Source: Sphingopyxis terrae subsp. terrae NBRC 15098 (GTDB lineage: Bacteria; Pseudomonadota; Alphaproteobacteria; Sphingomonadales; Sphingomonadaceae). From it: a DNA stretch of 64,000 bases. Within the stretch, counting starts at the first letter, position 1. Each line of letters begins with the position of its first letter. The DNA is taken from positions 1-64,000 of the forward strand of contig NZ_BCZQ01000028.1 in NCBI RefSeq assembly GCF_001598815.1, written 5' to 3'. This document shows positions 1 through 64,000 of the stretch, in pieces. The notes under the pieces are model-generated. The model searched no databases. It saw only the letters and a program-made list of their open reading frames with translations, and had not been told where the DNA came from. The position numbers and the translations under genes were made by a program.

Positions 1-50
1 CCCCACCACCCTTCGGGCGGCCCCCCTCCCCATCGCTTAGCGACAGGGAG
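1..50. repeat. REP-like inverted repeat at the window edge
   Basis: The sequence forms an imperfect hairpin: CTCCC at 26-30 pairs with GGGAG at 46-50, and TCGCT at 33-37 pairs with AGCGA at 39-43. It resembles the C-rich/G-rich palindromes found elsewhere in this window (near 50.3 and 63.0 kb) but has a different core. It may lie downstream of a gene outside the window. Confidence 0.4.
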
Positions 51-69
51 GATATGGCGCCCCACTGCA

Positions 70-98
70 TTGACACAGCAATACGCTTTCGCTATGCC
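70..98 (+). promoter_or_regulatory. Sigma70-type promoter for the membrane protein at 140
   Basis: TTGACA at 70-75 is a perfect -35 box. It is followed by a 17-nt spacer and TATGCC at 93-98 as the -10. Transcription would start near 105, leaving a leader of about 35 nt with an AGAAGGA ribosome site before the ATG at 140. Confidence 0.6.
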
Positions 99-139
99 CT
101 GCATGGGGCAAGGGGATCGGTCTAAGAAGGACGACCCCG

Positions 140-1204
140 ATGTATAGCGAAAGCGACCTGCAAGCTGCGGTCGATGCAAAAGTTCTGACGCCGGAGGCGG
201 CCACCGCCTTTCGGACGCATATTGCATCGCTGCGCGACGCCCCCGGAGCGGATGAGGAATCCTTCCGGCTCATTACCGGTTTCAACGATATTTTCGTCAG
301 CATTGCCGCGGTGATCCTGCTGGTCGCCGTGGCGTGGATCGGCGAATCGATCCATCCGGCGCTCGCGGGGGTCTTCGTCGCCGGGTCGGCGTGGCTGCTC
401 GCCGAATATTTCACCCGCCGCCGCCGCATGGCGCTGCCCAGCATCCTGCTCGTCCTCGCCTTTTCAGGCGGCGTCGCCGCGACGATGATCGGCTTCCTCG
501 TCAAGCATGGCGAGGCAATCTTCGGCAATCATCTGAGCGAAACGACCGGCGCGCTGATCGCCAGCGTCATCGCCTTCGTCACCGCGGGCGCGACATGGCT
601 GCACTGGAGGCGGTTCATGGTACCCGTGACGATTGCCGCCGGCACCGCCGCGCTTGCCGCCACCGCGGTCGGGCTGATCCTCTCGGCCGTCGGAATGCCC
701 GATCCGTCGCAGACGCTGTTGATGGCACTGATCCTCGTCGCCGGTGTCGGCGTCTTTACGCTCGCCATGTGGTGGGACCGCAGCGATCGGACGCGCACGA
801 CGCGGCGCAGCGACGTTGCCTTCTGGCTTCACCTGCTCGCCGCGCCGATGATCGCGCACCCGGTGTTCCATCTGCTCGGCGTCACGAGCGGCGACAATAT
901 CACCAGCGGCGCCGCGGTGATGGTCGTGGGCATTTATATCGTCTTCGGGCTGATCGCGCTTGCGATCGATCGCCGCGCGCTACTCGTCTCGGCACTCGCC
1001 TATGTGCTGTTCGCAATGACCGAATTGTTCCGCACCTTCGGCGCGGTCGAACTAAACGTCGCGCTCACGGCCTTCGTCATCGGTTCGGCGCTGCTGATGC
1101 TGTCGGCCTTCTGGCAGAATGCCCGGGCGGTGGTTGTCGGCATGCTGCCGGCGGACGTGGCGAACCAGTTGCCCGCTACGATCCGTCCCCAACCAGCTTC
1201 ATAA
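140..1204 (+). CDS. Multi-pass inner-membrane protein of unknown function
   Basis: This 354-residue protein has a soluble N-terminal segment of about 45 residues followed by some nine or ten hydrophobic helices separated by short charged loops (RRRR near residue 95, DRSDRTRTTRR near 215). That suggests an integral inner-membrane protein. I see no catalytic motif and cannot assign a transporter family; it is broadly like DUF2157-type hypothetical membrane proteins. The start is supported by AGAAGGA upstream and a good promoter at 70-98. Its 3' end overlaps the convergent DUF2794 gene by 29 bp. Function is unknown. Confidence 0.8.
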   Translation: MYSESDLQAAVDAKVLTPEAATAFRTHIASLRDAPGADEESFRLITGFNDIFVSIAAVILLVAVAWIGESIHPALAGVFVAGSAWLLAEYFTRRRRMALPSILLVLAFSGGVAATMIGFLVKHGEAIFGNHLSETTGALIASVIAFVTAGATWLHWRRFMVPVTIAAGTAALAATAVGLILSAVGMPDPSQTLLMALILVAGVGVFTLAMWWDRSDRTRTTRRSDVAFWLHLLAAPMIAHPVFHLLGVTSGDNITSGAAVMVVGIYIVFGLIALAIDRRALLVSALAYVLFAMTELFRTFGAVELNVALTAFVIGSALLMLSAFWQNARAVVVGMLPADVANQLPATIRPQPAS

Positions 1205-1529
1205 GGTTGCGCTCGACGGGGGCGAGCACGTTAGAAAGCTCGTCCCCGCGCTTGAGCACTGCCCCGCCTTCGGAGACAAGGGCCCACATGCCCTGACGGC
1301 TCCGCAAGGCGGGGCGTTTTTCTATGCGATATTCGGGACGTTCGGCTGTGCGTCGAAAAGCCGAGAAGATCGCGACGTCGCGGTGGAAATCCATCGCATA
1401 GTCGCGCCACTTCCCCGCTGCGACCATGCGGCCATAGAGATCGAGGATGCGCATCAGCTCGTCGCGGTCGAAGCCGGTCTGTTGCGGCAATGCCCGCCCC
1501 GCATATGGAAGGGGCGTTACCGTCCCCAT
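1176..1529 (-). CDS. DUF2794 family protein
   Basis: This 117-residue soluble protein matches the alphaproteobacterial DUF2794 family: the core runs FDRDELMRILDLYGRMVAAGKWRDYAMDF and on to IEKRPALRSRQGMWAL. No biochemical role is established for the family. Its ATG overlaps the TGA of the upstream serine acetyltransferase gene by one base, so the two are probably translationally coupled. It ends inside the convergent membrane protein gene. Confidence 0.85.
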   Translation of the reverse strand: MGTVTPLPYAGRALPQQTGFDRDELMRILDLYGRMVAAGKWRDYAMDFHRDVAIFSAFRRTAERPEYRIEKRPALRSRQGMWALVSEGGAVLKRGDELSNVLAPVERNLMKLVGDGS

Positions 1530-2248
1530 CAGGCGCTTTTCCGGCCTCCCTTGCGGCGCGGCGCATCATCGCCCTCACCCGATGCGGCGCGCTCATCGAG
1601 CAGCGTCTTGAGCTGCTTCTGCAACACTTCGAGCTGACATTGCAGGATTTCGAGCTTCTGCGTCGCCGGGTCGAAGGCTTCATTGCACGGGGTGCCATAG
1701 GGCACGAAGTCGCGCGCATATTCGGTCGCGTCGAGCAAGGTCGACCGCGCCGGGATGCCCACCATCACCGCGCCTTCGGGCACATCCTTGGTCACCACCG
1801 CATTGGCGCCGACGCGCGCGCGCGAATTGACGATCACCGGGCCCAGAATTTGCGCGCCCGACCCGACGATCACATCGTCGCACAGCGTCGGGTGGCGCTT
1901 GCCGCCGATGCCGTTCGCGGGATCGGTGCCGCCCAGCGTCACGCCCTGATAGATGGATACATTGTCTCCGATCTCCGCGGTTTCGCCGATGACGACGCCA
2001 AAGCCATGATCGATAAACAGGTGGCGGCCGATCGTGGCGCCGGGATGGATGTCGATGCCGGTCAGCCAGCGCGACAGATGATTGACGAAGCGCGCGAGGA
2101 AGAACAGGTCAGCCTCGAACAACCAGTGGGCAATGCGGTGCATGCCGACGGCGAGCAGCCCCGGATAGAGCAGAATTTCCCAGCGCGAACGCGGCGCGGG
2201 ATCGCGCGCCTTGATCGAGTCCAGATAGGCGACGAGCCCGTTAAACAT
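1529..2248 (-). CDS. cysE: Serine O-acetyltransferase
   Basis: It makes O-acetylserine from serine and acetyl-CoA, the committed step of cysteine synthesis, in the cytoplasm. The 239-residue protein has the short alpha-helical N-terminus and the left-handed beta-helix of hexapeptide repeats (IDIHPGATIGRHLFIDHG, then IGETAEIGDNVSIYQGVTLGG and VGSGAQILGPVIV). It resembles the short epsC/NifP-like form rather than the E. coli enzyme. The C-terminal 50 residues form a probable coiled coil (ATQKLEILQCQLEVLQKQLK) with a basic tail. I chose the ATG at 2248 because GGGGA lies at the right distance and the family starts at MFNGL; an in-frame codon at 2338 would add a non-conserved extension. Confidence 0.9.
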   Translation of the reverse strand: MFNGLVAYLDSIKARDPAPRSRWEILLYPGLLAVGMHRIAHWLFEADLFFLARFVNHLSRWLTGIDIHPGATIGRHLFIDHGFGVVIGETAEIGDNVSIYQGVTLGGTDPANGIGGKRHPTLCDDVIVGSGAQILGPVIVNSRARVGANAVVTKDVPEGAVMVGIPARSTLLDATEYARDFVPYGTPCNEAFDPATQKLEILQCQLEVLQKQLKTLLDERAASGEGDDAPRRKGGRKSA

Positions 2249-2354
2249 CGCAATTTCCCCTGCGACCCTATCTCGTTTGCGCCAAGATAGAGGCTCGGGG
2301 GCGGCATTTCCACCCCCGCCACAACACTTTCCGGTCAAAGGCCGGTAAGGCCCG

Positions 2355-2987
2355 TCAAAGGCCAGTCAGGCCGATCCGGAAAAGCAGCAAGCCTTCGCTG
2401 CGCCAGCGCCGTTCGCCGCCACGTGCCGCAATGGCCGCCGACCAGCGATCGAGCATCAGCAGCGCCCTGCCGCCGAGCAATCCGGGCGGGGGGGCCGGCC
2501 GGTTACAGGCATCGCGAAAAAGCTGCGTCGCGGCGTCCGCCGCGTCCTGCTGCCCGGCCAGCCAGACCAGCCCCCATCGCGCACCGCCCGCGCCGCCCGA
2601 CAGCACGAACAGCGCCTCACCGAACGCTGCACCTGCCGCAGTCCGTGCGGCGGCGTCTTCGGCAAGCAGCACCGCCTCGGCGGCATCGACCAGCACCTCG
2701 AGCCCGTCCTGCCCCGCCCAGCTCTGCTGCAATTCGGCGAGCAGCGGCTCACCCTTCGGCAGCGCGGCGGGATCGGACGCAAGCAACCCCGCCATGTCGC
2801 GCCACCAGGCGAGCTTGATCTGGCCGATCATCGGCTCGCGCGCATCGGCCAGCAATTTGGTCAACCGCTCCGCGAGCGCCCACAGCGCCGCCAGCGCCTC
2901 GCGCCGCGCGCGCGGCACCGCAACCATCACGCGCGGGTCGCGAATGTCGGGATAGCCGTAGAGAATCGGCGAGGTTTCGGTCGTCAT
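2355..2987 (-). CDS. Squalene/phytoene synthase-like protein
   Basis: The 210-residue protein resembles the N-terminal half of trans-isoprenyl diphosphate synthases of the squalene/phytoene synthase superfamily (PRARREALAALWALAERL, then MIGQIKLAWWRDM). It is shorter than true CrtB or HpnC/D (about 280-300 residues) and lacks an obvious DxxxD aspartate pair, so it may be non-catalytic. Sphingomonads often carry such a divergent copy. The start at MTTETS fits the family; an alternative codon at 3017 adds ten residues. It ends about 105 bp from cysE and may be co-transcribed with it. Confidence 0.7.
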   Translation of the reverse strand: MTTETSPILYGYPDIRDPRVMVAVPRARREALAALWALAERLTKLLADAREPMIGQIKLAWWRDMAGLLASDPAALPKGEPLLAELQQSWAGQDGLEVLVDAAEAVLLAEDAAARTAAGAAFGEALFVLSGGAGGARWGLVWLAGQQDAADAATQLFRDACNRPAPPPGLLGGRALLMLDRWSAAIAARGGERRWRSEGLLLFRIGLTGL

Positions 2988-3024
2988 GCGATCGCGCGAT
3001 AGAACAGACGGCGCCAAATAAGAA

Positions 3025-3111
3025 CCGCTCGCCCTGAGCTTGTCGAAGGGCTGTTCTTCACTTCGTCGTTGCGAACGAAAAACGGTGCTTCGACAGGCTC
3101 AGCACGAGCGG
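3025..3111. repeat. REP-like inverted repeat with 24-nt arms
   Basis: The left arm at 3025-3048 and the right arm at 3088-3111 are reverse complements with three mismatches, around a 39-nt loop. The core reads CTTCGACAGGCTCAGCACGA, a motif common in dispersed repeats of sphingomonads and other proteobacteria. It lies between pdhB and the squalene synthase-like gene, in the only non-coding gap there, and could form a strong RNA hairpin after pdhB. Confidence 0.8.
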
Positions 3112-3132
3112 AGTTCGGGCAGGTTCGGGATG

Positions 3133-4503
3133 TCAGCCGCGATTGCAAACCGTCTTCGCCGCCGCGATCACGCGCGGGACATCGACCAGCGCCGCCTTTT
3201 CAAGATTGGCAGCATAGGGCAGCGGAACGTCCTCGTCGGTCACGCGCAACACCGGCGCGTCGAGATCGTCGAAGCCCTGTTCCATCGCCACCATCGCAAG
3301 TTCGCTGGCGATCGAGCAGGTCGGCCAGCCTTCCTCGACAACGATCATGCGGTTCGTCTTCTTGAGGCTGGCGAGCACGGTTTCGGTGTCGAGCGGACGC
3401 AGCGTGCGCAGGTCGATCACCTCGGCCTCGATCCCCTCACCGGCCAGCGCGTCGGCGGCCTCGAGCGCAAGCCCGACGCCGATCGAATAGCTGACGATGG
3501 TGACGTCGGTCCCGGCGCGCATGATCCGCGCCTTTCCGATCGGCAGGACATAATCCTCGACGTCGGGAAGCTCGAAGCTGCGGCCGTAAAGGAGTTCGTT
3601 TTCAAGGAACACCACCGGGTCTTCGCTGCGGATCGCCGCCTTGAGCAGCCCCTTGGCGTCGGCGGCGTCATAGGGCGAGATCACGATCAGGCCGGGAACG
3701 CTGGCATACCAGGGCGCATAATTCTGGCTGTGCTGCGCCCCGACACGGCTCGCCGCGCCATTGGGGCCGCGGAAGACGATCGGACAGCGCATCTGGCCGC
3801 CCGACATATAATTGGTCTTGGCCGCCGAGTTGATGATGTGGTCGATCGCCTGCATCGCGAAGTTGAAGGTCATGAATTCGATGACCGGCTTCAGCCCGCC
3901 CATCGCCGCGCCGGCGCCAAGGCCCGCAAAGCCATATTCGGTGATCGGCGTATCGATCACGCGGCGCGGGCCGAATTCGTCGAGCAGACCCTGCGTCACC
4001 TTGTAGGCGCCCTGATATTCGGCGACTTCCTCGCCCATCACGAAGATGCGGTCGTCGGCGCGCATTTCCTCCGCCATCGCATCGCGCAGCGCCTCGCGAA
4101 CGGTCAGCTTGACCATCGCCGTGCCCGTGGGGATCGACGGATCGGCGGCGCGCATGGCCGGCGCCGGCTTTTCGGCCGCCGGAGCGGGAGTGGCGGCCGG
4201 AGCCGGAGCCTCGGTGGGTGCCGGAGCGGCGGCAGGCGCGGGCGCCGGAGCCGCCTCTTCGCCCTCGCCCGAAATCGTCGCGATCACGGTGCCGACCTTC
4301 ACATTGTCGGTCCCTTCGGGAACCAGGATCTGCGCGATCGTGCCTTCGTCGATCGCTTCAAATTCCATCGTCGCCTTGTCGGTTTCGATCTCGGCGAGAA
4401 TATCGCCCGATTTGACCGCGTCGCCTTCCTTGACGAGCCACTTGGCGAGCGTGCCTTCTTCCATCGTCGGCGACAGCGCCGGCATCTTCAATTCGATGGC
4501 CAT
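3133..4503 (-). CDS. pdhB: Pyruvate dehydrogenase E1 beta subunit with N-terminal lipoyl domain
   Basis: With PdhA it forms the E1 component that decarboxylates pyruvate on thiamine diphosphate and reductively acetylates lipoate. The 456-residue protein begins with a biotinyl/lipoyl domain (residues 1-80; lipoyl-lysine K43 in [11 protein letters not shown]). An Ala/Pro-rich hinge (about 85-130) and the transketolase-like E1-beta domain (about 140-456) follow. A lipoyl domain fused to E1 beta is typical of alphaproteobacteria. The ATG at 4503 begins one base after the pdhA stop. No E2 gene is in the window, as the next feature downstream is a REP-like repeat. Confidence 0.97.
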
Positions 4504-4504
4504 C

Positions 4505-5575
4505 TCAATATTGCTCCACCAGCACGTCGGTATAAAGTTCGGACGGATCGGGTTCGGGCGCGCTTTCGGCGAAGTCGGCCGATTCCGCGACAACCGCGCG
4601 GATTTCCTTGTCGATGTCCTTGATGCGATCCTCGCCGATGCCGGCGTCGATCATCGCCTTTTTCAGATGCTCGATCGCGTCGCTCTTGTCGCGCACCGCC
4701 TGCACTTCCTCGCGGCTGCGATATTTGGCGGGGTCCGACATCGAATGGCCGCGATAGCGATAGGTCTTGAGTTCGAGCAGGATCGGTCCCTTGCCCGCGC
4801 GCACCCATTCGAGCGCCGCCTCGGCCGCGCCGCGCACCGCGAGCACGTCCATGCCATCGACCTGCATACCGGGAATGCGGAAGCTTTCGCCGCGGCGATA
4901 GAGTTGGTCCTCGGCCGACGAACGGTTGACGCTGGTGCCCATGGCATATTGGTTATTCTCGATCACGAAGATGATCGGCAGCTTCCACAGCTCGGCCATG
5001 TTGAAGCTTTCGTACACCTGGCCCTGGTTAGCGGCGCCGTCGCCGAAATAGGCCATCGCAACGCCGCCGTCCCCGCGATATTTGTGCGCGAAGGCAAGCC
5101 CGGTGCCCAGCGCGACCTGCGCGCCGACGATGCCGTGTCCGCCGTAGAATTTATGCTCGACGCTGAACATGTGCATCGAGCCGCCCTTGCCCTTCGAGAT
5201 GCCGGCCGCGCGCCCGGTCAGTTCGGCCATGATGACTTTCGGATCGATGCCATAGGCGAGCATATGGCCATGATCGCGATAGCCGGTGATCACGCTGTCC
5301 TTGTCGCCGTCGAGCGCCGACTGCAGACCGACCGCCACGGCTTCCTGCCCTATATAAAGGTGGCAAAAGCCGCCGATCAGGCCGAGGCCGTAAAGCTGGC
5401 CCGCCTTTTCCTCGAAGCGGCGGATGAGCAGCATCTCGCGATAGAATTTCTCGAGCTCTTCGGGCGTCGCCGCATAGGGGACGGGCTCGCGCGGGGTTTC
5501 GCGATTGCTCGCGGCAGCTGGGGTGGATGCAGTCTTTTTTGGCGCGGCAGTCTTGCGCGCGGGTGCTTTTGCCAA
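4505..5575 (-). CDS. pdhA: Pyruvate dehydrogenase E1 alpha subunit
   Basis: This is the thiamine-diphosphate-binding half of pyruvate dehydrogenase E1. The 356-residue protein shows the ThDP motif from GDG (178-180) to NN (207-208), and the phosphorylation-loop-like segment [11 protein letters not shown]. The first 30 residues are a Lys/Ala-rich extension. The start is a TTG at 5575, supported by AAAGGA seven bases upstream; no ATG lies near. A promoter candidate sits 38-67 bp upstream. It is co-transcribed with pdhB (1-nt gap), and the upstream neighbours eno and the ftsB-like gene run in the same direction. Confidence 0.96.
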
Positions 5576-5612
5576 GGCGATATCCTTTGCGTTTGGCCGT
5601 TACGGCAAGGCC

Positions 5613-5642
5613 CCTATAGGAGAGCGACGCCCCGCTTGGCAA
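5613..5642 (-). promoter_or_regulatory. Promoter candidate for pdhAB
   Basis: Reading the minus strand, TTGCCA (5642-5637) is followed by an 18-nt spacer and TATAGG (5618-5613). The predicted start near 5606 gives a leader of about 30 nt before the TTG start of pdhA. Confidence 0.5.
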
Positions 5643-5704
5643 CGCCCCGCGGGCATGGCGCGACTGCGTGGCTACCTATGCATTTATCGGCGGGAAAGCG
5701 CCGG

Positions 5705-6064
5705 TCAGCGCTGGCCGTCGGCCTTGGGCGCGGGGGCCGCGGGCTTTTCCGCGGGGTCCATCGGAATGGCGATCTCGTCGGGGTGCATCACGCCCAGCTT
5801 TTCGCGAACATATTCGTCGGCCAGATCGGGATCGACGCGCTGTCGCCCGAGCAGGTTCACCCGGTTCTGCAGCTCGTTCTGCTTCTTGGTGAGCTCGGAC
5901 AGGATGACGCGCTTCTTTTCGACCGACTGGCCGTAATCGCCCCACGCATAAAGGCCGGTGGGCCCGAAAATGATATAGCCGATCATCGCCAGCACCGCGA
6001 TCAGCGCCACCGTCGGCCCGACCGCCCGGCTTATCGATTTACGGAATTTGTGGCGCTGCGTCAT
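5705..6064 (-). CDS. ftsB: FtsB/DivIC-like septum formation initiator
   Basis: This small bitopic membrane protein of the division machinery is expected to pair with FtsL and FtsQ. The 119-residue sequence has a basic cytoplasmic N-terminus (MTQRHKFRKSISR), one transmembrane helix (about residues 17-36), a periplasmic coiled coil (VEKKRVILSELTKKQNELQ) and the conserved PDLADEYVREKLGVMHPDE region. The Ala/Pro tail is variable. Placement between eno and pdhA is common in alphaproteobacteria. I chose the ATG at 6064 because MTQRHKF matches the family; 6100 would add 12 residues. Confidence 0.88.
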   Translation of the reverse strand: MTQRHKFRKSISRAVGPTVALIAVLAMIGYIIFGPTGLYAWGDYGQSVEKKRVILSELTKKQNELQNRVNLLGRQRVDPDLADEYVREKLGVMHPDEIAIPMDPAEKPAAPAPKADGQR

Positions 6065-6117
6065 TTCGGTTCTTGAATCAGAGTTGATTCGCGGCGTCAA
6101 GGCGGCATCGCCGCATT

Positions 6118-6162
6118 CGCGTCGTCCCGGCGCGCCATCCCAACAAAAATCGGGACGACGCG
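6118..6162. terminator. Perfect 12-bp hairpin downstream of eno
   Basis: Perfect 12-bp arms (6118-6129 and 6151-6162, CGCGTCGTCCCG and its complement) enclose a 21-nt loop between eno and ftsB. No T tract follows on the minus strand, so it is more likely an RNA-stabilising or attenuating structure, or a REP remnant, than a classical terminator. Confidence 0.45.
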
Positions 6163-6187
6163 TGACTGGTGACTGATCGGGCTCCCT

Positions 6188-7579
<1,392 letters not shown>

Positions 7580-7678
7580 CTATGGAACCAAATCGCCGCG
7601 CTTGCTATATAGATTGAGGTAGGACCGCGGACGGCGCGACGCGTGCGCGCCCCCAACAAGAATGAAGAGGACGATGTG

Positions 7679-8218
7679 ATGGCCAAAGCCGCTACTCCCG
7701 CGACCAAGAAGGCAGCTCCCCGCCCCAAGGCACCCGCAAAGCCCGCCGCCACCAAGGCAGCGCCGGCCGCGAAGGCGAAGGCGGCGGCAAAGGATCATCC
7801 GATCCGCGACCAGCTCGCCGTGACCCGCGACACGATCAAGGCCGAAGCGTCGAAGAAGGCCGCATCGATCAAGGAAGATGCGACGAGCTTTGCCAATCAG
7901 GCATCGGCAAAGGCGCGCGAAGCCGCGACCAAGGGCAAGGACAAGGCGGCCGAAACCGTCGGCAGCCTCGCCAAGATGCTCGAGGATAGCGCAGACACGG
8001 TGGATTCGAAATTCGGCAAGCAATATGGCGATTATGCCCGCTCCGCCGCGACCACGGTGGCCGGCCTTGCCTCGTCCCTCGATCAGAAGGATCTCGACGA
8101 ACTGGCGGGTGCGACCCGCGATTTCGTCAAGAAGAGCCCGGCGGTCGCGGTTGGTGCGGCGGCGGTGATCGGCTTCGTGCTGGCCCGTATGCTCAAGGGC
8201 GGGTCGAGCAACGACTGA
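7679..8218 (+). CDS. ElaB/YqjD-like membrane-anchored protein with Lys/Ala-rich head
   Basis: The 179-residue protein starts with about 40 residues of Lys/Ala/Pro repeats resembling a histone H1 tail. An amphipathic Ala/Lys/Glu-rich helix (about 45-110) follows, and a single C-terminal transmembrane helix (AVAVGAAAVIGFVLARML) ends in a short positive tail. This is the DUF883/ElaB-YqjD layout; the E. coli relatives are stationary-phase inner-membrane proteins that bind ribosomes or DNA. The ATG at 7679 has GAAGAGGA upstream. It heads a set of four tightly packed small genes. Confidence 0.7.
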   Translation: MAKAATPATKKAAPRPKAPAKPAATKAAPAAKAKAAAKDHPIRDQLAVTRDTIKAEASKKAASIKEDATSFANQASAKAREAATKGKDKAAETVGSLAKMLEDSADTVDSKFGKQYGDYARSAATTVAGLASSLDQKDLDELAGATRDFVKKSPAVAVGAAAVIGFVLARMLKGGSSND

Positions 8219-8225
8219 TCGCCCC

Positions 8226-8690
8226 TTGCCCGCACAGAAACCGACCCCTCCACCGACCTCTGCATCGGCGTCCGATCCGCACGGCTTCGGGGGCGTCAGC
8301 CACGGCTATGCGCCCGACGGGCCGCCCAGCACGCCGCCGCCGGTACCGCTCGAAGATATCGTCCGCGATCTCGTCGACGATGCCAAGCAGACGGTGCAGG
8401 CCGAACTGGCGCTTCTCGAAGCGCGCGGTGCGCTGGCCTCGCACGGGGTCAAATGGGCGTCGGCGTGGGGCTTCGTCGCGGCCTGCGCGCTGCTCGTGGC
8501 GTTGCTCGCGGTTGCCTTCGGCGCGATCCTGGTGCTCGCGCCGCACGTCGGCCCGCTGCTCGCGACGCTGATCGTGGTCGCGGCGCTCATCGGGCTCGCG
8601 GGCTTCGCCGGCTGGCGCGCGAAGCGCAGTGCGGGCGATGTGAAGCTTGCCCTGCGCAGCGACCTGTCACCGCAAGGGAGTGACGACTGA
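8226..8690 (+). CDS. Holin-X/DUF1469-like inner-membrane protein
   Basis: The 154-residue protein has a Pro-rich N-terminus, the amphipathic helix PLEDIVRDLVDDAKQTVQAE typical of the family, two adjacent transmembrane helices (about residues 78-104 and 108-128) and a basic cytoplasmic tail. The Pfam label 'putative Actinobacterial Holin-X, holin superfamily III' is historical; nothing here points to a phage. The start is a TTG eight bases after the previous stop, and no ATG is available. Its TGA overlaps the next ATG, so the pair is translationally coupled. Confidence 0.75.
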   Translation: MPAQKPTPPPTSASASDPHGFGGVSHGYAPDGPPSTPPPVPLEDIVRDLVDDAKQTVQAELALLEARGALASHGVKWASAWGFVAACALLVALLAVAFGAILVLAPHVGPLLATLIVVAALIGLAGFAGWRAKRSAGDVKLALRSDLSPQGSDD

Positions 8691-9076
8691 TGTCCGCCGC
8701 CCGCAACCGCCTCGTCAACGCGCTGCGCCGGTCGATGCTGCAGCGCACGGCCTTGCGGCGTCAGGCCGACACGGCGCGCGCCGCCTTCAAACCGAGTGCG
8801 CTCATCGATCGCGGCAAATATCGCTTGCAGGCAAAGGTCGACGACACCGCGCAGGCGGTCCGCGATGAATTTCGCAGCAACCGCCTGCCGATCGCGCTGG
8901 CCGCGGTCGCCGGTACTCTGTGGCTCCTGCGCGAGCCGATCAAGGAGCATGCCCCCCGCCTCGCGCGGCGCATCCAGAATGTGGCGAGCGATCTTGCCGA
9001 CCGGCTGCGTCCCGCTACCGCGGACGCGGTCGAAGATATCGAACAAATGGAGGAAGACGATGAAGCCCTTCGGTGA
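8690..9076 (+). CDS. Small membrane protein of the ElaB-like cluster
   Basis: This 128-residue protein has a basic N-terminal half (RNRLVNALRRSMLQRTALRR), a predicted amphipathic helix and a short hydrophobic stretch (LPIALAAVAGTLWLL) near residues 67-81. An acidic tail (EDIEQMEEDDEALR) follows. The layout resembles DUF3618-type partners of Holin-X proteins, but I cannot assign a family firmly. The start codon overlaps the preceding stop, and its own 3' end overlaps the next gene by 17 bp. Confidence 0.7.
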   Translation: MSAARNRLVNALRRSMLQRTALRRQADTARAAFKPSALIDRGKYRLQAKVDDTAQAVRDEFRSNRLPIALAAVAGTLWLLREPIKEHAPRLARRIQNVASDLADRLRPATADAVEDIEQMEEDDEALR

Positions 9077-9446
9077 AACCGCCCGCGACGCGCAAGCAAA
9101 AGCGAGTGAACTTGCGGAGAAAACCGCGGAAAATGCGCGTGCTACCGCCGAGGCGGCCAAGGCGCGCATCCAGGAAGGCTATGGCCGCGCCCGCGCCGCG
9201 ACCAGCGACATCGCAGACCGCACCCGCGCTGCGTCGAGCGAGTTGGCCGCAAAGGGACGCGAACGGGCCGACGCCGCGCGCGAAGCCGCCGGTCACGCCT
9301 ATGAAAAGGGCAAGGCGCAGGCGACCCGTGCCAACGGCAAGCTCAAGGACATCGCGAAGGACCAGCCGCTGACGCTGCTCGCCGGTGCCGCCGCGATCGG
9401 CGCGCTGCTCGGTTCGCTGCTTCCGAAGGGTCGCAAATCCGACTAA
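9060..9446 (+). CDS. DUF883-like tail-anchored amphipathic protein
   Basis: The 128-residue protein consists of Ala/Glu/Lys/Arg 11-mer-like helical repeats (AEKTAENARATAEAAKARIQ and similar), reminiscent of late-embryogenesis-abundant proteins. It ends in the hydrophobic anchor LTLLAGAAAIGALLGSLLP and a basic tail. It is a second member of the same general class as the gene at 7679. The ATG at 9060 has GGAGGAAG upstream, inside the previous gene. The cluster of four probably forms one transcript that responds to envelope or stationary-phase stress (inference). Confidence 0.75.
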   Translation: MKPFGETARDAQAKASELAEKTAENARATAEAAKARIQEGYGRARAATSDIADRTRAASSELAAKGRERADAAREAAGHAYEKGKAQATRANGKLKDIAKDQPLTLLAGAAAIGALLGSLLPKGRKSD

Positions 9447-9539
9447 AGCCTATGCAGGGCCTACTTGCCCGGACGGCGCGGTGCTGTTAGGGGCCTCGGC
9501 CTCTCCCTTCCCCACGCCGTAGCGGCAAGGAACCTGAAA

Positions 9540-9755
9540 ATGAGCAAACTGCATCTGGTGTTCGGCGGGCGCGTCAGCGATCCGCAGGGCCTCGATTTCG
9601 TCGACCTGTCGAACCTCGACGTCGTGGGCCTGTTTCCCGATTACAAGTCGGCCGAAAAGGCATGGCGCGCCGCCGCGCAGCGCACGGTCGACGATGCCGA
9701 GATGAAATATGTCGTCGTCCACCTGCACAAGCTCTTGCAGCCCGACGCGGCATAA
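9540..9755 (+). CDS. DUF4170 family protein
   Basis: The 71-residue protein starts MSKLHLVFGGRVSDPQG and carries the aromatic motif VGLFPDYKSAEKAWRAAAQ that characterises DUF4170. This small alphaproteobacterial family has no known function. The ATG at 9540 follows AAGGAACC. It is convergent with the complex I accessory gene, with only 55 bp between stops. Confidence 0.85.
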   Translation: MSKLHLVFGGRVSDPQGLDFVDLSNLDVVGLFPDYKSAEKAWRAAAQRTVDDAEMKYVVVHLHKLLQPDAA

Positions 9756-9810
9756 GCGCCGACAGGCGAATGGCCCGCGTCGCCCCCGCAAACCCGGGGA
9801 CGACGACCGA

Positions 9811-10089
9811 TCAACGGAAATTGTCGGCGTAAGCCTGGATCTTGAGCGTGCGCACCGGGGTCGGCATGACCTCGACCTCGATCCCGTTCTTCGCCGCATA
9901 GGCAATCGCTTCGTCGCGCGTTGCGAAGCTCAGACGAAGCTGCCGCTGCGTATCGCCGCTACCCGCCCAGCCCATCAGCGGATCGGCCTTGCGCGCTTCG
10001 GCAGGGGCATATTCCAGAAACCAGCGCTGGGTGCCGGCACGGCCCGACTGCATCGCATTCTTGGGCTTCTGGAAAATACGCGCTTTCAT
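9811..10089 (-). CDS. NDUFS4-like accessory subunit of NADH dehydrogenase (ETC complex I)
   Basis: This 92-residue soluble protein belongs to the ETC_C1_NDUFA4/NDUFS4 family, an alphaproteobacterial and mitochondrial accessory subunit of respiratory complex I. It is expected on the peripheral arm near the NADH module. Recognisable parts are the N-terminal ARIFQKPKNAMQSGRAGTQRW, the Trp in MGWAGSGD, and SFATRDEAIAYAAKNGIEVEV. No nuo genes lie nearby. It stands alone on its strand. Confidence 0.88.
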   Translation of the reverse strand: MKARIFQKPKNAMQSGRAGTQRWFLEYAPAEARKADPLMGWAGSGDTQRQLRLSFATRDEAIAYAAKNGIEVEVMPTPVRTLKIQAYADNFR

Positions 10090-10155
10090 CGGAGAGTCCC
10101 TGACTGGATTGCTATGCCGTCGCCTTAGCGGCTCTGTCGCGCCGCGAAAAGGGGG

Positions 10156-12630
10156 CTATTGCGCATCGCGCCGCGCCTGCGCCGCCTTGGTCAGCAACGT
10201 TGGGCGCGCGGTCGCCGGATCGTCGGGCCAGCTATGCTTGGGATAGCGGCCGCGCATTTCCTTCGCGACCTCGCGCCAGCTTCCGCTCCAGAACGACGCG
10301 ATGTCGCGGCTCGTCTGGATCGGACGGTGCGCGGGCGAGGTTAACGCCAGAACCAGCGGAATCGGCGGGTCGCCGACGGTCGGATGGCGCGCCAGCCCGT
10401 ACATCTCCTGCACCCGCACGCTGACCGTCGGGCCGCCCTCGGCACCATAATCGATCGCATGACGGCTGCCGGCAGGGGTGGTGTAATCGGCGGGAGCAAG
10501 CTTTTCGAGCAATTGCCGCGCCGGCCAGTCGAGCAATCCCATCAGCGCATCGGTAAGCCGGCGATCGCCAATATCGCGCAGCCCGCGCGCGCCATCGAGC
10601 AACGGTTCAAGCCACAGGTCGAGACTGTCGGCGAGCGCGCCCGTCGACAACGCGTCGAGCCCGGCAAAGGACGCGCGCTGGCGCAGCGCCTGCGCCGCGG
10701 ACCCCCAGCCGATCAGCCCCAGCCCTTTGTCGCGAACCGCGGCAAGCCGGACCGCCACATCATCCTCCGCCCCCGCATCGCGCCCGGCCTTGCCGCTTGA
10801 CAGCGCGATCGCGCCCAGTCTCCGCTCGCGCCGGTGATCGACGCGGTCGTTCGCGGCGTCATAGACGCTTGCGCTCTGCTGGACGATGCGATCGGCGAAG
10901 ATCGCCTCGACCTCGGCCGCCGCGATCGGCGCAGCGGCGAGGATGCGGACGCCGGCGGCATGGCCCTGCGCATCGGCGATGGCGAGCCATTCGGCATTGG
11001 CGAGCGGGTCGACGGGATCGATCTTGTAGGCCCGCCCCCCGACGCTGAGATATTCGCCGCGCTGGCCGGCGCGCTGGCGCGCAACGCGGTCGGGCCAGGC
11101 GGTGGCGATCCAGCCGCCGATCGAGCGTGTTTCGTCCGTTCGCGGGCCGGACGCCAATCGCTCGCCAACCCGGGCAAGCCGTCGCGCGAGCCGCCGCGCA
11201 CCCTCGGCACGCTCGCCCCTGATGCCCCGCCAGCGCCCCAACCGCGCCTCGACATCGGCGCCGCGGCCGCCGAGGCCCGGCTCGGTCAGCAGGACCGCCA
11301 GTTCCCCTGCCAGATCGCCCTCGCCCGCCGCCGCCGCGTCAAGTAGCATATGCGCGAGCGGGACCGGCAGCGGCACCGCCGCGAGCGCCTTGCCATGCGC
11401 GGTAATTCGCCCATCCTCACCCAGCGCACCGATCGCCTGCAACCGCGCCTTCGCCTCTGCGATCGCAGCGGGCGATGGCGGATCGAGCCAACCGAGCTGG
11501 CGCGGGTCGACGATCCCCCAGCTCGCGCAGTCGAGCACCACGGGCATCAGGTCGTTCTCGTGGATTTCGGGCGGATCGAAGGGGGGCATCCCGGCGGTCG
11601 CCGCCGCCTCCCACAGCCGGTAGGCAACCCCCGGCCCCTGCCGCGCCGCGCGCCCCGCGCGCTGCGTCGCCGACGCCTGACTCGCGCGTTCGGTGACCAG
11701 TCGCGCGATACCCGCCGCCTTGTCGAAGCGCGGACGCCGCGACAGGCCGGCATCGATCACGATTCGCACCCCGTCGATGGTCAGGCTGGTTTCAGCAATG
11801 CTCGTCGCGAGGATCAGCTTGCGCGCGCCGCCGGGATCGCGAACCAGCGCCTTGCGCTGCATCGCAGGGTCGATCTGCCCATGGAGCCGGTGGACGACAA
11901 GCGGCAGACCCGCCGCCTCGACCGCCGCCGCTGCGCGCTCGATGTCGGCGGCGCCGGGCAGAAAGGCGAGCATGTCGCCTTCCTTCTCATCGGCCAGCGC
12001 CTGCCGTACCGCGGCGAGCACGCTCGCCTCCAGCCAATCCTCGGCGCGGCGCCCGATATGGCGCAGATCGAGCGGCCAGCTCTTGCCTTCGCTCTTCACC
12101 ACCGGCGCATCGCCGAGCAGCGCCCCGAAGCGCGCGCCGTCGAGCGTTGCCGACATCGCCACGAGCCGCAGATCGTCGCGCAGCCCCTGTTGCGCATCGA
12201 TTGCGAGCGCGAGCGCGAAATCGCCGTCGAGGCTGCGTTCGTGGACTTCGTCGAACAACACCGCCGACACGCCTTCCAGTTCAGGATCGGCAAGAATGCG
12301 GTTGCGGAACAGACCCGGCGTCATCACCAGAAGGCGCGTCGCCGCCGACTGCTTGCTGTCGAGGCGCGTCGCATAGCCGACCGTCCCGCCGACCGCTTCG
12401 CCCATTTCCTCGGCAATGCGCTCGGCCGCCGCCCGCGCCGCGAGGCGCCGTGGCGAGAGCAGCCACACCGCGCCCTTGCACCATGGCTCGCGCAGCAAGG
12501 CCGGCGCGACGCGCGTCGTCTTGCCCGCGCCCGGCGGCGCGACGACGACGGCGTTGGGCTTCAAGAGCAGCGCCGCCATGATGTCGGGCAGCACCGCGTC
12601 GATGGGCAGGAAGGGCCCGGCGGTCGTCAT
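10156..12630 (-). CDS. hrpB: ATP-dependent RNA helicase HrpB
   Basis: A DEAH/RHA-like superfamily 2 helicase of 824 residues, the usual HrpB length. Walker A is APPGAGKTTRVAPALL, motif II is FDEVHERS and motif III is SATLD; the helicase C domain carries TSIAETSLTIDGVRIVIDAG and the QRAGRAARQGPG motif VI. HrpB-specific C-terminal domains follow. Its bacterial role is poorly defined, though HrpA relatives act on mRNA processing. The ATG at 12630 lies seven bases after the stop of the polyprenyl synthase gene, with GAGGCGG upstream; a TTG at 12660 is less likely. Confidence 0.95.
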   Translation of the reverse strand: MTTAGPFLPIDAVLPDIMAALLLKPNAVVVAPPGAGKTTRVAPALLREPWCKGAVWLLSPRRLAARAAAERIAEEMGEAVGGTVGYATRLDSKQSAATRLLVMTPGLFRNRILADPELEGVSAVLFDEVHERSLDGDFALALAIDAQQGLRDDLRLVAMSATLDGARFGALLGDAPVVKSEGKSWPLDLRHIGRRAEDWLEASVLAAVRQALADEKEGDMLAFLPGAADIERAAAAVEAAGLPLVVHRLHGQIDPAMQRKALVRDPGGARKLILATSIAETSLTIDGVRIVIDAGLSRRPRFDKAAGIARLVTERASQASATQRAGRAARQGPGVAYRLWEAAATAGMPPFDPPEIHENDLMPVVLDCASWGIVDPRQLGWLDPPSPAAIAEAKARLQAIGALGEDGRITAHGKALAAVPLPVPLAHMLLDAAAAGEGDLAGELAVLLTEPGLGGRGADVEARLGRWRGIRGERAEGARRLARRLARVGERLASGPRTDETRSIGGWIATAWPDRVARQRAGQRGEYLSVGGRAYKIDPVDPLANAEWLAIADAQGHAAGVRILAAAPIAAAEVEAIFADRIVQQSASVYDAANDRVDHRRERRLGAIALSSGKAGRDAGAEDDVAVRLAAVRDKGLGLIGWGSAAQALRQRASFAGLDALSTGALADSLDLWLEPLLDGARGLRDIGDRRLTDALMGLLDWPARQLLEKLAPADYTTPAGSRHAIDYGAEGGPTVSVRVQEMYGLARHPTVGDPPIPLVLALTSPAHRPIQTSRDIASFWSGSWREVAKEMRGRYPKHSWPDDPATARPTLLTKAAQARRDAQ

Positions 12631-12637
12631 CGCCGCC

Positions 12638-13651
12638 TCAATAGGCGCGGGCGACCGCAAAGGCGACGGCTTCGGTCAGCGCCGCCTTGGCCTGGCTGCT
12701 GCGAAAGCCCCCGATGGCATCGACCGCGCGCTGACCATAATGCCGCGCGCGCGCCAGCGTGTCGGCGATCGTGTCGTGCTTGAGCAGGAGCGAGGTCGCA
12801 TAGACGAGATCGTCGTCCGAAGCGCGGTGGCCGACGATGGCCTGCTTCCAGAATTCGCGTTCTTCGGCGCTGCCGCGCGCGTAAGCGAGGATGACCGGCA
12901 GGGTGACCTTGCCGTCGCGGAAATCGTCACCGACCCCCTTACCCATCGTTTCGGCGTCCGAAACATAGTCGATCGCATCATCGACAAGCTGAAAGGCGAT
13001 GCCCAGATTGCGGCCGTAAGCGTCGAGCGCTGCCTCGGTCGCCTCGTCGCGCTCGGCAACGACCGCAGCGATCTTGCACGCGCTGGCGAACAGTTCGGCG
13101 GTCTTGGCGTTGATGATCGCGAGATATTGGTCCTCGCTGGTTTCGACGCGGCGCTGCGCCGAAAGCTGGTTCACTTCGCCTTCCGCGATCACTGCCGAAG
13201 CATGGCTGAGGATCTTGAGCACCTTGAGCGAGCCGTCCTCGACCATCAGTTCGAACGAACGCGCGAACAGGAAATCGCCGACGAGCACCGACGCGCTGTT
13301 GCCCCAGATGATATTCGCGGTCTTGCGCCCGCGGCGCAGGTCCGATCCGTCGACGACATCGTCGTGGAGCAGGGTCGCGGTGTGGATGAATTCGACCGCG
13401 GCGGCGAGCTTGCAATGGCGGCGCCCGGGATAGTCGAGCAACTGAGCGCAGGCGAGCGTCAGCATCGGACGCATCCGCTTGCCGCCGCCCGCGATCAGAT
13501 GGCCGGCGAGTTCAGGAATGAGCGGAATTTCGGACTGCATCCGGTCGAGGATGACCGAGTTTACCTCGTTCATGTCGGCGGCGACAAGCGCCATCATCGG
13601 ATCGAGCGAGGGCGGACGGTCGCCGTGGAGCTGATGGATTTCGGCAGTCAT
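12638..13651 (-). CDS. ispB: Polyprenyl (octaprenyl-type) diphosphate synthase
   Basis: It extends farnesyl diphosphate with isopentenyl units to the long chain of ubiquinone. The 337-residue protein has both aspartate-rich motifs: LLHDDVVDGSDLRRG (first) and FQLVDDAIDYVSD (second), with GGGKRMRPMLTL upstream of the first. Ubiquinone chain length cannot be read from sequence alone; sphingomonads usually make Q-10, so decaprenyl is as likely as octaprenyl. The ATG at 13651 fits the family start (MTAEIHQL). It runs into hrpB with a 7-nt gap, and the chorismate mutase gene is divergent. Confidence 0.92.
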   Translation of the reverse strand: MTAEIHQLHGDRPPSLDPMMALVAADMNEVNSVILDRMQSEIPLIPELAGHLIAGGGKRMRPMLTLACAQLLDYPGRRHCKLAAAVEFIHTATLLHDDVVDGSDLRRGRKTANIIWGNSASVLVGDFLFARSFELMVEDGSLKVLKILSHASAVIAEGEVNQLSAQRRVETSEDQYLAIINAKTAELFASACKIAAVVAERDEATEAALDAYGRNLGIAFQLVDDAIDYVSDAETMGKGVGDDFRDGKVTLPVILAYARGSAEEREFWKQAIVGHRASDDDLVYATSLLLKHDTIADTLARARHYGQRAVDAIGGFRSSQAKAALTEAVAFAVARAY

Positions 13652-13755
13652 GACACGGGCTGCCTTGGCCGTGCGCCTGCAATTTTGCAACGACTTTCGG
13701 CTTGCCACCCGCCCCCCGCCGGTGCCAAGCGTGCCCGACGCAAGAGGAGCCGCGC

Positions 13756-14043
13756 ATGGACGATCAACTCAGCCGCTACCGCCAGAGCATCGACAATATC
13801 GACGCGGCGCTCGTCTACATGCTCGCCGAACGGTTCAAGGTGACGAAGGCGGTCGGCGAACTCAAGGCGAAGATCGACCTGCCCCCCGCCGACCCCGACC
13901 GCGAGGCACGGCAGGTCGAACGGCTGCGCGCGCTGGCGCGCGAGGCCGACCTCGATCCCGAATTCAGCGAGAAATTCCTGCGCTTCATCATCGACGAGGT
14001 GATCCGCCACCACGAACATCTGAAGCGGGAGGCCGGCGCATGA
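13756..14043 (+). CDS. Chorismate mutase, AroQ class
   Basis: The 95-residue all-helical protein converts chorismate to prephenate at the head of phenylalanine and tyrosine synthesis. It shows the AroQ pattern: RQSIDNIDAALVYMLAERF (helix 1 with the substrate-binding Arg), TKAVGELKAK and DREARQVERLR. It is monofunctional, without a prephenate dehydratase domain. The ATG has GAGGAG upstream. Its stop overlaps the ATG of the next gene (ATGA), so the two are coupled. Confidence 0.9.
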   Translation: MDDQLSRYRQSIDNIDAALVYMLAERFKVTKAVGELKAKIDLPPADPDREARQVERLRALAREADLDPEFSEKFLRFIIDEVIRHHEHLKREAGA

Positions 14044-14735
14044 CCGCGGCGCATCCCATCTTCGCCAAATGGCCCGCACAGCATCCCGAGCGGCTGCAGC
14101 TTTTCACCGCGCCGACCCCGAACGGGGTCAAGCCGAGCATCATGCTCGAGGAATGCGGCCTGCCCTATGAAGCGCATCGCATCGACATCATGGCTAACGA
14201 AAGCCATGACCCGGCCTTTCTGGCGCTCAATCCGAATGGCAAGATTCCCGCGATCTACGATCCCGACGGACCGAACGGCACCCCGCTGGCGCTGTTCGAA
14301 TCGGGGGCGATCCTGATCTATCTCGCCGACAAGACCGGCCAGTTTCTACCCGCCGAGGCGGGCCGGCGTTACGAAGCGATCCAGTGGGTAATGTGGCAGA
14401 TGGGCGGTATGGGACCGATGTTCGGCCAGCTCGGCTTCTTCCACAAATTCGCCGGTCGCGACTATGAGGACAAGCGCCCGCGCGATCGTTACGCCGCGGA
14501 ATCGGCGCGGTTACTCAGCGTCCTCGACGCGCGGCTCGATGGCCGGGACTGGGTGATGGATGCCGATTACAGCATCGCCGATATCGCGATGCTCGGCTGG
14601 GTGCGCAACCTGATCGGTTTCTATGATGCGGCCGACATCGTCGGTTTCGATCGCTTCAAACATGTGCAGGCATGGCTCGACCGCGGCCTTGCTCGCCCGG
14701 CCGTCCAGCGCGGGCTGGAGGTCGGCGCGAGCTGA
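14040..14735 (+). CDS. Glutathione S-transferase, YghU/Ure2p-like
   Basis: The 231-residue protein has an N-terminal thioredoxin-fold GST domain (LFTAPTPNGVKPSIMLEECGLPYE; IPAIYDPDG; LFESGAILIYLA) and a C-terminal helical domain (VMWQMGGMGPMFGQLGFF; YSIADIAMLGW). The TPNG segment is typical of YghU/YfcG-type enzymes, which act as disulfide-bond reductases on glutathione. Its start overlaps the chorismate mutase stop, although no metabolic link between the two is obvious. A strong bidirectional terminator follows at 14781. Confidence 0.88.
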   Translation: MTAAHPIFAKWPAQHPERLQLFTAPTPNGVKPSIMLEECGLPYEAHRIDIMANESHDPAFLALNPNGKIPAIYDPDGPNGTPLALFESGAILIYLADKTGQFLPAEAGRRYEAIQWVMWQMGGMGPMFGQLGFFHKFAGRDYEDKRPRDRYAAESARLLSVLDARLDGRDWVMDADYSIADIAMLGWVRNLIGFYDAADIVGFDRFKHVQAWLDRGLARPAVQRGLEVGAS

Positions 14736-14780
14736 TAGCGGCGCAGGCGGCATCCCCGCAGAAACCCTCAAGGATAAAGA

Positions 14781-14814
14781 AAAAGCCCCGCCGGATCGCT
14801 CCGGTGGGGCTTTT
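14781..14814. terminator. Bidirectional intrinsic terminator between the GST gene and rpoC
   Basis: AAAAGCCCCGCCGG (14781-14794) pairs with CCGGTGGGGCTTTT (14801-14814) around a 6-nt loop. It has a T run after the stem on the plus strand and, through the matching A run, on the minus strand. It therefore serves both the GST transcript and the rpoBC operon. Confidence 0.9.
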
Positions 14815-14851
14815 CTTCTGTGACGTATCTGCGGCCCCGGCGCGCGAGGAC

Positions 14852-19132
<4,281 letters not shown>

Positions 19133-19184
19133 ATTCTAGCTCCACTCTTCCCCCTCCACCGCCGGCGGAAGGGGGTGAGGAAAA

Positions 19185-23363
<4,179 letters not shown>

Positions 23364-23414
23364 AAAGGATTGTCTCGCCTGTAAAAATTCGACTCGCGAG
23401 CGCGATAGAGACGC

Positions 23415-23455
23415 AAAAAAGCCGCAGGCAACCGTTGCCGGTTTACCGCAGCTTT
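23415..23455 (-). terminator. Terminator-like hairpin in the rpoB leader (possible attenuator)
   Basis: On the minus strand, AAAGCTGCGG (23455-23446) pairs with CTGCGGCTTT (23427-23418), using one G-U pair and one weak position. The stem runs into TTTTTT (to 23415). The inner sequence GGCAAC-G-GTTGCC (23440-23428) forms a second perfect stem. The structure lies between the promoter at 23543-23571 and the rpoB ATG, about 50 nt before the start codon. It would end transcription ahead of rpoBC unless bypassed. Confidence 0.7.
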
Positions 23456-23542
23456 CCAACGCATCTCGAAATCCCGACCGCCCTATTCGTGCCGCCCGCT
23501 GCGCAAAGTCAGGCCGCTTCCCGGACGGAAAGGTGTGAGGCG

Positions 23543-23571
23543 GATATAGGATCGGGGCCCGCCACTGTCAA
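23543..23571 (-). promoter_or_regulatory. Strong sigma70-type promoter for rpoBC
   Basis: On the minus strand, TTGACA (23571-23566, perfect -35) is followed by a 17-nt spacer and TATATC (23548-23543). The predicted start near 23536 gives a leader of about 173 nt before the rpoB ATG. The remainder of the 23364-23773 gap holds the attenuator hairpin and a divergent 5' region with no clear promoter for the gene at 23774. Confidence 0.8.
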
Positions 23572-23773
23572 TTGTCGTCCCCCAATATAAGCTTTGCATC
23601 AGGCCCGCCGGCTCCATGACGTCGTCCCGCAGCTAATATTCCGTGCCGATTGCGCGCCGCGGCTCGCTTCGTCGCGGCTCTGCCACGGTTCGGCAGCTTT
23701 GGCATGGCCTTCGCGTCGCGGCATGCGTTCAAGGTCCATGTCAATCCGAAAACCACCAAGGAGAAAAGAAGCT

Positions 23774-24391
23774 ATGCGCAAGATCGCAGGCATTGTCACG
23801 TCCCTCTCTCTCGGCCTCGCAATGGCCGCCGGCGCGCCGGCATTCGCGCAGAGCGCGCCCGCCGCGGCGCCGACCATCAACCTCGCGCCCGGCACGACGG
23901 TCTATGACTCGGCCGGCAAGGCGATCGGCCCGATTGCCAGTGTCGCCGACCCCAACGTCGTCATCACTGTCGATGGCAAGTCGGTCGCACTGCCCAAGAC
24001 GTCGTTCATGGAAACCGACAAGGGCCCGGCGATCACGCTGACCCTCGAACAGCTCACCGCCTGGCTCGACCAGCAGGCCGCCGCCGCCACCGCGGCGCTG
24101 AACGCCGCGCTCGTCCCCGGCGTCGACATCCGCAGCGCCAAGGGCACCGCTATCGTTGGCAAGGTCAAGGTTGTCGAAGCCGACGCCGTCGTGCTGACGA
24201 CCGCCGAAGGCGACATGCGCTTGCCGAAGTCGGCTTTCTTCCAGTCGCAGCAGGGTCTGGCCACGAGCTTCACCGCCGAGCAGTTTGCGGCGGCGATTGC
24301 CGAAGCCAAGGCTGCAGCGCAGCCCGCGGCGACCGCCGAAGCGGCAGCCGATCCGGCGCCCGCGGAAGCGACGGCAAAAGAAGCCAACTGA
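23774..24391 (+). CDS. Secreted protein with two tandem homologous repeats
   Basis: The 205-residue protein has a Sec signal peptide (MRKIAGIVTSLSLGLAMAAGAPAFA) and two repeats of about 60 residues. Each begins PG(T/V), has a short beta-rich core ending in (A/R)LPK(T/S)(S/A)F, and closes with a helix (ITLTLEQLTAWL; TSFTAEQFAAAI). The cores resemble small beta-barrels such as PRC or KOW folds, but I cannot assign one. An Ala/Glu-rich tail follows. The start has AAGGAGAAAAG upstream. It is divergent from rpoB and probably periplasmic; function unknown. Confidence 0.75.
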   Translation: MRKIAGIVTSLSLGLAMAAGAPAFAQSAPAAAPTINLAPGTTVYDSAGKAIGPIASVADPNVVITVDGKSVALPKTSFMETDKGPAITLTLEQLTAWLDQQAAAATAALNAALVPGVDIRSAKGTAIVGKVKVVEADAVVLTTAEGDMRLPKSAFFQSQQGLATSFTAEQFAAAIAEAKAAAQPAATAEAAADPAPAEATAKEAN

Positions 24392-24457
24392 TCGCAGCGC
24401 GATTGGTTAAAGGTGGGCGCGAGGGACATCCCTCGCGCCCTTCTTTTTGTCCGCGGA

Positions 24458-26257
24458 TCAGGCCGCCATGCGCAGCCGGTTGCGCCCTTCGCGCTTGGCG
24501 AGATAGAGCGCCTTGTCGGCGCGGTGCAGCAATTCCTCGACGCTGGCGTCGGCGGCATAGGCCGCAAGGCCGATGCTGATCGTGACATGCGCCGGGCCTT
24601 CGGCCTCGACATCGGCCTTTTCGATCGATGCCCGAATGCGCTCGGCGACCAGTTCCGCCGACCGGGCGCTCGGCCCCTGAAAGATGCACACAAATTCCTC
24701 GCCGCCATAACGGCCAACGACATCTTCCTCGCGCAGCGTCGCCTTCGCGCGCTGCCCGACCCAGCGGATCACCTCGTCGCCCACTGCGTGACCGTGACGA
24801 TCGTTGATCTGCTTGAAATGATCGATGTCGAAAATCGCCACCGCGAGCTGCGTCCGCCCCTCGCCTGCCGCCAGCAAGGCGCGATTGAGCAGCGCGAGTG
24901 TCGAGCGCCGGTTGGGCAGCCCAGTGAGCATGTCGGTGTTCGCGGCTTCCTCGGCGATGCTGCGCGCGGCTTCCAGGCTGCGGGCATTTTCGACCGTTGC
25001 TGTGACATCCTGCACCGTACCGAAAATGCCGACGCTGCGCCCGCCGCGCCCGCGCTCGATCGAACCGTGCGATTTGACATAGCGTATCGCGCCGTCGGCG
25101 CGGATGATCCGTCCCTGATATTCGAAGGGTTCGCCGGTGCGCACCGCCTCTTCCAATATCGCCCTCACCGCGGGCTGATCCTCTTCGACATATTGCTCGA
25201 CGCTGGTCGTCACGCTGACCGGCGCGCCGGGTTCGAGCCCGTGGATGCGATAGGTCTGGTCCGACCAGTGGATCGTCCAGCGCATCAGATCGACGCGCCA
25301 ATGGCCCACCAGCGCAGCCGCTTCGGCCTGCACCAGCCAGCGATTGCTCTGCTCGAGCCGTTTGGCGAGCCGGCGCTGGACGACGAGCGATGCAGCGAGC
25401 GGCAGCGCGGTCGACTGAAGCGCGAGCAGATAGAATTGCAGGAAGAAGACCTGCTCCTTGACGCTGGCCTCCATCGCCGCGACCGGCCCGTGCCCCTGCC
25501 CGGTCAGCCAGGCCGCGATGCCGGCGATGATGAGCATGCCGGCCGCGGCGCCGAACGGACCGACGCGATAGGCGGCGACGATCACCGCGATGACCGGAAG
25601 GAATGTCGCCGGAAAATGCGATTGTTCGAAGCTGACCGCGGTGATCAGCGCCGCAAGCGCGAGCACCGAGATCGCTTCGATCTTCATGCGCATGGTCGCA
25701 TTGTCGAGCGCCTTCGACGCGACAAGCCGCGTCAGCATGATCAACGGCGGCGCCACGATCAGCATGCCGAGCGCCACGGTCGTCATCCACGAGAGGAAGA
25801 AGTCGAGGCCGATGCCGCCGAAAGCCAGCATCGTACCGCCCCCCGCGATCAAGGCACTGGCCATGCTGGCCACGATCACCGCAAGGCAGAAGCTGGCGAC
25901 GGCGCGCGGCACCATGAACGAGAGGTCCTCGCCCTCGCGGCGGCGAACGATCCAGAAGGCGAGCCCCGCCTCGACCGAATTGGCGAGCGTGAAAATCGCC
26001 GCCATCAGGAAGGGCGCCCCGCTCAGCATGTTCGCGGCAAGGCTGGCCGCCGCTGCGGCGCCGATCGCCGCCGGTCGTGCGCGCCCCGGCATCAACAGCA
26101 GCAACGCCAGGAAATAGCCGCTCGGCGGCCAGATCGCGGCGATATTGTCCTCCCCCTTCGTCGCATGCAGCGACAGGCTGGCGAGCATGAAATAGCCAAG
26201 CGCCATCAGCAGCGACCAGAACGTCGCTTCTACTCGTGGGGGGAGTGTCCGCGTCAT
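24458..26257 (-). CDS. MASE1-PAS-GGDEF diguanylate cyclase
   Basis: This membrane-bound enzyme is predicted to make c-di-GMP from GTP. The 599-residue protein has a MASE1-like region of about eight transmembrane helices (residues 10-290), a PAS domain (about 310-415; GHWRVDLMRWTIHWSDQTYRI) and a C-terminal GGDEF domain with an intact RYGGEEF signature. The inhibitory I-site RxxD is present as REED, five residues before GGEEF, so product feedback is likely. No EAL or HD-GYP partner is nearby. The ATG at 26257 is preferred over a TTG at 26287. A 66-bp gap separates it from the convergent secreted-protein gene. Confidence 0.92.
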   Translation of the reverse strand: MTRTLPPRVEATFWSLLMALGYFMLASLSLHATKGEDNIAAIWPPSGYFLALLLLMPGRARPAAIGAAAAASLAANMLSGAPFLMAAIFTLANSVEAGLAFWIVRRREGEDLSFMVPRAVASFCLAVIVASMASALIAGGGTMLAFGGIGLDFFLSWMTTVALGMLIVAPPLIMLTRLVASKALDNATMRMKIEAISVLALAALITAVSFEQSHFPATFLPVIAVIVAAYRVGPFGAAAGMLIIAGIAAWLTGQGHGPVAAMEASVKEQVFFLQFYLLALQSTALPLAASLVVQRRLAKRLEQSNRWLVQAEAAALVGHWRVDLMRWTIHWSDQTYRIHGLEPGAPVSVTTSVEQYVEEDQPAVRAILEEAVRTGEPFEYQGRIIRADGAIRYVKSHGSIERGRGGRSVGIFGTVQDVTATVENARSLEAARSIAEEAANTDMLTGLPNRRSTLALLNRALLAAGEGRTQLAVAIFDIDHFKQINDRHGHAVGDEVIRWVGQRAKATLREEDVVGRYGGEEFVCIFQGPSARSAELVAERIRASIEKADVEAEGPAHVTISIGLAAYAADASVEELLHRADKALYLAKREGRNRLRMAA

Positions 26258-26348
26258 GCCCGTTATCTGGCAAAAACTGGAAAACAAATGGCTAACATCG
26301 CCACCTGTTTAGCCGGGAACGGGCGCGAAATCTCTGCAAATCATCGCG

Positions 26349-26942
26349 TTAGTCGAACCCGCCGAAAGTCATTGCGACGACCTGTTCGACCCGCGCTTCG
26401 TCCCATTCGATCCGGCGGTCGAGAATCAGCATTGCCAGCCCGTGCACCAATGACCAAGCGTGGAGCGCCGCGACGTCGGGCGCATCGAGCTGCGGCAGCG
26501 CCTGCGACACCCCGACGCGCAGCAGGTTGAAGGCGGTTTCGCCGCCATCGGTCCCCGCTTCGCGATAGCGTTCGGGCATCTGGCGCGTGAAGCTGAGCCG
26601 AAAGATAGCGGGGTCTTCGTGCGCAAAGCGGACATAGGCGATACCGATCGCAAGAAAGCCCGCCTTGCCGCCGCCCGCCTTGAGCCACGCCTGCGCCTGC
26701 AACGCCCCCAGCCGCCGCAATCCTTCGTCGGCCAGCGCGTCGAGCAGCGCCTCCTTGTCGGGGAAATGCCGGTAAAGCGCGGTCGCGCTGACGCCGACGT
26801 CGCGCGCCAGCGCGCGCAGGCCGAGTTCCGCATCGTCGCCCTCGGTCAGCCGCTTCATCCCGGCGGCGATCACCGCAGCGCGCAGGTCGCCATGATGATA
26901 GCCCTTGCCACGCGGCGTCGCCACCGCATCGACATTTTCCAT
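26349..26942 (-). CDS. TetR family transcriptional regulator
   Basis: The 197-residue repressor-type regulator has the N-terminal helix-turn-helix GLRALARDVGVSATALYRHFPDKEALLDAL and a TetR_C-like ligand domain. It is divergent from a carotenoid oxygenase gene and most likely controls it. Two similar operator-like sequences lie at its 5' end (26942-26984). The start is uncertain: an ATG at 26969 would add nine residues (MIDEDNSVN), but the promoter and operator would then overlap the coding region. Neither start has a clear ribosome site. Confidence 0.85.
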   Translation of the reverse strand: MENVDAVATPRGKGYHHGDLRAAVIAAGMKRLTEGDDAELGLRALARDVGVSATALYRHFPDKEALLDALADEGLRRLGALQAQAWLKAGGGKAGFLAIGIAYVRFAHEDPAIFRLSFTRQMPERYREAGTDGGETAFNLLRVGVSQALPQLDAPDVAALHAWSLVHGLAMLILDRRIEWDEARVEQVVAMTFGGFD

Positions 26943-26984
26943 GTTGACACTGTTATCTTCGTCGATCATGTTTGCACTGTAAAC
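26942..26984. promoter_or_regulatory. Divergent promoter and operator region of the TetR/carotenoid oxygenase pair
   Basis: A perfect plus-strand -35 TTGACA lies at 26944-26949, with a weak -10 (CATGTT) 17 nt later. GTTTGCACTGTAAAC (26970-26984) is an imperfect palindrome with GTTT/AAAC ends, and a related sequence, GTTGACACTGTTA, begins at 26943. Together they look like two TetR operator copies over the promoter. On the minus strand, TACAGT inside the second copy can serve as a -10 for tetR. Confidence 0.55.
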
Positions 26985-27020
26985 ATCGCGAGTCGGTCGC
27001 GCAAGCGAAAGGAGAAGGGC

Positions 27021-28463
27021 ATGGCGAGCAATATGGAAACGCTGATCCGCGGCGCGGTCACCAAAGGAATCGGCAAGGTCGCCGATTTCAACCGCAAGCG
27101 CCTGCCCCGCCCCACCGACGCGCATCCCTATCTGACCGGCATCCACAAACCGATGACCGAGGAATTGACGATCGAGGCCCTGCGCGTCGACGGGGACATT
27201 CCCGCGGCGCTTTCGGGGCGTTATCTGCGCAATGGCCCCAACCCGGCTCTCCCCCCCGATCCCGCGAGCTACCACTGGTTCACGGGCGCCGGCATGGTCC
27301 ACGGGCTGCGCATCGGCGACGGCAAGGCGCACTGGTATCGCAACCGCTGGGTGCGCGGGACCGAGGCGTGCGCAAAGCTCGGCGAGCCGATCCCCCCCGG
27401 CCCGCGCACCGACGGCTTCGATGCCCCCAACACCAATGTCGTCGGATTGGCGGGACGTACCTTTGCGATCGTCGAGGCGGGCGGCAAGCCCGTCGAACTC
27501 GACGATCAACTCATGACGATCGCCCACAACCCCTTCGACGGCACCCTCGCTGGCCCTTACACGGCGCACCCGCATCATGACCCGCTCACCGGCGAGACGC
27601 ATGCGATCACCTACCGCGGCGACGAAATGAACAAGGTCTGGCACGTCGTGCTCGACGACAAGGCGCAGGTGATCCGTGAAGAAGCGGTCGCAGTGAACGA
27701 CGGTCCGTCGATTCACGACTGCGCTATCACCGAACATTACGTGCTGGTGTTCGATCTGCCCGTCACCTTTTCGATGAAATCGCTGCTCGCCGGCTATCGC
27801 TTTCCCTATGCGTGGAACGAAGCCCATCCCGCGCGGGTCGGCCTCCTCCCCAGGAAAGGCCGTGGCGACGAGGTGGTGTGGGTGCCGGTCGATCCCTGCT
27901 ATGTCTTTCACCCCGCCAATGCGTTCGAAACCACCGACGGCAAGGTCATCGTCGATGTCGTCGCGCACGACACGATGTTCGCGCGCTCGAAGCGCGGCCC
28001 CGACAGCGAACGGTCGCGCATGGAACGCTGGACGATCGACCCGGTGGCAGGGACCACGACGCGCGCAGTTGTACACGATCATCCGCAGGAATTTCCGCGC
28101 TACGACGAGCGCCTGACCACCCGCCCCTATCGCTATATCTACAGCGTCGCCATTCCGGGCGGTGACGCGGTCGAAATGGCGATCGCCGATACCCGGCTGT
28201 TCCGCCACGATCTGGAAAAGGGTGTGACCGAGGCGCGCGATTTCGGTCCTGGACGCCACCCCGGCGAGTTTGTCTTCGTCCCGCGCAGCGCCGCCGGGGC
28301 CGAAGATGACGGCTGGCTGATCGGCCTGGTGGTCGACATGACCAACGAGACGAGCGAGCTCGTCATCCTCAACGCCGACGATTTTACCGGCGCGCCGCAA
28401 GCGGTAATCCATCTGCCGCACCGGATCCCGCCCGGCTTTCATGGCAATTGGATCGCTGACTGA
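27021..28463 (+). CDS. Carotenoid oxygenase / lignostilbene dioxygenase family protein
   Basis: A non-haem iron(II) dioxygenase that cleaves an olefinic double bond of a carotenoid, stilbene or related phenylpropanoid. The 480-residue protein is a seven-bladed propeller with the four expected iron histidines in AHPHHDPLTGE, PSIHDCAIT, VFHPANAFE and PPGFHGNWI. N-terminal RYLRNGPNP is the family signature. The substrate cannot be read from sequence; sphingomonad members include lignostilbene- and apocarotenoid-cleaving enzymes. The ATG follows AAAGGAGAAGG. Likely controlled by the divergent TetR regulator. Confidence 0.9.
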   Translation: MASNMETLIRGAVTKGIGKVADFNRKRLPRPTDAHPYLTGIHKPMTEELTIEALRVDGDIPAALSGRYLRNGPNPALPPDPASYHWFTGAGMVHGLRIGDGKAHWYRNRWVRGTEACAKLGEPIPPGPRTDGFDAPNTNVVGLAGRTFAIVEAGGKPVELDDQLMTIAHNPFDGTLAGPYTAHPHHDPLTGETHAITYRGDEMNKVWHVVLDDKAQVIREEAVAVNDGPSIHDCAITEHYVLVFDLPVTFSMKSLLAGYRFPYAWNEAHPARVGLLPRKGRGDEVVWVPVDPCYVFHPANAFETTDGKVIVDVVAHDTMFARSKRGPDSERSRMERWTIDPVAGTTTRAVVHDHPQEFPRYDERLTTRPYRYIYSVAIPGGDAVEMAIADTRLFRHDLEKGVTEARDFGPGRHPGEFVFVPRSAAGAEDDGWLIGLVVDMTNETSELVILNADDFTGAPQAVIHLPHRIPPGFHGNWIAD

Positions 28464-28551
28464 GCCACGGCGCGGCGGCCGGTCGCAACCCCGACTCGGT
28501 TCGCCGACGCGCCGAATCTTCGTCCAATCGCCGGGCCGCCACGGCTCGTCG

Positions 28552-28583
28552 TGAAAAGCGCTGTCATTTGGCAGCGCTTTTCA
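28552..28583. terminator. Perfect 12-bp hairpin after the carotenoid oxygenase gene
   Basis: TGAAAAGCGCTG (28552-28563) and its exact complement (28572-28583) flank an 8-nt loop. The arms hold AAAA and TTTT runs, so it could act as a terminator, although no extra T tract follows. It lies 24 bp before the next start codon and could also influence that gene's translation. Confidence 0.55.
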
Positions 28584-28607
28584 CGCGCGGTTCGTTTTCC
28601 TTTCACT

Positions 28608-29627
28608 ATGACGAAGAAGCTCCCCCTCCTCCGCCCTGCCACGAGCGCGATGGCCGCGTTCCTGGTCCTGTCCACCCCGGCCGCCTTTGCGCAGACCGCG
28701 CCGGCCGAAACCACGCCCCCCGCGATGGCGCCCGAACCCGTCGCGCCGCCGGTTGTGATGGTGCCGCCGGTCGCCGCACCGGCTCCGCAGACGACGCAGC
28801 CTGCGACGCCCGTACCTGCGCCGGTCATCCGCGTGCCGCTCGACGTCGCGCCCCCCGCTACCGAAGCAACGCCGAAGGTGGCCGAACCGCAGGCCGAGGC
28901 GCTCCCCGCGCCGCGCGCCGAACGTCAGGCGAAAGCCGCACCGGCCGAGCGGACCCGCGAGCCCGCCGCAGCCCCGGCCAGCCCCGCAACCGAACCAGCC
29001 GCACCGGCTACCGCAGCCGCATCGACGCTCGCCGAAGATAGCGCACTGACGCCGCCGCTCGCGGCGCCGGTTGCCGAACCGGCAGATCCTGTGGTCGCGC
29101 AGCGCGCCGATGCCGGCGGCGACGCCTTCCCCTGGGAAATCGCTGGCGGCGCCGCCGCTCTTCTGCTCGCGGGCGGCGCAGCCTTCGCCTTGATGCGCCG
29201 CCGTCGCGCCGATGGTGTCGTCGAGGAAACGCGCTACGAAGATGGGCCGGTCGCGGCCCCTGCGCCCGAAGCCTATCGCGCGCCTGTCATTACGGCGCCG
29301 CCCGCCAAGCCGCGTTCGGCGCCCGCATTCGCCACCGCGCCGCACGGCAGCATGGGCCGCCATGAGGCGCTGGCCATCGCCGGCCCGAGCGAGGACAATC
29401 CCTTCCTGACGCTCAAGAAGCGGCTGAAGCGCGCGCGCTTCTATGACCGCCGCGAACGGATGGACTATGATGCGCTGCTCGCTGAACAGAAGGATATGCG
29501 CCGCCAGCCGGCCAGCGCGTGGGACATCGCCCAGCGTCCCGAACCGGCCCCGGCGCAGCAGGACGTGCATCGTCCGGATATCCGCCCCGCGCGCCCGGGC
29601 CTGCGCCCCGGTTTCGCCAAGGGCTGA
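28608..29627 (+). CDS. Ala/Pro-rich membrane protein with signal sequence
   Basis: The 339-residue protein starts with a signal peptide (residues 1-29, ending AAFAQ). A low-complexity Ala/Pro/Thr/Glu region of about 140 residues follows, then one transmembrane helix (WEIAGGAAALLLAGGAAFALM) with an RRRR stop-transfer. The cytoplasmic tail contains a conserved-looking segment (EDNPFLTLKKRLKRARFYDRRERMDY). The tail, not the low-complexity part, is probably the functional end. The family is known only as hypothetical in sphingomonads. A strong bidirectional terminator follows. Confidence 0.72.
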   Translation: MTKKLPLLRPATSAMAAFLVLSTPAAFAQTAPAETTPPAMAPEPVAPPVVMVPPVAAPAPQTTQPATPVPAPVIRVPLDVAPPATEATPKVAEPQAEALPAPRAERQAKAAPAERTREPAAAPASPATEPAAPATAAASTLAEDSALTPPLAAPVAEPADPVVAQRADAGGDAFPWEIAGGAAALLLAGGAAFALMRRRRADGVVEETRYEDGPVAAPAPEAYRAPVITAPPAKPRSAPAFATAPHGSMGRHEALAIAGPSEDNPFLTLKKRLKRARFYDRRERMDYDALLAEQKDMRRQPASAWDIAQRPEPAPAQQDVHRPDIRPARPGLRPGFAKG

Positions 29628-29674
29628 GCCAGAGGCTGACCAGCCGCGCGCGCCAAGTTTGTTCGTCGCGCAAG

Positions 29675-29710
29675 GAAAAAGGGCGGCGCCGCAAGGCACC
29701 GCCCTTTTTC
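29675..29710. terminator. Bidirectional intrinsic terminator between the membrane protein gene and rplL
   Basis: GAAAAAGGGCGGCGCC (29675-29690) pairs with GGCACCGCCCTTTTTC (29695-29710), with one mismatch and a 4-nt loop. A and T runs on both sides allow termination on either strand. It ends the rplJL transcript here, so rpoBC is not part of that operon. Confidence 0.9.
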
Positions 29711-29765
29711 TTGTCGCCATGGTTCCGCCGGGAGCCGGCGGCAACTGCTGCGAACGACAGCGAAC

Positions 29766-30140
29766 TTACTTGAGTTCGACGGTCGCGCCGGCAGCTTCCA
29801 GCTTCTTCTTGATGTCTTCGGCTTCGGCCTTGTTGACACCTTCCTTGACAGCCTTCGGCGCGCCTTCGACGAGCGCCTTGGCTTCGCCCAGGCCCAGGCC
29901 GGTGATCGCGCGGACTTCCTTGATGACGTTGATCTTCTGACCACCGTCGCCGGTCAGGACGACGTCGAACTCGTCCTTTTCTTCAGCAGCCGGAGCGCCA
30001 GCGCCAGCAGCCGGAGCGGCAACAGCGACAGCAGCGGCGGCCGAAACGCCCCACTTTTCTTCGAGCATCTTCGAAAGTTCAGCAGCTTCCAGAACGGTCA
30101 GCGCCGACAGGTCTTCAACGATCTTAGCAAGATCAGCCAT
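29766..30140 (-). CDS. rplL: 50S ribosomal protein L7/L12
   Basis: The 124-residue stalk protein has the N-terminal dimerisation helices ([31 protein letters not shown]), the Ala-rich hinge (about residues 37-53) and the C-terminal factor-binding domain ([34 protein letters not shown]). I chose the ATG at 30140 because GGAG lies seven bases upstream; an in-frame ATG at 30146 is too close to the ribosome site. It follows rplJ by 56 bp and is followed by a terminator rather than rpoB. Confidence 0.98.
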
Positions 30141-30157
30141 TTTCATTCTCCATCAGA

Positions 30158-30173
30158 ACCGGGATAGCCCGGT
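30158..30173. other. Small hairpin in the rplJ-rplL spacer
   Basis: ACCGGG-ATAG-CCCGGT (6-bp perfect stem, 4-nt loop) lies just upstream of the rplL ribosome site. Such a structure could help give the higher L7/L12 output needed for four to six copies per ribosome, by processing or stabilisation (inference). Confidence 0.45.
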
Positions 30174-30196
30174 GAATTGGTAAGGGTAGGTAGGGT

Positions 30197-30712
30197 TTAT
30201 GCCGCTTCCTTGGCGCCATAGGCACCAAAGACCCGCGCCAGCTGACCAGCCGGGGCTGCCGCAATCTGGGCAACCTTGGTGGCCGGAGCCTGAAGCAGGC
30301 CGATAAGCGTGCCGCGCAGCTCGTCGAGCGACGGCAGCGAAGCGAGCGCCTTCACGCCTTCCACGTCGAGGACCACATCCCCCATGCCGCCGCCAACGAT
30401 TTCAAGCTTGTCGTTGGTCTTGGCAAATTCCACGGCGATCTTCGCAGCCGCCACCGCATCGGTGGAAGCGGCAATAGCCGTGGGACCGGTCAGATAATCG
30501 CTGATGCCGGTGTAGGGCGTGCCTTCGAGCGCGATCTTGGCCAGGCGGTTCTTCGCGACCTTGAAGCTCGCGCCCGCGTCGCGCATCTGCTGGCGAAGCA
30601 CCGTCGACTGGGCGACGGTAAGACCAAGGTTGCGAACGATCACAACCGAAGCCGCATTCGACAGCGTAGCGTTCAGCGAGGATACGGCATCGGCTTTTTG
30701 AGCACGATCCAT
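30197..30712 (-). CDS. rplJ: 50S ribosomal protein L10
   Basis: The 171-residue protein anchors L7/L12 dimers to the ribosomal stalk. Its N-terminal rRNA-binding domain ([51 protein letters not shown]) and its C-terminal helix ([19 protein letters not shown]) for L12 binding are complete. The ATG at 30712 has GGAGAAACAGGC upstream. A 268-nt leader separates it from its promoter at 30981-31008, where autogenous L10 control would act. Confidence 0.98.
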
Positions 30713-30980
30713 GCCTGTTTCTCCACTCTGTGCCCGGATGCGCGCAACAGGGCGCGCCGCCGGGCGGCTAACGAACGCAAAGGCCAGAAAGGACGCATCC
30801 CGTCTGTCCGTTGCGTGGCGATGTCCGATGGGGTCGGTCAAGCCGCGGGCGCCTGGATACAGGCGGGCGACCGAAAAAGACTGTTCCCCGTCTAGGCTGG
30901 AAATTAAGCGGAGCAAATCCCCCGCACCAACTGTCTCGGACGGAATTGCCAGGATCGGAACCCTGACAACACGGGGGCGC
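30713..30980 (-). promoter_or_regulatory. Long 5' leader of rplJL, likely site of L10 autoregulation
   Basis: About 260 nt of non-coding minus-strand sequence lie between the promoter and rplJ. In E. coli, the L10-L12 complex binds the rplJ leader and represses translation; here the length and position fit the same role. I could not confirm the L10 kink-turn motif by eye and see no intrinsic terminator in it. Confidence 0.45.
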
Positions 30981-31008
30981 CTAATAGCGGCGAGCCGCAG
31001 CGAGTCAA
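30981..31008 (-). promoter_or_regulatory. Sigma70-type promoter for rplJL
   Basis: On the minus strand, TTGACT (31008-31003) is followed by a 16-nt spacer and TATTAG (30986-30981). The predicted start near 30973 lies about 260 nt before rplJ. The next 115 bp up to 31123 hold the promoter and operator of the divergent PadR gene. Confidence 0.7.
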
Positions 31009-31076
31009 GGGAAATAGCCGCTCCGGCCACAGAGCGCTCGCGCATAAAATCGCAAAACCCCTTGCGCAATTTTATT

Positions 31077-31101
31077 TAAGATATATCTTAGAGCTATCTA
31101 A
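31077..31101. promoter_or_regulatory. Overlapping palindromes upstream of the PadR gene (probable autoregulatory operator)
   Basis: TAAGATATATCTTA (31077-31090) is a perfect 14-bp palindrome. It overlaps a second dyad, TTAGA-GCTA-TCTAA (31088-31101). The region is AT-rich in an otherwise GC-rich genome and overlies the likely -10 of the gene at 31124 (TATCTT at 31084, with TTGCGC 16 nt upstream). Palindromic, AT-rich sites are typical of PadR-family repressors, including YqjI. Confidence 0.6.
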
Positions 31102-31123
31102 AAACAGTCTGAAGGATAAAGAC

Positions 31124-31729
31124 ATGCACTTTCATGGACATAGAGGCGATCGCGGATGCGGCATGCGCCATGGCATGCGACACGGCGGGCGCGGATTCGG
31201 ACCCGGCTTCGGCCGCGGACGCGGCTTTGGTGGCCGTCACGGCCACGATGACGAGGGCCGCGGCCGGCGTCGCCGGATGTTCGACAGCGGCGAACTGCGC
31301 CTCGTCCTGTTGCGGCTGATCGCCGACGAACCGCGCCACGGCTACGACCTGATCCGGCGGATCGAGGAACTGACAGGCGGCGCCTACGCGCCCAGCCCCG
31401 GCGTGATCTACCCTACCCTCACCTTGCTCGACGACATGGGCCAGATTGCCGCCGCCGACAGCGAGGGCGCCAAGAAGCTGTTCGCGATTACGCCGGAGGG
31501 TCAGGCCGAACTCGACGCCAATGCCGCGCTCGTCGACGAACTGCTGGCGCGGCTGGCGGAGGTCGGCGATGAGCAGCAGCGCACCGACAGCGCTTCAGTG
31601 CGCCGGGCGATGGGCAATTTGCGTGCCGTATTGATGAACCGGCTGCGCGACCGCGAGCTCGACGAAGCCACGCTCCACGAGATTGTGGCGCGGATCGACG
31701 AAGCGGCACAGAAGATCGAGCGGCTTTGA
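31124..31729 (+). CDS. yqjI: YqjI-like PadR family metal-responsive repressor
   Basis: The 201-residue regulator has an N-terminal His/Gly/Arg-rich extension of about 50 residues (MHFHGHRGDRGCGMRHGMRHGG and on), then a PadR winged helix. The latter includes GELRLVLLRLIADEPRHGYDLIRRIEELTGGAYAPSPGVIYPTLTLLDDMG. The extension plus GELRLV...SPGVIYPTL matches E. coli YqjI, whose His-rich head binds nickel (and iron) and relieves repression of the ferric reductase yqjH. Here no yqjH-like gene is adjacent; a DUF2218 gene follows 11 bp downstream. The ATG follows GAAGGATAAAG, and an operator-like palindrome overlaps its promoter. Confidence 0.85.
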   Translation: MHFHGHRGDRGCGMRHGMRHGGRGFGPGFGRGRGFGGRHGHDDEGRGRRRRMFDSGELRLVLLRLIADEPRHGYDLIRRIEELTGGAYAPSPGVIYPTLTLLDDMGQIAAADSEGAKKLFAITPEGQAELDANAALVDELLARLAEVGDEQQRTDSASVRRAMGNLRAVLMNRLRDRELDEATLHEIVARIDEAAQKIERL

Positions 31730-31740
31730 TGGAGGCTCAG

Positions 31741-32055
31741 ATGACCCATACCGCCACCGCGCAGGTCCCCACGGCGCATGCGAGCAAATATCTGCAGCAG
31801 CTTTGCAAGCATTGGCAGCATAATCTGGCGGTCGCCTTCACCGCCGATCACGGCACCGTCACCTTTCCGCGCGACGCGCGCGGAGCGGACTGGCCCGGCG
31901 ACGGGCTGGTCACCTTCGACGCCGGCGAAGCCGCGCTGTCGGTTCGCATCGATGCGAGCGCCGAAGGCCAGCTCGAGGCACTGAAGGGCGCGGTCGCGCG
32001 TCATCTCGACCGCTTCGCCTTTCGCGAAGCGCCGCTGCGTGTCGACTGGCAATAG
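31741..32055 (+). CDS. DUF2218 family protein
   Basis: The 104-residue protein matches DUF2218: SKYLQQLCKHWQHNLAVAFTADHGTVTFPR near the start and VARHLDRFAFREAPLRVDW at the end. Members often neighbour siderophore-interacting/ferric-reductase proteins and YqjI-type regulators, and conserved histidines suggest a metal-related role. No enzyme activity is known to me. The ATG at 31741 has GGAGG five bases upstream, and the gene is surely co-transcribed with the PadR gene. Confidence 0.85.
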   Translation: MTHTATAQVPTAHASKYLQQLCKHWQHNLAVAFTADHGTVTFPRDARGADWPGDGLVTFDAGEAALSVRIDASAEGQLEALKGAVARHLDRFAFREAPLRVDWQ

Positions 32056-32066
32056 GCAAGGTCGAG

Positions 32067-32096
32067 CCGGGCGCGCGGTCTATACCGCCGGCCCGG
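32067..32096. terminator. GC-rich hairpin between convergent DUF2218 and grxD
   Basis: CCGGGC (32067-32072) pairs with GCCCGG (32091-32096), with an inner CGGT/ACCG stem and a CTAT loop. There is no T tract, so termination, if any, would be weak or Rho-assisted. Confidence 0.35.
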
Positions 32097-32122
32097 CCGG
32101 TCAGCCGATGGTCTGCGTCATG

Positions 32123-32452
32123 TCAGTCGGCGCGCGCGGGAAGACCGTTGACGAGCTGATGCAGCTCACCGGCTTCCCACATTTCCATCATGATATCGCT
32201 GCCGCCGACGAATTCGCCCTTCACATAGAGCTGGGGGATCGTCGGCCAGTCCGAAAATTCCTTGATGCCCTGCCGGATTTCCATGTCCTGCAGCACATCG
32301 ACGCTGGCATATTCGACGCCAAGGCGGTCGAGCATCGCAATGGCGCGCGACGAAAAGCCGCACTGCGGGAAAAGCGGCGTGCCCTTCATGAAGAGCAGGA
32401 CGGGATTGTCGGCGACCAGCTTGGCAATGCGGTCGTGAGTGGCTTCGGTCAT
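32123..32452 (-). CDS. grxD: Monothiol glutaredoxin, Grx4/Grx5 type
   Basis: The 109-residue thioredoxin-fold protein carries the CGFS active site (FMKGTPLFPQCGFSSRAI) and the glutathione-binding WPTIPQLYVKGEFVGGSDI segment. Such glutaredoxins bind a [2Fe-2S] cluster with glutathione and work in iron-sulfur delivery and iron sensing rather than dithiol reduction. The bolA gene lies just upstream, 48 bp away, in the same operon, which fits the known Grx4-BolA [2Fe-2S] heterodimer. The ATG follows GGAGACCTG. Confidence 0.96.
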   Translation of the reverse strand: MTEATHDRIAKLVADNPVLLFMKGTPLFPQCGFSSRAIAMLDRLGVEYASVDVLQDMEIRQGIKEFSDWPTIPQLYVKGEFVGGSDIMMEMWEAGELHQLVNGLPARAD

Positions 32453-32500
32453 AACAGGTCTCCGGCACGGGCGCGGGCGCGCCGCATTGGGGTCATACCC

Positions 32501-32734
32501 CTATGAAGGGATGGCGGTGGTCAATTGCAAGGCGTGAAGTTCGCCGCCCATGCGCCCACCAAGCGCCGCATAGACCGCCTTGTGCTGCGCGACGCGGCTC
32601 AATCCGCGAAAGGATTCGCTGACGATATGCGCCGCATAATGATCATTGTCGCCGGCAAGATCGGTGATCGTCACCTCCGCGTCGGGAAGCGCCGCCTCGA
32701 TCATCGCCCGCAAATCGGATTCGCGCATGCCCAT
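32501..32734 (-). CDS. bolA: BolA family protein
   Basis: The 77-residue protein has the BolA class II KH-like fold (ESDLRAMIEAALPDAEVTITDLAGDNDHYAAHIVSESFRGLSRVAQHKAVYAALGGRMGGELHALQL). The conserved His in GELHALQL is a cluster ligand in BolA-glutaredoxin complexes. It sits between the ATP-synthase zeta gene and grxD, all on the minus strand. MGMRES (32734) and MRES (32728) are alternative starts; AGGAC upstream favours 32734. Confidence 0.93.
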   Translation of the reverse strand: MGMRESDLRAMIEAALPDAEVTITDLAGDNDHYAAHIVSESFRGLSRVAQHKAVYAALGGRMGGELHALQLTTAIPS

Positions 32735-32760
32735 GCCGGATGTCCTGCCTGGTTCCGCGA

Positions 32761-33087
32761 TCAGTTCTGCGTGTCGATGAACTGGCGGCGCGCCTCGGCC
32801 GTCTTTTCGTTGAGCATCGAGCGGATTTCGGCGTCGCTGATCTCGACCGCGGCGGCGGTCAGGTCGCCAGCCAGCTTGCGGATCACATCTTCGTCGCCGG
32901 CCTCCTCGAAATCGGCCTGCACGACCGCCTTGGCATAGGCGTCGGTTTCCTCGGGCGTCAGCCCCATGCGCTCGGCGGCCCATTCGCCGAGCAGGCGATT
33001 GCGGCGTGCGGTGATGCGGAACTGCACCTCCTGGTCGCGGGCGAACTTCGCCTCGAAAGCCCGTTCACGATCGTCGAATCCGCTCAT
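32761..33087 (-). CDS. F1Fo-ATPase inhibitor subunit zeta (DUF1476)
   Basis: The 108-residue helical protein (MSGFDDRERAFEAKFARDQEVQFRITARRNRLLGEWAAERMGL and on) is a DUF1476 member. In Paracoccus this family is the zeta subunit, which blocks ATP hydrolysis by wedging its N-terminal helix into F1. The family is specific to alphaproteobacteria. It heads the zeta-bolA-grxD operon, apart from the atp operon. The ATG follows AAAAGAGGG. Confidence 0.9.
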   Translation of the reverse strand: MSGFDDRERAFEAKFARDQEVQFRITARRNRLLGEWAAERMGLTPEETDAYAKAVVQADFEEAGDEDVIRKLAGDLTAAAVEISDAEIRSMLNEKTAEARRQFIDTQN

Positions 33088-33302
33088 TTCACCCTCTTTT
33101 GGAAATTGACCCTGTCGGGATGGCAGATAGGTGGCCGCGCCCCGGCGCGCAAGCCGCCTGTGCGGCAGATCACTTCCCTTTTCGCCACAAGGGGTTTAGG
33201 GTCCGCCGCAACGGGAATGGGTCGTACCGCAGCAACAGACTGCGCCTTGCCGCCAACCAGATGGCCAGGTGCCCGATGCCGTGACCCTGGGGGAATATCG
33301 TG

Positions 33303-36300
33303 ATGACCGTACGACCTGCGTTTCGCCTGTCCTTGCTGGCGCTGCTCGCCGCATCGGCGCCTGTCCCGGCCTGGGCGCAAGGCGAAGACCCGACGCTCCG
33401 CGACAGCTTTTCGATCGGCAGCCAGGGCGGCTCGCTGTGCGAGGTGCAGGCAACGGTCCGCGACGCCGTCGTCAAGGGCATGTTCGACCGCGCCTGGGTG
33501 ATCGTCTGCCGCGACGCGAGCCAGCCCGTCGGTTATATCCGCGCGCTGCGTGCCAGCGAAGCCGAGGCGGTGCAGCGACTGGCGGCGGCGCGCGATCCCA
33601 ACATTGTCTGCGGCGCCGATGGTCGCTGCACGATCAAGGGCAGCAGCGTCGAATGGGCGAGCCGCATCGAAATGGACGGCGCGACCGCCTACACCGCCGA
33701 AGGCTTTGCCGCTTATGGCGATGCGCTGACGCTCGCGCTCCAGTCGATCCGCCGGCACAAGGTCGCACCGGGCGTCATCAAGGTCGCGACCACATCGGTT
33801 GGCGGCGGCGACGAAGGCTTTGCGCGCACGCTCGCCGGGACGATCGACCTCGACCGGGCGCTCGCCGAAGGCTATCGCCGCAACCACAGCGGCGACTATG
33901 CCGAAGCGGCCGAATTTTTCGAAGCGCTGTCGCGCCGCACCGCGAACGATGCGTCGACCGGCGACATCGACCCGAGCGAATTCACGCTTAACCGCGCGCT
34001 CCAGAAATCGAACCTCGGCGAATTTGCTGAAGCCGCGCGCCTGTTCGCCGAAGTCGATGCGATCCCGACGAGCGACCCGGTGCAATTGCGGCTGCGGCGC
34101 AATTTTCAGGCGATCGATGCGCTCAACCAGCGCGACTATGCGCGCGCCGCCGAAATCCTGCAGCGTCCGGTGCCGCCGACCACCGCGTCGATCGAAACCG
34201 CCGACGGCAGCGTCACGCTGACCCCTGCGATCACCGCGGGGGTCAACAGCGGCAGCAACGCCCGCGCCATCCGCCAGACATCGGACAGCGAGCGTCTGAG
34301 CCCGCTCGAGCGCGCGCAGATCATCGACGCACAGGCGACGCATCTGCTCGGCACCGTCGATCGCCTCCGCGGCGATGCGAAGACCGCCAAGCAGCTCCAG
34401 CTCAAGGGTCTGACCGACGCGCTGGCCGTGCGGCAGGGGCGTGTCACTTCGATCGTCCGGCTGCGTTCGCAGATGCTCGGCGAGCTTGCGCTGACCGAAG
34501 AGGCACTGGGCGACATGGGCGCGGCGGATGCGCGCTTCCGCGAATCGGTCGATGCGCTCGCGATCGAATATCCCGAAACCAATGCGCTCGCTTCGGCGCG
34601 CGCGCGCTACGCCGCCTTCCTGACCCGCCAGGGCCGCGACGACGAGGCGCTCGCCCTCTATCACGCGGTGGTAAAGGCGCTCGCCGACACGCAGCGGTCG
34701 TCGACCGGCATGGCGAATATCATGGCGCCCTATTACCGCCTGCTTGCGGCACGCGCGCCGACCGATCCCGCCGCCGTCGCCGATTTCTTCGTCGCCAGCC
34801 AGCTCCAGGTTCGTCCCGGCGTCGCCGATACGCAGGCTGTGCTGGCGCGCGAACTGTCGGGCGGCGACGGCGACGGCGCCCGGCTGTTCCGTCAGGCGAC
34901 GACGCTCAATCGCGACATCGAACGCGCGCGGATCGAGGAAGCGCGCCTGATCCAGCTCCCCGCGACCGGCGAGGTCGTCGCACGGCTCGCCGATGTGAAG
35001 ACACAGATTGACAATCTGTCGTTCCAGCAGGCCGAAACCGTCGCCAAACTGTCGGCGTTCCCGCAATATCGCGTCGTATCGTCGGGCAAGCTCGATCTCG
35101 GCGAATTGCAGCAGGTACTGCGCCCCGACGAAGCCTATCTGAAGATGCTCGTCGTCGGCGACGCTGTCTATGCGATGCTGATCGAGCCGGGCAATGCCCA
35201 GCTCTGGCGCGCCGACATCGACGCCGACGGCCTAGAAAACGCCGTCGATGCGATCCGCTCGACGATTTCGACGGTCGAAAACGGGCGCCGCGTCACTTAT
35301 CCGTTCGACGCGGCCACCGCGCGCAAACTCTATGTCCAGCTGTTCGGCCCGGCCGCCGATCACCTGCCGGCGATCAAGCACCTTGTCTTCGAACCCGATG
35401 GCGCGATGCTGAAACTTCCCGTCAACCTGCTCATCACTTCCGACACCGGGCTCGCCGCCTATGAACAGCGGGTCAATGATCCCGCCGCCGACCCCTTCGA
35501 CATGCGCGGCATCGCCTGGCTCGGTCGCTCGACCCGGCCGAGCACCGCGGTATCGGCGCTCGCTTTCCGCAACGCGCGCCAGGCGCCGCCATCGACCGCA
35601 CGGCGGCAATATTTCGGGCTTGGCGAAAATCTGCCGCTCGCCGGCGGTGTCCTGCCCTCGCTCGGCACCCGCGGCGCGGCGAGCGACAGCGTCGATGGCA
35701 CCTGCCAGTGGAGCGCCTCGCAATGGGCGCGTCCGATCTCGGCCGCCGAACTCGTGACCGCAAGCAGCACCATCGGGCGCGACAGCTCGACCCTGCTCAC
35801 CGGCGGTGCCTTCACCGATACCGCGGTCAAGGAACGCGGAGACCTTAGCGACTATCGCATCATCCATTTTGCAACCCACGGTCTCGTCACCGCACCGAAC
35901 CCGTCCTGCCCGGCGCGCCCCGCACTCGTCACCTCGTTCGGCGACAAGGATTCGGACGGCCTGCTCACCTTCCAGGAAATCTTCGACCTGAAACTCGACG
36001 CCGACCTGGTGATCCTGTCGGCGTGCGATACCGCGGGCGCCGCCTCGGTCGCCGCCACGCGCGAGGCCGGCGTCGCCAGCGGCGGCGGCAGCGCGCTCGA
36101 CGGGCTCGTCCGATCGTTCATCGGCGCCGGGGGGCGTTCGGTCATCGCAAGCCACTGGCCGGCGCCCGACGATTTCGACGCAACGAAGCGGCTGATCGGC
36201 GGCCTGTTCGCGGCCCCTCAGGGCGAAAGCGTCGCCGATGCGCTGTGGACCACGCAAAGCCAGTTGATGGACGACGAGCAAACCTCGCACCCCTATTATT

Positions 36301-36413
36301 GGGCCGGGTTCGCGATCATCGGCGACGGCGCGCAACCGCTGCTGCACGGCCTCCCCGCGACGACGGCCACCGCCCCCGCCACCGGAGTTTCGACCCGACG
36401 CGCGGCGCGCTGA
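33303..36413 (+). CDS. Secreted CHAT-domain protease with TPR-like N-terminal half
   Basis: The 1,036-residue protein has a Sec signal peptide (residues 1-26, ending AWAQ) and a TPR-like helical region with AEAAEFFEAL-type helices (about 200-520). The CHAT domain is C-terminal. The clan CD cysteine protease dyad is H859 in IIHFATHG and C908 in LSACDTA, and GGRSVIASHWPAPDDFDA follows as in other CHAT proteins. The signal peptide places it in the periplasm, unlike most cytoplasmic CHAT effectors such as the gRAMP partner. Next to a TpsB/TpsA pair it may process or control the exoprotein. A GTG at 33300 is an alternative start. Confidence 0.9.
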   Translation: MTVRPAFRLSLLALLAASAPVPAWAQGEDPTLRDSFSIGSQGGSLCEVQATVRDAVVKGMFDRAWVIVCRDASQPVGYIRALRASEAEAVQRLAAARDPNIVCGADGRCTIKGSSVEWASRIEMDGATAYTAEGFAAYGDALTLALQSIRRHKVAPGVIKVATTSVGGGDEGFARTLAGTIDLDRALAEGYRRNHSGDYAEAAEFFEALSRRTANDASTGDIDPSEFTLNRALQKSNLGEFAEAARLFAEVDAIPTSDPVQLRLRRNFQAIDALNQRDYARAAEILQRPVPPTTASIETADGSVTLTPAITAGVNSGSNARAIRQTSDSERLSPLERAQIIDAQATHLLGTVDRLRGDAKTAKQLQLKGLTDALAVRQGRVTSIVRLRSQMLGELALTEEALGDMGAADARFRESVDALAIEYPETNALASARARYAAFLTRQGRDDEALALYHAVVKALADTQRSSTGMANIMAPYYRLLAARAPTDPAAVADFFVASQLQVRPGVADTQAVLARELSGGDGDGARLFRQATTLNRDIERARIEEARLIQLPATGEVVARLADVKTQIDNLSFQQAETVAKLSAFPQYRVVSSGKLDLGELQQVLRPDEAYLKMLVVGDAVYAMLIEPGNAQLWRADIDADGLENAVDAIRSTISTVENGRRVTYPFDAATARKLYVQLFGPAADHLPAIKHLVFEPDGAMLKLPVNLLITSDTGLAAYEQRVNDPAADPFDMRGIAWLGRSTRPSTAVSALAFRNARQAPPSTARRQYFGLGENLPLAGGVLPSLGTRGAASDSVDGTCQWSASQWARPISAAELVTASSTIGRDSSTLLTGGAFTDTAVKERGDLSDYRIIHFATHGLVTAPNPSCPARPALVTSFGDKDSDGLLTFQEIFDLKLDADLVILSACDTAGAASVAATREAGVASGGGSALDGLVRSFIGAGGRSVIASHWPAPDDFDATKRLIGGLFAAPQGESVADALWTTQSQLMDDEQTSHPYYWAGFAIIGDGAQPLLHGLPATTATAPATGVSTRRAAR

Positions 36414-36417
36414 CCCG

Positions 36418-38505
36418 ATGGCCGCGAGCATCGCCCCGGACGCCGCGCCCGACGCAATGCCGGCCGCCAACGGCCCGGCGACGATCCCGCTGCGCAAGCG
36501 GGTCCGGCGGCTGGTCATGCAGCTCGGTCCGTCGCGGATGGCGGCGACGATCCTGTTCCTGATCGTCGCGACGCTGTTCGCGCGCTTCAGTTGGGACATG
36601 CCGCTCGTCAACGATGCCGAACGCGCGCTCTACGATGCGCGCGCGACCCTGATGGCACCGCATGTCGCGCAGGATCAGCGCATCGTCATGATCACCTATA
36701 ATGACGAAACGCTGTTCAACACCGGCATCCGCTCGCCGCTCGACCGGACGCTGCTTGCGCGCGCACTCGCCAATATCGACCGCATGGGTGCGAAAGCGAT
36801 CGGCATCGATATCGCTTTCGATTCGCCGCGCCCCGACGACGATCTGCTCAAGACGCAGTTGCGCGCCATGACGACGCCGACATGGCTCGCCTATGCCGAA
36901 CAGGCGAGCAATCCGAACACCATCTTCTACGAACAGCAGAGATTCCTTCAGTCCTTCATCGCCGACGTGCGCACCGACAAGACCCGGCCGACGAGCGTCC
37001 TGTTCCGCACCGACGGCGACGGCGTGATCCGCCGTTGGCCCGACCGGCCGAAGAATCTGCCGCCGCTGATGGCGAATGCGCTGGCGCCGGTCGACGCCGC
37101 CCACGCCGATTATCAGGGCAATATCCGCTTCCTCCTGCCCGCCCGCGCCAATGCCGGACAGGAGGAGCCGGTCTTCGCCAACATCCCGATCGACACATTT
37201 GCGGTGCCGATGGACGATGAAATGCTCGCCGGCCTCGCCGAGCTGGTGCGCGGACGCTATGTCCTGATCGGCGGCGACATCATCGACAACGACCAGTTCA
37301 ACACGCCAATGAGCCGCTTTGTCGATCCGATCACCGGGCTGCACGAAACGATGATCGGGCTCGAAGTTCATGCGCATATGCTGGCGCAGCAACTCGACGG
37401 CGACTGGCCAGCGCCGGTGCCGGGGCCGTCGCTGTGGGTGCTGGCCATCCTCGTCGTCGTCGCCGGGGGACTGACCAGCCTGATCGACATGCGTGCGCGC
37501 TGGGTCGCGCTTGCGTTTCTGGGGCAGCTTGCCTTCTTCGTCGCCTTCCCTTTCTGGCTGCACCGCCACGGCATCGACACGACGACCCTGCCCGCCTTCG
37601 GCTGGGCGGTCGGCTGGCTGCTCGGCTATGCCGCGGTCGGCACCGCGGCGCGCACCATCGGCTCGCGTCAGCGCGCCTTCGCGCAGTCGGCGCTCGGCAA
37701 ATATCTGCCTGTCGATGTCGCCGCGCAGATCATGCGCGATCCCGACCAGCTTTCGCTGCACGGCGAACGGCGCAACATCTATTGCGTCTTTACCGACCTC
37801 GAAGGCTTTACCAAGCTCAGCCATGCGGTGACGCCGGAGACGGTGGCGCGGCTGCTCAACGAATATCTCGACCGCCTGTCGGACATCGTCCTCGAACATG
37901 GCGGGACGATCGACAAGTTCGTCGGCGACGCGGTCGTCGCCTTCTGGGGCGCGCCGATCAGCCGCCCCGACGATGGCGCGCGCGCCGCGGCGGCGGCGGT
38001 CGCCATGTACCAGGCGGGTGAAGCCTTTCGTGTCGATATGGCGGAGGGCGTGCCGCCGATCGGCATGACGCGCGTCGGCCTGCATGTCGGCGACGCGATC
38101 GTCGGCAATTTCGGCGGTGAGGATCGCATCCAATATACCGCGCTCGGCGACAGCATGAACACCGCCTCGCGGCTGGAGGCGGCGAACAAGAGCCTGAAGA
38201 CCGGCGTCCTCATCTCGGCCGAAGCCGCCGAGCGCTCGGGGCGCGACGATCTGGTGCCGATGGGCCGCGTGACGCTGCGCGGGCGGGCGCAGCCGGTCGA
38301 CGTCTTCACCCCGCGCGCCGACCTCAGCCCCGATCAGCGCGCCGCGATCGCCGCGCTGGTTGCCGCGCATGCGGCGGGCGATAAAAAGGCCTATGTGACC
38401 TGCGCCACAGCATTGGCGGCCGAATGGGGTAAGGATTTGTCCATCATGTTCCTGATCGAACGCCTGAACGATACCGACAAGGGAGAAAGCTATGTCCTTT
38501 CCTGA
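36418..38505 (+). CDS. CHASE2-domain class III adenylate cyclase
   Basis: A membrane cyclase of 695 residues, predicted to make cAMP from ATP in the cytoplasm under control of a periplasmic sensor. After an N-terminal helix (about 42-58) comes a CHASE2 extracytoplasmic domain (about 60-330), then three transmembrane helices (about 337-412), and the cyclase domain (about 440-610). The class III catalytic set is complete: metal Asp D460 and D504, adenine-selective K500 and D578, and transition-state N581 and R585 in LGDSMNTASRLE. Only 4 bp separate it from the CHAT gene, and its end overlaps the next gene by 14 bp. Confidence 0.93.
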   Translation: MAASIAPDAAPDAMPAANGPATIPLRKRVRRLVMQLGPSRMAATILFLIVATLFARFSWDMPLVNDAERALYDARATLMAPHVAQDQRIVMITYNDETLFNTGIRSPLDRTLLARALANIDRMGAKAIGIDIAFDSPRPDDDLLKTQLRAMTTPTWLAYAEQASNPNTIFYEQQRFLQSFIADVRTDKTRPTSVLFRTDGDGVIRRWPDRPKNLPPLMANALAPVDAAHADYQGNIRFLLPARANAGQEEPVFANIPIDTFAVPMDDEMLAGLAELVRGRYVLIGGDIIDNDQFNTPMSRFVDPITGLHETMIGLEVHAHMLAQQLDGDWPAPVPGPSLWVLAILVVVAGGLTSLIDMRARWVALAFLGQLAFFVAFPFWLHRHGIDTTTLPAFGWAVGWLLGYAAVGTAARTIGSRQRAFAQSALGKYLPVDVAAQIMRDPDQLSLHGERRNIYCVFTDLEGFTKLSHAVTPETVARLLNEYLDRLSDIVLEHGGTIDKFVGDAVVAFWGAPISRPDDGARAAAAAVAMYQAGEAFRVDMAEGVPPIGMTRVGLHVGDAIVGNFGGEDRIQYTALGDSMNTASRLEAANKSLKTGVLISAEAAERSGRDDLVPMGRVTLRGRAQPVDVFTPRADLSPDQRAAIAALVAAHAAGDKKAYVTCATALAAEWGKDLSIMFLIERLNDTDKGESYVLS

Positions 38506-39256
38506 CTTCCGGACCCGCCGCCTGGGCCTGACCACCGCCGCAGCCGCCATTGCCTTCGCGGTTGCCGGCACCGCCGCAGCGCAATCGATGGTCGTGCGAT
38601 CGACCGGTCCGTCGGCGTCCAAATATCCGACCGGCGCAAAGCTGAAGGCCAGCGACAAGCTGACCCTCGTGGCGGGCGACAAGATCGTGCTGATGCAGGG
38701 CGGCAAGACGCGCACCCTGTCGGGGCCCGGCACCTATGGCGCCAGCGGCCCGATCCAGTCGAACCAGACGATGGGCAGCGCGGTGACGCGGATGCTCGCC
38801 AGCGGCCCGTCGATGCGATCGCGGGGCGGGTTTTCGCGCGGTCCCGACCAACCCAAGCCCGCCGAACTGCGTGCGCCGAACCTGTGGTTCATCGACTATC
38901 GCGAAGCCGGCACCTTCTGCGTCGCCGATCCCGCGACGCTGATGCTGTGGCGCCCCTATATGGACACCGACGAGCTTCTGAAGATCGAACAGGACGGCAA
39001 GACGCAGACCGTTGCTTTCGTCGTCGGCGCCAATTTCCGCAAATGGCCGTCCGATGCGATGCCGGTCAAATATGATGTCGATTATCGCCTGTCGGGCGGT
39101 GGTCTCAGCGCCCCCGTCACCATCCGCTTCAAGCCGATGGGAGAGGTGCCCGCGACCCCCGACGCGTCGGTCGATGCGCTGATGGCAAAGGGCTGCACCC
39201 CGCAGCTCAACCGGCTCGTCGACACGATGGCGGAAGCCGAAGCGAGCGGCGGCTGA
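38492..39256 (+). CDS. Exported FecR-like protein of the TPS module
   Basis: The 254-residue protein has a Sec-type signal peptide (residues 1-30, FAVAGTAAAQ) and a beta-rich segment (ASDKLTLVAGDKIVLMQGG, TRTLSGPGTYG). The segment resembles the FecR/FecR-like fold used by periplasmic and outer-membrane-associated proteins. The C-terminal half has WFIDYREAGTFCVADPATL, with one Cys there and one near the end, allowing a disulfide. Its ATG lies 14 bp inside the cyclase gene, so it is translated with it. Exact function is unknown. Confidence 0.75.
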   Translation: MSFPDFRTRRLGLTTAAAAIAFAVAGTAAAQSMVVRSTGPSASKYPTGAKLKASDKLTLVAGDKIVLMQGGKTRTLSGPGTYGASGPIQSNQTMGSAVTRMLASGPSMRSRGGFSRGPDQPKPAELRAPNLWFIDYREAGTFCVADPATLMLWRPYMDTDELLKIEQDGKTQTVAFVVGANFRKWPSDAMPVKYDVDYRLSGGGLSAPVTIRFKPMGEVPATPDASVDALMAKGCTPQLNRLVDTMAEAEASGG

Positions 39257-39433
39257 ACGCACGGCTGGCGGGCATTGAAGGGGCCGCGCCGGTCTGATAT
39301 TTGTTGCAGACTATGCGGCCGGATAGAGCCGCAAGTCCTTTCCTTGGGTCGATAAATTGGTCTAGCTGCCCGTGGGGGCGGCAGGATCGCTGGAGCGCGT
39401 TCGAAAACGCCTGCGCTCGGGGTTGGGGGTAAT

Positions 39434-41227
39434 ATGACGGTCAAGGGCGACAGGACAGGTTTCGGTGCGGCGCTCGCCGGTTCGGTGGCGATCGCCGCCT
39501 TGATGGCGCCGGCCGCCGCATCGGCGCAAAGCGCGCCGCCGGTCCCGACGCGCGAGGAAATTGACCGCAGCGCGCCGCCGCCGATCGCCCCCGCGGGCGA
39601 GCGCGTCGTGTCGGCCGACGACAGTATCGAACACGCCCCCTGCCCGCTCGCCGCGCCCGAATTCGCCAATGTCCGGGTGACGCTGCGTAGCGCCGAATTC
39701 TCCGCCGCGCCGGGGATCGACACCGCCATGCTGGCGCCCGCCTGGTCGGACAAGGTCGGCCAGGATCTGCCGATCGCGGTCGTGTGCGACATTCGCGACC
39801 GCGCCGCGACGCTGCTGCGCGCCAAGGGCTATCTCGCCGCGGTGCGCGTCCCGCCTCAGACAATCAGCGACGGCATCGTCCGCTTTGACATTCTCTCGGC
39901 ACGCCTTGCGCGCGTCGAAGTGCGCGGCGATGCCGGCAGCAACGAGCGGCTGCTGCAACGCTATCTCGCGCATCTCGACGATGCGCCGATCTTCAATGTC
40001 GAGGATGCCGAGCGCTATCTGCTGCTCGCGCGCGACATCCCCGGCCTCGATGCCCGGCTGACCTTGCGTCCCGGCAATGCGCCCGGCGAAGTGATCGGCG
40101 AGGTCACGGTCACGCGCACGCCGTTCGCTTTCGACGCCAATATCCAGAATTTCGGGTCGCACGACGTCGGCCGCTGGGGCGGCATGGTCCGCGCGCGCGC
40201 CGCCGGCCTGACCGGCTTGGGCGACCTCACGACCGTCAGCCTGTATTCGACCGCCGATTTCGAAGAGCAGCAGGTGCTGCAACTGTCGCACGAAATGCGT
40301 GTCGGCGGCGAAGGTCTGCGGCTTGGCGGCAGCTATACCTATGCATGGACGCGCCCCGATGTCGCGACGCTGCCGCTGAAATCGCATACGCAGATCATCA
40401 GCCTGTTCGCCGGCTATCCGCTCGTGCTGACGCAGGCGAAGCGAATTCAGATCGGCGGCGGGCTCGACATCATCGATCAGGACATCGCCATCGGCGGCGT
40501 CCCCCTCAACCGCGACCGCGTGCGCGTCTTCAACCTTCACATAGATGGCAACTGGACCGATCCGGCATCGATCGCGGGCCGGCACGGCTACACCCCGGCC
40601 GAGCCGCGCTGGGCCTTCGGCGCCTCGCTCGAAGCGCGCCAGGGCGTCGATTTCCTGGGCGCCAGCAAGGACTGCGGCCCCGGCGGCACCGCCTGCTTCC
40701 TGCCCGGCGCGGTTCCGCTGACCCGGATCGAGGCGAAACCCGATGCCTTCGTGCTGCGCGCCAACGCACAGGCCGACTGGCGACCGACGCCCAAATTCGC
40801 CCTATCGGTGGCGCCGCGCGCGCAATGGGCGAGCGATCCGCTCGTCGCCTATGAAGAATTTTCGGGCGGCAATTTCACCGTCGGACGCGGTTTCGACCCC
40901 GGCACGGTGATCGGCGACAGCGGCGTCGCGGTGACGACAGAGGCCCGCTACGGCTCGTTCGTCCCCGCCAATACCAAGGCGCTCGCCATCCAGCCCTTCG
41001 CCTTTTTCGATGCGGCATGGGTCTGGAACAAGGACAGCAGCTTCAACGGCCTGAATCCGCAAAAGCTGTTCTCGGCCGGGGGCGGCGTGCGGCTTGCCTA
41101 CGGGACGCTCGGCCGGCTCGACATGACCGTCGCCGTGCCGCTGAACCGTCCGGCGCTGATGGCGCAAAAGCCCGACCCGCGCTTCCTGCTGTCCCTGACG
41201 ACGCAATTTGGTGTGAGGGCTCGTTGA
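39434..41227 (+). CDS. TpsB: ShlB/FhaC/HecB-type outer-membrane transporter
   Basis: The 597-residue outer-membrane protein is the translocator of a two-partner secretion system. It has a signal peptide (residues 1-32), a Pro-rich linker, two POTRA-type domains (about 75-225; IFNVEDAERYLLLARDIPGLDARLTLRPG is the second), and a 16-stranded barrel domain to the C-terminus. In the barrel the conserved FSGGNFTVGRGFDPGT motif is the VRGY/F-type loop 6 signature. The ATG at 39434 follows TGGGGGTAAT. The gene ends two bases before the tpsA start. A 177-bp gap upstream may hold its own promoter, but I could not fix one. Confidence 0.93.
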   Translation: MTVKGDRTGFGAALAGSVAIAALMAPAAASAQSAPPVPTREEIDRSAPPPIAPAGERVVSADDSIEHAPCPLAAPEFANVRVTLRSAEFSAAPGIDTAMLAPAWSDKVGQDLPIAVVCDIRDRAATLLRAKGYLAAVRVPPQTISDGIVRFDILSARLARVEVRGDAGSNERLLQRYLAHLDDAPIFNVEDAERYLLLARDIPGLDARLTLRPGNAPGEVIGEVTVTRTPFAFDANIQNFGSHDVGRWGGMVRARAAGLTGLGDLTTVSLYSTADFEEQQVLQLSHEMRVGGEGLRLGGSYTYAWTRPDVATLPLKSHTQIISLFAGYPLVLTQAKRIQIGGGLDIIDQDIAIGGVPLNRDRVRVFNLHIDGNWTDPASIAGRHGYTPAEPRWAFGASLEARQGVDFLGASKDCGPGGTACFLPGAVPLTRIEAKPDAFVLRANAQADWRPTPKFALSVAPRAQWASDPLVAYEEFSGGNFTVGRGFDPGTVIGDSGVAVTTEARYGSFVPANTKALAIQPFAFFDAAWVWNKDSSFNGLNPQKLFSAGGGVRLAYGTLGRLDMTVAVPLNRPALMAQKPDPRFLLSLTTQFGVRAR

Positions 41228-41229
41228 TC

Positions 41230-44200
41230 ATGCAATTCGAACCGGAAACGATCGCCATGCGAAAGACCGCAAACACCAGCATTCCCGCCGCGCGCTCGGC
41301 GAAGCGCCACTTGTTGCAGGGCTGCGCAATCGCCGCGGGCCTTGCCGCGCTTGCCTATGGCGGGCCGGCACTGGCGCAGGTGCAGGCGAACCCCGTGTTC
41401 GTCAATGTCGGGGTCGGCTCTTCGGTGTCGAGCAATGCGGGTACCAAGACGACAACGGTCACCGTCACCCAGAATCAGAGCATCATCAACTGGGTGCCCA
41501 CCGACACGGCACCGACCGGCGGGGCAATCGACCTCCTGCCCGCCGACAGCACGTGGAATTTCAACGGCAACGGCAATTATGTCGTGCTCAACCGCTTCGT
41601 GAACGGATCGGGTGGGTCGCTGAGCCGGCAGATCGCGCTGAGCGGCACGATCAACAGTTTCGATTCATCCGTCAGCGGGCCGGGCGGCAGCATCTGGTTC
41701 TACAACGCCGGCGGCATCCTGCTGAACAGCGGCAGCGCGATCAACGTCGGCAGCCTTCTCCTCACCGCCAACGATATCGACACGACCGGCGGTCTTTTCG
41801 GACCGGGGGGCGAAATTCGCTTTCGCGGCGCGTCGGGCAGCACCGCCGCGATCCGCATCGACGCAGGCGCCTCGATCACCGCCGACATGGACGCGGCGGG
41901 CGGCAGCTATGTCGCGCTCGTCGCCCCACGCATCGTCCAGGACGGCATCGTCAACGTCAACGGGTCAGCGGCCTATGTCGCCGCCGAACAGGCCGACATC
42001 CGCATCAATGCGGGCCTGTTCGACATCAACGTCCTGACCGGCGCCGAGGGCGGTCAGGTCATCAGTCACAGCGGCGTTACGACGGGACCGGAGCAGCAGG
42101 TCAGCGGCGGCGCCCAGCGCATCTATATGGTCGCCATTCCCAAGAATGACGCCGTCTCGATGCTCGTGTCGGGCCAGATCGGCTATCAGGACGCCGTTTC
42201 GGCGGTGACCGATTCCGACGGCGCCGTCATCCTGTCGGCGGGCTATAACATCACCGGGGGCGCGATCGACACGGCACCGGCGAACAGCGTCGGGGCCAAT
42301 ATCACGGTCAATGACACGCTGTTCCGCAGCCGCACGATCGCGCGCGCGAGTGGCGATTTCCTGGGCCAGCCCATCGATACGATTCCGCCGGTCGGCGGAG
42401 CCTTCGTCCCGCCGCCTCAGCTTGGCCGGATTCTCGTCGAGGGCAATGCCCTGTTCGAGGGCGACAACAGCGCGACGATCAACGTCGGCGCGGTTCAGGC
42501 GGTCGGTGCAACCGGTCAGTTCATCGTCCGTTCGAAAGCGGCCTCGGCAATCACCGTCGACGGCGGACAACTCGCCGCGGGCACCGACATCCTCGTGACG
42601 GCCTCGCGCGATGCCAATAACGTGAACGGCGTTGGCGAGGGCGGCAATGCCAGTCTGACCATCCTCAACGGCGGCGGCGTTTCGGCGAACAGCGTGACGG
42701 TCAGCGCGCGCGGCCTCGGCGGATTTACCGACGGCGGCGACGGCGGAACCGGGATCGGTGGAACCGCCAGCGTCAGCGTCAGCGGCCCCGGCAGCACATT
42801 GAATGTCGGCTCGTTGATCGTCGATGCCGGTGCACTCGGCGGCGGCGCCTATGTCGGACCAAGCGGTCCTACCGTCACGGACGACAGTGGCGACGGCCAG
42901 GGCGGGACAGCCACGCTCGATATATCCGACGGCGCCACGGTTCAGGCCAGCAACTTCGTTCGCGTGACCGCCGATGGTCAGGGCGAGACCGGCCTTGTCC
43001 GCTCGGGCGACGGCGCAGGCGGGACGGCGCGGATCACCGCTGGCGGGCCTGGCACGACCTTCATATCGAGTTCGACCGACATCAATGCGCAGGGTTTTGG
43101 CGGCGGAAGCCAGTCGAGTTCCAGCGGATCGATCTTCTCCGCCTCCGCCGGAAACGGCGTCGGCGGCACCGCGTCCTTCGGCGCGAACGGTGACGATTCG
43201 ACCCAGATCGCGCCGGGGAACCTCTATCTGTCGGCAAGCGGCCTCGGCGGGGGCGCCAATGCGGCCACCGGGCCGCAAGGCGGCGACGGCACCGGCGGCG
43301 ATGCGTCGGTGTCGGCCGATGGCGCCTTCACCCTCGATCTCAACTCGCTGATCGTTCTCGCCAACGGCGAAAATGGCGGCGCGTCGAGTTCGGGCGGCGA
43401 TACGGGCGTCTCGGGGGACTCGCAGGGCGGCACCGTCAGCCTGTCCGCAAGTAACGGCGCGACGATCGCCAGCACCTTCTATATCCAGCTCGATGCCGGC
43501 GGCATCGTTTCGAGCAGCGAGAATATCGGCAACGGCCAGGGCGGCGGCGTCCGCATCGACGCGACGAGTGGCGGGTCGATCACCACCGACGGCATGCTGC
43601 AGATGACCGCCGACGGCGGCAGCTTCGGCGGCTTCACGGTGGCGACGAGCGGCGGAACGGGCGACGGCGGCAACATCCTCATCAACGCCGACGGCGGATC
43701 GGTCGGTGCGAGCTATTATTATCTGACCGCCAACGGCAGCTCGGCCAATTCGGCGGGCGCGACCGGCGCCGCACAAGGTGGCAATATCGACCTTTTCGCC
43801 CGCGGCGGCGGCAGCATCAGCGCCACCGACCCCAGCCAGTTAAGCAGCTTCAATGCCGATGGACAGAGCGGCTACAGCGTTGGCGGCGCCAACGGTTTCG
43901 GCGGCTTCATCGGGCTTCACGCCGACGGCGGGACGATCGATCTGGCCGGAACGATCCGGCTGTCGATGGGCGGCTATTCGGGCGGCAACACCGACCCCGC
44001 CGGTGGCGCGATCCCGGTGGGCCTCGGCGGCTATGCGCTGATCGAGGTGCTGAACGGCGGCACGATGACGCTCGGCGATTTTGCGGCCGATGCCGAGGGG
44101 CGCGGCTATGGCAATGTCGAATCGCCCGGCGGAGCGGGCACTGGCGCGGCCAATGGCGTCGGCGGCGATGTCGTCATCACGCTGAGCGACGGCACGCTGA

Positions 44201-47200
44201 GCGCAAGCCGCTTCGCCCTGTCGGCCAACGGTTTCGGCGGCCAACCCGGGTCCGGTAGCGGCACCGGCCAGGGCGGCACCATCAGCTATACGCAGACCGG
44301 CGGCGATGCGAGCTTCGGCGACATGTCGATCACCGCCAACGGCTATGGCGGTTCGACGCTGACCGGCACCGGCAACGGTATCGGCGGCACCGCGACCATG
44401 ACCCTGTCGGGCGGCAGCTTCGGCGCATCGACCGCAGCCGCCTATGCCGAAGGTTTCGGCGGCGAAGGCAGTTATGGCTACGACGATTTCTCGAACCCGG
44501 TTCAGCCCGCGGGCAATGGCGGCGATGGACAGGGCGGCACCGCGACGATCGTCATCGACGGACCGATCGCGATCGATACCGGCACGTTGGCGGCCTATGC
44601 GGGTGGCCGCGGCGGCAGTGGCGGCGATTTCAGCAGCATCGGCGTCGCGGTCGGCAACGGCGGCGATGGCGGTGCGGGCACCGGTGGTCAGGCATCGATC
44701 ACCGTCACCGACGGATCGATCGACACCGGCAACTTGATCGCGGACGCTGGCGGAATCGGCGGCAATGGCGGCAACAGTTACGATTCGGGCAGCTTCGGCG
44801 CGCCTGCGGGTATCAGCGTCGGCGGCCGCGGCGGATCCGGCACCGGCGGGACGGCGACGATCAACCTCGCCGCGGCGGTCGGGGTCGCCAACACGCTGAC
44901 AGCGCGCGCGGCGGCGTCGGGCGGGCTTGGCGGCTATGGCTCGGTCGGTAACGACGGCGGCGCGGCGACGGGCGGCCTTGCCCAGTTGATCGTGACCGAT
45001 TTCGACGCCGGACCGCTCGGCGTCGTGCTCGACGCCACGGCGCTCGGCGGCGGCGGCGGAACCGGCTATGACGGCGCGGGCGGAGACGGCGGCGCAGCAA
45101 CCGGCGGCACCGCGCGCGTCGAGGCGACGGGCGCCAACGGCGCGGCGTCGATCACCCAGGCCAACTTCCTGGCCAGCGGCACCGGCGGACGCGGCGGCGA
45201 CGGCAATTCCACCTTCTTCCTGAACCCCGTCGGCCCCGATGGCGGCAAGGGCGGCGATGGCACCGGCGGCACGATCGAAGCCATCGCGAGCGAAAATGCG
45301 ACGCTCACCCTCGCCGGCGCGAATGGCGGGCCGGTCACGCTCGCGAGCGGCGGCACCGGCGGCGATGGCGGCAACGGCGCCTTCAATGGTGAAATACCGG
45401 GCAGCACCGGCGGCGATGGCGGCGATGGCGGGGCGGGCTCGGGCGGCGTCGTCCATCTGCTTGCCAATGGCGGCACGGTCAGTTCGGCGGGTGCGCCGGT
45501 CAACATCAGCGTGGCGGGCACATCGGGCAACGGCGGCATCGGCGGCGACGGCAATGTCGACGCGGACGGCAACGGCGGCAACGGCGCGAACGGCGCGATC
45601 TTCGCCGACCGCGGCGGGCGTATCGTCATCGAGGCGCTGGCAACCCAATCGGGCCCCGGCGCGATGGACCTTGGCGACACGACGCTGGTCGCAAGCGGCG
45701 CGCTCGCTGGCCGGATCGAGATCCGCACCGACGGCACGATCGACTTCGCCAGCCTCGATGCCGAAACCTACGGCATCGCCGATCCGACGAATAACGACAC
45801 CGACGTCGCGACCAGCGGTATCTTCGTCGCGACGACCGATGGCACGATCAATGTCGGTGGCAACGCATCGCTGCGCAGCGACGGCTCGGTCGGCGTCTAT
45901 GGGCAGGCGGCGGGGTTGTTCGACATCACGGGCGATCTGACCATCGAAGCTGGCGACCAGATCGATATCCGCCACGATTTCGGCGAAGGCACGCCGCCGA
46001 CGATCCGCGCCGGTGGCGATTTTACGGCGACCGCGGGATCGGGCATCAGCGGCGCGACCGGTTCTTTCCTGATCGCGGGCGGCGACCTGTCGTTGACGGC
46101 GTCCAACGGCGCGATCGCCGTCGATCGGCTGCAGGGAAGCAATATATTCGTGACCGCGAGCGGTGCGGGATCCGTCGAACATGCCGAAGCGGACAATGAT
46201 TTCATCGCCAGCGCGGCGAGTTTCCGCACTGGGCTCAATTCGATCATCACCGGCGGCAATATCATCGTCACCGCGCCCGGCGCGGTCGATCTCGGCAATT
46301 CCACTGCCGGCGGCTATGTCTCGGTCGACGGGGAGTCGATCCAGTTCGCGAATATCGGCGCGGGCGGCTTCGTCACGCTCAACGCCTCGGGCACTGCGCC
46401 GGGGGCCGAAGGTATCGCCGGCGGATCGATCGACGCGGGCAGCTCGATCAGCCTCTCCGGCAACAGCATCGCACTCACCGGCCCCGTCACTGGCGCCGGG
46501 CCGCTGTTCGCGACCGGCACCGGCGGCGCGGTGAGCATCAGCGATGCCGATGTCGCAGGGTCGATCGTCGTCGCCGCAGTGGGCAATATCAGCGGTAGCT
46601 ATGTCTCGGGCGGCGACATCCTGCTGACCTCGGACGCCGACATCAACGCATCGGCGACGGCCAATGGCGGCTATGCCGATCCGGCAACCGGCGCGATCGC
46701 CGACGGCAATGTTTTCGCCGATGCGGCGGGCAACGCCACGCTGACCGACAGCGGTGCGGCGCGCATGTTCGGCGTCAACGCGGGACAGGCGGCCACGGTC
46801 ACCAATGCGACCGCCGGCGAGGATCTGCTCGTCCTTGCCGGTACGACCGCCAATCTGACCAATGTCACGGCGGGTGACGACATCGACGTCCGCGCCACTG
46901 GCGCGATCATCGCGAACGGGCTCGACGCGACCGGCGCCGGGCTCGACGGCTTCGCGATCAACTATGTGCCAGGGAACGGCTTTACCATCGGTCAGGGCGA
47001 AGGCACGTCGAGCATCGACGGGTCGGACATCAATATCACGTCGTCGGCGGCGTCGATCGACGCGGCGAACCTGTCGGCGGGCGACGATATCCTGCTGTCG
47101 GCGGCAACGACACTCGCCCTCGACGGCGGCACGACACTGGGCCTCGGCATCACCGGCGGCGACAGCAGCATCCGCACCCAGGCGGGCGATACGGTCCTCA

Positions 47201-48729
47201 CCAACCTCGACGCGTTCGACGACATCGTCGCGACTTCGGCGGGTGCGATCAGCAGCGACGCCATCGCTGCGGGCCGCAATCTCGCGCTGACGGCCGTCGA
47301 TGCCATCGATTTCGGCGCCATCACCGTGGGCGGGACGACCACCCTCACGAGCAGCGGCGGCGCGGTCGGCGTCGATGCGCTCAACGCCGCCGGGCCGATC
47401 ACGGCAAGCGGCGACAGCATCGACATTCGCGGCGGCGCGATGCAATTCGCGTCGCTTACCGCCAATGTCGGCAACGCGCTGATCCGCTCGACCGGCAATC
47501 TTTCGATCGCAAGCGGCAGCGTGGCGGGCAGCGCCGATCTCGCGGCGACAGGCGGCAGCATCGCCCTCACCGACCTGTCGGCGGGCGGCGACCTCAACGC
47601 GACCGCAAGCGGCGCCATTCAGGTCGATGGCATCGTCAGCGGTCCGCGCATCGCGCTAGCGTCGAACGACATCGTGATTGCCGGACAAGGCCGCGTCGGG
47701 ACCGCGGGCACCACGCAGAGCCTGACGCTAACGAACAATGGCGCCGCGCCCACCTTCGTCGGCGGCAACGGCACACAGAACGGCTATCACGCCGACGCGA
47801 CCGAGATGACGCGGCTGTTCGCGACGAACATCACCGTCAACGCGCCCAACGGTGCAGCGGCGACCGACCTGATCGTCGACAGCTTCACGCTGGCGGGCAA
47901 TTCCAATCTGGGCGCGGCGGGCTCGCTGACGCTGCAGACGCCCGGGCGGGCACGCGTGATCGGCGCGGTCGAACTGACCGGCCTGACGAGCGCGAACCGG
48001 CTGACGCTCTCGGGCGACGATCGTGTCGAGATCATTCTGGGTCAGGGTAGCATCCGTCTTTCGGCGAATGGCGCTCCCGAAGGCGTGCTGGATCTGCGCG
48101 GAAACGATATCTTCGTCGCCACCGCGTCGGCCATCACCGATGTCGAAGCAGCGACCTCGACCAGCGCGATCGACACGCGCCTCGCACAGAATGACGGCGT
48201 CACCAGCGACGAAGGCGCTTTGTTCGCCGGCGGCATCAACGTCACGACGTCCCGCAGCTTCTATGTCCAGAACAGCGGTGCCGGGACCGACTACGCACAG
48301 CGGCGCGGGCTGACCTTCGCCGCGGGCGGGCTGAACGTCGATGCGCCGTCTTCGGGCGTGCGGATCGTCATCAACGGCGTCCGGCTCGGCGCCAACGGGC
48401 AAGTCACCGGGCTCGACACCATCCCGTTCCTCACCGTCAACGGTTCGGCCCCGACCAGCGGCACGATCGACATGCGGTCGACCTTCAACGGGTGCCTGAT
48501 CATCAGCACCGGCGGCTGCACCTTCATCGATCCGGGCAATCAGTTCCCCGTGCAGGATGTCGTCGAGGACGAGGTTGGCGGCGATGAGGACGGCGACGGC
48601 GGCGGCACCGGCCTGCCCGTGCCGCTCATCACGATCCGCGGCATCGATCCGCTGAGCGGCGCGCCGCTGCTCGACGATCCGGTTACCGGCGCGGGCAACG
48701 ACGATCTGTGGACGCCGACGACGCCCTGA
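41230..48729 (+). CDS. TpsA: large filamentous-haemagglutinin-like exoprotein
   Basis: The 2,499-residue exoprotein has an extended signal peptide (about 50 residues, ending ALAQ) and a TPS secretion domain (about 55-300; NSGSAINVGSLLLT after GGSIWFYNAGGILL). A long beta-helix follows: 21 Gly-rich repeats (about 510-1415), then repeats of the form AGDDI-L-A (about 1600-2180). The C-terminal module has the pair C-X7-C in NGCLIISTGGC and an acidic GGDEDGDGGG linker. These are the only two cysteines I find in the mature chain, recalling the Cys-loop that tethers HMW1-type adhesins to the cell. The likely role is surface adhesion or biofilm. An ATG at 41257 is an alternative start. Confidence 0.92.
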   Translation: MQFEPETIAMRKTANTSIPAARSAKRHLLQGCAIAAGLAALAYGGPALAQVQANPVFVNVGVGSSVSSNAGTKTTTVTVTQNQSIINWVPTDTAPTGGAIDLLPADSTWNFNGNGNYVVLNRFVNGSGGSLSRQIALSGTINSFDSSVSGPGGSIWFYNAGGILLNSGSAINVGSLLLTANDIDTTGGLFGPGGEIRFRGASGSTAAIRIDAGASITADMDAAGGSYVALVAPRIVQDGIVNVNGSAAYVAAEQADIRINAGLFDINVLTGAEGGQVISHSGVTTGPEQQVSGGAQRIYMVAIPKNDAVSMLVSGQIGYQDAVSAVTDSDGAVILSAGYNITGGAIDTAPANSVGANITVNDTLFRSRTIARASGDFLGQPIDTIPPVGGAFVPPPQLGRILVEGNALFEGDNSATINVGAVQAVGATGQFIVRSKAASAITVDGGQLAAGTDILVTASRDANNVNGVGEGGNASLTILNGGGVSANSVTVSARGLGGFTDGGDGGTGIGGTASVSVSGPGSTLNVGSLIVDAGALGGGAYVGPSGPTVTDDSGDGQGGTATLDISDGATVQASNFVRVTADGQGETGLVRSGDGAGGTARITAGGPGTTFISSSTDINAQGFGGGSQSSSSGSIFSASAGNGVGGTASFGANGDDSTQIAPGNLYLSASGLGGGANAATGPQGGDGTGGDASVSADGAFTLDLNSLIVLANGENGGASSSGGDTGVSGDSQGGTVSLSASNGATIASTFYIQLDAGGIVSSSENIGNGQGGGVRIDATSGGSITTDGMLQMTADGGSFGGFTVATSGGTGDGGNILINADGGSVGASYYYLTANGSSANSAGATGAAQGGNIDLFARGGGSISATDPSQLSSFNADGQSGYSVGGANGFGGFIGLHADGGTIDLAGTIRLSMGGYSGGNTDPAGGAIPVGLGGYALIEVLNGGTMTLGDFAADAEGRGYGNVESPGGAGTGAANGVGGDVVITLSDGTLSASRFALSANGFGGQPGSGSGTGQGGTISYTQTGGDASFGDMSITANGYGGSTLTGTGNGIGGTATMTLSGGSFGASTAAAYAEGFGGEGSYGYDDFSNPVQPAGNGGDGQGGTATIVIDGPIAIDTGTLAAYAGGRGGSGGDFSSIGVAVGNGGDGGAGTGGQASITVTDGSIDTGNLIADAGGIGGNGGNSYDSGSFGAPAGISVGGRGGSGTGGTATINLAAAVGVANTLTARAAASGGLGGYGSVGNDGGAATGGLAQLIVTDFDAGPLGVVLDATALGGGGGTGYDGAGGDGGAATGGTARVEATGANGAASITQANFLASGTGGRGGDGNSTFFLNPVGPDGGKGGDGTGGTIEAIASENATLTLAGANGGPVTLASGGTGGDGGNGAFNGEIPGSTGGDGGDGGAGSGGVVHLLANGGTVSSAGAPVNISVAGTSGNGGIGGDGNVDADGNGGNGANGAIFADRGGRIVIEALATQSGPGAMDLGDTTLVASGALAGRIEIRTDGTIDFASLDAETYGIADPTNNDTDVATSGIFVATTDGTINVGGNASLRSDGSVGVYGQAAGLFDITGDLTIEAGDQIDIRHDFGEGTPPTIRAGGDFTATAGSGISGATGSFLIAGGDLSLTASNGAIAVDRLQGSNIFVTASGAGSVEHAEADNDFIASAASFRTGLNSIITGGNIIVTAPGAVDLGNSTAGGYVSVDGESIQFANIGAGGFVTLNASGTAPGAEGIAGGSIDAGSSISLSGNSIALTGPVTGAGPLFATGTGGAVSISDADVAGSIVVAAVGNISGSYVSGGDILLTSDADINASATANGGYADPATGAIADGNVFADAAGNATLTDSGAARMFGVNAGQAATVTNATAGEDLLVLAGTTANLTNVTAGDDIDVRATGAIIANGLDATGAGLDGFAINYVPGNGFTIGQGEGTSSIDGSDINITSSAASIDAANLSAGDDILLSAATTLALDGGTTLGLGITGGDSSIRTQAGDTVLTNLDAFDDIVATSAGAISSDAIAAGRNLALTAVDAIDFGAITVGGTTTLTSSGGAVGVDALNAAGPITASGDSIDIRGGAMQFASLTANVGNALIRSTGNLSIASGSVAGSADLAATGGSIALTDLSAGGDLNATASGAIQVDGIVSGPRIALASNDIVIAGQGRVGTAGTTQSLTLTNNGAAPTFVGGNGTQNGYHADATEMTRLFATNITVNAPNGAAATDLIVDSFTLAGNSNLGAAGSLTLQTPGRARVIGAVELTGLTSANRLTLSGDDRVEIILGQGSIRLSANGAPEGVLDLRGNDIFVATASAITDVEAATSTSAIDTRLAQNDGVTSDEGALFAGGINVTTSRSFYVQNSGAGTDYAQRRGLTFAAGGLNVDAPSSGVRIVINGVRLGANGQVTGLDTIPFLTVNGSAPTSGTIDMRSTFNGCLIISTGGCTFIDPGNQFPVQDVVEDEVGGDEDGDGGGTGLPVPLITIRGIDPLSGAPLLDDPVTGAGNDDLWTPTTP
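42750..45480 (+). repeat. 21 degenerate Gly-rich repeats inside tpsA
   Basis: Each repeat carries a GG-T-A-type strand start (GGTASVSV, GGTATLDI, GGTARITA, and so on to GGVVHLLA), preceded by a Gly/Asp/Asn-rich turn of the type GNGxGG or GGDGGxGxGG. I count 21 copies with a mean spacing of about 45 residues (136 bp). The arrangement predicts beta-helix coils with glycine-rich loops. DNA identity between copies is low, so the array is old or diverged rather than recently expanded. Confidence 0.75.
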
Positions 48730-48781
48730 CGCGCGTGTGCACAGTTGACGCCGACGGGCGGGCCGGGGCATGGGCGCGGGC

Positions 48782-50302
48782 ATGACCGATACCCCCGCCC
48801 CCCCCGCCCCCGCCTCCGGCGCACCGCTGCGGCTGTTCAACAGCCTGACGCGCCAGTTGGAACCCTTCGCGCCCGTCCACCCCGGCGAAGCGCGCGTCTA
48901 TTCCTGCGGGCCGACGGTCTATAATTATCAGCATATCGGAAATATGCGCGCCTATGTCTTTGCCGACACGCTGGGCCGCACCCTGTCGTTCAAGGGGTAT
49001 AAGCTCCGCCACGTCATCAACATCACCGACGTCGGCCACTTGACGTCCGATGCCGATGCCGGCGACGACAAGATGGAAAAGGCAGCGACATCGCTGGGCA
49101 AATCGGCGCGCGAAATTGCGGATTTCTATACGGGCGAATTCAAGCGCGACCTGCAATGGTTGAATGTCCGCGATCCCGCCAAATGGACGGTCGCCACCGA
49201 ATACGTCCCGCAGATGATTGAATTTGCGACAGCGATCGCCGACAAGCATTGCTACGAACTCGACAGCGGCCTCTATTTCGATGTCTCGACCGTCGCAGAC
49301 TATGGCCGCCTTGCCCGCGCCGTCACCGACGAGGGTGAAGGACGCATCGAAGAAGTCACCGGCAAGCGCCACGCCGCCGATTTCGCAATCTGGCGCAAGA
49401 CTCCGCCAGGCGAAACGCGCCAGATGGAATGGGATTCTCCCTGGGGGATGGGCGCGCCGGGCTGGCACCTTGAATGTTCGGTAATGGGCGAAGAGGAGCT
49501 TGGCTTCCCCTTCGACATCCACACCGGCGGCATCGATCATCGCGAAATCCACCACCCGAACGAAATCGCGCAGAACCAAGCCTATCGAGATGCCGGCAGC
49601 CTCGACTGCGCCGAACATTCGGGCGCTCGGATGTGGATGCACAATAATTTTCTGATCGATCGCGGCGGCAAGATGTCCAAGTCGGCAGGCGAATTTCTGC
49701 GCCTGCAATTGCTCGTCGATCGCGGCTATCACCCCCTCGCTTACCGCTTGATGTGCCTGCAGGCGCATTATCGCAGCGAGCTGGAATTTTCGTGGGAGGG
49801 GTTAGGCGCGGCATTTACCCGCCTAAAGCGGCTGAACTTGGCTGTAAAAAATGCCCAAGTCCGGATGCATGTCGAAGCACCTGAAAGCGGCCTAATAGCT
49901 AACGAACAGGTCGTGTTCGATTCGGAGATTCAGGCCCTTCTCGCTCGATTCGACGATGCCATGAGCAACGACCTAAACACAGCCGCAGCACTCGTGATTC
50001 TAGAAGAATTGCTTAGCCGCAAAAAGTTGGATGCCCGGCAGGTCGTCCGCGCGGCGAGTATGATGAATGAAGTGCTCGGTTTAGAGCTATTTGAAGGATC
50101 GGCTCAGCGAACTCTGCGTATCCGCCCCAAAGCGGCGACGATCATGGAGGAGGAGATCGAAGCAATTCTTCTCCGCCGCAAGGAAGCGCGCGCGGCAAAG
50201 GATTTTGCTGCCTCGGACAAGCTCCGCGACGAATTGATCGCCGCTGGCGTCGAGGTGATGGACGGCGACCCGCTCGGTTGGGACTGGCGGCTGGAAAATT
50301 AA
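48782..50302 (+). CDS. cysS: Cysteinyl-tRNA synthetase
   Basis: The 506-residue class I synthetase charges tRNA-Cys. The N-terminus has SCGPTVYNYQHIGNMRAYVF (zinc Cys and an HIGN variant of the HIGH motif), HTGGIDHREIHHPNE supplies further zinc ligands, and KMSKS is intact in GGKMSKSAGEF. Between about 49.80 and 50.13 kb, codon use changes abruptly. CTA, TTA, ATA, CGA, ACA and AGT appear there, while elsewhere the gene uses GC-ending codons, suggesting a recombined segment. ATGs at 48770 and 48782 are both possible; 48782 (MTDTP) is preferred. Confidence 0.96.
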   Translation: MTDTPAPPAPASGAPLRLFNSLTRQLEPFAPVHPGEARVYSCGPTVYNYQHIGNMRAYVFADTLGRTLSFKGYKLRHVINITDVGHLTSDADAGDDKMEKAATSLGKSAREIADFYTGEFKRDLQWLNVRDPAKWTVATEYVPQMIEFATAIADKHCYELDSGLYFDVSTVADYGRLARAVTDEGEGRIEEVTGKRHAADFAIWRKTPPGETRQMEWDSPWGMGAPGWHLECSVMGEEELGFPFDIHTGGIDHREIHHPNEIAQNQAYRDAGSLDCAEHSGARMWMHNNFLIDRGGKMSKSAGEFLRLQLLVDRGYHPLAYRLMCLQAHYRSELEFSWEGLGAAFTRLKRLNLAVKNAQVRMHVEAPESGLIANEQVVFDSEIQALLARFDDAMSNDLNTAAALVILEELLSRKKLDARQVVRAASMMNEVLGLELFEGSAQRTLRIRPKAATIMEEEIEAILLRRKEARAAKDFAASDKLRDELIAAGVEVMDGDPLGWDWRLEN

Positions 50303-50305
50303 GTT

Positions 50306-50402
50306 CCCCTCCCGCTTGCGGGAGGGGTTAGGGGTGGGCATGAAGGGCCCGCCCGCAGTGCAGGACTGGCCCACCCCCGGCCCCTCCCGCAAGCGGGAGG
50401 GG
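50306..50402. repeat. Inverted-repeat element, copy 1 (22-nt palindromes)
   Basis: Two 22-nt palindromes (50306-50327 with a TT centre; 50381-50402 with an AA centre) are reverse complements of each other. A second inverted pair lies inside them (GGGGTGGGC at 50331, GCCCACCCC at 50369). The right arm ends in GGGAGGGG seven bases before the next ATG and so forms its Shine-Dalgarno. The same design recurs at 62977-63064. Confidence 0.9.
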
Positions 50403-50409
50403 AGATTTT

Positions 50410-51369
50410 ATGACCAAGACCGTCACCGTCCTGTCCGGCCTGATCCGCCCGCTGGTCGAAGGCCGCCTGCCAGATTGGGTCGAGCCGCGCTTCTTCACGA
50501 CGAAGGACGAGGCGATGGCGATGGCGCCCGAGGCCGAGATCGGCTGGTTCGATATGTACGAAAAGGACGACATGGCGGAAACGATCACCGCCGCGACGCG
50601 GCTGAAATGGCTCAACTCCATCTATGCCGGGGTCGATGGCATGCCGCTCGATCTGCTCGCGGAGCGCGGGACGGTCGTCACCAACGGCGCCGGGATCAAC
50701 GCGATCACCATCGCCGAATATGTCGTGATGGGAATGCTGACCGTGGCCAAGGGCTATCGTGAGGTCGTGCGGGCGCAGGATCGGCGCGAATGGCTGATGG
50801 ATTCGCCGGGCAAGGTCGAACTGTTCGGATCGAAGGCGCTGCTGCTCGGCTATGGCGCGATCGGCAAGCTGATCGAGGAGCGGCTGAAGGGCTTCGCGGT
50901 CGATGTGACCATCGTGCGCCGGTCGCCCCCTAAAGACTCAGGTGACCCCAACACGCTGACGCCCGACCAGTGGCGCGCGAAACTGGGCGACTTCGACTGG
51001 GTGATTCTGGCGGTTCCGGCGACGCCCGAAACCGATGGCATGATCGGCGCCGCCGAACTTGCCGCGATGAAGCCGACCGCCACGCTCGTCAACATCGCCC
51101 GCGGCAGCGTGGTCGATCAGGATGCGCTGGTCGCGGCGCTCGACGCGAAGCAGATCGCCGCCGCCTTCCTCGACGTGACGACCCCCGAGCCGCTCCCAGC
51201 CGACGATGCGCTGTGGAGCCTCGACAATGCGCATGTAACGATGCACCTGTCGGGCCGCGCGCAGGACAAGATGTTCGTCCGCTCGGCCCAGCGCTTCCTT
51301 GAAAATCTGGATCGCTGGCACAAGGGTGAAGCGGTCGAACCGCAGGTCGACCTGACCCTGGGTTATTGA
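50410..51369 (+). CDS. D-2-hydroxyacid dehydrogenase family protein
   Basis: An NAD(P)-dependent oxidoreductase of 319 residues in the D-isomer-specific 2-hydroxyacid dehydrogenase family (hydroxypyruvate/glyoxylate reductase-like). The Rossmann motif is LLGYGAIG. The catalytic Arg lies in NIARGSVVDQDAL, the Glu region in TTPEPLPADDALW, and the His in VTMHLSGRAQ. Substrate is not determinable. The family is usually about 310-330 residues, so the length is normal. The ribosome site is part of the repeat element that precedes it. Confidence 0.88.
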   Translation: MTKTVTVLSGLIRPLVEGRLPDWVEPRFFTTKDEAMAMAPEAEIGWFDMYEKDDMAETITAATRLKWLNSIYAGVDGMPLDLLAERGTVVTNGAGINAITIAEYVVMGMLTVAKGYREVVRAQDRREWLMDSPGKVELFGSKALLLGYGAIGKLIEERLKGFAVDVTIVRRSPPKDSGDPNTLTPDQWRAKLGDFDWVILAVPATPETDGMIGAAELAAMKPTATLVNIARGSVVDQDALVAALDAKQIAAAFLDVTTPEPLPADDALWSLDNAHVTMHLSGRAQDKMFVRSAQRFLENLDRWHKGEAVEPQVDLTLGY

Positions 51370-51442
51370 TCGCCCGCGCCGTCACCTTTCGATCCTTTCG
51401 CGCGAATGGGAAGAGGCCTCTCCCATCGTGCAAAGGATTGCC

Positions 51443-52204
51443 ATGTTTCCCCTTCTTCCTCGCCGTACGTTGCTGATCGGCGCCGCGGCTTCGACCGTTG
51501 CGGCCGCCCTTCCCGCGCGCGCCGCAGCCGCCGCGCCGATCCGCGCGATCGGCTTCGACGGTTTTCCGATATTCGATCCGCGCGGCGTTGCGGCGCGCGT
51601 CAAAGCCATCGTGGGTGACAAGGGAGAGGCCTTTGCGGCCCAATGGTCGGCTAAGCTGTTCGGCTATAGCTGGCTTGAAACCGCCGCCGGCCGTTACCGC
51701 GATTTCCGCACGACCGCCGACGCAGCGCTGCGGCACACCGCCGCAGCGATGCAGGTAACGCTGAGCGACGCCGAACGCGCGGCGCTTGTCGGCGCTTACG
51801 ATGCACTCGACGTCTGGCCCGATGTTCGTCCGGCGCTCGAAACGCTGCGCGGCGCCGGAATTCGACTTGCCTTTCTGTCGAACCTCGGCGCCGACTCGCT
51901 CACCGCCAATATGCGGCGCAACGACATCGCCCATTATTTCGACCCGCCGCTGAGTACCGACCGCGTGAGCGCCTTCAAACCGTCGCCCAAGGCCTATGCG
52001 ATGGCGCTCGACGCGTGGGACATTCCGCGCGAACAGATCGGCTTTGCGGCGTTCGGCGGGTGGGATGCGGTGGGCGCGACCTGGTTCGGCTATCGCACCG
52101 CCTGGGTCAATCGCTTCGGCGTCCCCGCCGAACCGCTGGGCGTCGAACCGGCGATCACGAGCCGGGGGATCGAGGGCGTGCTTGCCCTTGCCGGTCTCGC
52201 CTAA
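51443..52204 (+). CDS. Tat-exported haloacid dehalogenase-like (type II HAD) protein
   Basis: The 253-residue protein has a twin-arginine signal (LPRRTLLIGAAASTVAAALPARA), so it is exported folded to the periplasm. The rest is a HAD hydrolase of the L-2-haloacid dehalogenase type: nucleophile Asp in IGFDGFPIFD, FLSNLG, SAFKPSPKAY with the Lys, and FAAFGGWDAVGA with the acidic residue. The usual GT after the nucleophile is replaced by FP, so the activity may differ from a true dehalogenase. The ATG at 51443 has AAGGA upstream. Its stop overlaps the convergent cpdA-like gene by 4 bp. Confidence 0.85.
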   Translation: MFPLLPRRTLLIGAAASTVAAALPARAAAAAPIRAIGFDGFPIFDPRGVAARVKAIVGDKGEAFAAQWSAKLFGYSWLETAAGRYRDFRTTADAALRHTAAAMQVTLSDAERAALVGAYDALDVWPDVRPALETLRGAGIRLAFLSNLGADSLTANMRRNDIAHYFDPPLSTDRVSAFKPSPKAYAMALDAWDIPREQIGFAAFGGWDAVGATWFGYRTAWVNRFGVPAEPLGVEPAITSRGIEGVLALAGLA

Positions 52205-53049
52205 GCCGGCCTTTCCGCCTTCAACTCGCGCACCAGCGGCTGCAGCCGCGCGTCATATTTGGCGAGCATCGTGTGCGCGCCGGCATGGTCATAAAAGCTG
52301 ACGAGCTCACGGCCGTTCCAGCGATGGAGCGCATAGGCCGGATCTTCGGCCACGATCATCGGGCGGTCGTCGGGATGATTTTCGTCGATCGGGCGCAGGT
52401 CGAGCGACACTTGCGGCGCGGTCGACGAACAGATCGCGACCGTTCGCCCCTCCCACGCCACGGTAACGCTGCGATGCAAATGGCCGCAGATCAGGCCGCG
52501 AACATGGGGATGGCCGCGCACGACATCGGTGAAGCGATGCACCCATGGTTCGTCGGGATGGGTGTTCATCCACTCGATGCCGCTCTCGACCGGCGGATGA
52601 TGCATGACGATATAGGTCGGCTTGGCAGTATCGCGGCCGAGCTCGGCGTCGAGCCATGCGGCGCGCGCGTCGCAAAAGGCGCCGCCGTGGCGCCCTTCCT
52701 CCAGCGTGTCGATCGTGACCAGCCGCACGTCAGGCAGGTCGATCGCATATTGCACGAAGCCATTGCCGTCGTCGAAGCCCGGAAACTGCGCGTGGAAATT
52801 GTCGCGCAAATCATGGTTGCCGACGCTCGGCCAGACCGGAAAGGGGCAGCGCGAAAAGGCGGTGGCGAGCCGGCGATAGCTGTCGGCATCGCCGCGATCG
52901 GTGATATCGCCGGTCGCGAGCAACAGGTCGGGCCGGTTTGGGCCCTCGATGAGCACGTCGAGCACATCGTCGAGCCGCTTGCGGTTATATTCGGCCGGAT
53001 TGTCCGGATCGAACCCGATATGGATATCGGTGATCTGGGCGATCAGCAT
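52201..53049 (-). CDS. cpdA: CpdA-like class III cyclic nucleotide phosphodiesterase
   Basis: A calcineurin-like metallophosphoesterase of 282 residues. All metal motifs are present: D-x-H (QITDIHIG), ATGDITD, SVGNHD, VMHHPP and GHLH. This pattern and length match class III cNMP phosphodiesterases (CpdA/Icc), which hydrolyse cAMP and sometimes cGMP. It starts 38 bp after the FHA-decaheme gene and runs in the same direction, so it is probably the last gene of that operon. The operon's first gene carries two cNMP-binding domains, which makes a shared cAMP link plausible. Confidence 0.87.
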   Translation of the reverse strand: MLIAQITDIHIGFDPDNPAEYNRKRLDDVLDVLIEGPNRPDLLLATGDITDRGDADSYRRLATAFSRCPFPVWPSVGNHDLRDNFHAQFPGFDDGNGFVQYAIDLPDVRLVTIDTLEEGRHGGAFCDARAAWLDAELGRDTAKPTYIVMHHPPVESGIEWMNTHPDEPWVHRFTDVVRGHPHVRGLICGHLHRSVTVAWEGRTVAICSSTAPQVSLDLRPIDENHPDDRPMIVAEDPAYALHRWNGRELVSFYDHAGAHTMLAKYDARLQPLVRELKAERPA

Positions 53050-53087
53050 ATCCGTCCCCTGCTCGGCCTCTGGCGGCCTTCAATATC

Positions 53088-55025
53088 TCACCCGCCCCGC
53101 CTTGCCCCGTGCAAGGAAGGTGTGCGCCACGTCACATCATAAAGGCCCCGCCCCTCGGTGCCTGTGATCAGGCTCACATCATAGATAGCAGCCAGAGGTT
53201 TATGCGTGATTGCCGCGCTGTTAACCTTCCGCTGACGGGCGGGCATCCAGGGTTTGCCGCCGTCCGAATGATATTCGTGGCACATGGCGCACGGCGATTC
53301 GGTCGCGGTCTCGACCTTCACCAGCCGCGCGCCACCCTCGCCCACATGGCAGTCGCGGCACTGGCGCAGCCCCGGCACCAGCAGGTCGCTGGCCGCCTTC
53401 GAACCCGGCGCGGCGGTATGGCAGTCGGCGCATTTCGTAGCCTTGTGCGCATCGTGATCGAACCAGCCCTTTTCCAAATAGCGCGGGGTCTGATTCACCG
53501 CCATCACCCGCCAATTGTTGCCCGATGCGGGCGCGAAAATGGTGTGGCAGTCGTAACAGGCCCCGCCCTTGGAGAAGACCGCGCGCACCGCATCGGCGGC
53601 GCGATTGGGCCGCACCGCGACCTCGCGGAAATAGATATTGTAAAGCTGACCCTCGGCATATTGGCCGGGCCGCCGCCGTTCCATGCCGCCGAGTTGCAGC
53701 GGCCGGCTCGGCGGGGTCGAGCGATAATAGGCGTAGAGGTCCGCCACGACCTGATCGGGCTCGCCATGACGCAGCGTCCGGGTAACGCCGCCGACGGTTT
53801 CGAAGGCCAGGCTGTGGCACATCGCACAGTCGCGTTCCATCACGACAGGTTTGATCCGCACCCCGTCGGCATCGGGGCGGTGGCAATTCTGACATTCGAG
53901 CTTCTTGCCGAAATCATATTGGCCGCGGAAACTTGCCGCCATCCGCGCCACCCCGCCGTTGGCGGCCAGATGGACGTCGTGCGGAAATTTCAGGCCGTCA
54001 TAATCGACCAGCGGCCCCGTGCCGGGCATCGCGCGCGCCGGTTTGGCGCCCGGCGCCGCGCGGACGAGTGGGCGGAATTCGGGATGCGCGGTGCCGAAAT
54101 CGCCGGCATCGGCGACATCGACCTTGAACCCCGCCGCCTTGAGCCGCGAAGCCATGCCATCGTGGCAATCGGCGCAGAATTTTTGCGGTGTCGGCGGCAT
54201 CGGCCCCGCGCCCTCATGTTCGGTATGGCATTCGACGCAGCGCCCCTGCGGCTTGTTGAACGCCTTGGCGAAGCCGGCGAGGACTTTCTCGCCGACACCC
54301 GGCGGGTGCCGTGCGGCGAGCAGCATCGCGGTCGAGGCATCGGCATGGCTCGCGCTCATCGCCTTATGCTCGCCCGTGTGGCATCCGACGCACGCCTTGT
54401 CGGTTACTGCGACGAAGGCATCGACATGGCAGGCCTGGCAATCATTCTTCAGGCTGGCGTGCGCGCTCGACAGCGGCCCCGACAGCCACGCCTTGTCGGC
54501 ATGATAGCCCTGCGGCCGGACATCGACGCTGCGATAGCTGTGCCAGGCCCAGATCGGCCCGATCAGAAAGGCGAGCAGCACGACCAGCGCAAAGGCCCAG
54601 GCGCCCATGCGGCGCCCCGGCATTACCGCGGCGAGCGAAAAGGCCCGGGCCTCGTCGACATCCTTCGACGATTGCGACAGTTCGTCGATCCGCTCGACGA
54701 GCAGGATAATATTCTCCCCCTCGCGCGCGATCGTCAGCCGGTGGCCGCCAAAGCGCAGTTCGGCCCCCGCCGCGCTGTCGATGTCGGCGATGTCGAGCGT
54801 CCGGCCGTTGAGGTCGAACCCCAGCCCCTCGCTCGCCTGCACCCGCACATGGCGGCCGTCGGCGCTGCTGATCGTCGCATGCTGCGGGTTCACCGCCAGA
54901 TCAGCGACGTGGATCGTGTTGCCGCCGTCGCGGCCCAGCGTGATGCTGGCACCGGGCAGCGGCTGATCGCGAACGATCTGCTTGCCCGTCTTGGTCGTCG
55001 ATATGCGGCGCAGGATGAAGCTCAT
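53088..55025 (-). CDS. FHA domain fused to a membrane-anchored decaheme cytochrome c
   Basis: The 645-residue protein has a cytoplasmic FHA domain (about 1-110; GRDGGNTIHVADLAVNPQHATI). One transmembrane helix (about 141-161, preceded by GRR) leads to a periplasmic multiheme domain. I count ten CxxCH motifs (for example CQACH, CVGCH, CVECH, CAMCH, CYDCH). The FHA has GR and H, but the usual S of SxxH is N (NPQH), so phosphothreonine binding may be altered. The domain mix joins a phospho-signal reader to a multiheme electron carrier. It follows the cytochrome b gene by 10 bp. Confidence 0.93.
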   Translation of the reverse strand: MSFILRRISTTKTGKQIVRDQPLPGASITLGRDGGNTIHVADLAVNPQHATISSADGRHVRVQASEGLGFDLNGRTLDIADIDSAAGAELRFGGHRLTIAREGENIILLVERIDELSQSSKDVDEARAFSLAAVMPGRRMGAWAFALVVLLAFLIGPIWAWHSYRSVDVRPQGYHADKAWLSGPLSSAHASLKNDCQACHVDAFVAVTDKACVGCHTGEHKAMSASHADASTAMLLAARHPPGVGEKVLAGFAKAFNKPQGRCVECHTEHEGAGPMPPTPQKFCADCHDGMASRLKAAGFKVDVADAGDFGTAHPEFRPLVRAAPGAKPARAMPGTGPLVDYDGLKFPHDVHLAANGGVARMAASFRGQYDFGKKLECQNCHRPDADGVRIKPVVMERDCAMCHSLAFETVGGVTRTLRHGEPDQVVADLYAYYRSTPPSRPLQLGGMERRRPGQYAEGQLYNIYFREVAVRPNRAADAVRAVFSKGGACYDCHTIFAPASGNNWRVMAVNQTPRYLEKGWFDHDAHKATKCADCHTAAPGSKAASDLLVPGLRQCRDCHVGEGGARLVKVETATESPCAMCHEYHSDGGKPWMPARQRKVNSAAITHKPLAAIYDVSLITGTEGRGLYDVTWRTPSLHGARRGG

Positions 55026-55035
55026 GATCCCCGCC

Positions 55036-55929
55036 TCACCAGTAAAAGAAGACGCTGATGATATGCGCCGACAGCGCCGCGATCAGCGCGAAGGTCAGCG
55101 GCACATGCACATAGAGCCAGATCTCCAGCATCGCCCGGATGCGCAAATGCGCGCGCAGACGGGCCAGTGCGGCTTCCTTTTGCGAAAGCAGTCCGATGAC
55201 CTTCTGCCGCGCGTCGGCGTTGCCCCCGTGCGAGAGCGACAACGCGCGCAGCGCCGCCGCCGTCGCGTCCTTCGGATAGCGCCCGGAAAGCCGTGCCCTG
55301 ATACCTCCCGCAAAGGGATCTTCGTCGAGCGAGGCGAGCACCGGTGCGGTATCCTCCGGCGACAGCGGCTGCGCGGCGGCGTGCAGTTGGCGGTCGAAGG
55401 CGCGGATCGCCTCCAGCATCTGCATCTGCGTCATCTCGTCGCGATTGTTCGACAGCGCCGCGGGCAGCGTCGCATAGACGATGACGCCATAAAGCCCCGA
55501 CAATATGACGAGCATCATCAGCGCCCAGGCGAGCGTATGGACGTTCCAGCCGAGCTGGAAACCCGTGTGCCAGGTGCCGATGACGATCAGGCTCAGCCCC
55601 AGATAGACATGCGCCGACGTCCACGCCTTCAGCGACCAGGCATCGCGCGTCATCTTGCGCTTGCGATAGCCGAGCGCGGTGAGCCAGAGGATCAGCAACG
55701 CGCCGATGGTGCCGAGCGTATAGCCGTACCAGCTTCCGCCATTGGGCCGCGGCGTCACATCGATCAGCGCATAGGAGGTGATGACGAGCAGGCAGAGGCC
55801 GCCCGAAATCTTTGCCCAGCGGAAATTGGCGTAGCGCAGAAAGCCCTCATGCTTGCGCTCGCGGACGCGTTCGGTCTGGGTGGCCCGGTTGCGGCGGCCC
55901 AAAAGCCTTCTGGGAAACAGACTCGCCAT
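55036..55929 (-). CDS. Membrane cytochrome b-like subunit
   Basis: The 297-residue protein has five transmembrane helices, four in the N-terminal half and one at the end. Conserved histidines lie in TSAHVYLGL, GTWHTGFQ, NVHTLAW, YVHVPLTF and LSAHIISV, as expected for b-haem ligands in cytochrome b561/ferric reductase-like proteins. An amphipathic cytoplasmic region (about 165-265) separates helices 4 and 5. Its ATG overlaps the stop of the preceding gene. It probably carries electrons from the cytoplasmic FAD/Fe-S protein to the periplasmic decaheme domain. A longer upstream in-frame start is not family-like. Confidence 0.85.
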   Translation of the reverse strand: MASLFPRRLLGRRNRATQTERVRERKHEGFLRYANFRWAKISGGLCLLVITSYALIDVTPRPNGGSWYGYTLGTIGALLILWLTALGYRKRKMTRDAWSLKAWTSAHVYLGLSLIVIGTWHTGFQLGWNVHTLAWALMMLVILSGLYGVIVYATLPAALSNNRDEMTQMQMLEAIRAFDRQLHAAAQPLSPEDTAPVLASLDEDPFAGGIRARLSGRYPKDATAAALRALSLSHGGNADARQKVIGLLSQKEAALARLRAHLRIRAMLEIWLYVHVPLTFALIAALSAHIISVFFYW

Positions 55930-58364
55930 CAGCCCGCATCCTCCTCGAGCCGCGCGATCGACAGAAACTCCTCGGGCGACACGCGGATCGCGGCCCCGGT
56001 CGGACAGGCGCGAACGCAGGCCGGCCCGCCGGCAATGCCCTTGCACATGTCGCACTTCACCGCGATTTTCTTGGGCTTTTCGTCGCCGAGCTTTTTCTTG
56101 GTCCATTTGGGCGACGGTTCGCCCGGCCCCGGCCCCTTGCCGAAGAGCAGCCAGCTAAGCAGCCCCGGCTTCGGCGGCGGCGCGGCCTCCATGCGGATCA
56201 CGCCATAGGGGCAGTTGCGCATGCAGTTGCCGCAGCCGATGCAACCCGGCTCCATGAACACCTCGCCGTCGGGGCCGCGGTGGATCACGTTCGGCGGGCA
56301 GTCGGCCATGCAATGCGGATGTTCGCAGTGGCGGCAGCTTGTCGGCACATGCAGATGCGCGAAGGTCTTGCCCGCCTCGCGGTCGAGCCGCGACAGTCCC
56401 TCGTGGCTGTCGGCGCAGGCCTTTTCGCAATTGTCGCAGCCGACGCACAGATTTTCGTCGATCAGCAGCGCGTCGGTCGCCTCGCCCAGCCCTTCCTTCA
56501 TGATGAAGCTGGCGGTGTCCGAATAAAGGTCGACCGCGCTCGAATAGCTTGCCTTGCGCGATTCGATGAAGGCGTTCATCGCTGCGCGTTCGGCGACCGC
56601 CGCCTCGGTCGCGGCGCGCACCTGCGGCCGCGCGGCGAGCATCTTGCGAAAGCTTTCGCCGGTCAGCTTGATGACCTCGCTGCCGACCGCGGCCTTGACC
56701 GTCGCATTGCGCGGCTCGCCGCTGAGCACGCCCATCTCGCCGAAATAGCTGCCGGCGGGCAGATAGCGTAGGAAGATCGGCTTGCCGCCGATATCCTTTT
56801 CGACGACCATCGAGCCTGACCGGATGACATAGACATCGTCGCCCTGCTCGCCTTCGGTCACGACCACCTTGCCCGCCGGCACGCGCACGACCTCGGCCTG
56901 GTCGACGACCTCCTGCAGATCATCGACGGTCAGCCCGCCCTTGAAGATTTGCAGCAACTGGCGTTCGAGCGAGATGCGGTTGATGACGCGTTTCGCCCCC
57001 GGCACTGCGGCCATCAGCTTGAGCGCGGCGGTGCGCGATACCTCGACGAAGATGCTGTCCTCGCCGGCGCGGATCGTCGCACCGCGCTTGCGGCCCGATA
57101 TCAGCCCGACCTCGCCGAAGATCGACCCCTGTTCGATGGGCACCGTGACGCCGGGCGCCACTTCCACCTCGGCGTGACCGTCGGCGATCGCGAACAGCGA
57201 CGATCCCGGCTCGCCCTTTTCGAACACCACCTCGCCGCGGCGATAGAAGGCAACCTTCGAATCGAGCATGAATTCGCGCATCTGCAGCGGCGAGACATCG
57301 GCGAAGATGCGGACCCGCGTGCGCAGATAGTCGAGCCATTCGCTGACCGATTTCTTCTGCGGCAAATCGGCAAAGATCGCCGCCAGATCCTTTTCGTCGG
57401 CCGGGGTCAGCGCGCTGTTGCCGTTGATGAACTCGACGACGTCATAGCCCTGGTTCATGCAATGCTTGATCAGCGGATAGCCCGCGAGCGCACCGATCAC
57501 GAAAATGCCCGGAACGGTCGATTCAAAGGTCGGGGACAATTTGGGAAAGGCTTCGCGGTCCGGGCCGGTGAATTCGATCCCCATCGATTCGACGAAGCCG
57601 CGCGGCGCGACCGACCCCAGCCGCGCGACGATCACGTCGCATTCGATCCGCTCGTCGCCGTTCGGCGTTTCCAGCGTCAGCCAGCCGGGCTCGACCAGCT
57701 TGGGCTGCGTTTCGGTGCGGATCGACAGAAAGCCGTTCTCGCCCGCCTCCATCATGTCGGAGACATTCTTCGCCTTGGCGCGCGCGAAATCCTTCGACCG
57801 GTTCAGAATGGTGACGGTGTTTTCCAGCGCTTCCTCGGCAACGCCGAGCGCATTCTCGATCCCCGCGTCGCCCGATCCGACCACGGTGATATGCTGGTTC
57901 TTGAAATCCTCGGGATCGTCGACCTGATAGATGATGTGCGGCAGATCATATCCGTCGCAGCGCAGGCGATTGGGATTGCCCTGCGTGCCGATGGCGAGGA
58001 CGATATTTTCCGCCGCGATCACCGCGCCCTTGGCGGTCTTGATCGAAAAGGCACCCTTCTGCCCCGATACCTCGACGACCTCCGCCTGATAGGCGACATT
58101 GACGCCGTTGTTCGCGGCATCCTGATCCCAATTGCCCAGGATCGTTTCGCGCGCGCCCTCGGCGAAGCGGCAGTCGGACCGCAAATCGAGCCGTTCGGGC
58201 GTCGCAAGGACGCGCTTGCCCTTCTGATATTTGAAGATCGTATCCGAAAGATGGTCGGTCTTTTCCAGCAGCACATGCGCCAGCCCGAGCTGCGCCGCGC
58301 GCGCCGCGGCGCTCAGGCCGGCGGGCCCCGATCCGATGATCGCGACCTTGACCGCGTCGCTCAT
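55929..58364 (-). CDS. FAD/NAD(P) oxidoreductase fused to two cNMP-binding domains and four [4Fe-4S] sites
   Basis: The 811-residue cytoplasmic protein combines four parts. A thioredoxin-reductase/YpdA-like FAD and NAD(P) module (1-345) has AIIGSGPAGLSAA and VVGSGDAGIENAL. Two cyclic-nucleotide-binding domains (about 350-455 and 485-590) both have the phosphate-cassette Glu and Arg (E418/R427 and E543/R552). A ferredoxin module (about 635-790) has 16 cysteines in four clusters, of DmsB/NrfC layout. It can take electrons from NAD(P)H to Fe-S centres under control of cAMP or cGMP (inference). The start at 58364 is MSDAVKVAIIG. Confidence 0.93.
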   Translation of the reverse strand: MSDAVKVAIIGSGPAGLSAAARAAQLGLAHVLLEKTDHLSDTIFKYQKGKRVLATPERLDLRSDCRFAEGARETILGNWDQDAANNGVNVAYQAEVVEVSGQKGAFSIKTAKGAVIAAENIVLAIGTQGNPNRLRCDGYDLPHIIYQVDDPEDFKNQHITVVGSGDAGIENALGVAEEALENTVTILNRSKDFARAKAKNVSDMMEAGENGFLSIRTETQPKLVEPGWLTLETPNGDERIECDVIVARLGSVAPRGFVESMGIEFTGPDREAFPKLSPTFESTVPGIFVIGALAGYPLIKHCMNQGYDVVEFINGNSALTPADEKDLAAIFADLPQKKSVSEWLDYLRTRVRIFADVSPLQMREFMLDSKVAFYRRGEVVFEKGEPGSSLFAIADGHAEVEVAPGVTVPIEQGSIFGEVGLISGRKRGATIRAGEDSIFVEVSRTAALKLMAAVPGAKRVINRISLERQLLQIFKGGLTVDDLQEVVDQAEVVRVPAGKVVVTEGEQGDDVYVIRSGSMVVEKDIGGKPIFLRYLPAGSYFGEMGVLSGEPRNATVKAAVGSEVIKLTGESFRKMLAARPQVRAATEAAVAERAAMNAFIESRKASYSSAVDLYSDTASFIMKEGLGEATDALLIDENLCVGCDNCEKACADSHEGLSRLDREAGKTFAHLHVPTSCRHCEHPHCMADCPPNVIHRGPDGEVFMEPGCIGCGNCMRNCPYGVIRMEAAPPPKPGLLSWLLFGKGPGPGEPSPKWTKKKLGDEKPKKIAVKCDMCKGIAGGPACVRACPTGAAIRVSPEEFLSIARLEEDAG

Positions 58365-58520
58365 GCGCGATCGCTCCGCGACCCGTCGTCGCGCCCGTCG
58401 CCGTCGCTGCAGATGACCATGCGCACCAGCATCCCTTCCCCCTCTCGCCGGCCCCATTTGGCGATCAATTTACGGATGCGACCCGGACTTATGTCCTGGA
58501 AGGCGTAGCTATGCCCTTGA

Positions 58521-58552
58521 ATGCGGGAAAAGGTCAATGCGGGAAAAGGTCG
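58521..58552. repeat. 16-bp tandem duplication upstream of the redox operon
   Basis: ATGCGGGAAAAGGTCA (58521-58536) is repeated with one change as ATGCGGGAAAAGGTCG (58537-58552). The copy boundary creates TTGACC on the minus strand, usable as a -35 box about 170 bp before the operon start. The rest of the 58365-58618 gap holds no other gene that I can support. Confidence 0.6.
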
Positions 58553-58618
58553 ACCGGCGACGCGCGCACCGCGGCCGGCGAACATGATATTGAAGCGCTA
58601 AAGACGCGTCTTGGTCGG

Positions 58619-59392
58619 TCAGGCGATCTCGAACATCGCGGCAATGCGATCGGACGCCACGGGCTCCCACCGCGTCCAGCCTTCCGGGCCCAGCTTTTCC
58701 AGCGGGCGGAAGCGCGCCTTATACGCCATGCGGGCAGACCCTTCGATCCAATAGCCCAGATAGACGTAAGGCAGCCCCGCCTTGGACGCGCGGCGGATAT
58801 GGTCGGCGATGATGAAGGTGCCCAGCCCCTCGCGCAGCGGATGGGCGGCATCGAAGAAGCTGTAGATCATCGACAGGCCGTCGCCCTGACGGTCGGTCAG
58901 GCAGCAGCCGACGAGCCGGCCGCGCGAACCGTCGGTCGTCGGCTCGCGATATTCGATCATATAGCTGTCGACCGGAGTTTGCTCGACCATGTCGGCAAAA
59001 TCCTGTTCGTCCATATCGGCCATGCCGCCATCGGGGTGGCGCGCGCCGAGATAGGATCGCAGCAGCGCATATTGCTCCTCGGTCGCCCAGGGTTTGCACG
59101 CGGTGACGACCAGATCGGCATTGCGGCGGATCGTCCGCTTCTGCGATCCGCTCGGCTTGAACTCGCCCGCGCAGACGCGCACCGACACACAGGCGGTGCA
59201 ATCGGCGCAGCTTGGGCGATAGGCGACCGACTGGCTACGGCGAAAGCCGATCCGGCCGAGCGCGTCGTTCAGCTCATTGGCATTATTGCCGCTCAGTTCG
59301 GTGAAAACCTTGCGCTCGGTCTTGCCGGCCAGATAGGGGCACGGCGCCGGGCTGGTCACGAAAAAGCGCGGAAAACGGAACGGTGCGGACAC
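58619..59392 (-). CDS. bpt: Aspartate/glutamate leucyltransferase
   Basis: The enzyme adds leucine from Leu-tRNA to N-terminal Asp or Glu, marking proteins for ClpS-ClpAP degradation. The 257-residue protein matches Bpt: N-terminal [24 protein letters not shown], the cluster [18 protein letters not shown], and the GNAT-like C-terminal half with [21 protein letters not shown] and [20 protein letters not shown]. The start is a GTG at 59392, with GGAGGT ten bases upstream; no ATG is better placed. Confidence 0.92.
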
Positions 59393-59597
59393 GCGGGCTC
59401 AACCTCCGGATTTGCAGAAGCGCCCCCACCGCGGTGCGCCGTCGCCTTCGTTCCAGCGACTATGCCGCGCACGGTCAATGGTGCAAAGTCCATTTACCAT
59501 TTTAAAGCGTCTCGAACTGAATCAGCGCGAAAATTTTCTGAATCCGCCGCTAACTCTTGTCTCGATTTGAATCGACTCGGCCGCGTCGGCGTCCGGT

Positions 59598-61052
59598 TCA
59601 GCTATAGCCGCGCAGTTCGTCGCCGGTCAGCGTCGCGACGTGCAGCACATTGGTCGAACCCGGCGTCCCGAAGGGCACCCCCGCCATCATCACCAGCTTG
59701 GCCCCCGCCTTGCCGATGCCGTGGCGTAGCGCCATGCGCTTGCCCTTGGCGATCATCTCCTCGAAGCTGCCGATATCCTTGGTCGGCACCGCATGCGCCC
59801 CCCACAGCAGCCCCATGCGCCGCGCCGCATCGCGCTTCGGGGTCAGCACGAGCAAGGGCGCATTCGGCCGCTCGCGCGCGACGCGGCGCGCGGTCGATCC
59901 CGATGCGGTGAAACAGATGATCGCATCGGCGGCGATCGTCTCGATGATGCTGCCCGCGGCCTCGGCCAGCGCATCGGCGGTGGTCGCATCGGGCTGCGTC
60001 TCGGTGAAGTGCAACCGCCGGTAATAGTCGGGATCGCTTTCGACCGAGCGCGCGATCGAATCCATCATCGTCACCGCCTCGACCGGCCAGGCGCCCGCCG
60101 CCGTCTCGGCCGAGAGCATGATCGCGTCGGCGCCGTCATAGATGGCGGTCGCGACGTCGGACACTTCGGCGCGGGTCGGCGTCGGCGAGACGATCATCGA
60201 TTCGAGCATCTGGGTCGCAACCACCACCGGCTTGCCCATCCGCCGCGCCGCCGCAACGATCCGCTTTTGCAGCGGCGGCACCGCCTCGGGCGGCAATTCG
60301 ACGCCCAGGTCGCCGCGCGCGACCATCGCCGCGTCGGCGATCTCCAATATTTCCTCCAGCCGCGCGACCCCGGCGGGCTTTTCGAATTTGACCAGCAGAG
60401 CCGCCTTGCCGCCGATCAGCCGCCGCGCCTCGGCGACATCCTCGGGCCGCTGGACGAAGGACAGCGCGATCCAGTCGACATGCTGGTCGAGCGCGAAGGC
60501 AAGGTCGCGGCGATCCTTTTCGGTCAGCGCGGCGAGCGGCACGACCACGTCGGGGACGTTGACGCCCTTGCGATCCGAAATCTTGCCGCCGACCTCGACC
60601 AGCGTCTCGATGCGGTCGGGCGCGACGCTCTTGACGCGCAGCACCAGCTTGCCGTCATCGACCAGCAGGCGCGTCTCGGGTTCGAGCGCGGCGAACAGTT
60701 CGGGGTGCGGCAGGTGGACGCGGGTCGCATCGCCCGGCGCCTTGTCGGTGTCGAGCACGAAGGTGGCGCCGGTCGCCAGTTCGGCCGGCCCGTCGCGAAA
60801 GGTGCCCACGCGCAGCTTCGGCCCCTGCAGGTCGACCAGGATCGTCGTGGGCCGCCCCGTTTCCTTTTCCCGCGCGCGGATCGCGGCGATGACCTTGGCA
60901 TGGCCGTCATGGTCGCCATGGCTCATGTTGACGCGAAAGGCGTCGGCGCCAGCGCGGTGCAGCGCGGCTATCATCTCGGCATTGGAGCTCGCGGGACCGA
61001 GCGTGGCAAGAATACGCACCTTGCGCTGGCGGGGGGTAAAGCTCTGGACCAC
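59598..61052 (-). CDS. pyk: Pyruvate kinase
   Basis: The final glycolytic step, from phosphoenolpyruvate and ADP to pyruvate and ATP. The 484-residue protein has RKVRILATLGPASS, the active-site FRVNMSHG, LVDLQGPKLRVG, the EKPAGVARLEEI catalytic-Lys region, MVARGDLGVELP and TQMLESMI. The C-terminal effector domain is full length. I chose the GTG at 61052 (VVQSFTPRQRKV) with GGAG upstream, since the family starts just before the TPR segment; in-frame ATGs at 61103 and 61127 would add non-conserved residues. The divergent DUF1244 gene begins 114 bp away. Confidence 0.96.
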   Translation of the reverse strand: MVQSFTPRQRKVRILATLGPASSNAEMIAALHRAGADAFRVNMSHGDHDGHAKVIAAIRAREKETGRPTTILVDLQGPKLRVGTFRDGPAELATGATFVLDTDKAPGDATRVHLPHPELFAALEPETRLLVDDGKLVLRVKSVAPDRIETLVEVGGKISDRKGVNVPDVVVPLAALTEKDRRDLAFALDQHVDWIALSFVQRPEDVAEARRLIGGKAALLVKFEKPAGVARLEEILEIADAAMVARGDLGVELPPEAVPPLQKRIVAAARRMGKPVVVATQMLESMIVSPTPTRAEVSDVATAIYDGADAIMLSAETAAGAWPVEAVTMMDSIARSVESDPDYYRRLHFTETQPDATTADALAEAAGSIIETIAADAIICFTASGSTARRVARERPNAPLLVLTPKRDAARRMGLLWGAHAVPTKDIGSFEEMIAKGKRMALRHGIGKAGAKLVMMAGVPFGTPGSTNVLHVATLTGDELRGYS

Positions 61053-61165
61053 GATTGCTCCGCTTGTCTCTTGATCTACAATATCGCTACGGCCGCGTGG
61101 CATGGCGCGTTGCCTGCCGAAGCGCAACCGCCGTATAGCTATTCATCCACAGACCGGAGAATGTC

Positions 61166-61486
61166 ATGTCGTGCAGCGATGACCAACCGATGACCGCCGA
61201 CCCCCTCGACAGCATCGACGATGCCGTCGCCGCGGCGGCCTTCCGCCGCCTTGTCCGCCTGCTCCGCCACCGCAGCGACGCGGCGAATATCGACCTGATG
61301 GGCCTCGCGGGTTTTTGCCGCAACTGCCTGGGCGACTGGATCGCCGAAGCGGGCGACCTCGACAAGGAAAGCGCCCGCGCCATCGTCCACGGCATGCCGA
61401 CCGCCGAATGGAAGGCGCGCTTTCACGTTGCCGCCACCCCTCAGCAGCTTGCCCGCATGGAAGAAAGCATGGCCAAGAATCCCTGA
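61166..61486 (+). CDS. DUF1244 family protein
   Basis: The 106-residue protein matches DUF1244, a small alpha- and gammaproteobacterial family (AAFRRLVRLLRHRSDAANIDLMGLAGFCRNCLGDWI and ARAIVHGMPTAEWKARF). The conserved Cys pair CRNC suggests metal or redox use, but no function is established. The ATG at 61166 has GGAG upstream; MTADPL at 61190 is a possible shorter start. Confidence 0.85.
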   Translation: MSCSDDQPMTADPLDSIDDAVAAAAFRRLVRLLRHRSDAANIDLMGLAGFCRNCLGDWIAEAGDLDKESARAIVHGMPTAEWKARFHVAATPQQLARMEESMAKNP

Positions 61487-61549
61487 CCCCGCTAATCGGA
61501 CGCCCGAGGCGATTCTCGCCACAACCATTCCTATCCATCGGAGCATAAA

Positions 61550-61792
61550 ATGAGCGAAGCCACGACTGCCGACGAACAACTGCGCCTTTTCATCGAGCGC
61601 ATCGAGCGGCTGGAAGAAGAGAAAAAGGGCATCGCCGACGATATCCGCGACGTTTATCTGGAATCGAAGTCGCAGGGCTATGATCCCAAGATCATGCGCC
61701 AGATCGTGCGCCTGCGCAAAATGCCGGTCCACGACCGCAAGGAAATGGAAGCGATTCTCGACGTTTACAAATCGGCACTCGGCATCGTCTGA
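61550..61792 (+). CDS. gapR: GapR family nucleoid-associated protein (DUF2312)
   Basis: The 80-residue protein matches GapR. In Caulobacter GapR binds overtwisted DNA ahead of replication forks and RNA polymerase and stimulates gyrase. Here the coiled-coil segment [47 protein letters not shown] is intact. The ATG follows TCGGAGCA. It stands in a run of small housekeeping genes. Confidence 0.92.
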
Positions 61793-61820
61793 GCCCGCCC
61801 CCAAGCCAAGGAGAGTGACG

Positions 61821-62138
61821 ATGTTCAGCACCACGACCAACGCTGTCGAAGGCCATCCGGTCCGCGAATATCTGGGCATCGTTACCGGCGAGGTGATCGT
61901 CGGCGCGAACCTGTTCCGCGACCTGTTCGCCAGCATCACCGACATCGTCGGCGGCCGCTCGGGCAAGTATGAAGATGTCCTCGCCCGCGCCCGCAAGGAA
62001 GCGATTGGGGAAATGGAAGCCGAAGCCGCGCGCCTTGGCGGCAATGCCGTGATCGGCGTCGATCTCGACTATGAAGTGCTCGGCCAGAACGGATCGATGC
62101 TGATGGTCAGCGCTTCGGGAACCGCCGTGGTTGTCTGA
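61821..62138 (+). CDS. YbjQ/UPF0145 family protein
   Basis: The 105-residue protein ([72 protein letters not shown]) is a typical UPF0145/YbjQ member, annotated as a heavy-metal-binding domain. The Gly-rich GGRSGKYED loop and the [12 protein letters not shown] strand are conserved. No clear function is known. AAGGAGAG precedes the ATG, and the 28-bp gap to gapR suggests a shared transcript. Confidence 0.9.
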
Positions 62139-62220
62139 TCGGCGCCGCCGCCCGTAGTTGTCTGCGACCGCGCTTCGCGCTAGGGGCGGCCCCAGATTTT
62201 TCCGTTAAGGGAGGTAGGCC

Positions 62221-62967
62221 GTGGCCGGCCATAGCAAATTCAAGAACATCATGCACCGCAAGGGTGCGCAGGACAAAAAGCGCAGCAGCCTCTTTTCGAA
62301 GCTCAGCCGCGAAATCACGGTGGCGGCAAAGATGGGCCTGCCCGATCCCGACGCCAACGCCCGCCTTCGCGCGGCGGTCAACGCTGCCAAGGCGCAGTCG
62401 ATGCCCAAGGACAATATCCAGCGCGCGATCGACAAGGCCGCAGGCAATGATGGCGAGAATTACGAGGAAATCCGTTACGAAGGCTATGGCCCCGGCGGCG
62501 TGTCGCTGATCGTCGAAGCGCTGACCGACAATCGCAACCGCACCGCGACCAATGTCCGCACCGCGTTCAGCAAGAATGGCGGCAACCTCGGCACGTCGGG
62601 CAGCGTCAGCCACGGCTTCGACCGGCTCGGCATGATCAGCTATGCGGCAAGCGCGGGCGATGCCGACACCGTCTTCGAAGCCGCGCTCGATGCGGGCGCC
62701 GACGATGTCGAATCGACCGAAGATGGCCATGACATCTGGACCAGCGTCGATTCCTTGCACGAAGTCGCAAAGGCGCTCGAAGCCAAGCTGGGCGAAGCCG
62801 AAGGCGTGAAACTCGCGTGGCGCCCGACGCTGAAAAGCGAAGTCGCCGACGAAAGCGTCGCGCAGACGCTGTTCAAGCTGATCGACACGCTCGACGATGA
62901 CGACGATGTGCAGACCGTGTGGGGCAATTATGAAATCCCCGACGCGGTGATGGAAAAGCTCGGATGA
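62221..62967 (+). CDS. yebC: YebC/PmpR family DNA-binding protein
   Basis: The 248-residue protein starts [25 protein letters not shown] and carries the family signatures [21 protein letters not shown] and [16 protein letters not shown]. Family members are transcriptional regulators, and YebC has also been linked to easing ribosome stalls. It lies directly upstream of ruvC-ruvA, the classic location, although a repeat element intervenes. The start is GTG with AAGGGAGG upstream. Confidence 0.95.
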
Positions 62968-62976
62968 CAAACCCCT

Positions 62977-63064
62977 CCCCTCCCGCTTGCGGGAGGGGCC
63001 GGGGGTGGGCCGATGCACGGCGCGCCGCTTGCCCACCCCAAACCCCTCCCGCAAGCGGGAGGGG
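62977..63064. repeat. Inverted-repeat element, copy 2, ahead of ruvC
   Basis: This has the same design as 50306-50402: palindromes at 62977-62998 and 63043-63064 (TT and AA centres), with inner GGGGTGGGC and GCCCACCCC arms. The right arm ends in GGGAGGGG eight bases before the ruvC ATG and serves as its Shine-Dalgarno. The middle sequences of the two copies differ. Confidence 0.9.
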
Positions 63065-63072
63065 CTTCTAAC

Positions 63073-63546
63073 ATGATCATCCTCGGCCTCGATCCCTCGC
63101 TCAGTTGTACCGGCTGGGGCGTCATCCGCGTCGAGGGCAGCCGGATCGGCCACATCGCCAACGGGCAGGTGAAGACCGACGCCAAGGCGTCCCTGCCCGA
63201 CCGGCTCGCCTATCTCGACACCGTGCTAGCCGCCGTGATCGCCGATCACGCACCGGCTTGCGCGGCGGTCGAGGAGGTCTTCGTCAACGACAATCCGCAA
63301 TCGACGTTGAAGCTCGCGCATGCGCGCGGCGTCGTTCTCCTCGGCTGCGCGCGCGGCGGGCTCACGGTCACCGAATATGCCCCGCGGCTGGTCAAGAAGG
63401 CGATCGTCGGCACCGGCGGTGCGGCGAAGGAGCAGGTGCAGGCGATGCTGCGCGTGCTGCTCCCCGGCGCGAAGGTTGCAGGCGCCGACGCGGCCGATGC
63501 GCTGGCGGTCGCGATCTGCCATGCGAACCACCGGCCGCGTATTTGA
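63073..63546 (+). CDS. ruvC: Holliday junction resolvase RuvC
   Basis: It cuts Holliday junctions after RuvAB branch migration. The 157-residue endonuclease has the RNase H-like active site: Asp7 in [16 protein letters not shown], the Glu in [22 protein letters not shown], and the C-terminal acidic residues in [14 protein letters not shown]. The ATG at 63073 follows the repeat-derived GGGAGGGG. The neighbours yebC and ruvA are the expected ones. Confidence 0.96.
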
Positions 63547-63551
63547 AGGGT

Positions 63552-63696
63552 TCACGCGAAGACGCGAAGGCGCGAAGAGGCTGGCTCGGGCCGTCAGGCC
63601 CCTTTCTCCTTGACGCCGCGTCATCGCGCACCACCCGACGATGAATGCCGCTTTGCGGCAAATGCAACATCTTCCCGCCTTCGCGTCTTCGCGTGA
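63552..63696. repeat. Element with perfect 21-bp terminal inverted repeats in the ruvC-ruvA gap
   Basis: The 21-nt arm at 63552-63572 (TCACGCGAAGACGCGAAGGC and one more base) is the exact reverse complement of 63676-63696. The 103-nt centre holds a small GCCGC-TTT-GCGGC hairpin and no ORF. It fills most of the 195-bp gap before ruvA and looks like a short non-autonomous dispersed repeat. Confidence 0.8.
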
Positions 63697-63741
63697 CCCA
63701 AATCTGTTCCCTTTTCATTCCTATCACGCTAGCACATCGCC

Positions 63742-64000
63742 ATGATCGCAAAACTCACCGGACGGCTCGATTCAAGCGGCGCAGGCCATGCGGTGATCGA
63801 CGTCGGCGGCGTCGGTTATCTGGTCGAGGCATCGGCGCGCACGCTCGACGCGCTCGGCCCGGTCGGCGGCGATGTCACCATCCACACCGAAATGCTGGTG
63901 GGCGAGGATTTCCTCCGCCTGCTCGGCTTCGCCCGCGCCGAGGAACGCGACTGGTTCCGCCTGCTCACCAGCGTTCAGGGCGTCGGCGCAAAGGTCGCGC
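63742..64000 (+). CDS. ruvA: Holliday junction branch migration protein RuvA (5' part only)
   Basis: The first 86 residues are visible before the window ends: [13 protein letters not shown], the OB-fold [33 protein letters not shown] and the start of the helix-hairpin-helix GVGAK. These match RuvA domain I and the beginning of domain II. The rest of the gene, and probably ruvB, lie beyond the window. Confidence 0.95.

Follow-up and report, generated by a model that had tools for sequence, protein, structure and literature searches.

Background

Parts of the locus described here resemble several known systems. Among the closest on the redox side is CbcL of Geobacter, which likewise joins in function an inner-membrane cytochrome b with a multiheme cytochrome c, from where a path leads to the outer-membrane conduits, and which is placed at the point where electrons leave the quinone pool (PMC6148476). 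The conduits themselves, namely Geobacter extHIJKLMNOPQS and extABCD, Shewanella MtrCAB and the porin-cytochrome conduits, combine a periplasmic multiheme cytochrome c, an outer-membrane barrel and an outer multiheme cytochrome c (sections of PMC5877670, PMC6148476 and PMC13322032). On the signaling side, a CHASE2 cyclase gene clusters with phosphodiesterase, FecR and TPR genes in Campylobacterota (PMC9239204). With this cluster and the Sinorhizobium cyaD1/spdA/clr system (PMC4222275 and PMC5498481) the loci described here share a CHASE2 cyclase, a phosphodiesterase and FecR/TPR neighbours, and with Sinorhizobium also a receiver of CNB type. Further, a table of iron-oxidiser genes places under 'Other' the Gallionellaceae cluster 403, a forkhead-associated protein with 10 heme motifs found in 27 of 87 iron-oxidiser genomes (part of PMC10734462).

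Here we describe a locus of Sphingopyxis terrae that brings such parts together. Bacterial cyclic-nucleotide-binding (CNB) domains that directly control an effector other than a DNA-binding one are exemplified by the mycobacterial Pat acetyltransferase and the MlotiK1/SthK channels; whereas the domain there acts on an acetyltransferase or an ion channel, here the CNBs are fused to an electron carrier. The known control of outward electron export operates, to our knowledge, through gene expression or through which conduit is used. We propose, with a probability only slightly above one half (about 0.5), that three linked genes, A, B and C, encode an inner-membrane, NAD(P)H-fed complex for electron export towards the cell surface under allosteric control by cAMP.

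The A-B-C gene set

Open reading frames and a motif scan of the window (the whole stretch of 64,000 nucleotides analysed) place A, B and C as three minus-strand genes spanning 58364-53088, with the start codon of B and the stop codon of A sharing 1 nt and a gap of 10 nt between B and C; this spacing supports one operon-like set. A fourth gene, D, follows C after 38 nt. Thus, the single operon that the first-pass annotation of this DNA had drawn at 53088..58364 stands as to its three linked genes and falls one gene short in its extent.

Gene A (55929..58364, minus strand) encodes a protein of 811 aa that is predicted to combine an FAD/NAD(P) oxidoreductase, two CNB domains and a 16-Cys ferredoxin with four [4Fe-4S] clusters, as had been read from the sequence at first pass; profile matches recover all of these parts (Pyr_redox_2/3, two cNMP_binding stretches and Fer4). 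The NCBIfam model nearest to the FAD/NAD(P) domain is YpdA, which it matches far below the cut-off (123 bits vs 340), and its FAD-motif Gly is invariant in the 92 homologues, all of them distinct rows, on which the conservation counts for A are based. The ferredoxin domain (55965..56468, minus strand; residues about 633-800) carries its 16 Cys in four groups between residues 640 and 787, all kept in 92/92 homologues, and its PDB profile matches are of the formate hydrogenlyase subunit 2/HycB type. The CNB fold is assigned by PF00027, which covers two stretches with 114 bits against a cut-off of 27.5, and the best PDB matches of the pair include, after one multi-CNB Toxoplasma protein, PKA RI-alpha; mycobacterial Pat and MlotiK1/SthK also figure among the profile and PDB matches of A.

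The first phosphate-binding cassette, which aligns to that of PKA RI-alpha, lies at 57072..57122 on the minus strand (A residues 415-431, IFGEVGLISGRKRGATI) and the second at 56697..56747 on the same strand (residues 540-556, YFGEMGVLSGEPRNATV). That both are intact had been proposed from the window alone and is borne out by the family: E418 and R427 of the first are each found in 92/92 homologues, and E543 and R552 of the second in 91/92 and 92/92, while the loop 548-551 between the latter two drifts. We take the cassette Glu to be the ribose contact and the Arg the phosphate contact of such sites. Both CNBs are spanned by all 40 distinct A matches in the phylum and class genome samples. Judged from these alignments, the conservation of residues in A is beyond chance.

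Gene B (55036..55929, minus strand), which follows A, encodes a membrane protein of 297 aa that appears to be the multi-His cytochrome b for which it had been taken. The Ni_hydr_CYTB profile matches the window protein weakly (20 bits, under the curated cut-off of 30.1); in 33 of 40 family members its E value is 0.01 or lower. Five His (H107, H121, H131, H275 and H289) are all present in 75/75 homologues, and two pairs among them, 107/121 and 275/289, are each 14 residues apart, in modelled helices 100-122 and 238-296. Diheme cytochromes b of the Ni_hydr_CYTB/FdnI type hold their hemes by two helix His pairs at this same spacing, and the pairs of B would suit a stack of two b-hemes spanning the membrane. 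The AlphaFold2 model of B has a pLDDT of 78, and its comparison with the PDB gave no confident fold match. In two stretches (L127 and L128, from two genomes of one distant genus) A and B form a single reading frame, which is direct evidence for their partnership.

Gene C (53088..55025, minus strand; 645 aa) combines an FHA fold (residues 1-112), a single transmembrane helix (139-164 in the model, with a hydropathy peak at 141-159) and, behind it, a decaheme cytochrome c region with ten CxxCH motifs. Among 81 homologues ten such motifs are found in 78, nine in two and five in one that runs into a contig end; nine further His are invariant, gaps in one row aside. An FHA-anchored decaheme cytochrome c had been named at first pass, and family-level evidence agrees with it. 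In the window protein alone the FHA domain is not significant (YscD_cpl, 17 bits against a cut-off of 33); PF00498 is found in 37 of 44 family members, the profile of C matches the OdhI/GarA FHA domains in the PDB, and the AlphaFold2 model of residues 1-112 (pLDDT about 93) has FHA domains as its top Foldseek matches. Together, profiles and model support an FHA fold at the N-terminus. The description of Gallionellaceae cluster 403 is similar in its FHA domain and ten heme motifs, and it may, as compared by that description only, be the same kind of protein (part of PMC10734462).

In contrast to the fold, the first-pass suggestion that this domain recognises phosphoproteins is not upheld. The phosphothreonine-contact signature of FHA domains comprises Gly-Arg and Ser-x-x-His. 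G31-R32 is present in 81/81 homologues and H49 in 71/81, but Ser at position 46 occurs in only 6/81 (the full Ser-x-x-His in 4/81), and the window protein has Asn there; phosphopeptide recognition by C is, on these residues, doubtful.

A linked phosphodiesterase homologue

Gene D (52201..53049, minus strand; 282 aa) is a predicted class III metallophosphoesterase resembling SpdA, CpdA and Rv0805. It scores 136 bits against the SpdA model NF050112 and 78 bits against the CpdA model PRK11148 (cut-off 225); as the SpdA score lies under the NCBIfam cut-off of 400, assignment of D as an equivalog of that 2',3'-cNMP phosphodiesterase was rejected. Its PDB matches comprise the Rv0805/Icc protein and other phosphohydrolases, and the metallophosphoesterase motifs DxH, GD, GNHD, HH and GHxH are kept in 49/49 aligned homologues. 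D is present in 69 of the 76 loci with C, or 69/71 where the room is clear; its seven misses comprise four contig ends, one locus with about 0.4 kb left (L077) and two clear absences with room (L046 and L075). In loci from outside the family (L125-L149 and L156-L159) no D was found adjoining C, and in L132 three genes lie between the two. SpdA, encoded at the cyaD1 locus of Sinorhizobium, is reported to cut 2',3'-cAMP; its activity towards 3',5'-cAMP was below detection, and it may serve to insulate cAMP signaling (PMC4222275). By analogy with SpdA, its nearest named relative, which spares the one isomer and cuts the other, D may end the nucleotide signal or insulate the CNB sites.

Spread and linkage

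The neighbourhood of A was compared in the best 80 of at least 590 related loci, mostly from Sphingomonadales. The first-pass annotation had called for a search for the fused architecture with its gene neighbours, and this search returned the order A-B-C in 76/80 loci; the contigs of the other four end too early, making 76/76 with room. The ATE and PK flanks are kept in Sphingopyxis and rare elsewhere. In genome samples of the phylum (398) and the class (289), with A called at E 1e-60 or better, 15 and 26 genomes respectively are A-positive (38 distinct). These samples gave 39 new loci, taken with 1.5-kb flanks, of which 34 have B next to A and 33 have C; the exceptions to A-B-C are L100 (a second copy, in G001), L111, L119, L120 and L124 (a contig fragment), and in L097 A is fused to B, with C visible in the longer stretch L127. 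Lineages in which the three genes are unlinked, named at first pass as what would speak against a common chain, are seen only as a few divergent loci (L100/L130, the second copy, L111/L139, L119/L146 and L120/L147). Two of these (L146 and L147, from genomes G642 and G554) have A with the outer-module genes described below in the order G-F-H-A-E; neither B nor C was found nearby, and A may there pair with another membrane partner. Overall, the gene content and order of the chain are well supported.

A second module of multiheme and putative outer-membrane components

The A-B-C set had been read as an electron path ending in the periplasm; its order of carriers fits this as far as it goes, but the endpoint is probably incomplete, since a further module, E-G-F-H, is linked to it. 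This module, like D and the CHASE2 cyclase gene of the window, was absent from the first-pass annotation. It comprises a tetraheme cytochrome c (E, C554-like), an HbpS-like lipoprotein (G, with three HbpS-like stretches), a possible outer-membrane barrel (F) and a protein with ten CxxCH motifs plus LVIVD repeats (H). In 26 of 35 longer loci, one or more of the four genes share a fetched stretch with A; of 59 named-contig loci, flanked by up to 6 kb, 29 have module genes, namely H (28) or E-G (L083). H is found in 11/398 genomes of the phylum sample and 19/289 of the class sample, 27 distinct, and every one of them is A-positive (Fisher 1.6e-18 and 2.6e-24, respectively, with kinship ignored). 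A occurs without H in four genomes of the phylum sample and seven of the class sample. In G154, one of these, the fetched stretch runs out at G and F, close to a contig end (L125); two others have different multiheme neighbours (L142 and L143). In place of H, the latter loci show tetraheme C554-like genes and a pentaheme protein about 600-640 aa long, perhaps an alternative outer module.

In the Sphingopyxis terrae genome E-G-F-H occupies about 20295-30021 of a different contig (G000:C17) and adjoins a glutamate dehydrogenase gene. Since both modules sit together beside a glutamate dehydrogenase gene in L153 and L083, it is probable that the window operon and E-G-F-H parted within Sphingopyxis. 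In G000:C17, as in L163:4909-16022, glutamate dehydrogenase is followed by E, G, F and H; immediately upstream of that run is a gene that resembles, by eye, the CcmH-TPR gene adjoining A in other sphingomonads.

F is presumed to be an outer-membrane barrel from its C-terminal residues. An aromatic C-terminus is found in 21/21 F rows (two of them the same gene) vs 34/498 other genes, and a beta-signal in 19/21 vs 12/498; a strand-moment test gave no separation from shuffles, and searches against family and PDB profiles returned no match save Alginate_exp in 1/14 members. F adjoins the multiheme H in L163, L188, L187, L189 and others, which, if F is a barrel, is the pairing expected of a porin-cytochrome conduit (MtrCAB/PCC). 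H itself is 63-75% identical between the Sphingopyxis terrae genome and five long homologues. Its similarity to ExtM of the Geobacter Ext selenite/tellurite system is weak, with a best stretch of 51 residues only, around the heme motifs, and at 70 bits vs a cut-off of 800 assignment as an ExtM equivalog was rejected.

A CHASE2 cyclase and its proximity to the modules

The window also encodes, at 36418..38505 on the plus strand and 17 kb from A, a CHASE2 protein with a class III nucleotide cyclase domain (hereafter CYC), the sole PF00211 match of the genome at E 0.001 (61 bits, cut-off 21.9). Its catalytic motifs are FTDLEGFT, IDKFVGD, YTALGD and MNTASR, in which we take the functional residues to be the two Asp, Lys/Thr for adenine and the Asn-Arg of the adenylyl type. 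By profile and catalytic residues CYC classes as a class III adenylyl cyclase, and we propose it as the source of the CNB ligand.

In some loci the connection is closer. A CYC homologue is first in the run CYC-x254-E-G-F-H of L188 (gaps -29 to +10 nt), and in L187 another, whose catalytic Asn is missing, lies 3 nt after D, facing H. In a 38% GC genome of another class (L193/L194) a co-directional run begins A-B-C-G-F-H-E and ends with the CYC homologue; it also has TPR-like, FecR and metallo-beta-lactamase-type genes. The last of these (L193:4474-5310) lies between the cyclase and the FecR/TPR-like genes and is possibly a phosphodiesterase standing in for D.

PF00211 is matched at E 1e-12 or better in 38/38 A-positive genomes vs 43/69 A-negative ones, the latter being a class sample of 76 less seven A-positive (50/76 becoming 43/69); this presence is weak evidence, because many of the A-negative genomes are small. 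Of the 38 A-positive genomes, 10 have a cyclase homologue no more than 25 kb from A or H, vs 5.6 expected (p 0.036), which is not significant with one genome per family (5/21 vs 3.4 expected, p 0.24). The signal comes from genomes with at most three cyclase homologues, where the count is 9/18 vs 1.1 expected, or 4/7 vs 0.35 expected with one per family (p 1.5e-4). Both the distance of 25 kb and the division by number of homologues were chosen after the data were seen. With more than three homologues it is 1/20, the one case being beside a second A copy that has no B or C. Thus, while some lineages show strong linkage of cyclase and module, others show none.

Proposed mechanism and alternatives

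The proposal builds on the gene content and order, the cofactor and cassette residues, the A-B fusion, the linkage of A-B-C to E-G-F-H and, in some lineages, that to the cyclase. On the simplest reading of these parts, the flavin of A would oxidise NAD(P)H and pass electrons through the four [4Fe-4S] clusters to B, whose two b-hemes would move them across the membrane to the ten periplasmic hemes of C. Owing to the linkage with E-G-F-H, electrons probably go beyond the periplasm: from C they would reach the tetraheme carrier E, the lipoprotein G, the presumed barrel F and the secreted decaheme-LVIVD protein H, the latter two presumably placed at the outer membrane, and lastly an extracellular or outer-surface acceptor. 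The CNB pair of A, of the PKA-regulatory-subunit type, has the flavin domain on one side and the ferredoxin domain on the other, and a nucleotide bound there would alter transfer between these allosterically, through a rearrangement like that of PKA regulatory subunits which could open or close the step; the ligand would most likely be 3',5'-cAMP from the CHASE2 cyclase, with D either clearing it or shielding the CNB sites from 2',3'-cyclic isomers. Such control is made more plausible by the linkage of D and by the cyclase gene in some lineages. Points against the proposal are the closeness of D to SpdA, with no detected activity towards 3',5'-cAMP, the lack of a D adjoining C in the loci from outside the family, the two loci with A and outer-module genes where neither B nor C was found, the missing PDB fold match of B and the lack of profile matches for all but one member of F. 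We hold more tentatively, at somewhat less than even odds, the complete form of the scheme, in which a second messenger switches a conduit reaching from NAD(P)H to the cell surface: a CHASE2 cyclase whose gene is part of the conduit locus or close to it would make cAMP, the CNBs would read it and the phosphodiesterase would clear or insulate it.

The chief alternative departs from this in the last step only: E-G-F-H might be a dedicated surface enzyme, such as an oxyanion, iron or heme reductase, with A-B-C as its private, cAMP-controlled donor. We regard this as plausible though not favoured; the strong full-length conservation of H, its weak similarity to ExtM and the HbpS-like stretches of G point this way, but no catalytic site is recognised and the ExtM similarity centres on the short stretch at the heme motifs. 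It is fairly unlikely that electron export stands while the CNBs are structural or bind another ligand, with control lying in transcription or substrate supply. CNB folds can, in general, persist without gating, and both the near-absence of nearby cyclases in cyclase-rich genomes and the loss of significance at one genome per family across all copy numbers fit such a reading; against it stand the cassette Glu and Arg kept at both sites while the adjoining loop drifts, the retention of both CNBs in every sampled match, the near-constant presence of D where room is clear, and the cyclase placed in the E-G-F-H run or beside D.

Two further possibilities concern the route and direction of electrons. 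A-B might be a cAMP-regulated NAD(P)H:quinone oxidoreductase, or be fed by quinol, with C, E and H drawing on the quinone pool in the manner of Geobacter CbcL. The likeness of B to Ni_hydr_CYTB/FdnI-type cytochromes, many of which face quinone, and its third invariant His, H131, would suit this, but the A-B fusion and the A-B-C order favour direct relay; we consider it unlikely, although the fusion and the gene order are compatible with a quinone site in B. Inward flow, with H and F accepting electrons from an outside donor and A making NAD(P)H, appears very improbable: multiheme conduits can in general run in either direction, as noted for MtrAB/MtoAB in PMC10734462, the same source tabulating the decaheme forkhead-associated protein of iron oxidisers, but NAD(P)+ reduction is uphill for most outside donors, and no energy-driven step was recognised in the fetched neighbourhoods, where a minority of genes are annotated.

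Relation to known systems

If the export reading is right, the conduit itself is of a known kind, and what looks new is a CNB receiver fused to a redox enzyme and the combination of conduit, cyclase and phosphodiesterase parts. Unlike in CbcL, the b and c parts are separate genes here, preceded by an NAD(P)H flavo-ferredoxin protein with CNBs. Unlike the Ext and MtrCAB conduits, the present one has an F that matches no known conduit porin and an H with LVIVD repeats, as well as an HbpS-like lipoprotein, a dedicated cytoplasmic donor and linked phosphodiesterase and cyclase genes. Whereas in Sinorhizobium the receiver of CNB type is the transcription factor Clr (sections of PMC4222275 and PMC5498481), the receiver proposed here is a redox enzyme fused to CNBs. 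Within open-licence PubMed Central no paper was found that joins cyclic-nucleotide-binding with multiheme, FHA/cytochrome or extracellular-electron terms.

Should the CNBs gate the flow, a diffusible messenger could set redox output quickly, and outward electron transfer in presumed plain aerobes would be under post-translational second-messenger control. The proposal predicts a so far unnoticed outward electron chain in many Sphingomonadales, and the orphan decaheme FHA cytochrome of iron oxidisers may gain partners from it.

Genes around the cyclase in the window

Positions 33300-48729 of the window hold one plus-strand run made up of a CHAT gene, the CHASE2 cyclase gene, genes for a 254-aa protein and for a ShlB-type two-partner secretion pore, and an adhesin-like reading frame of 2570 aa. 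Runs homologous to it are present in L197 and in L195/L196, and a ShlB-type pore also lies ahead of E-G-F-H in L189.
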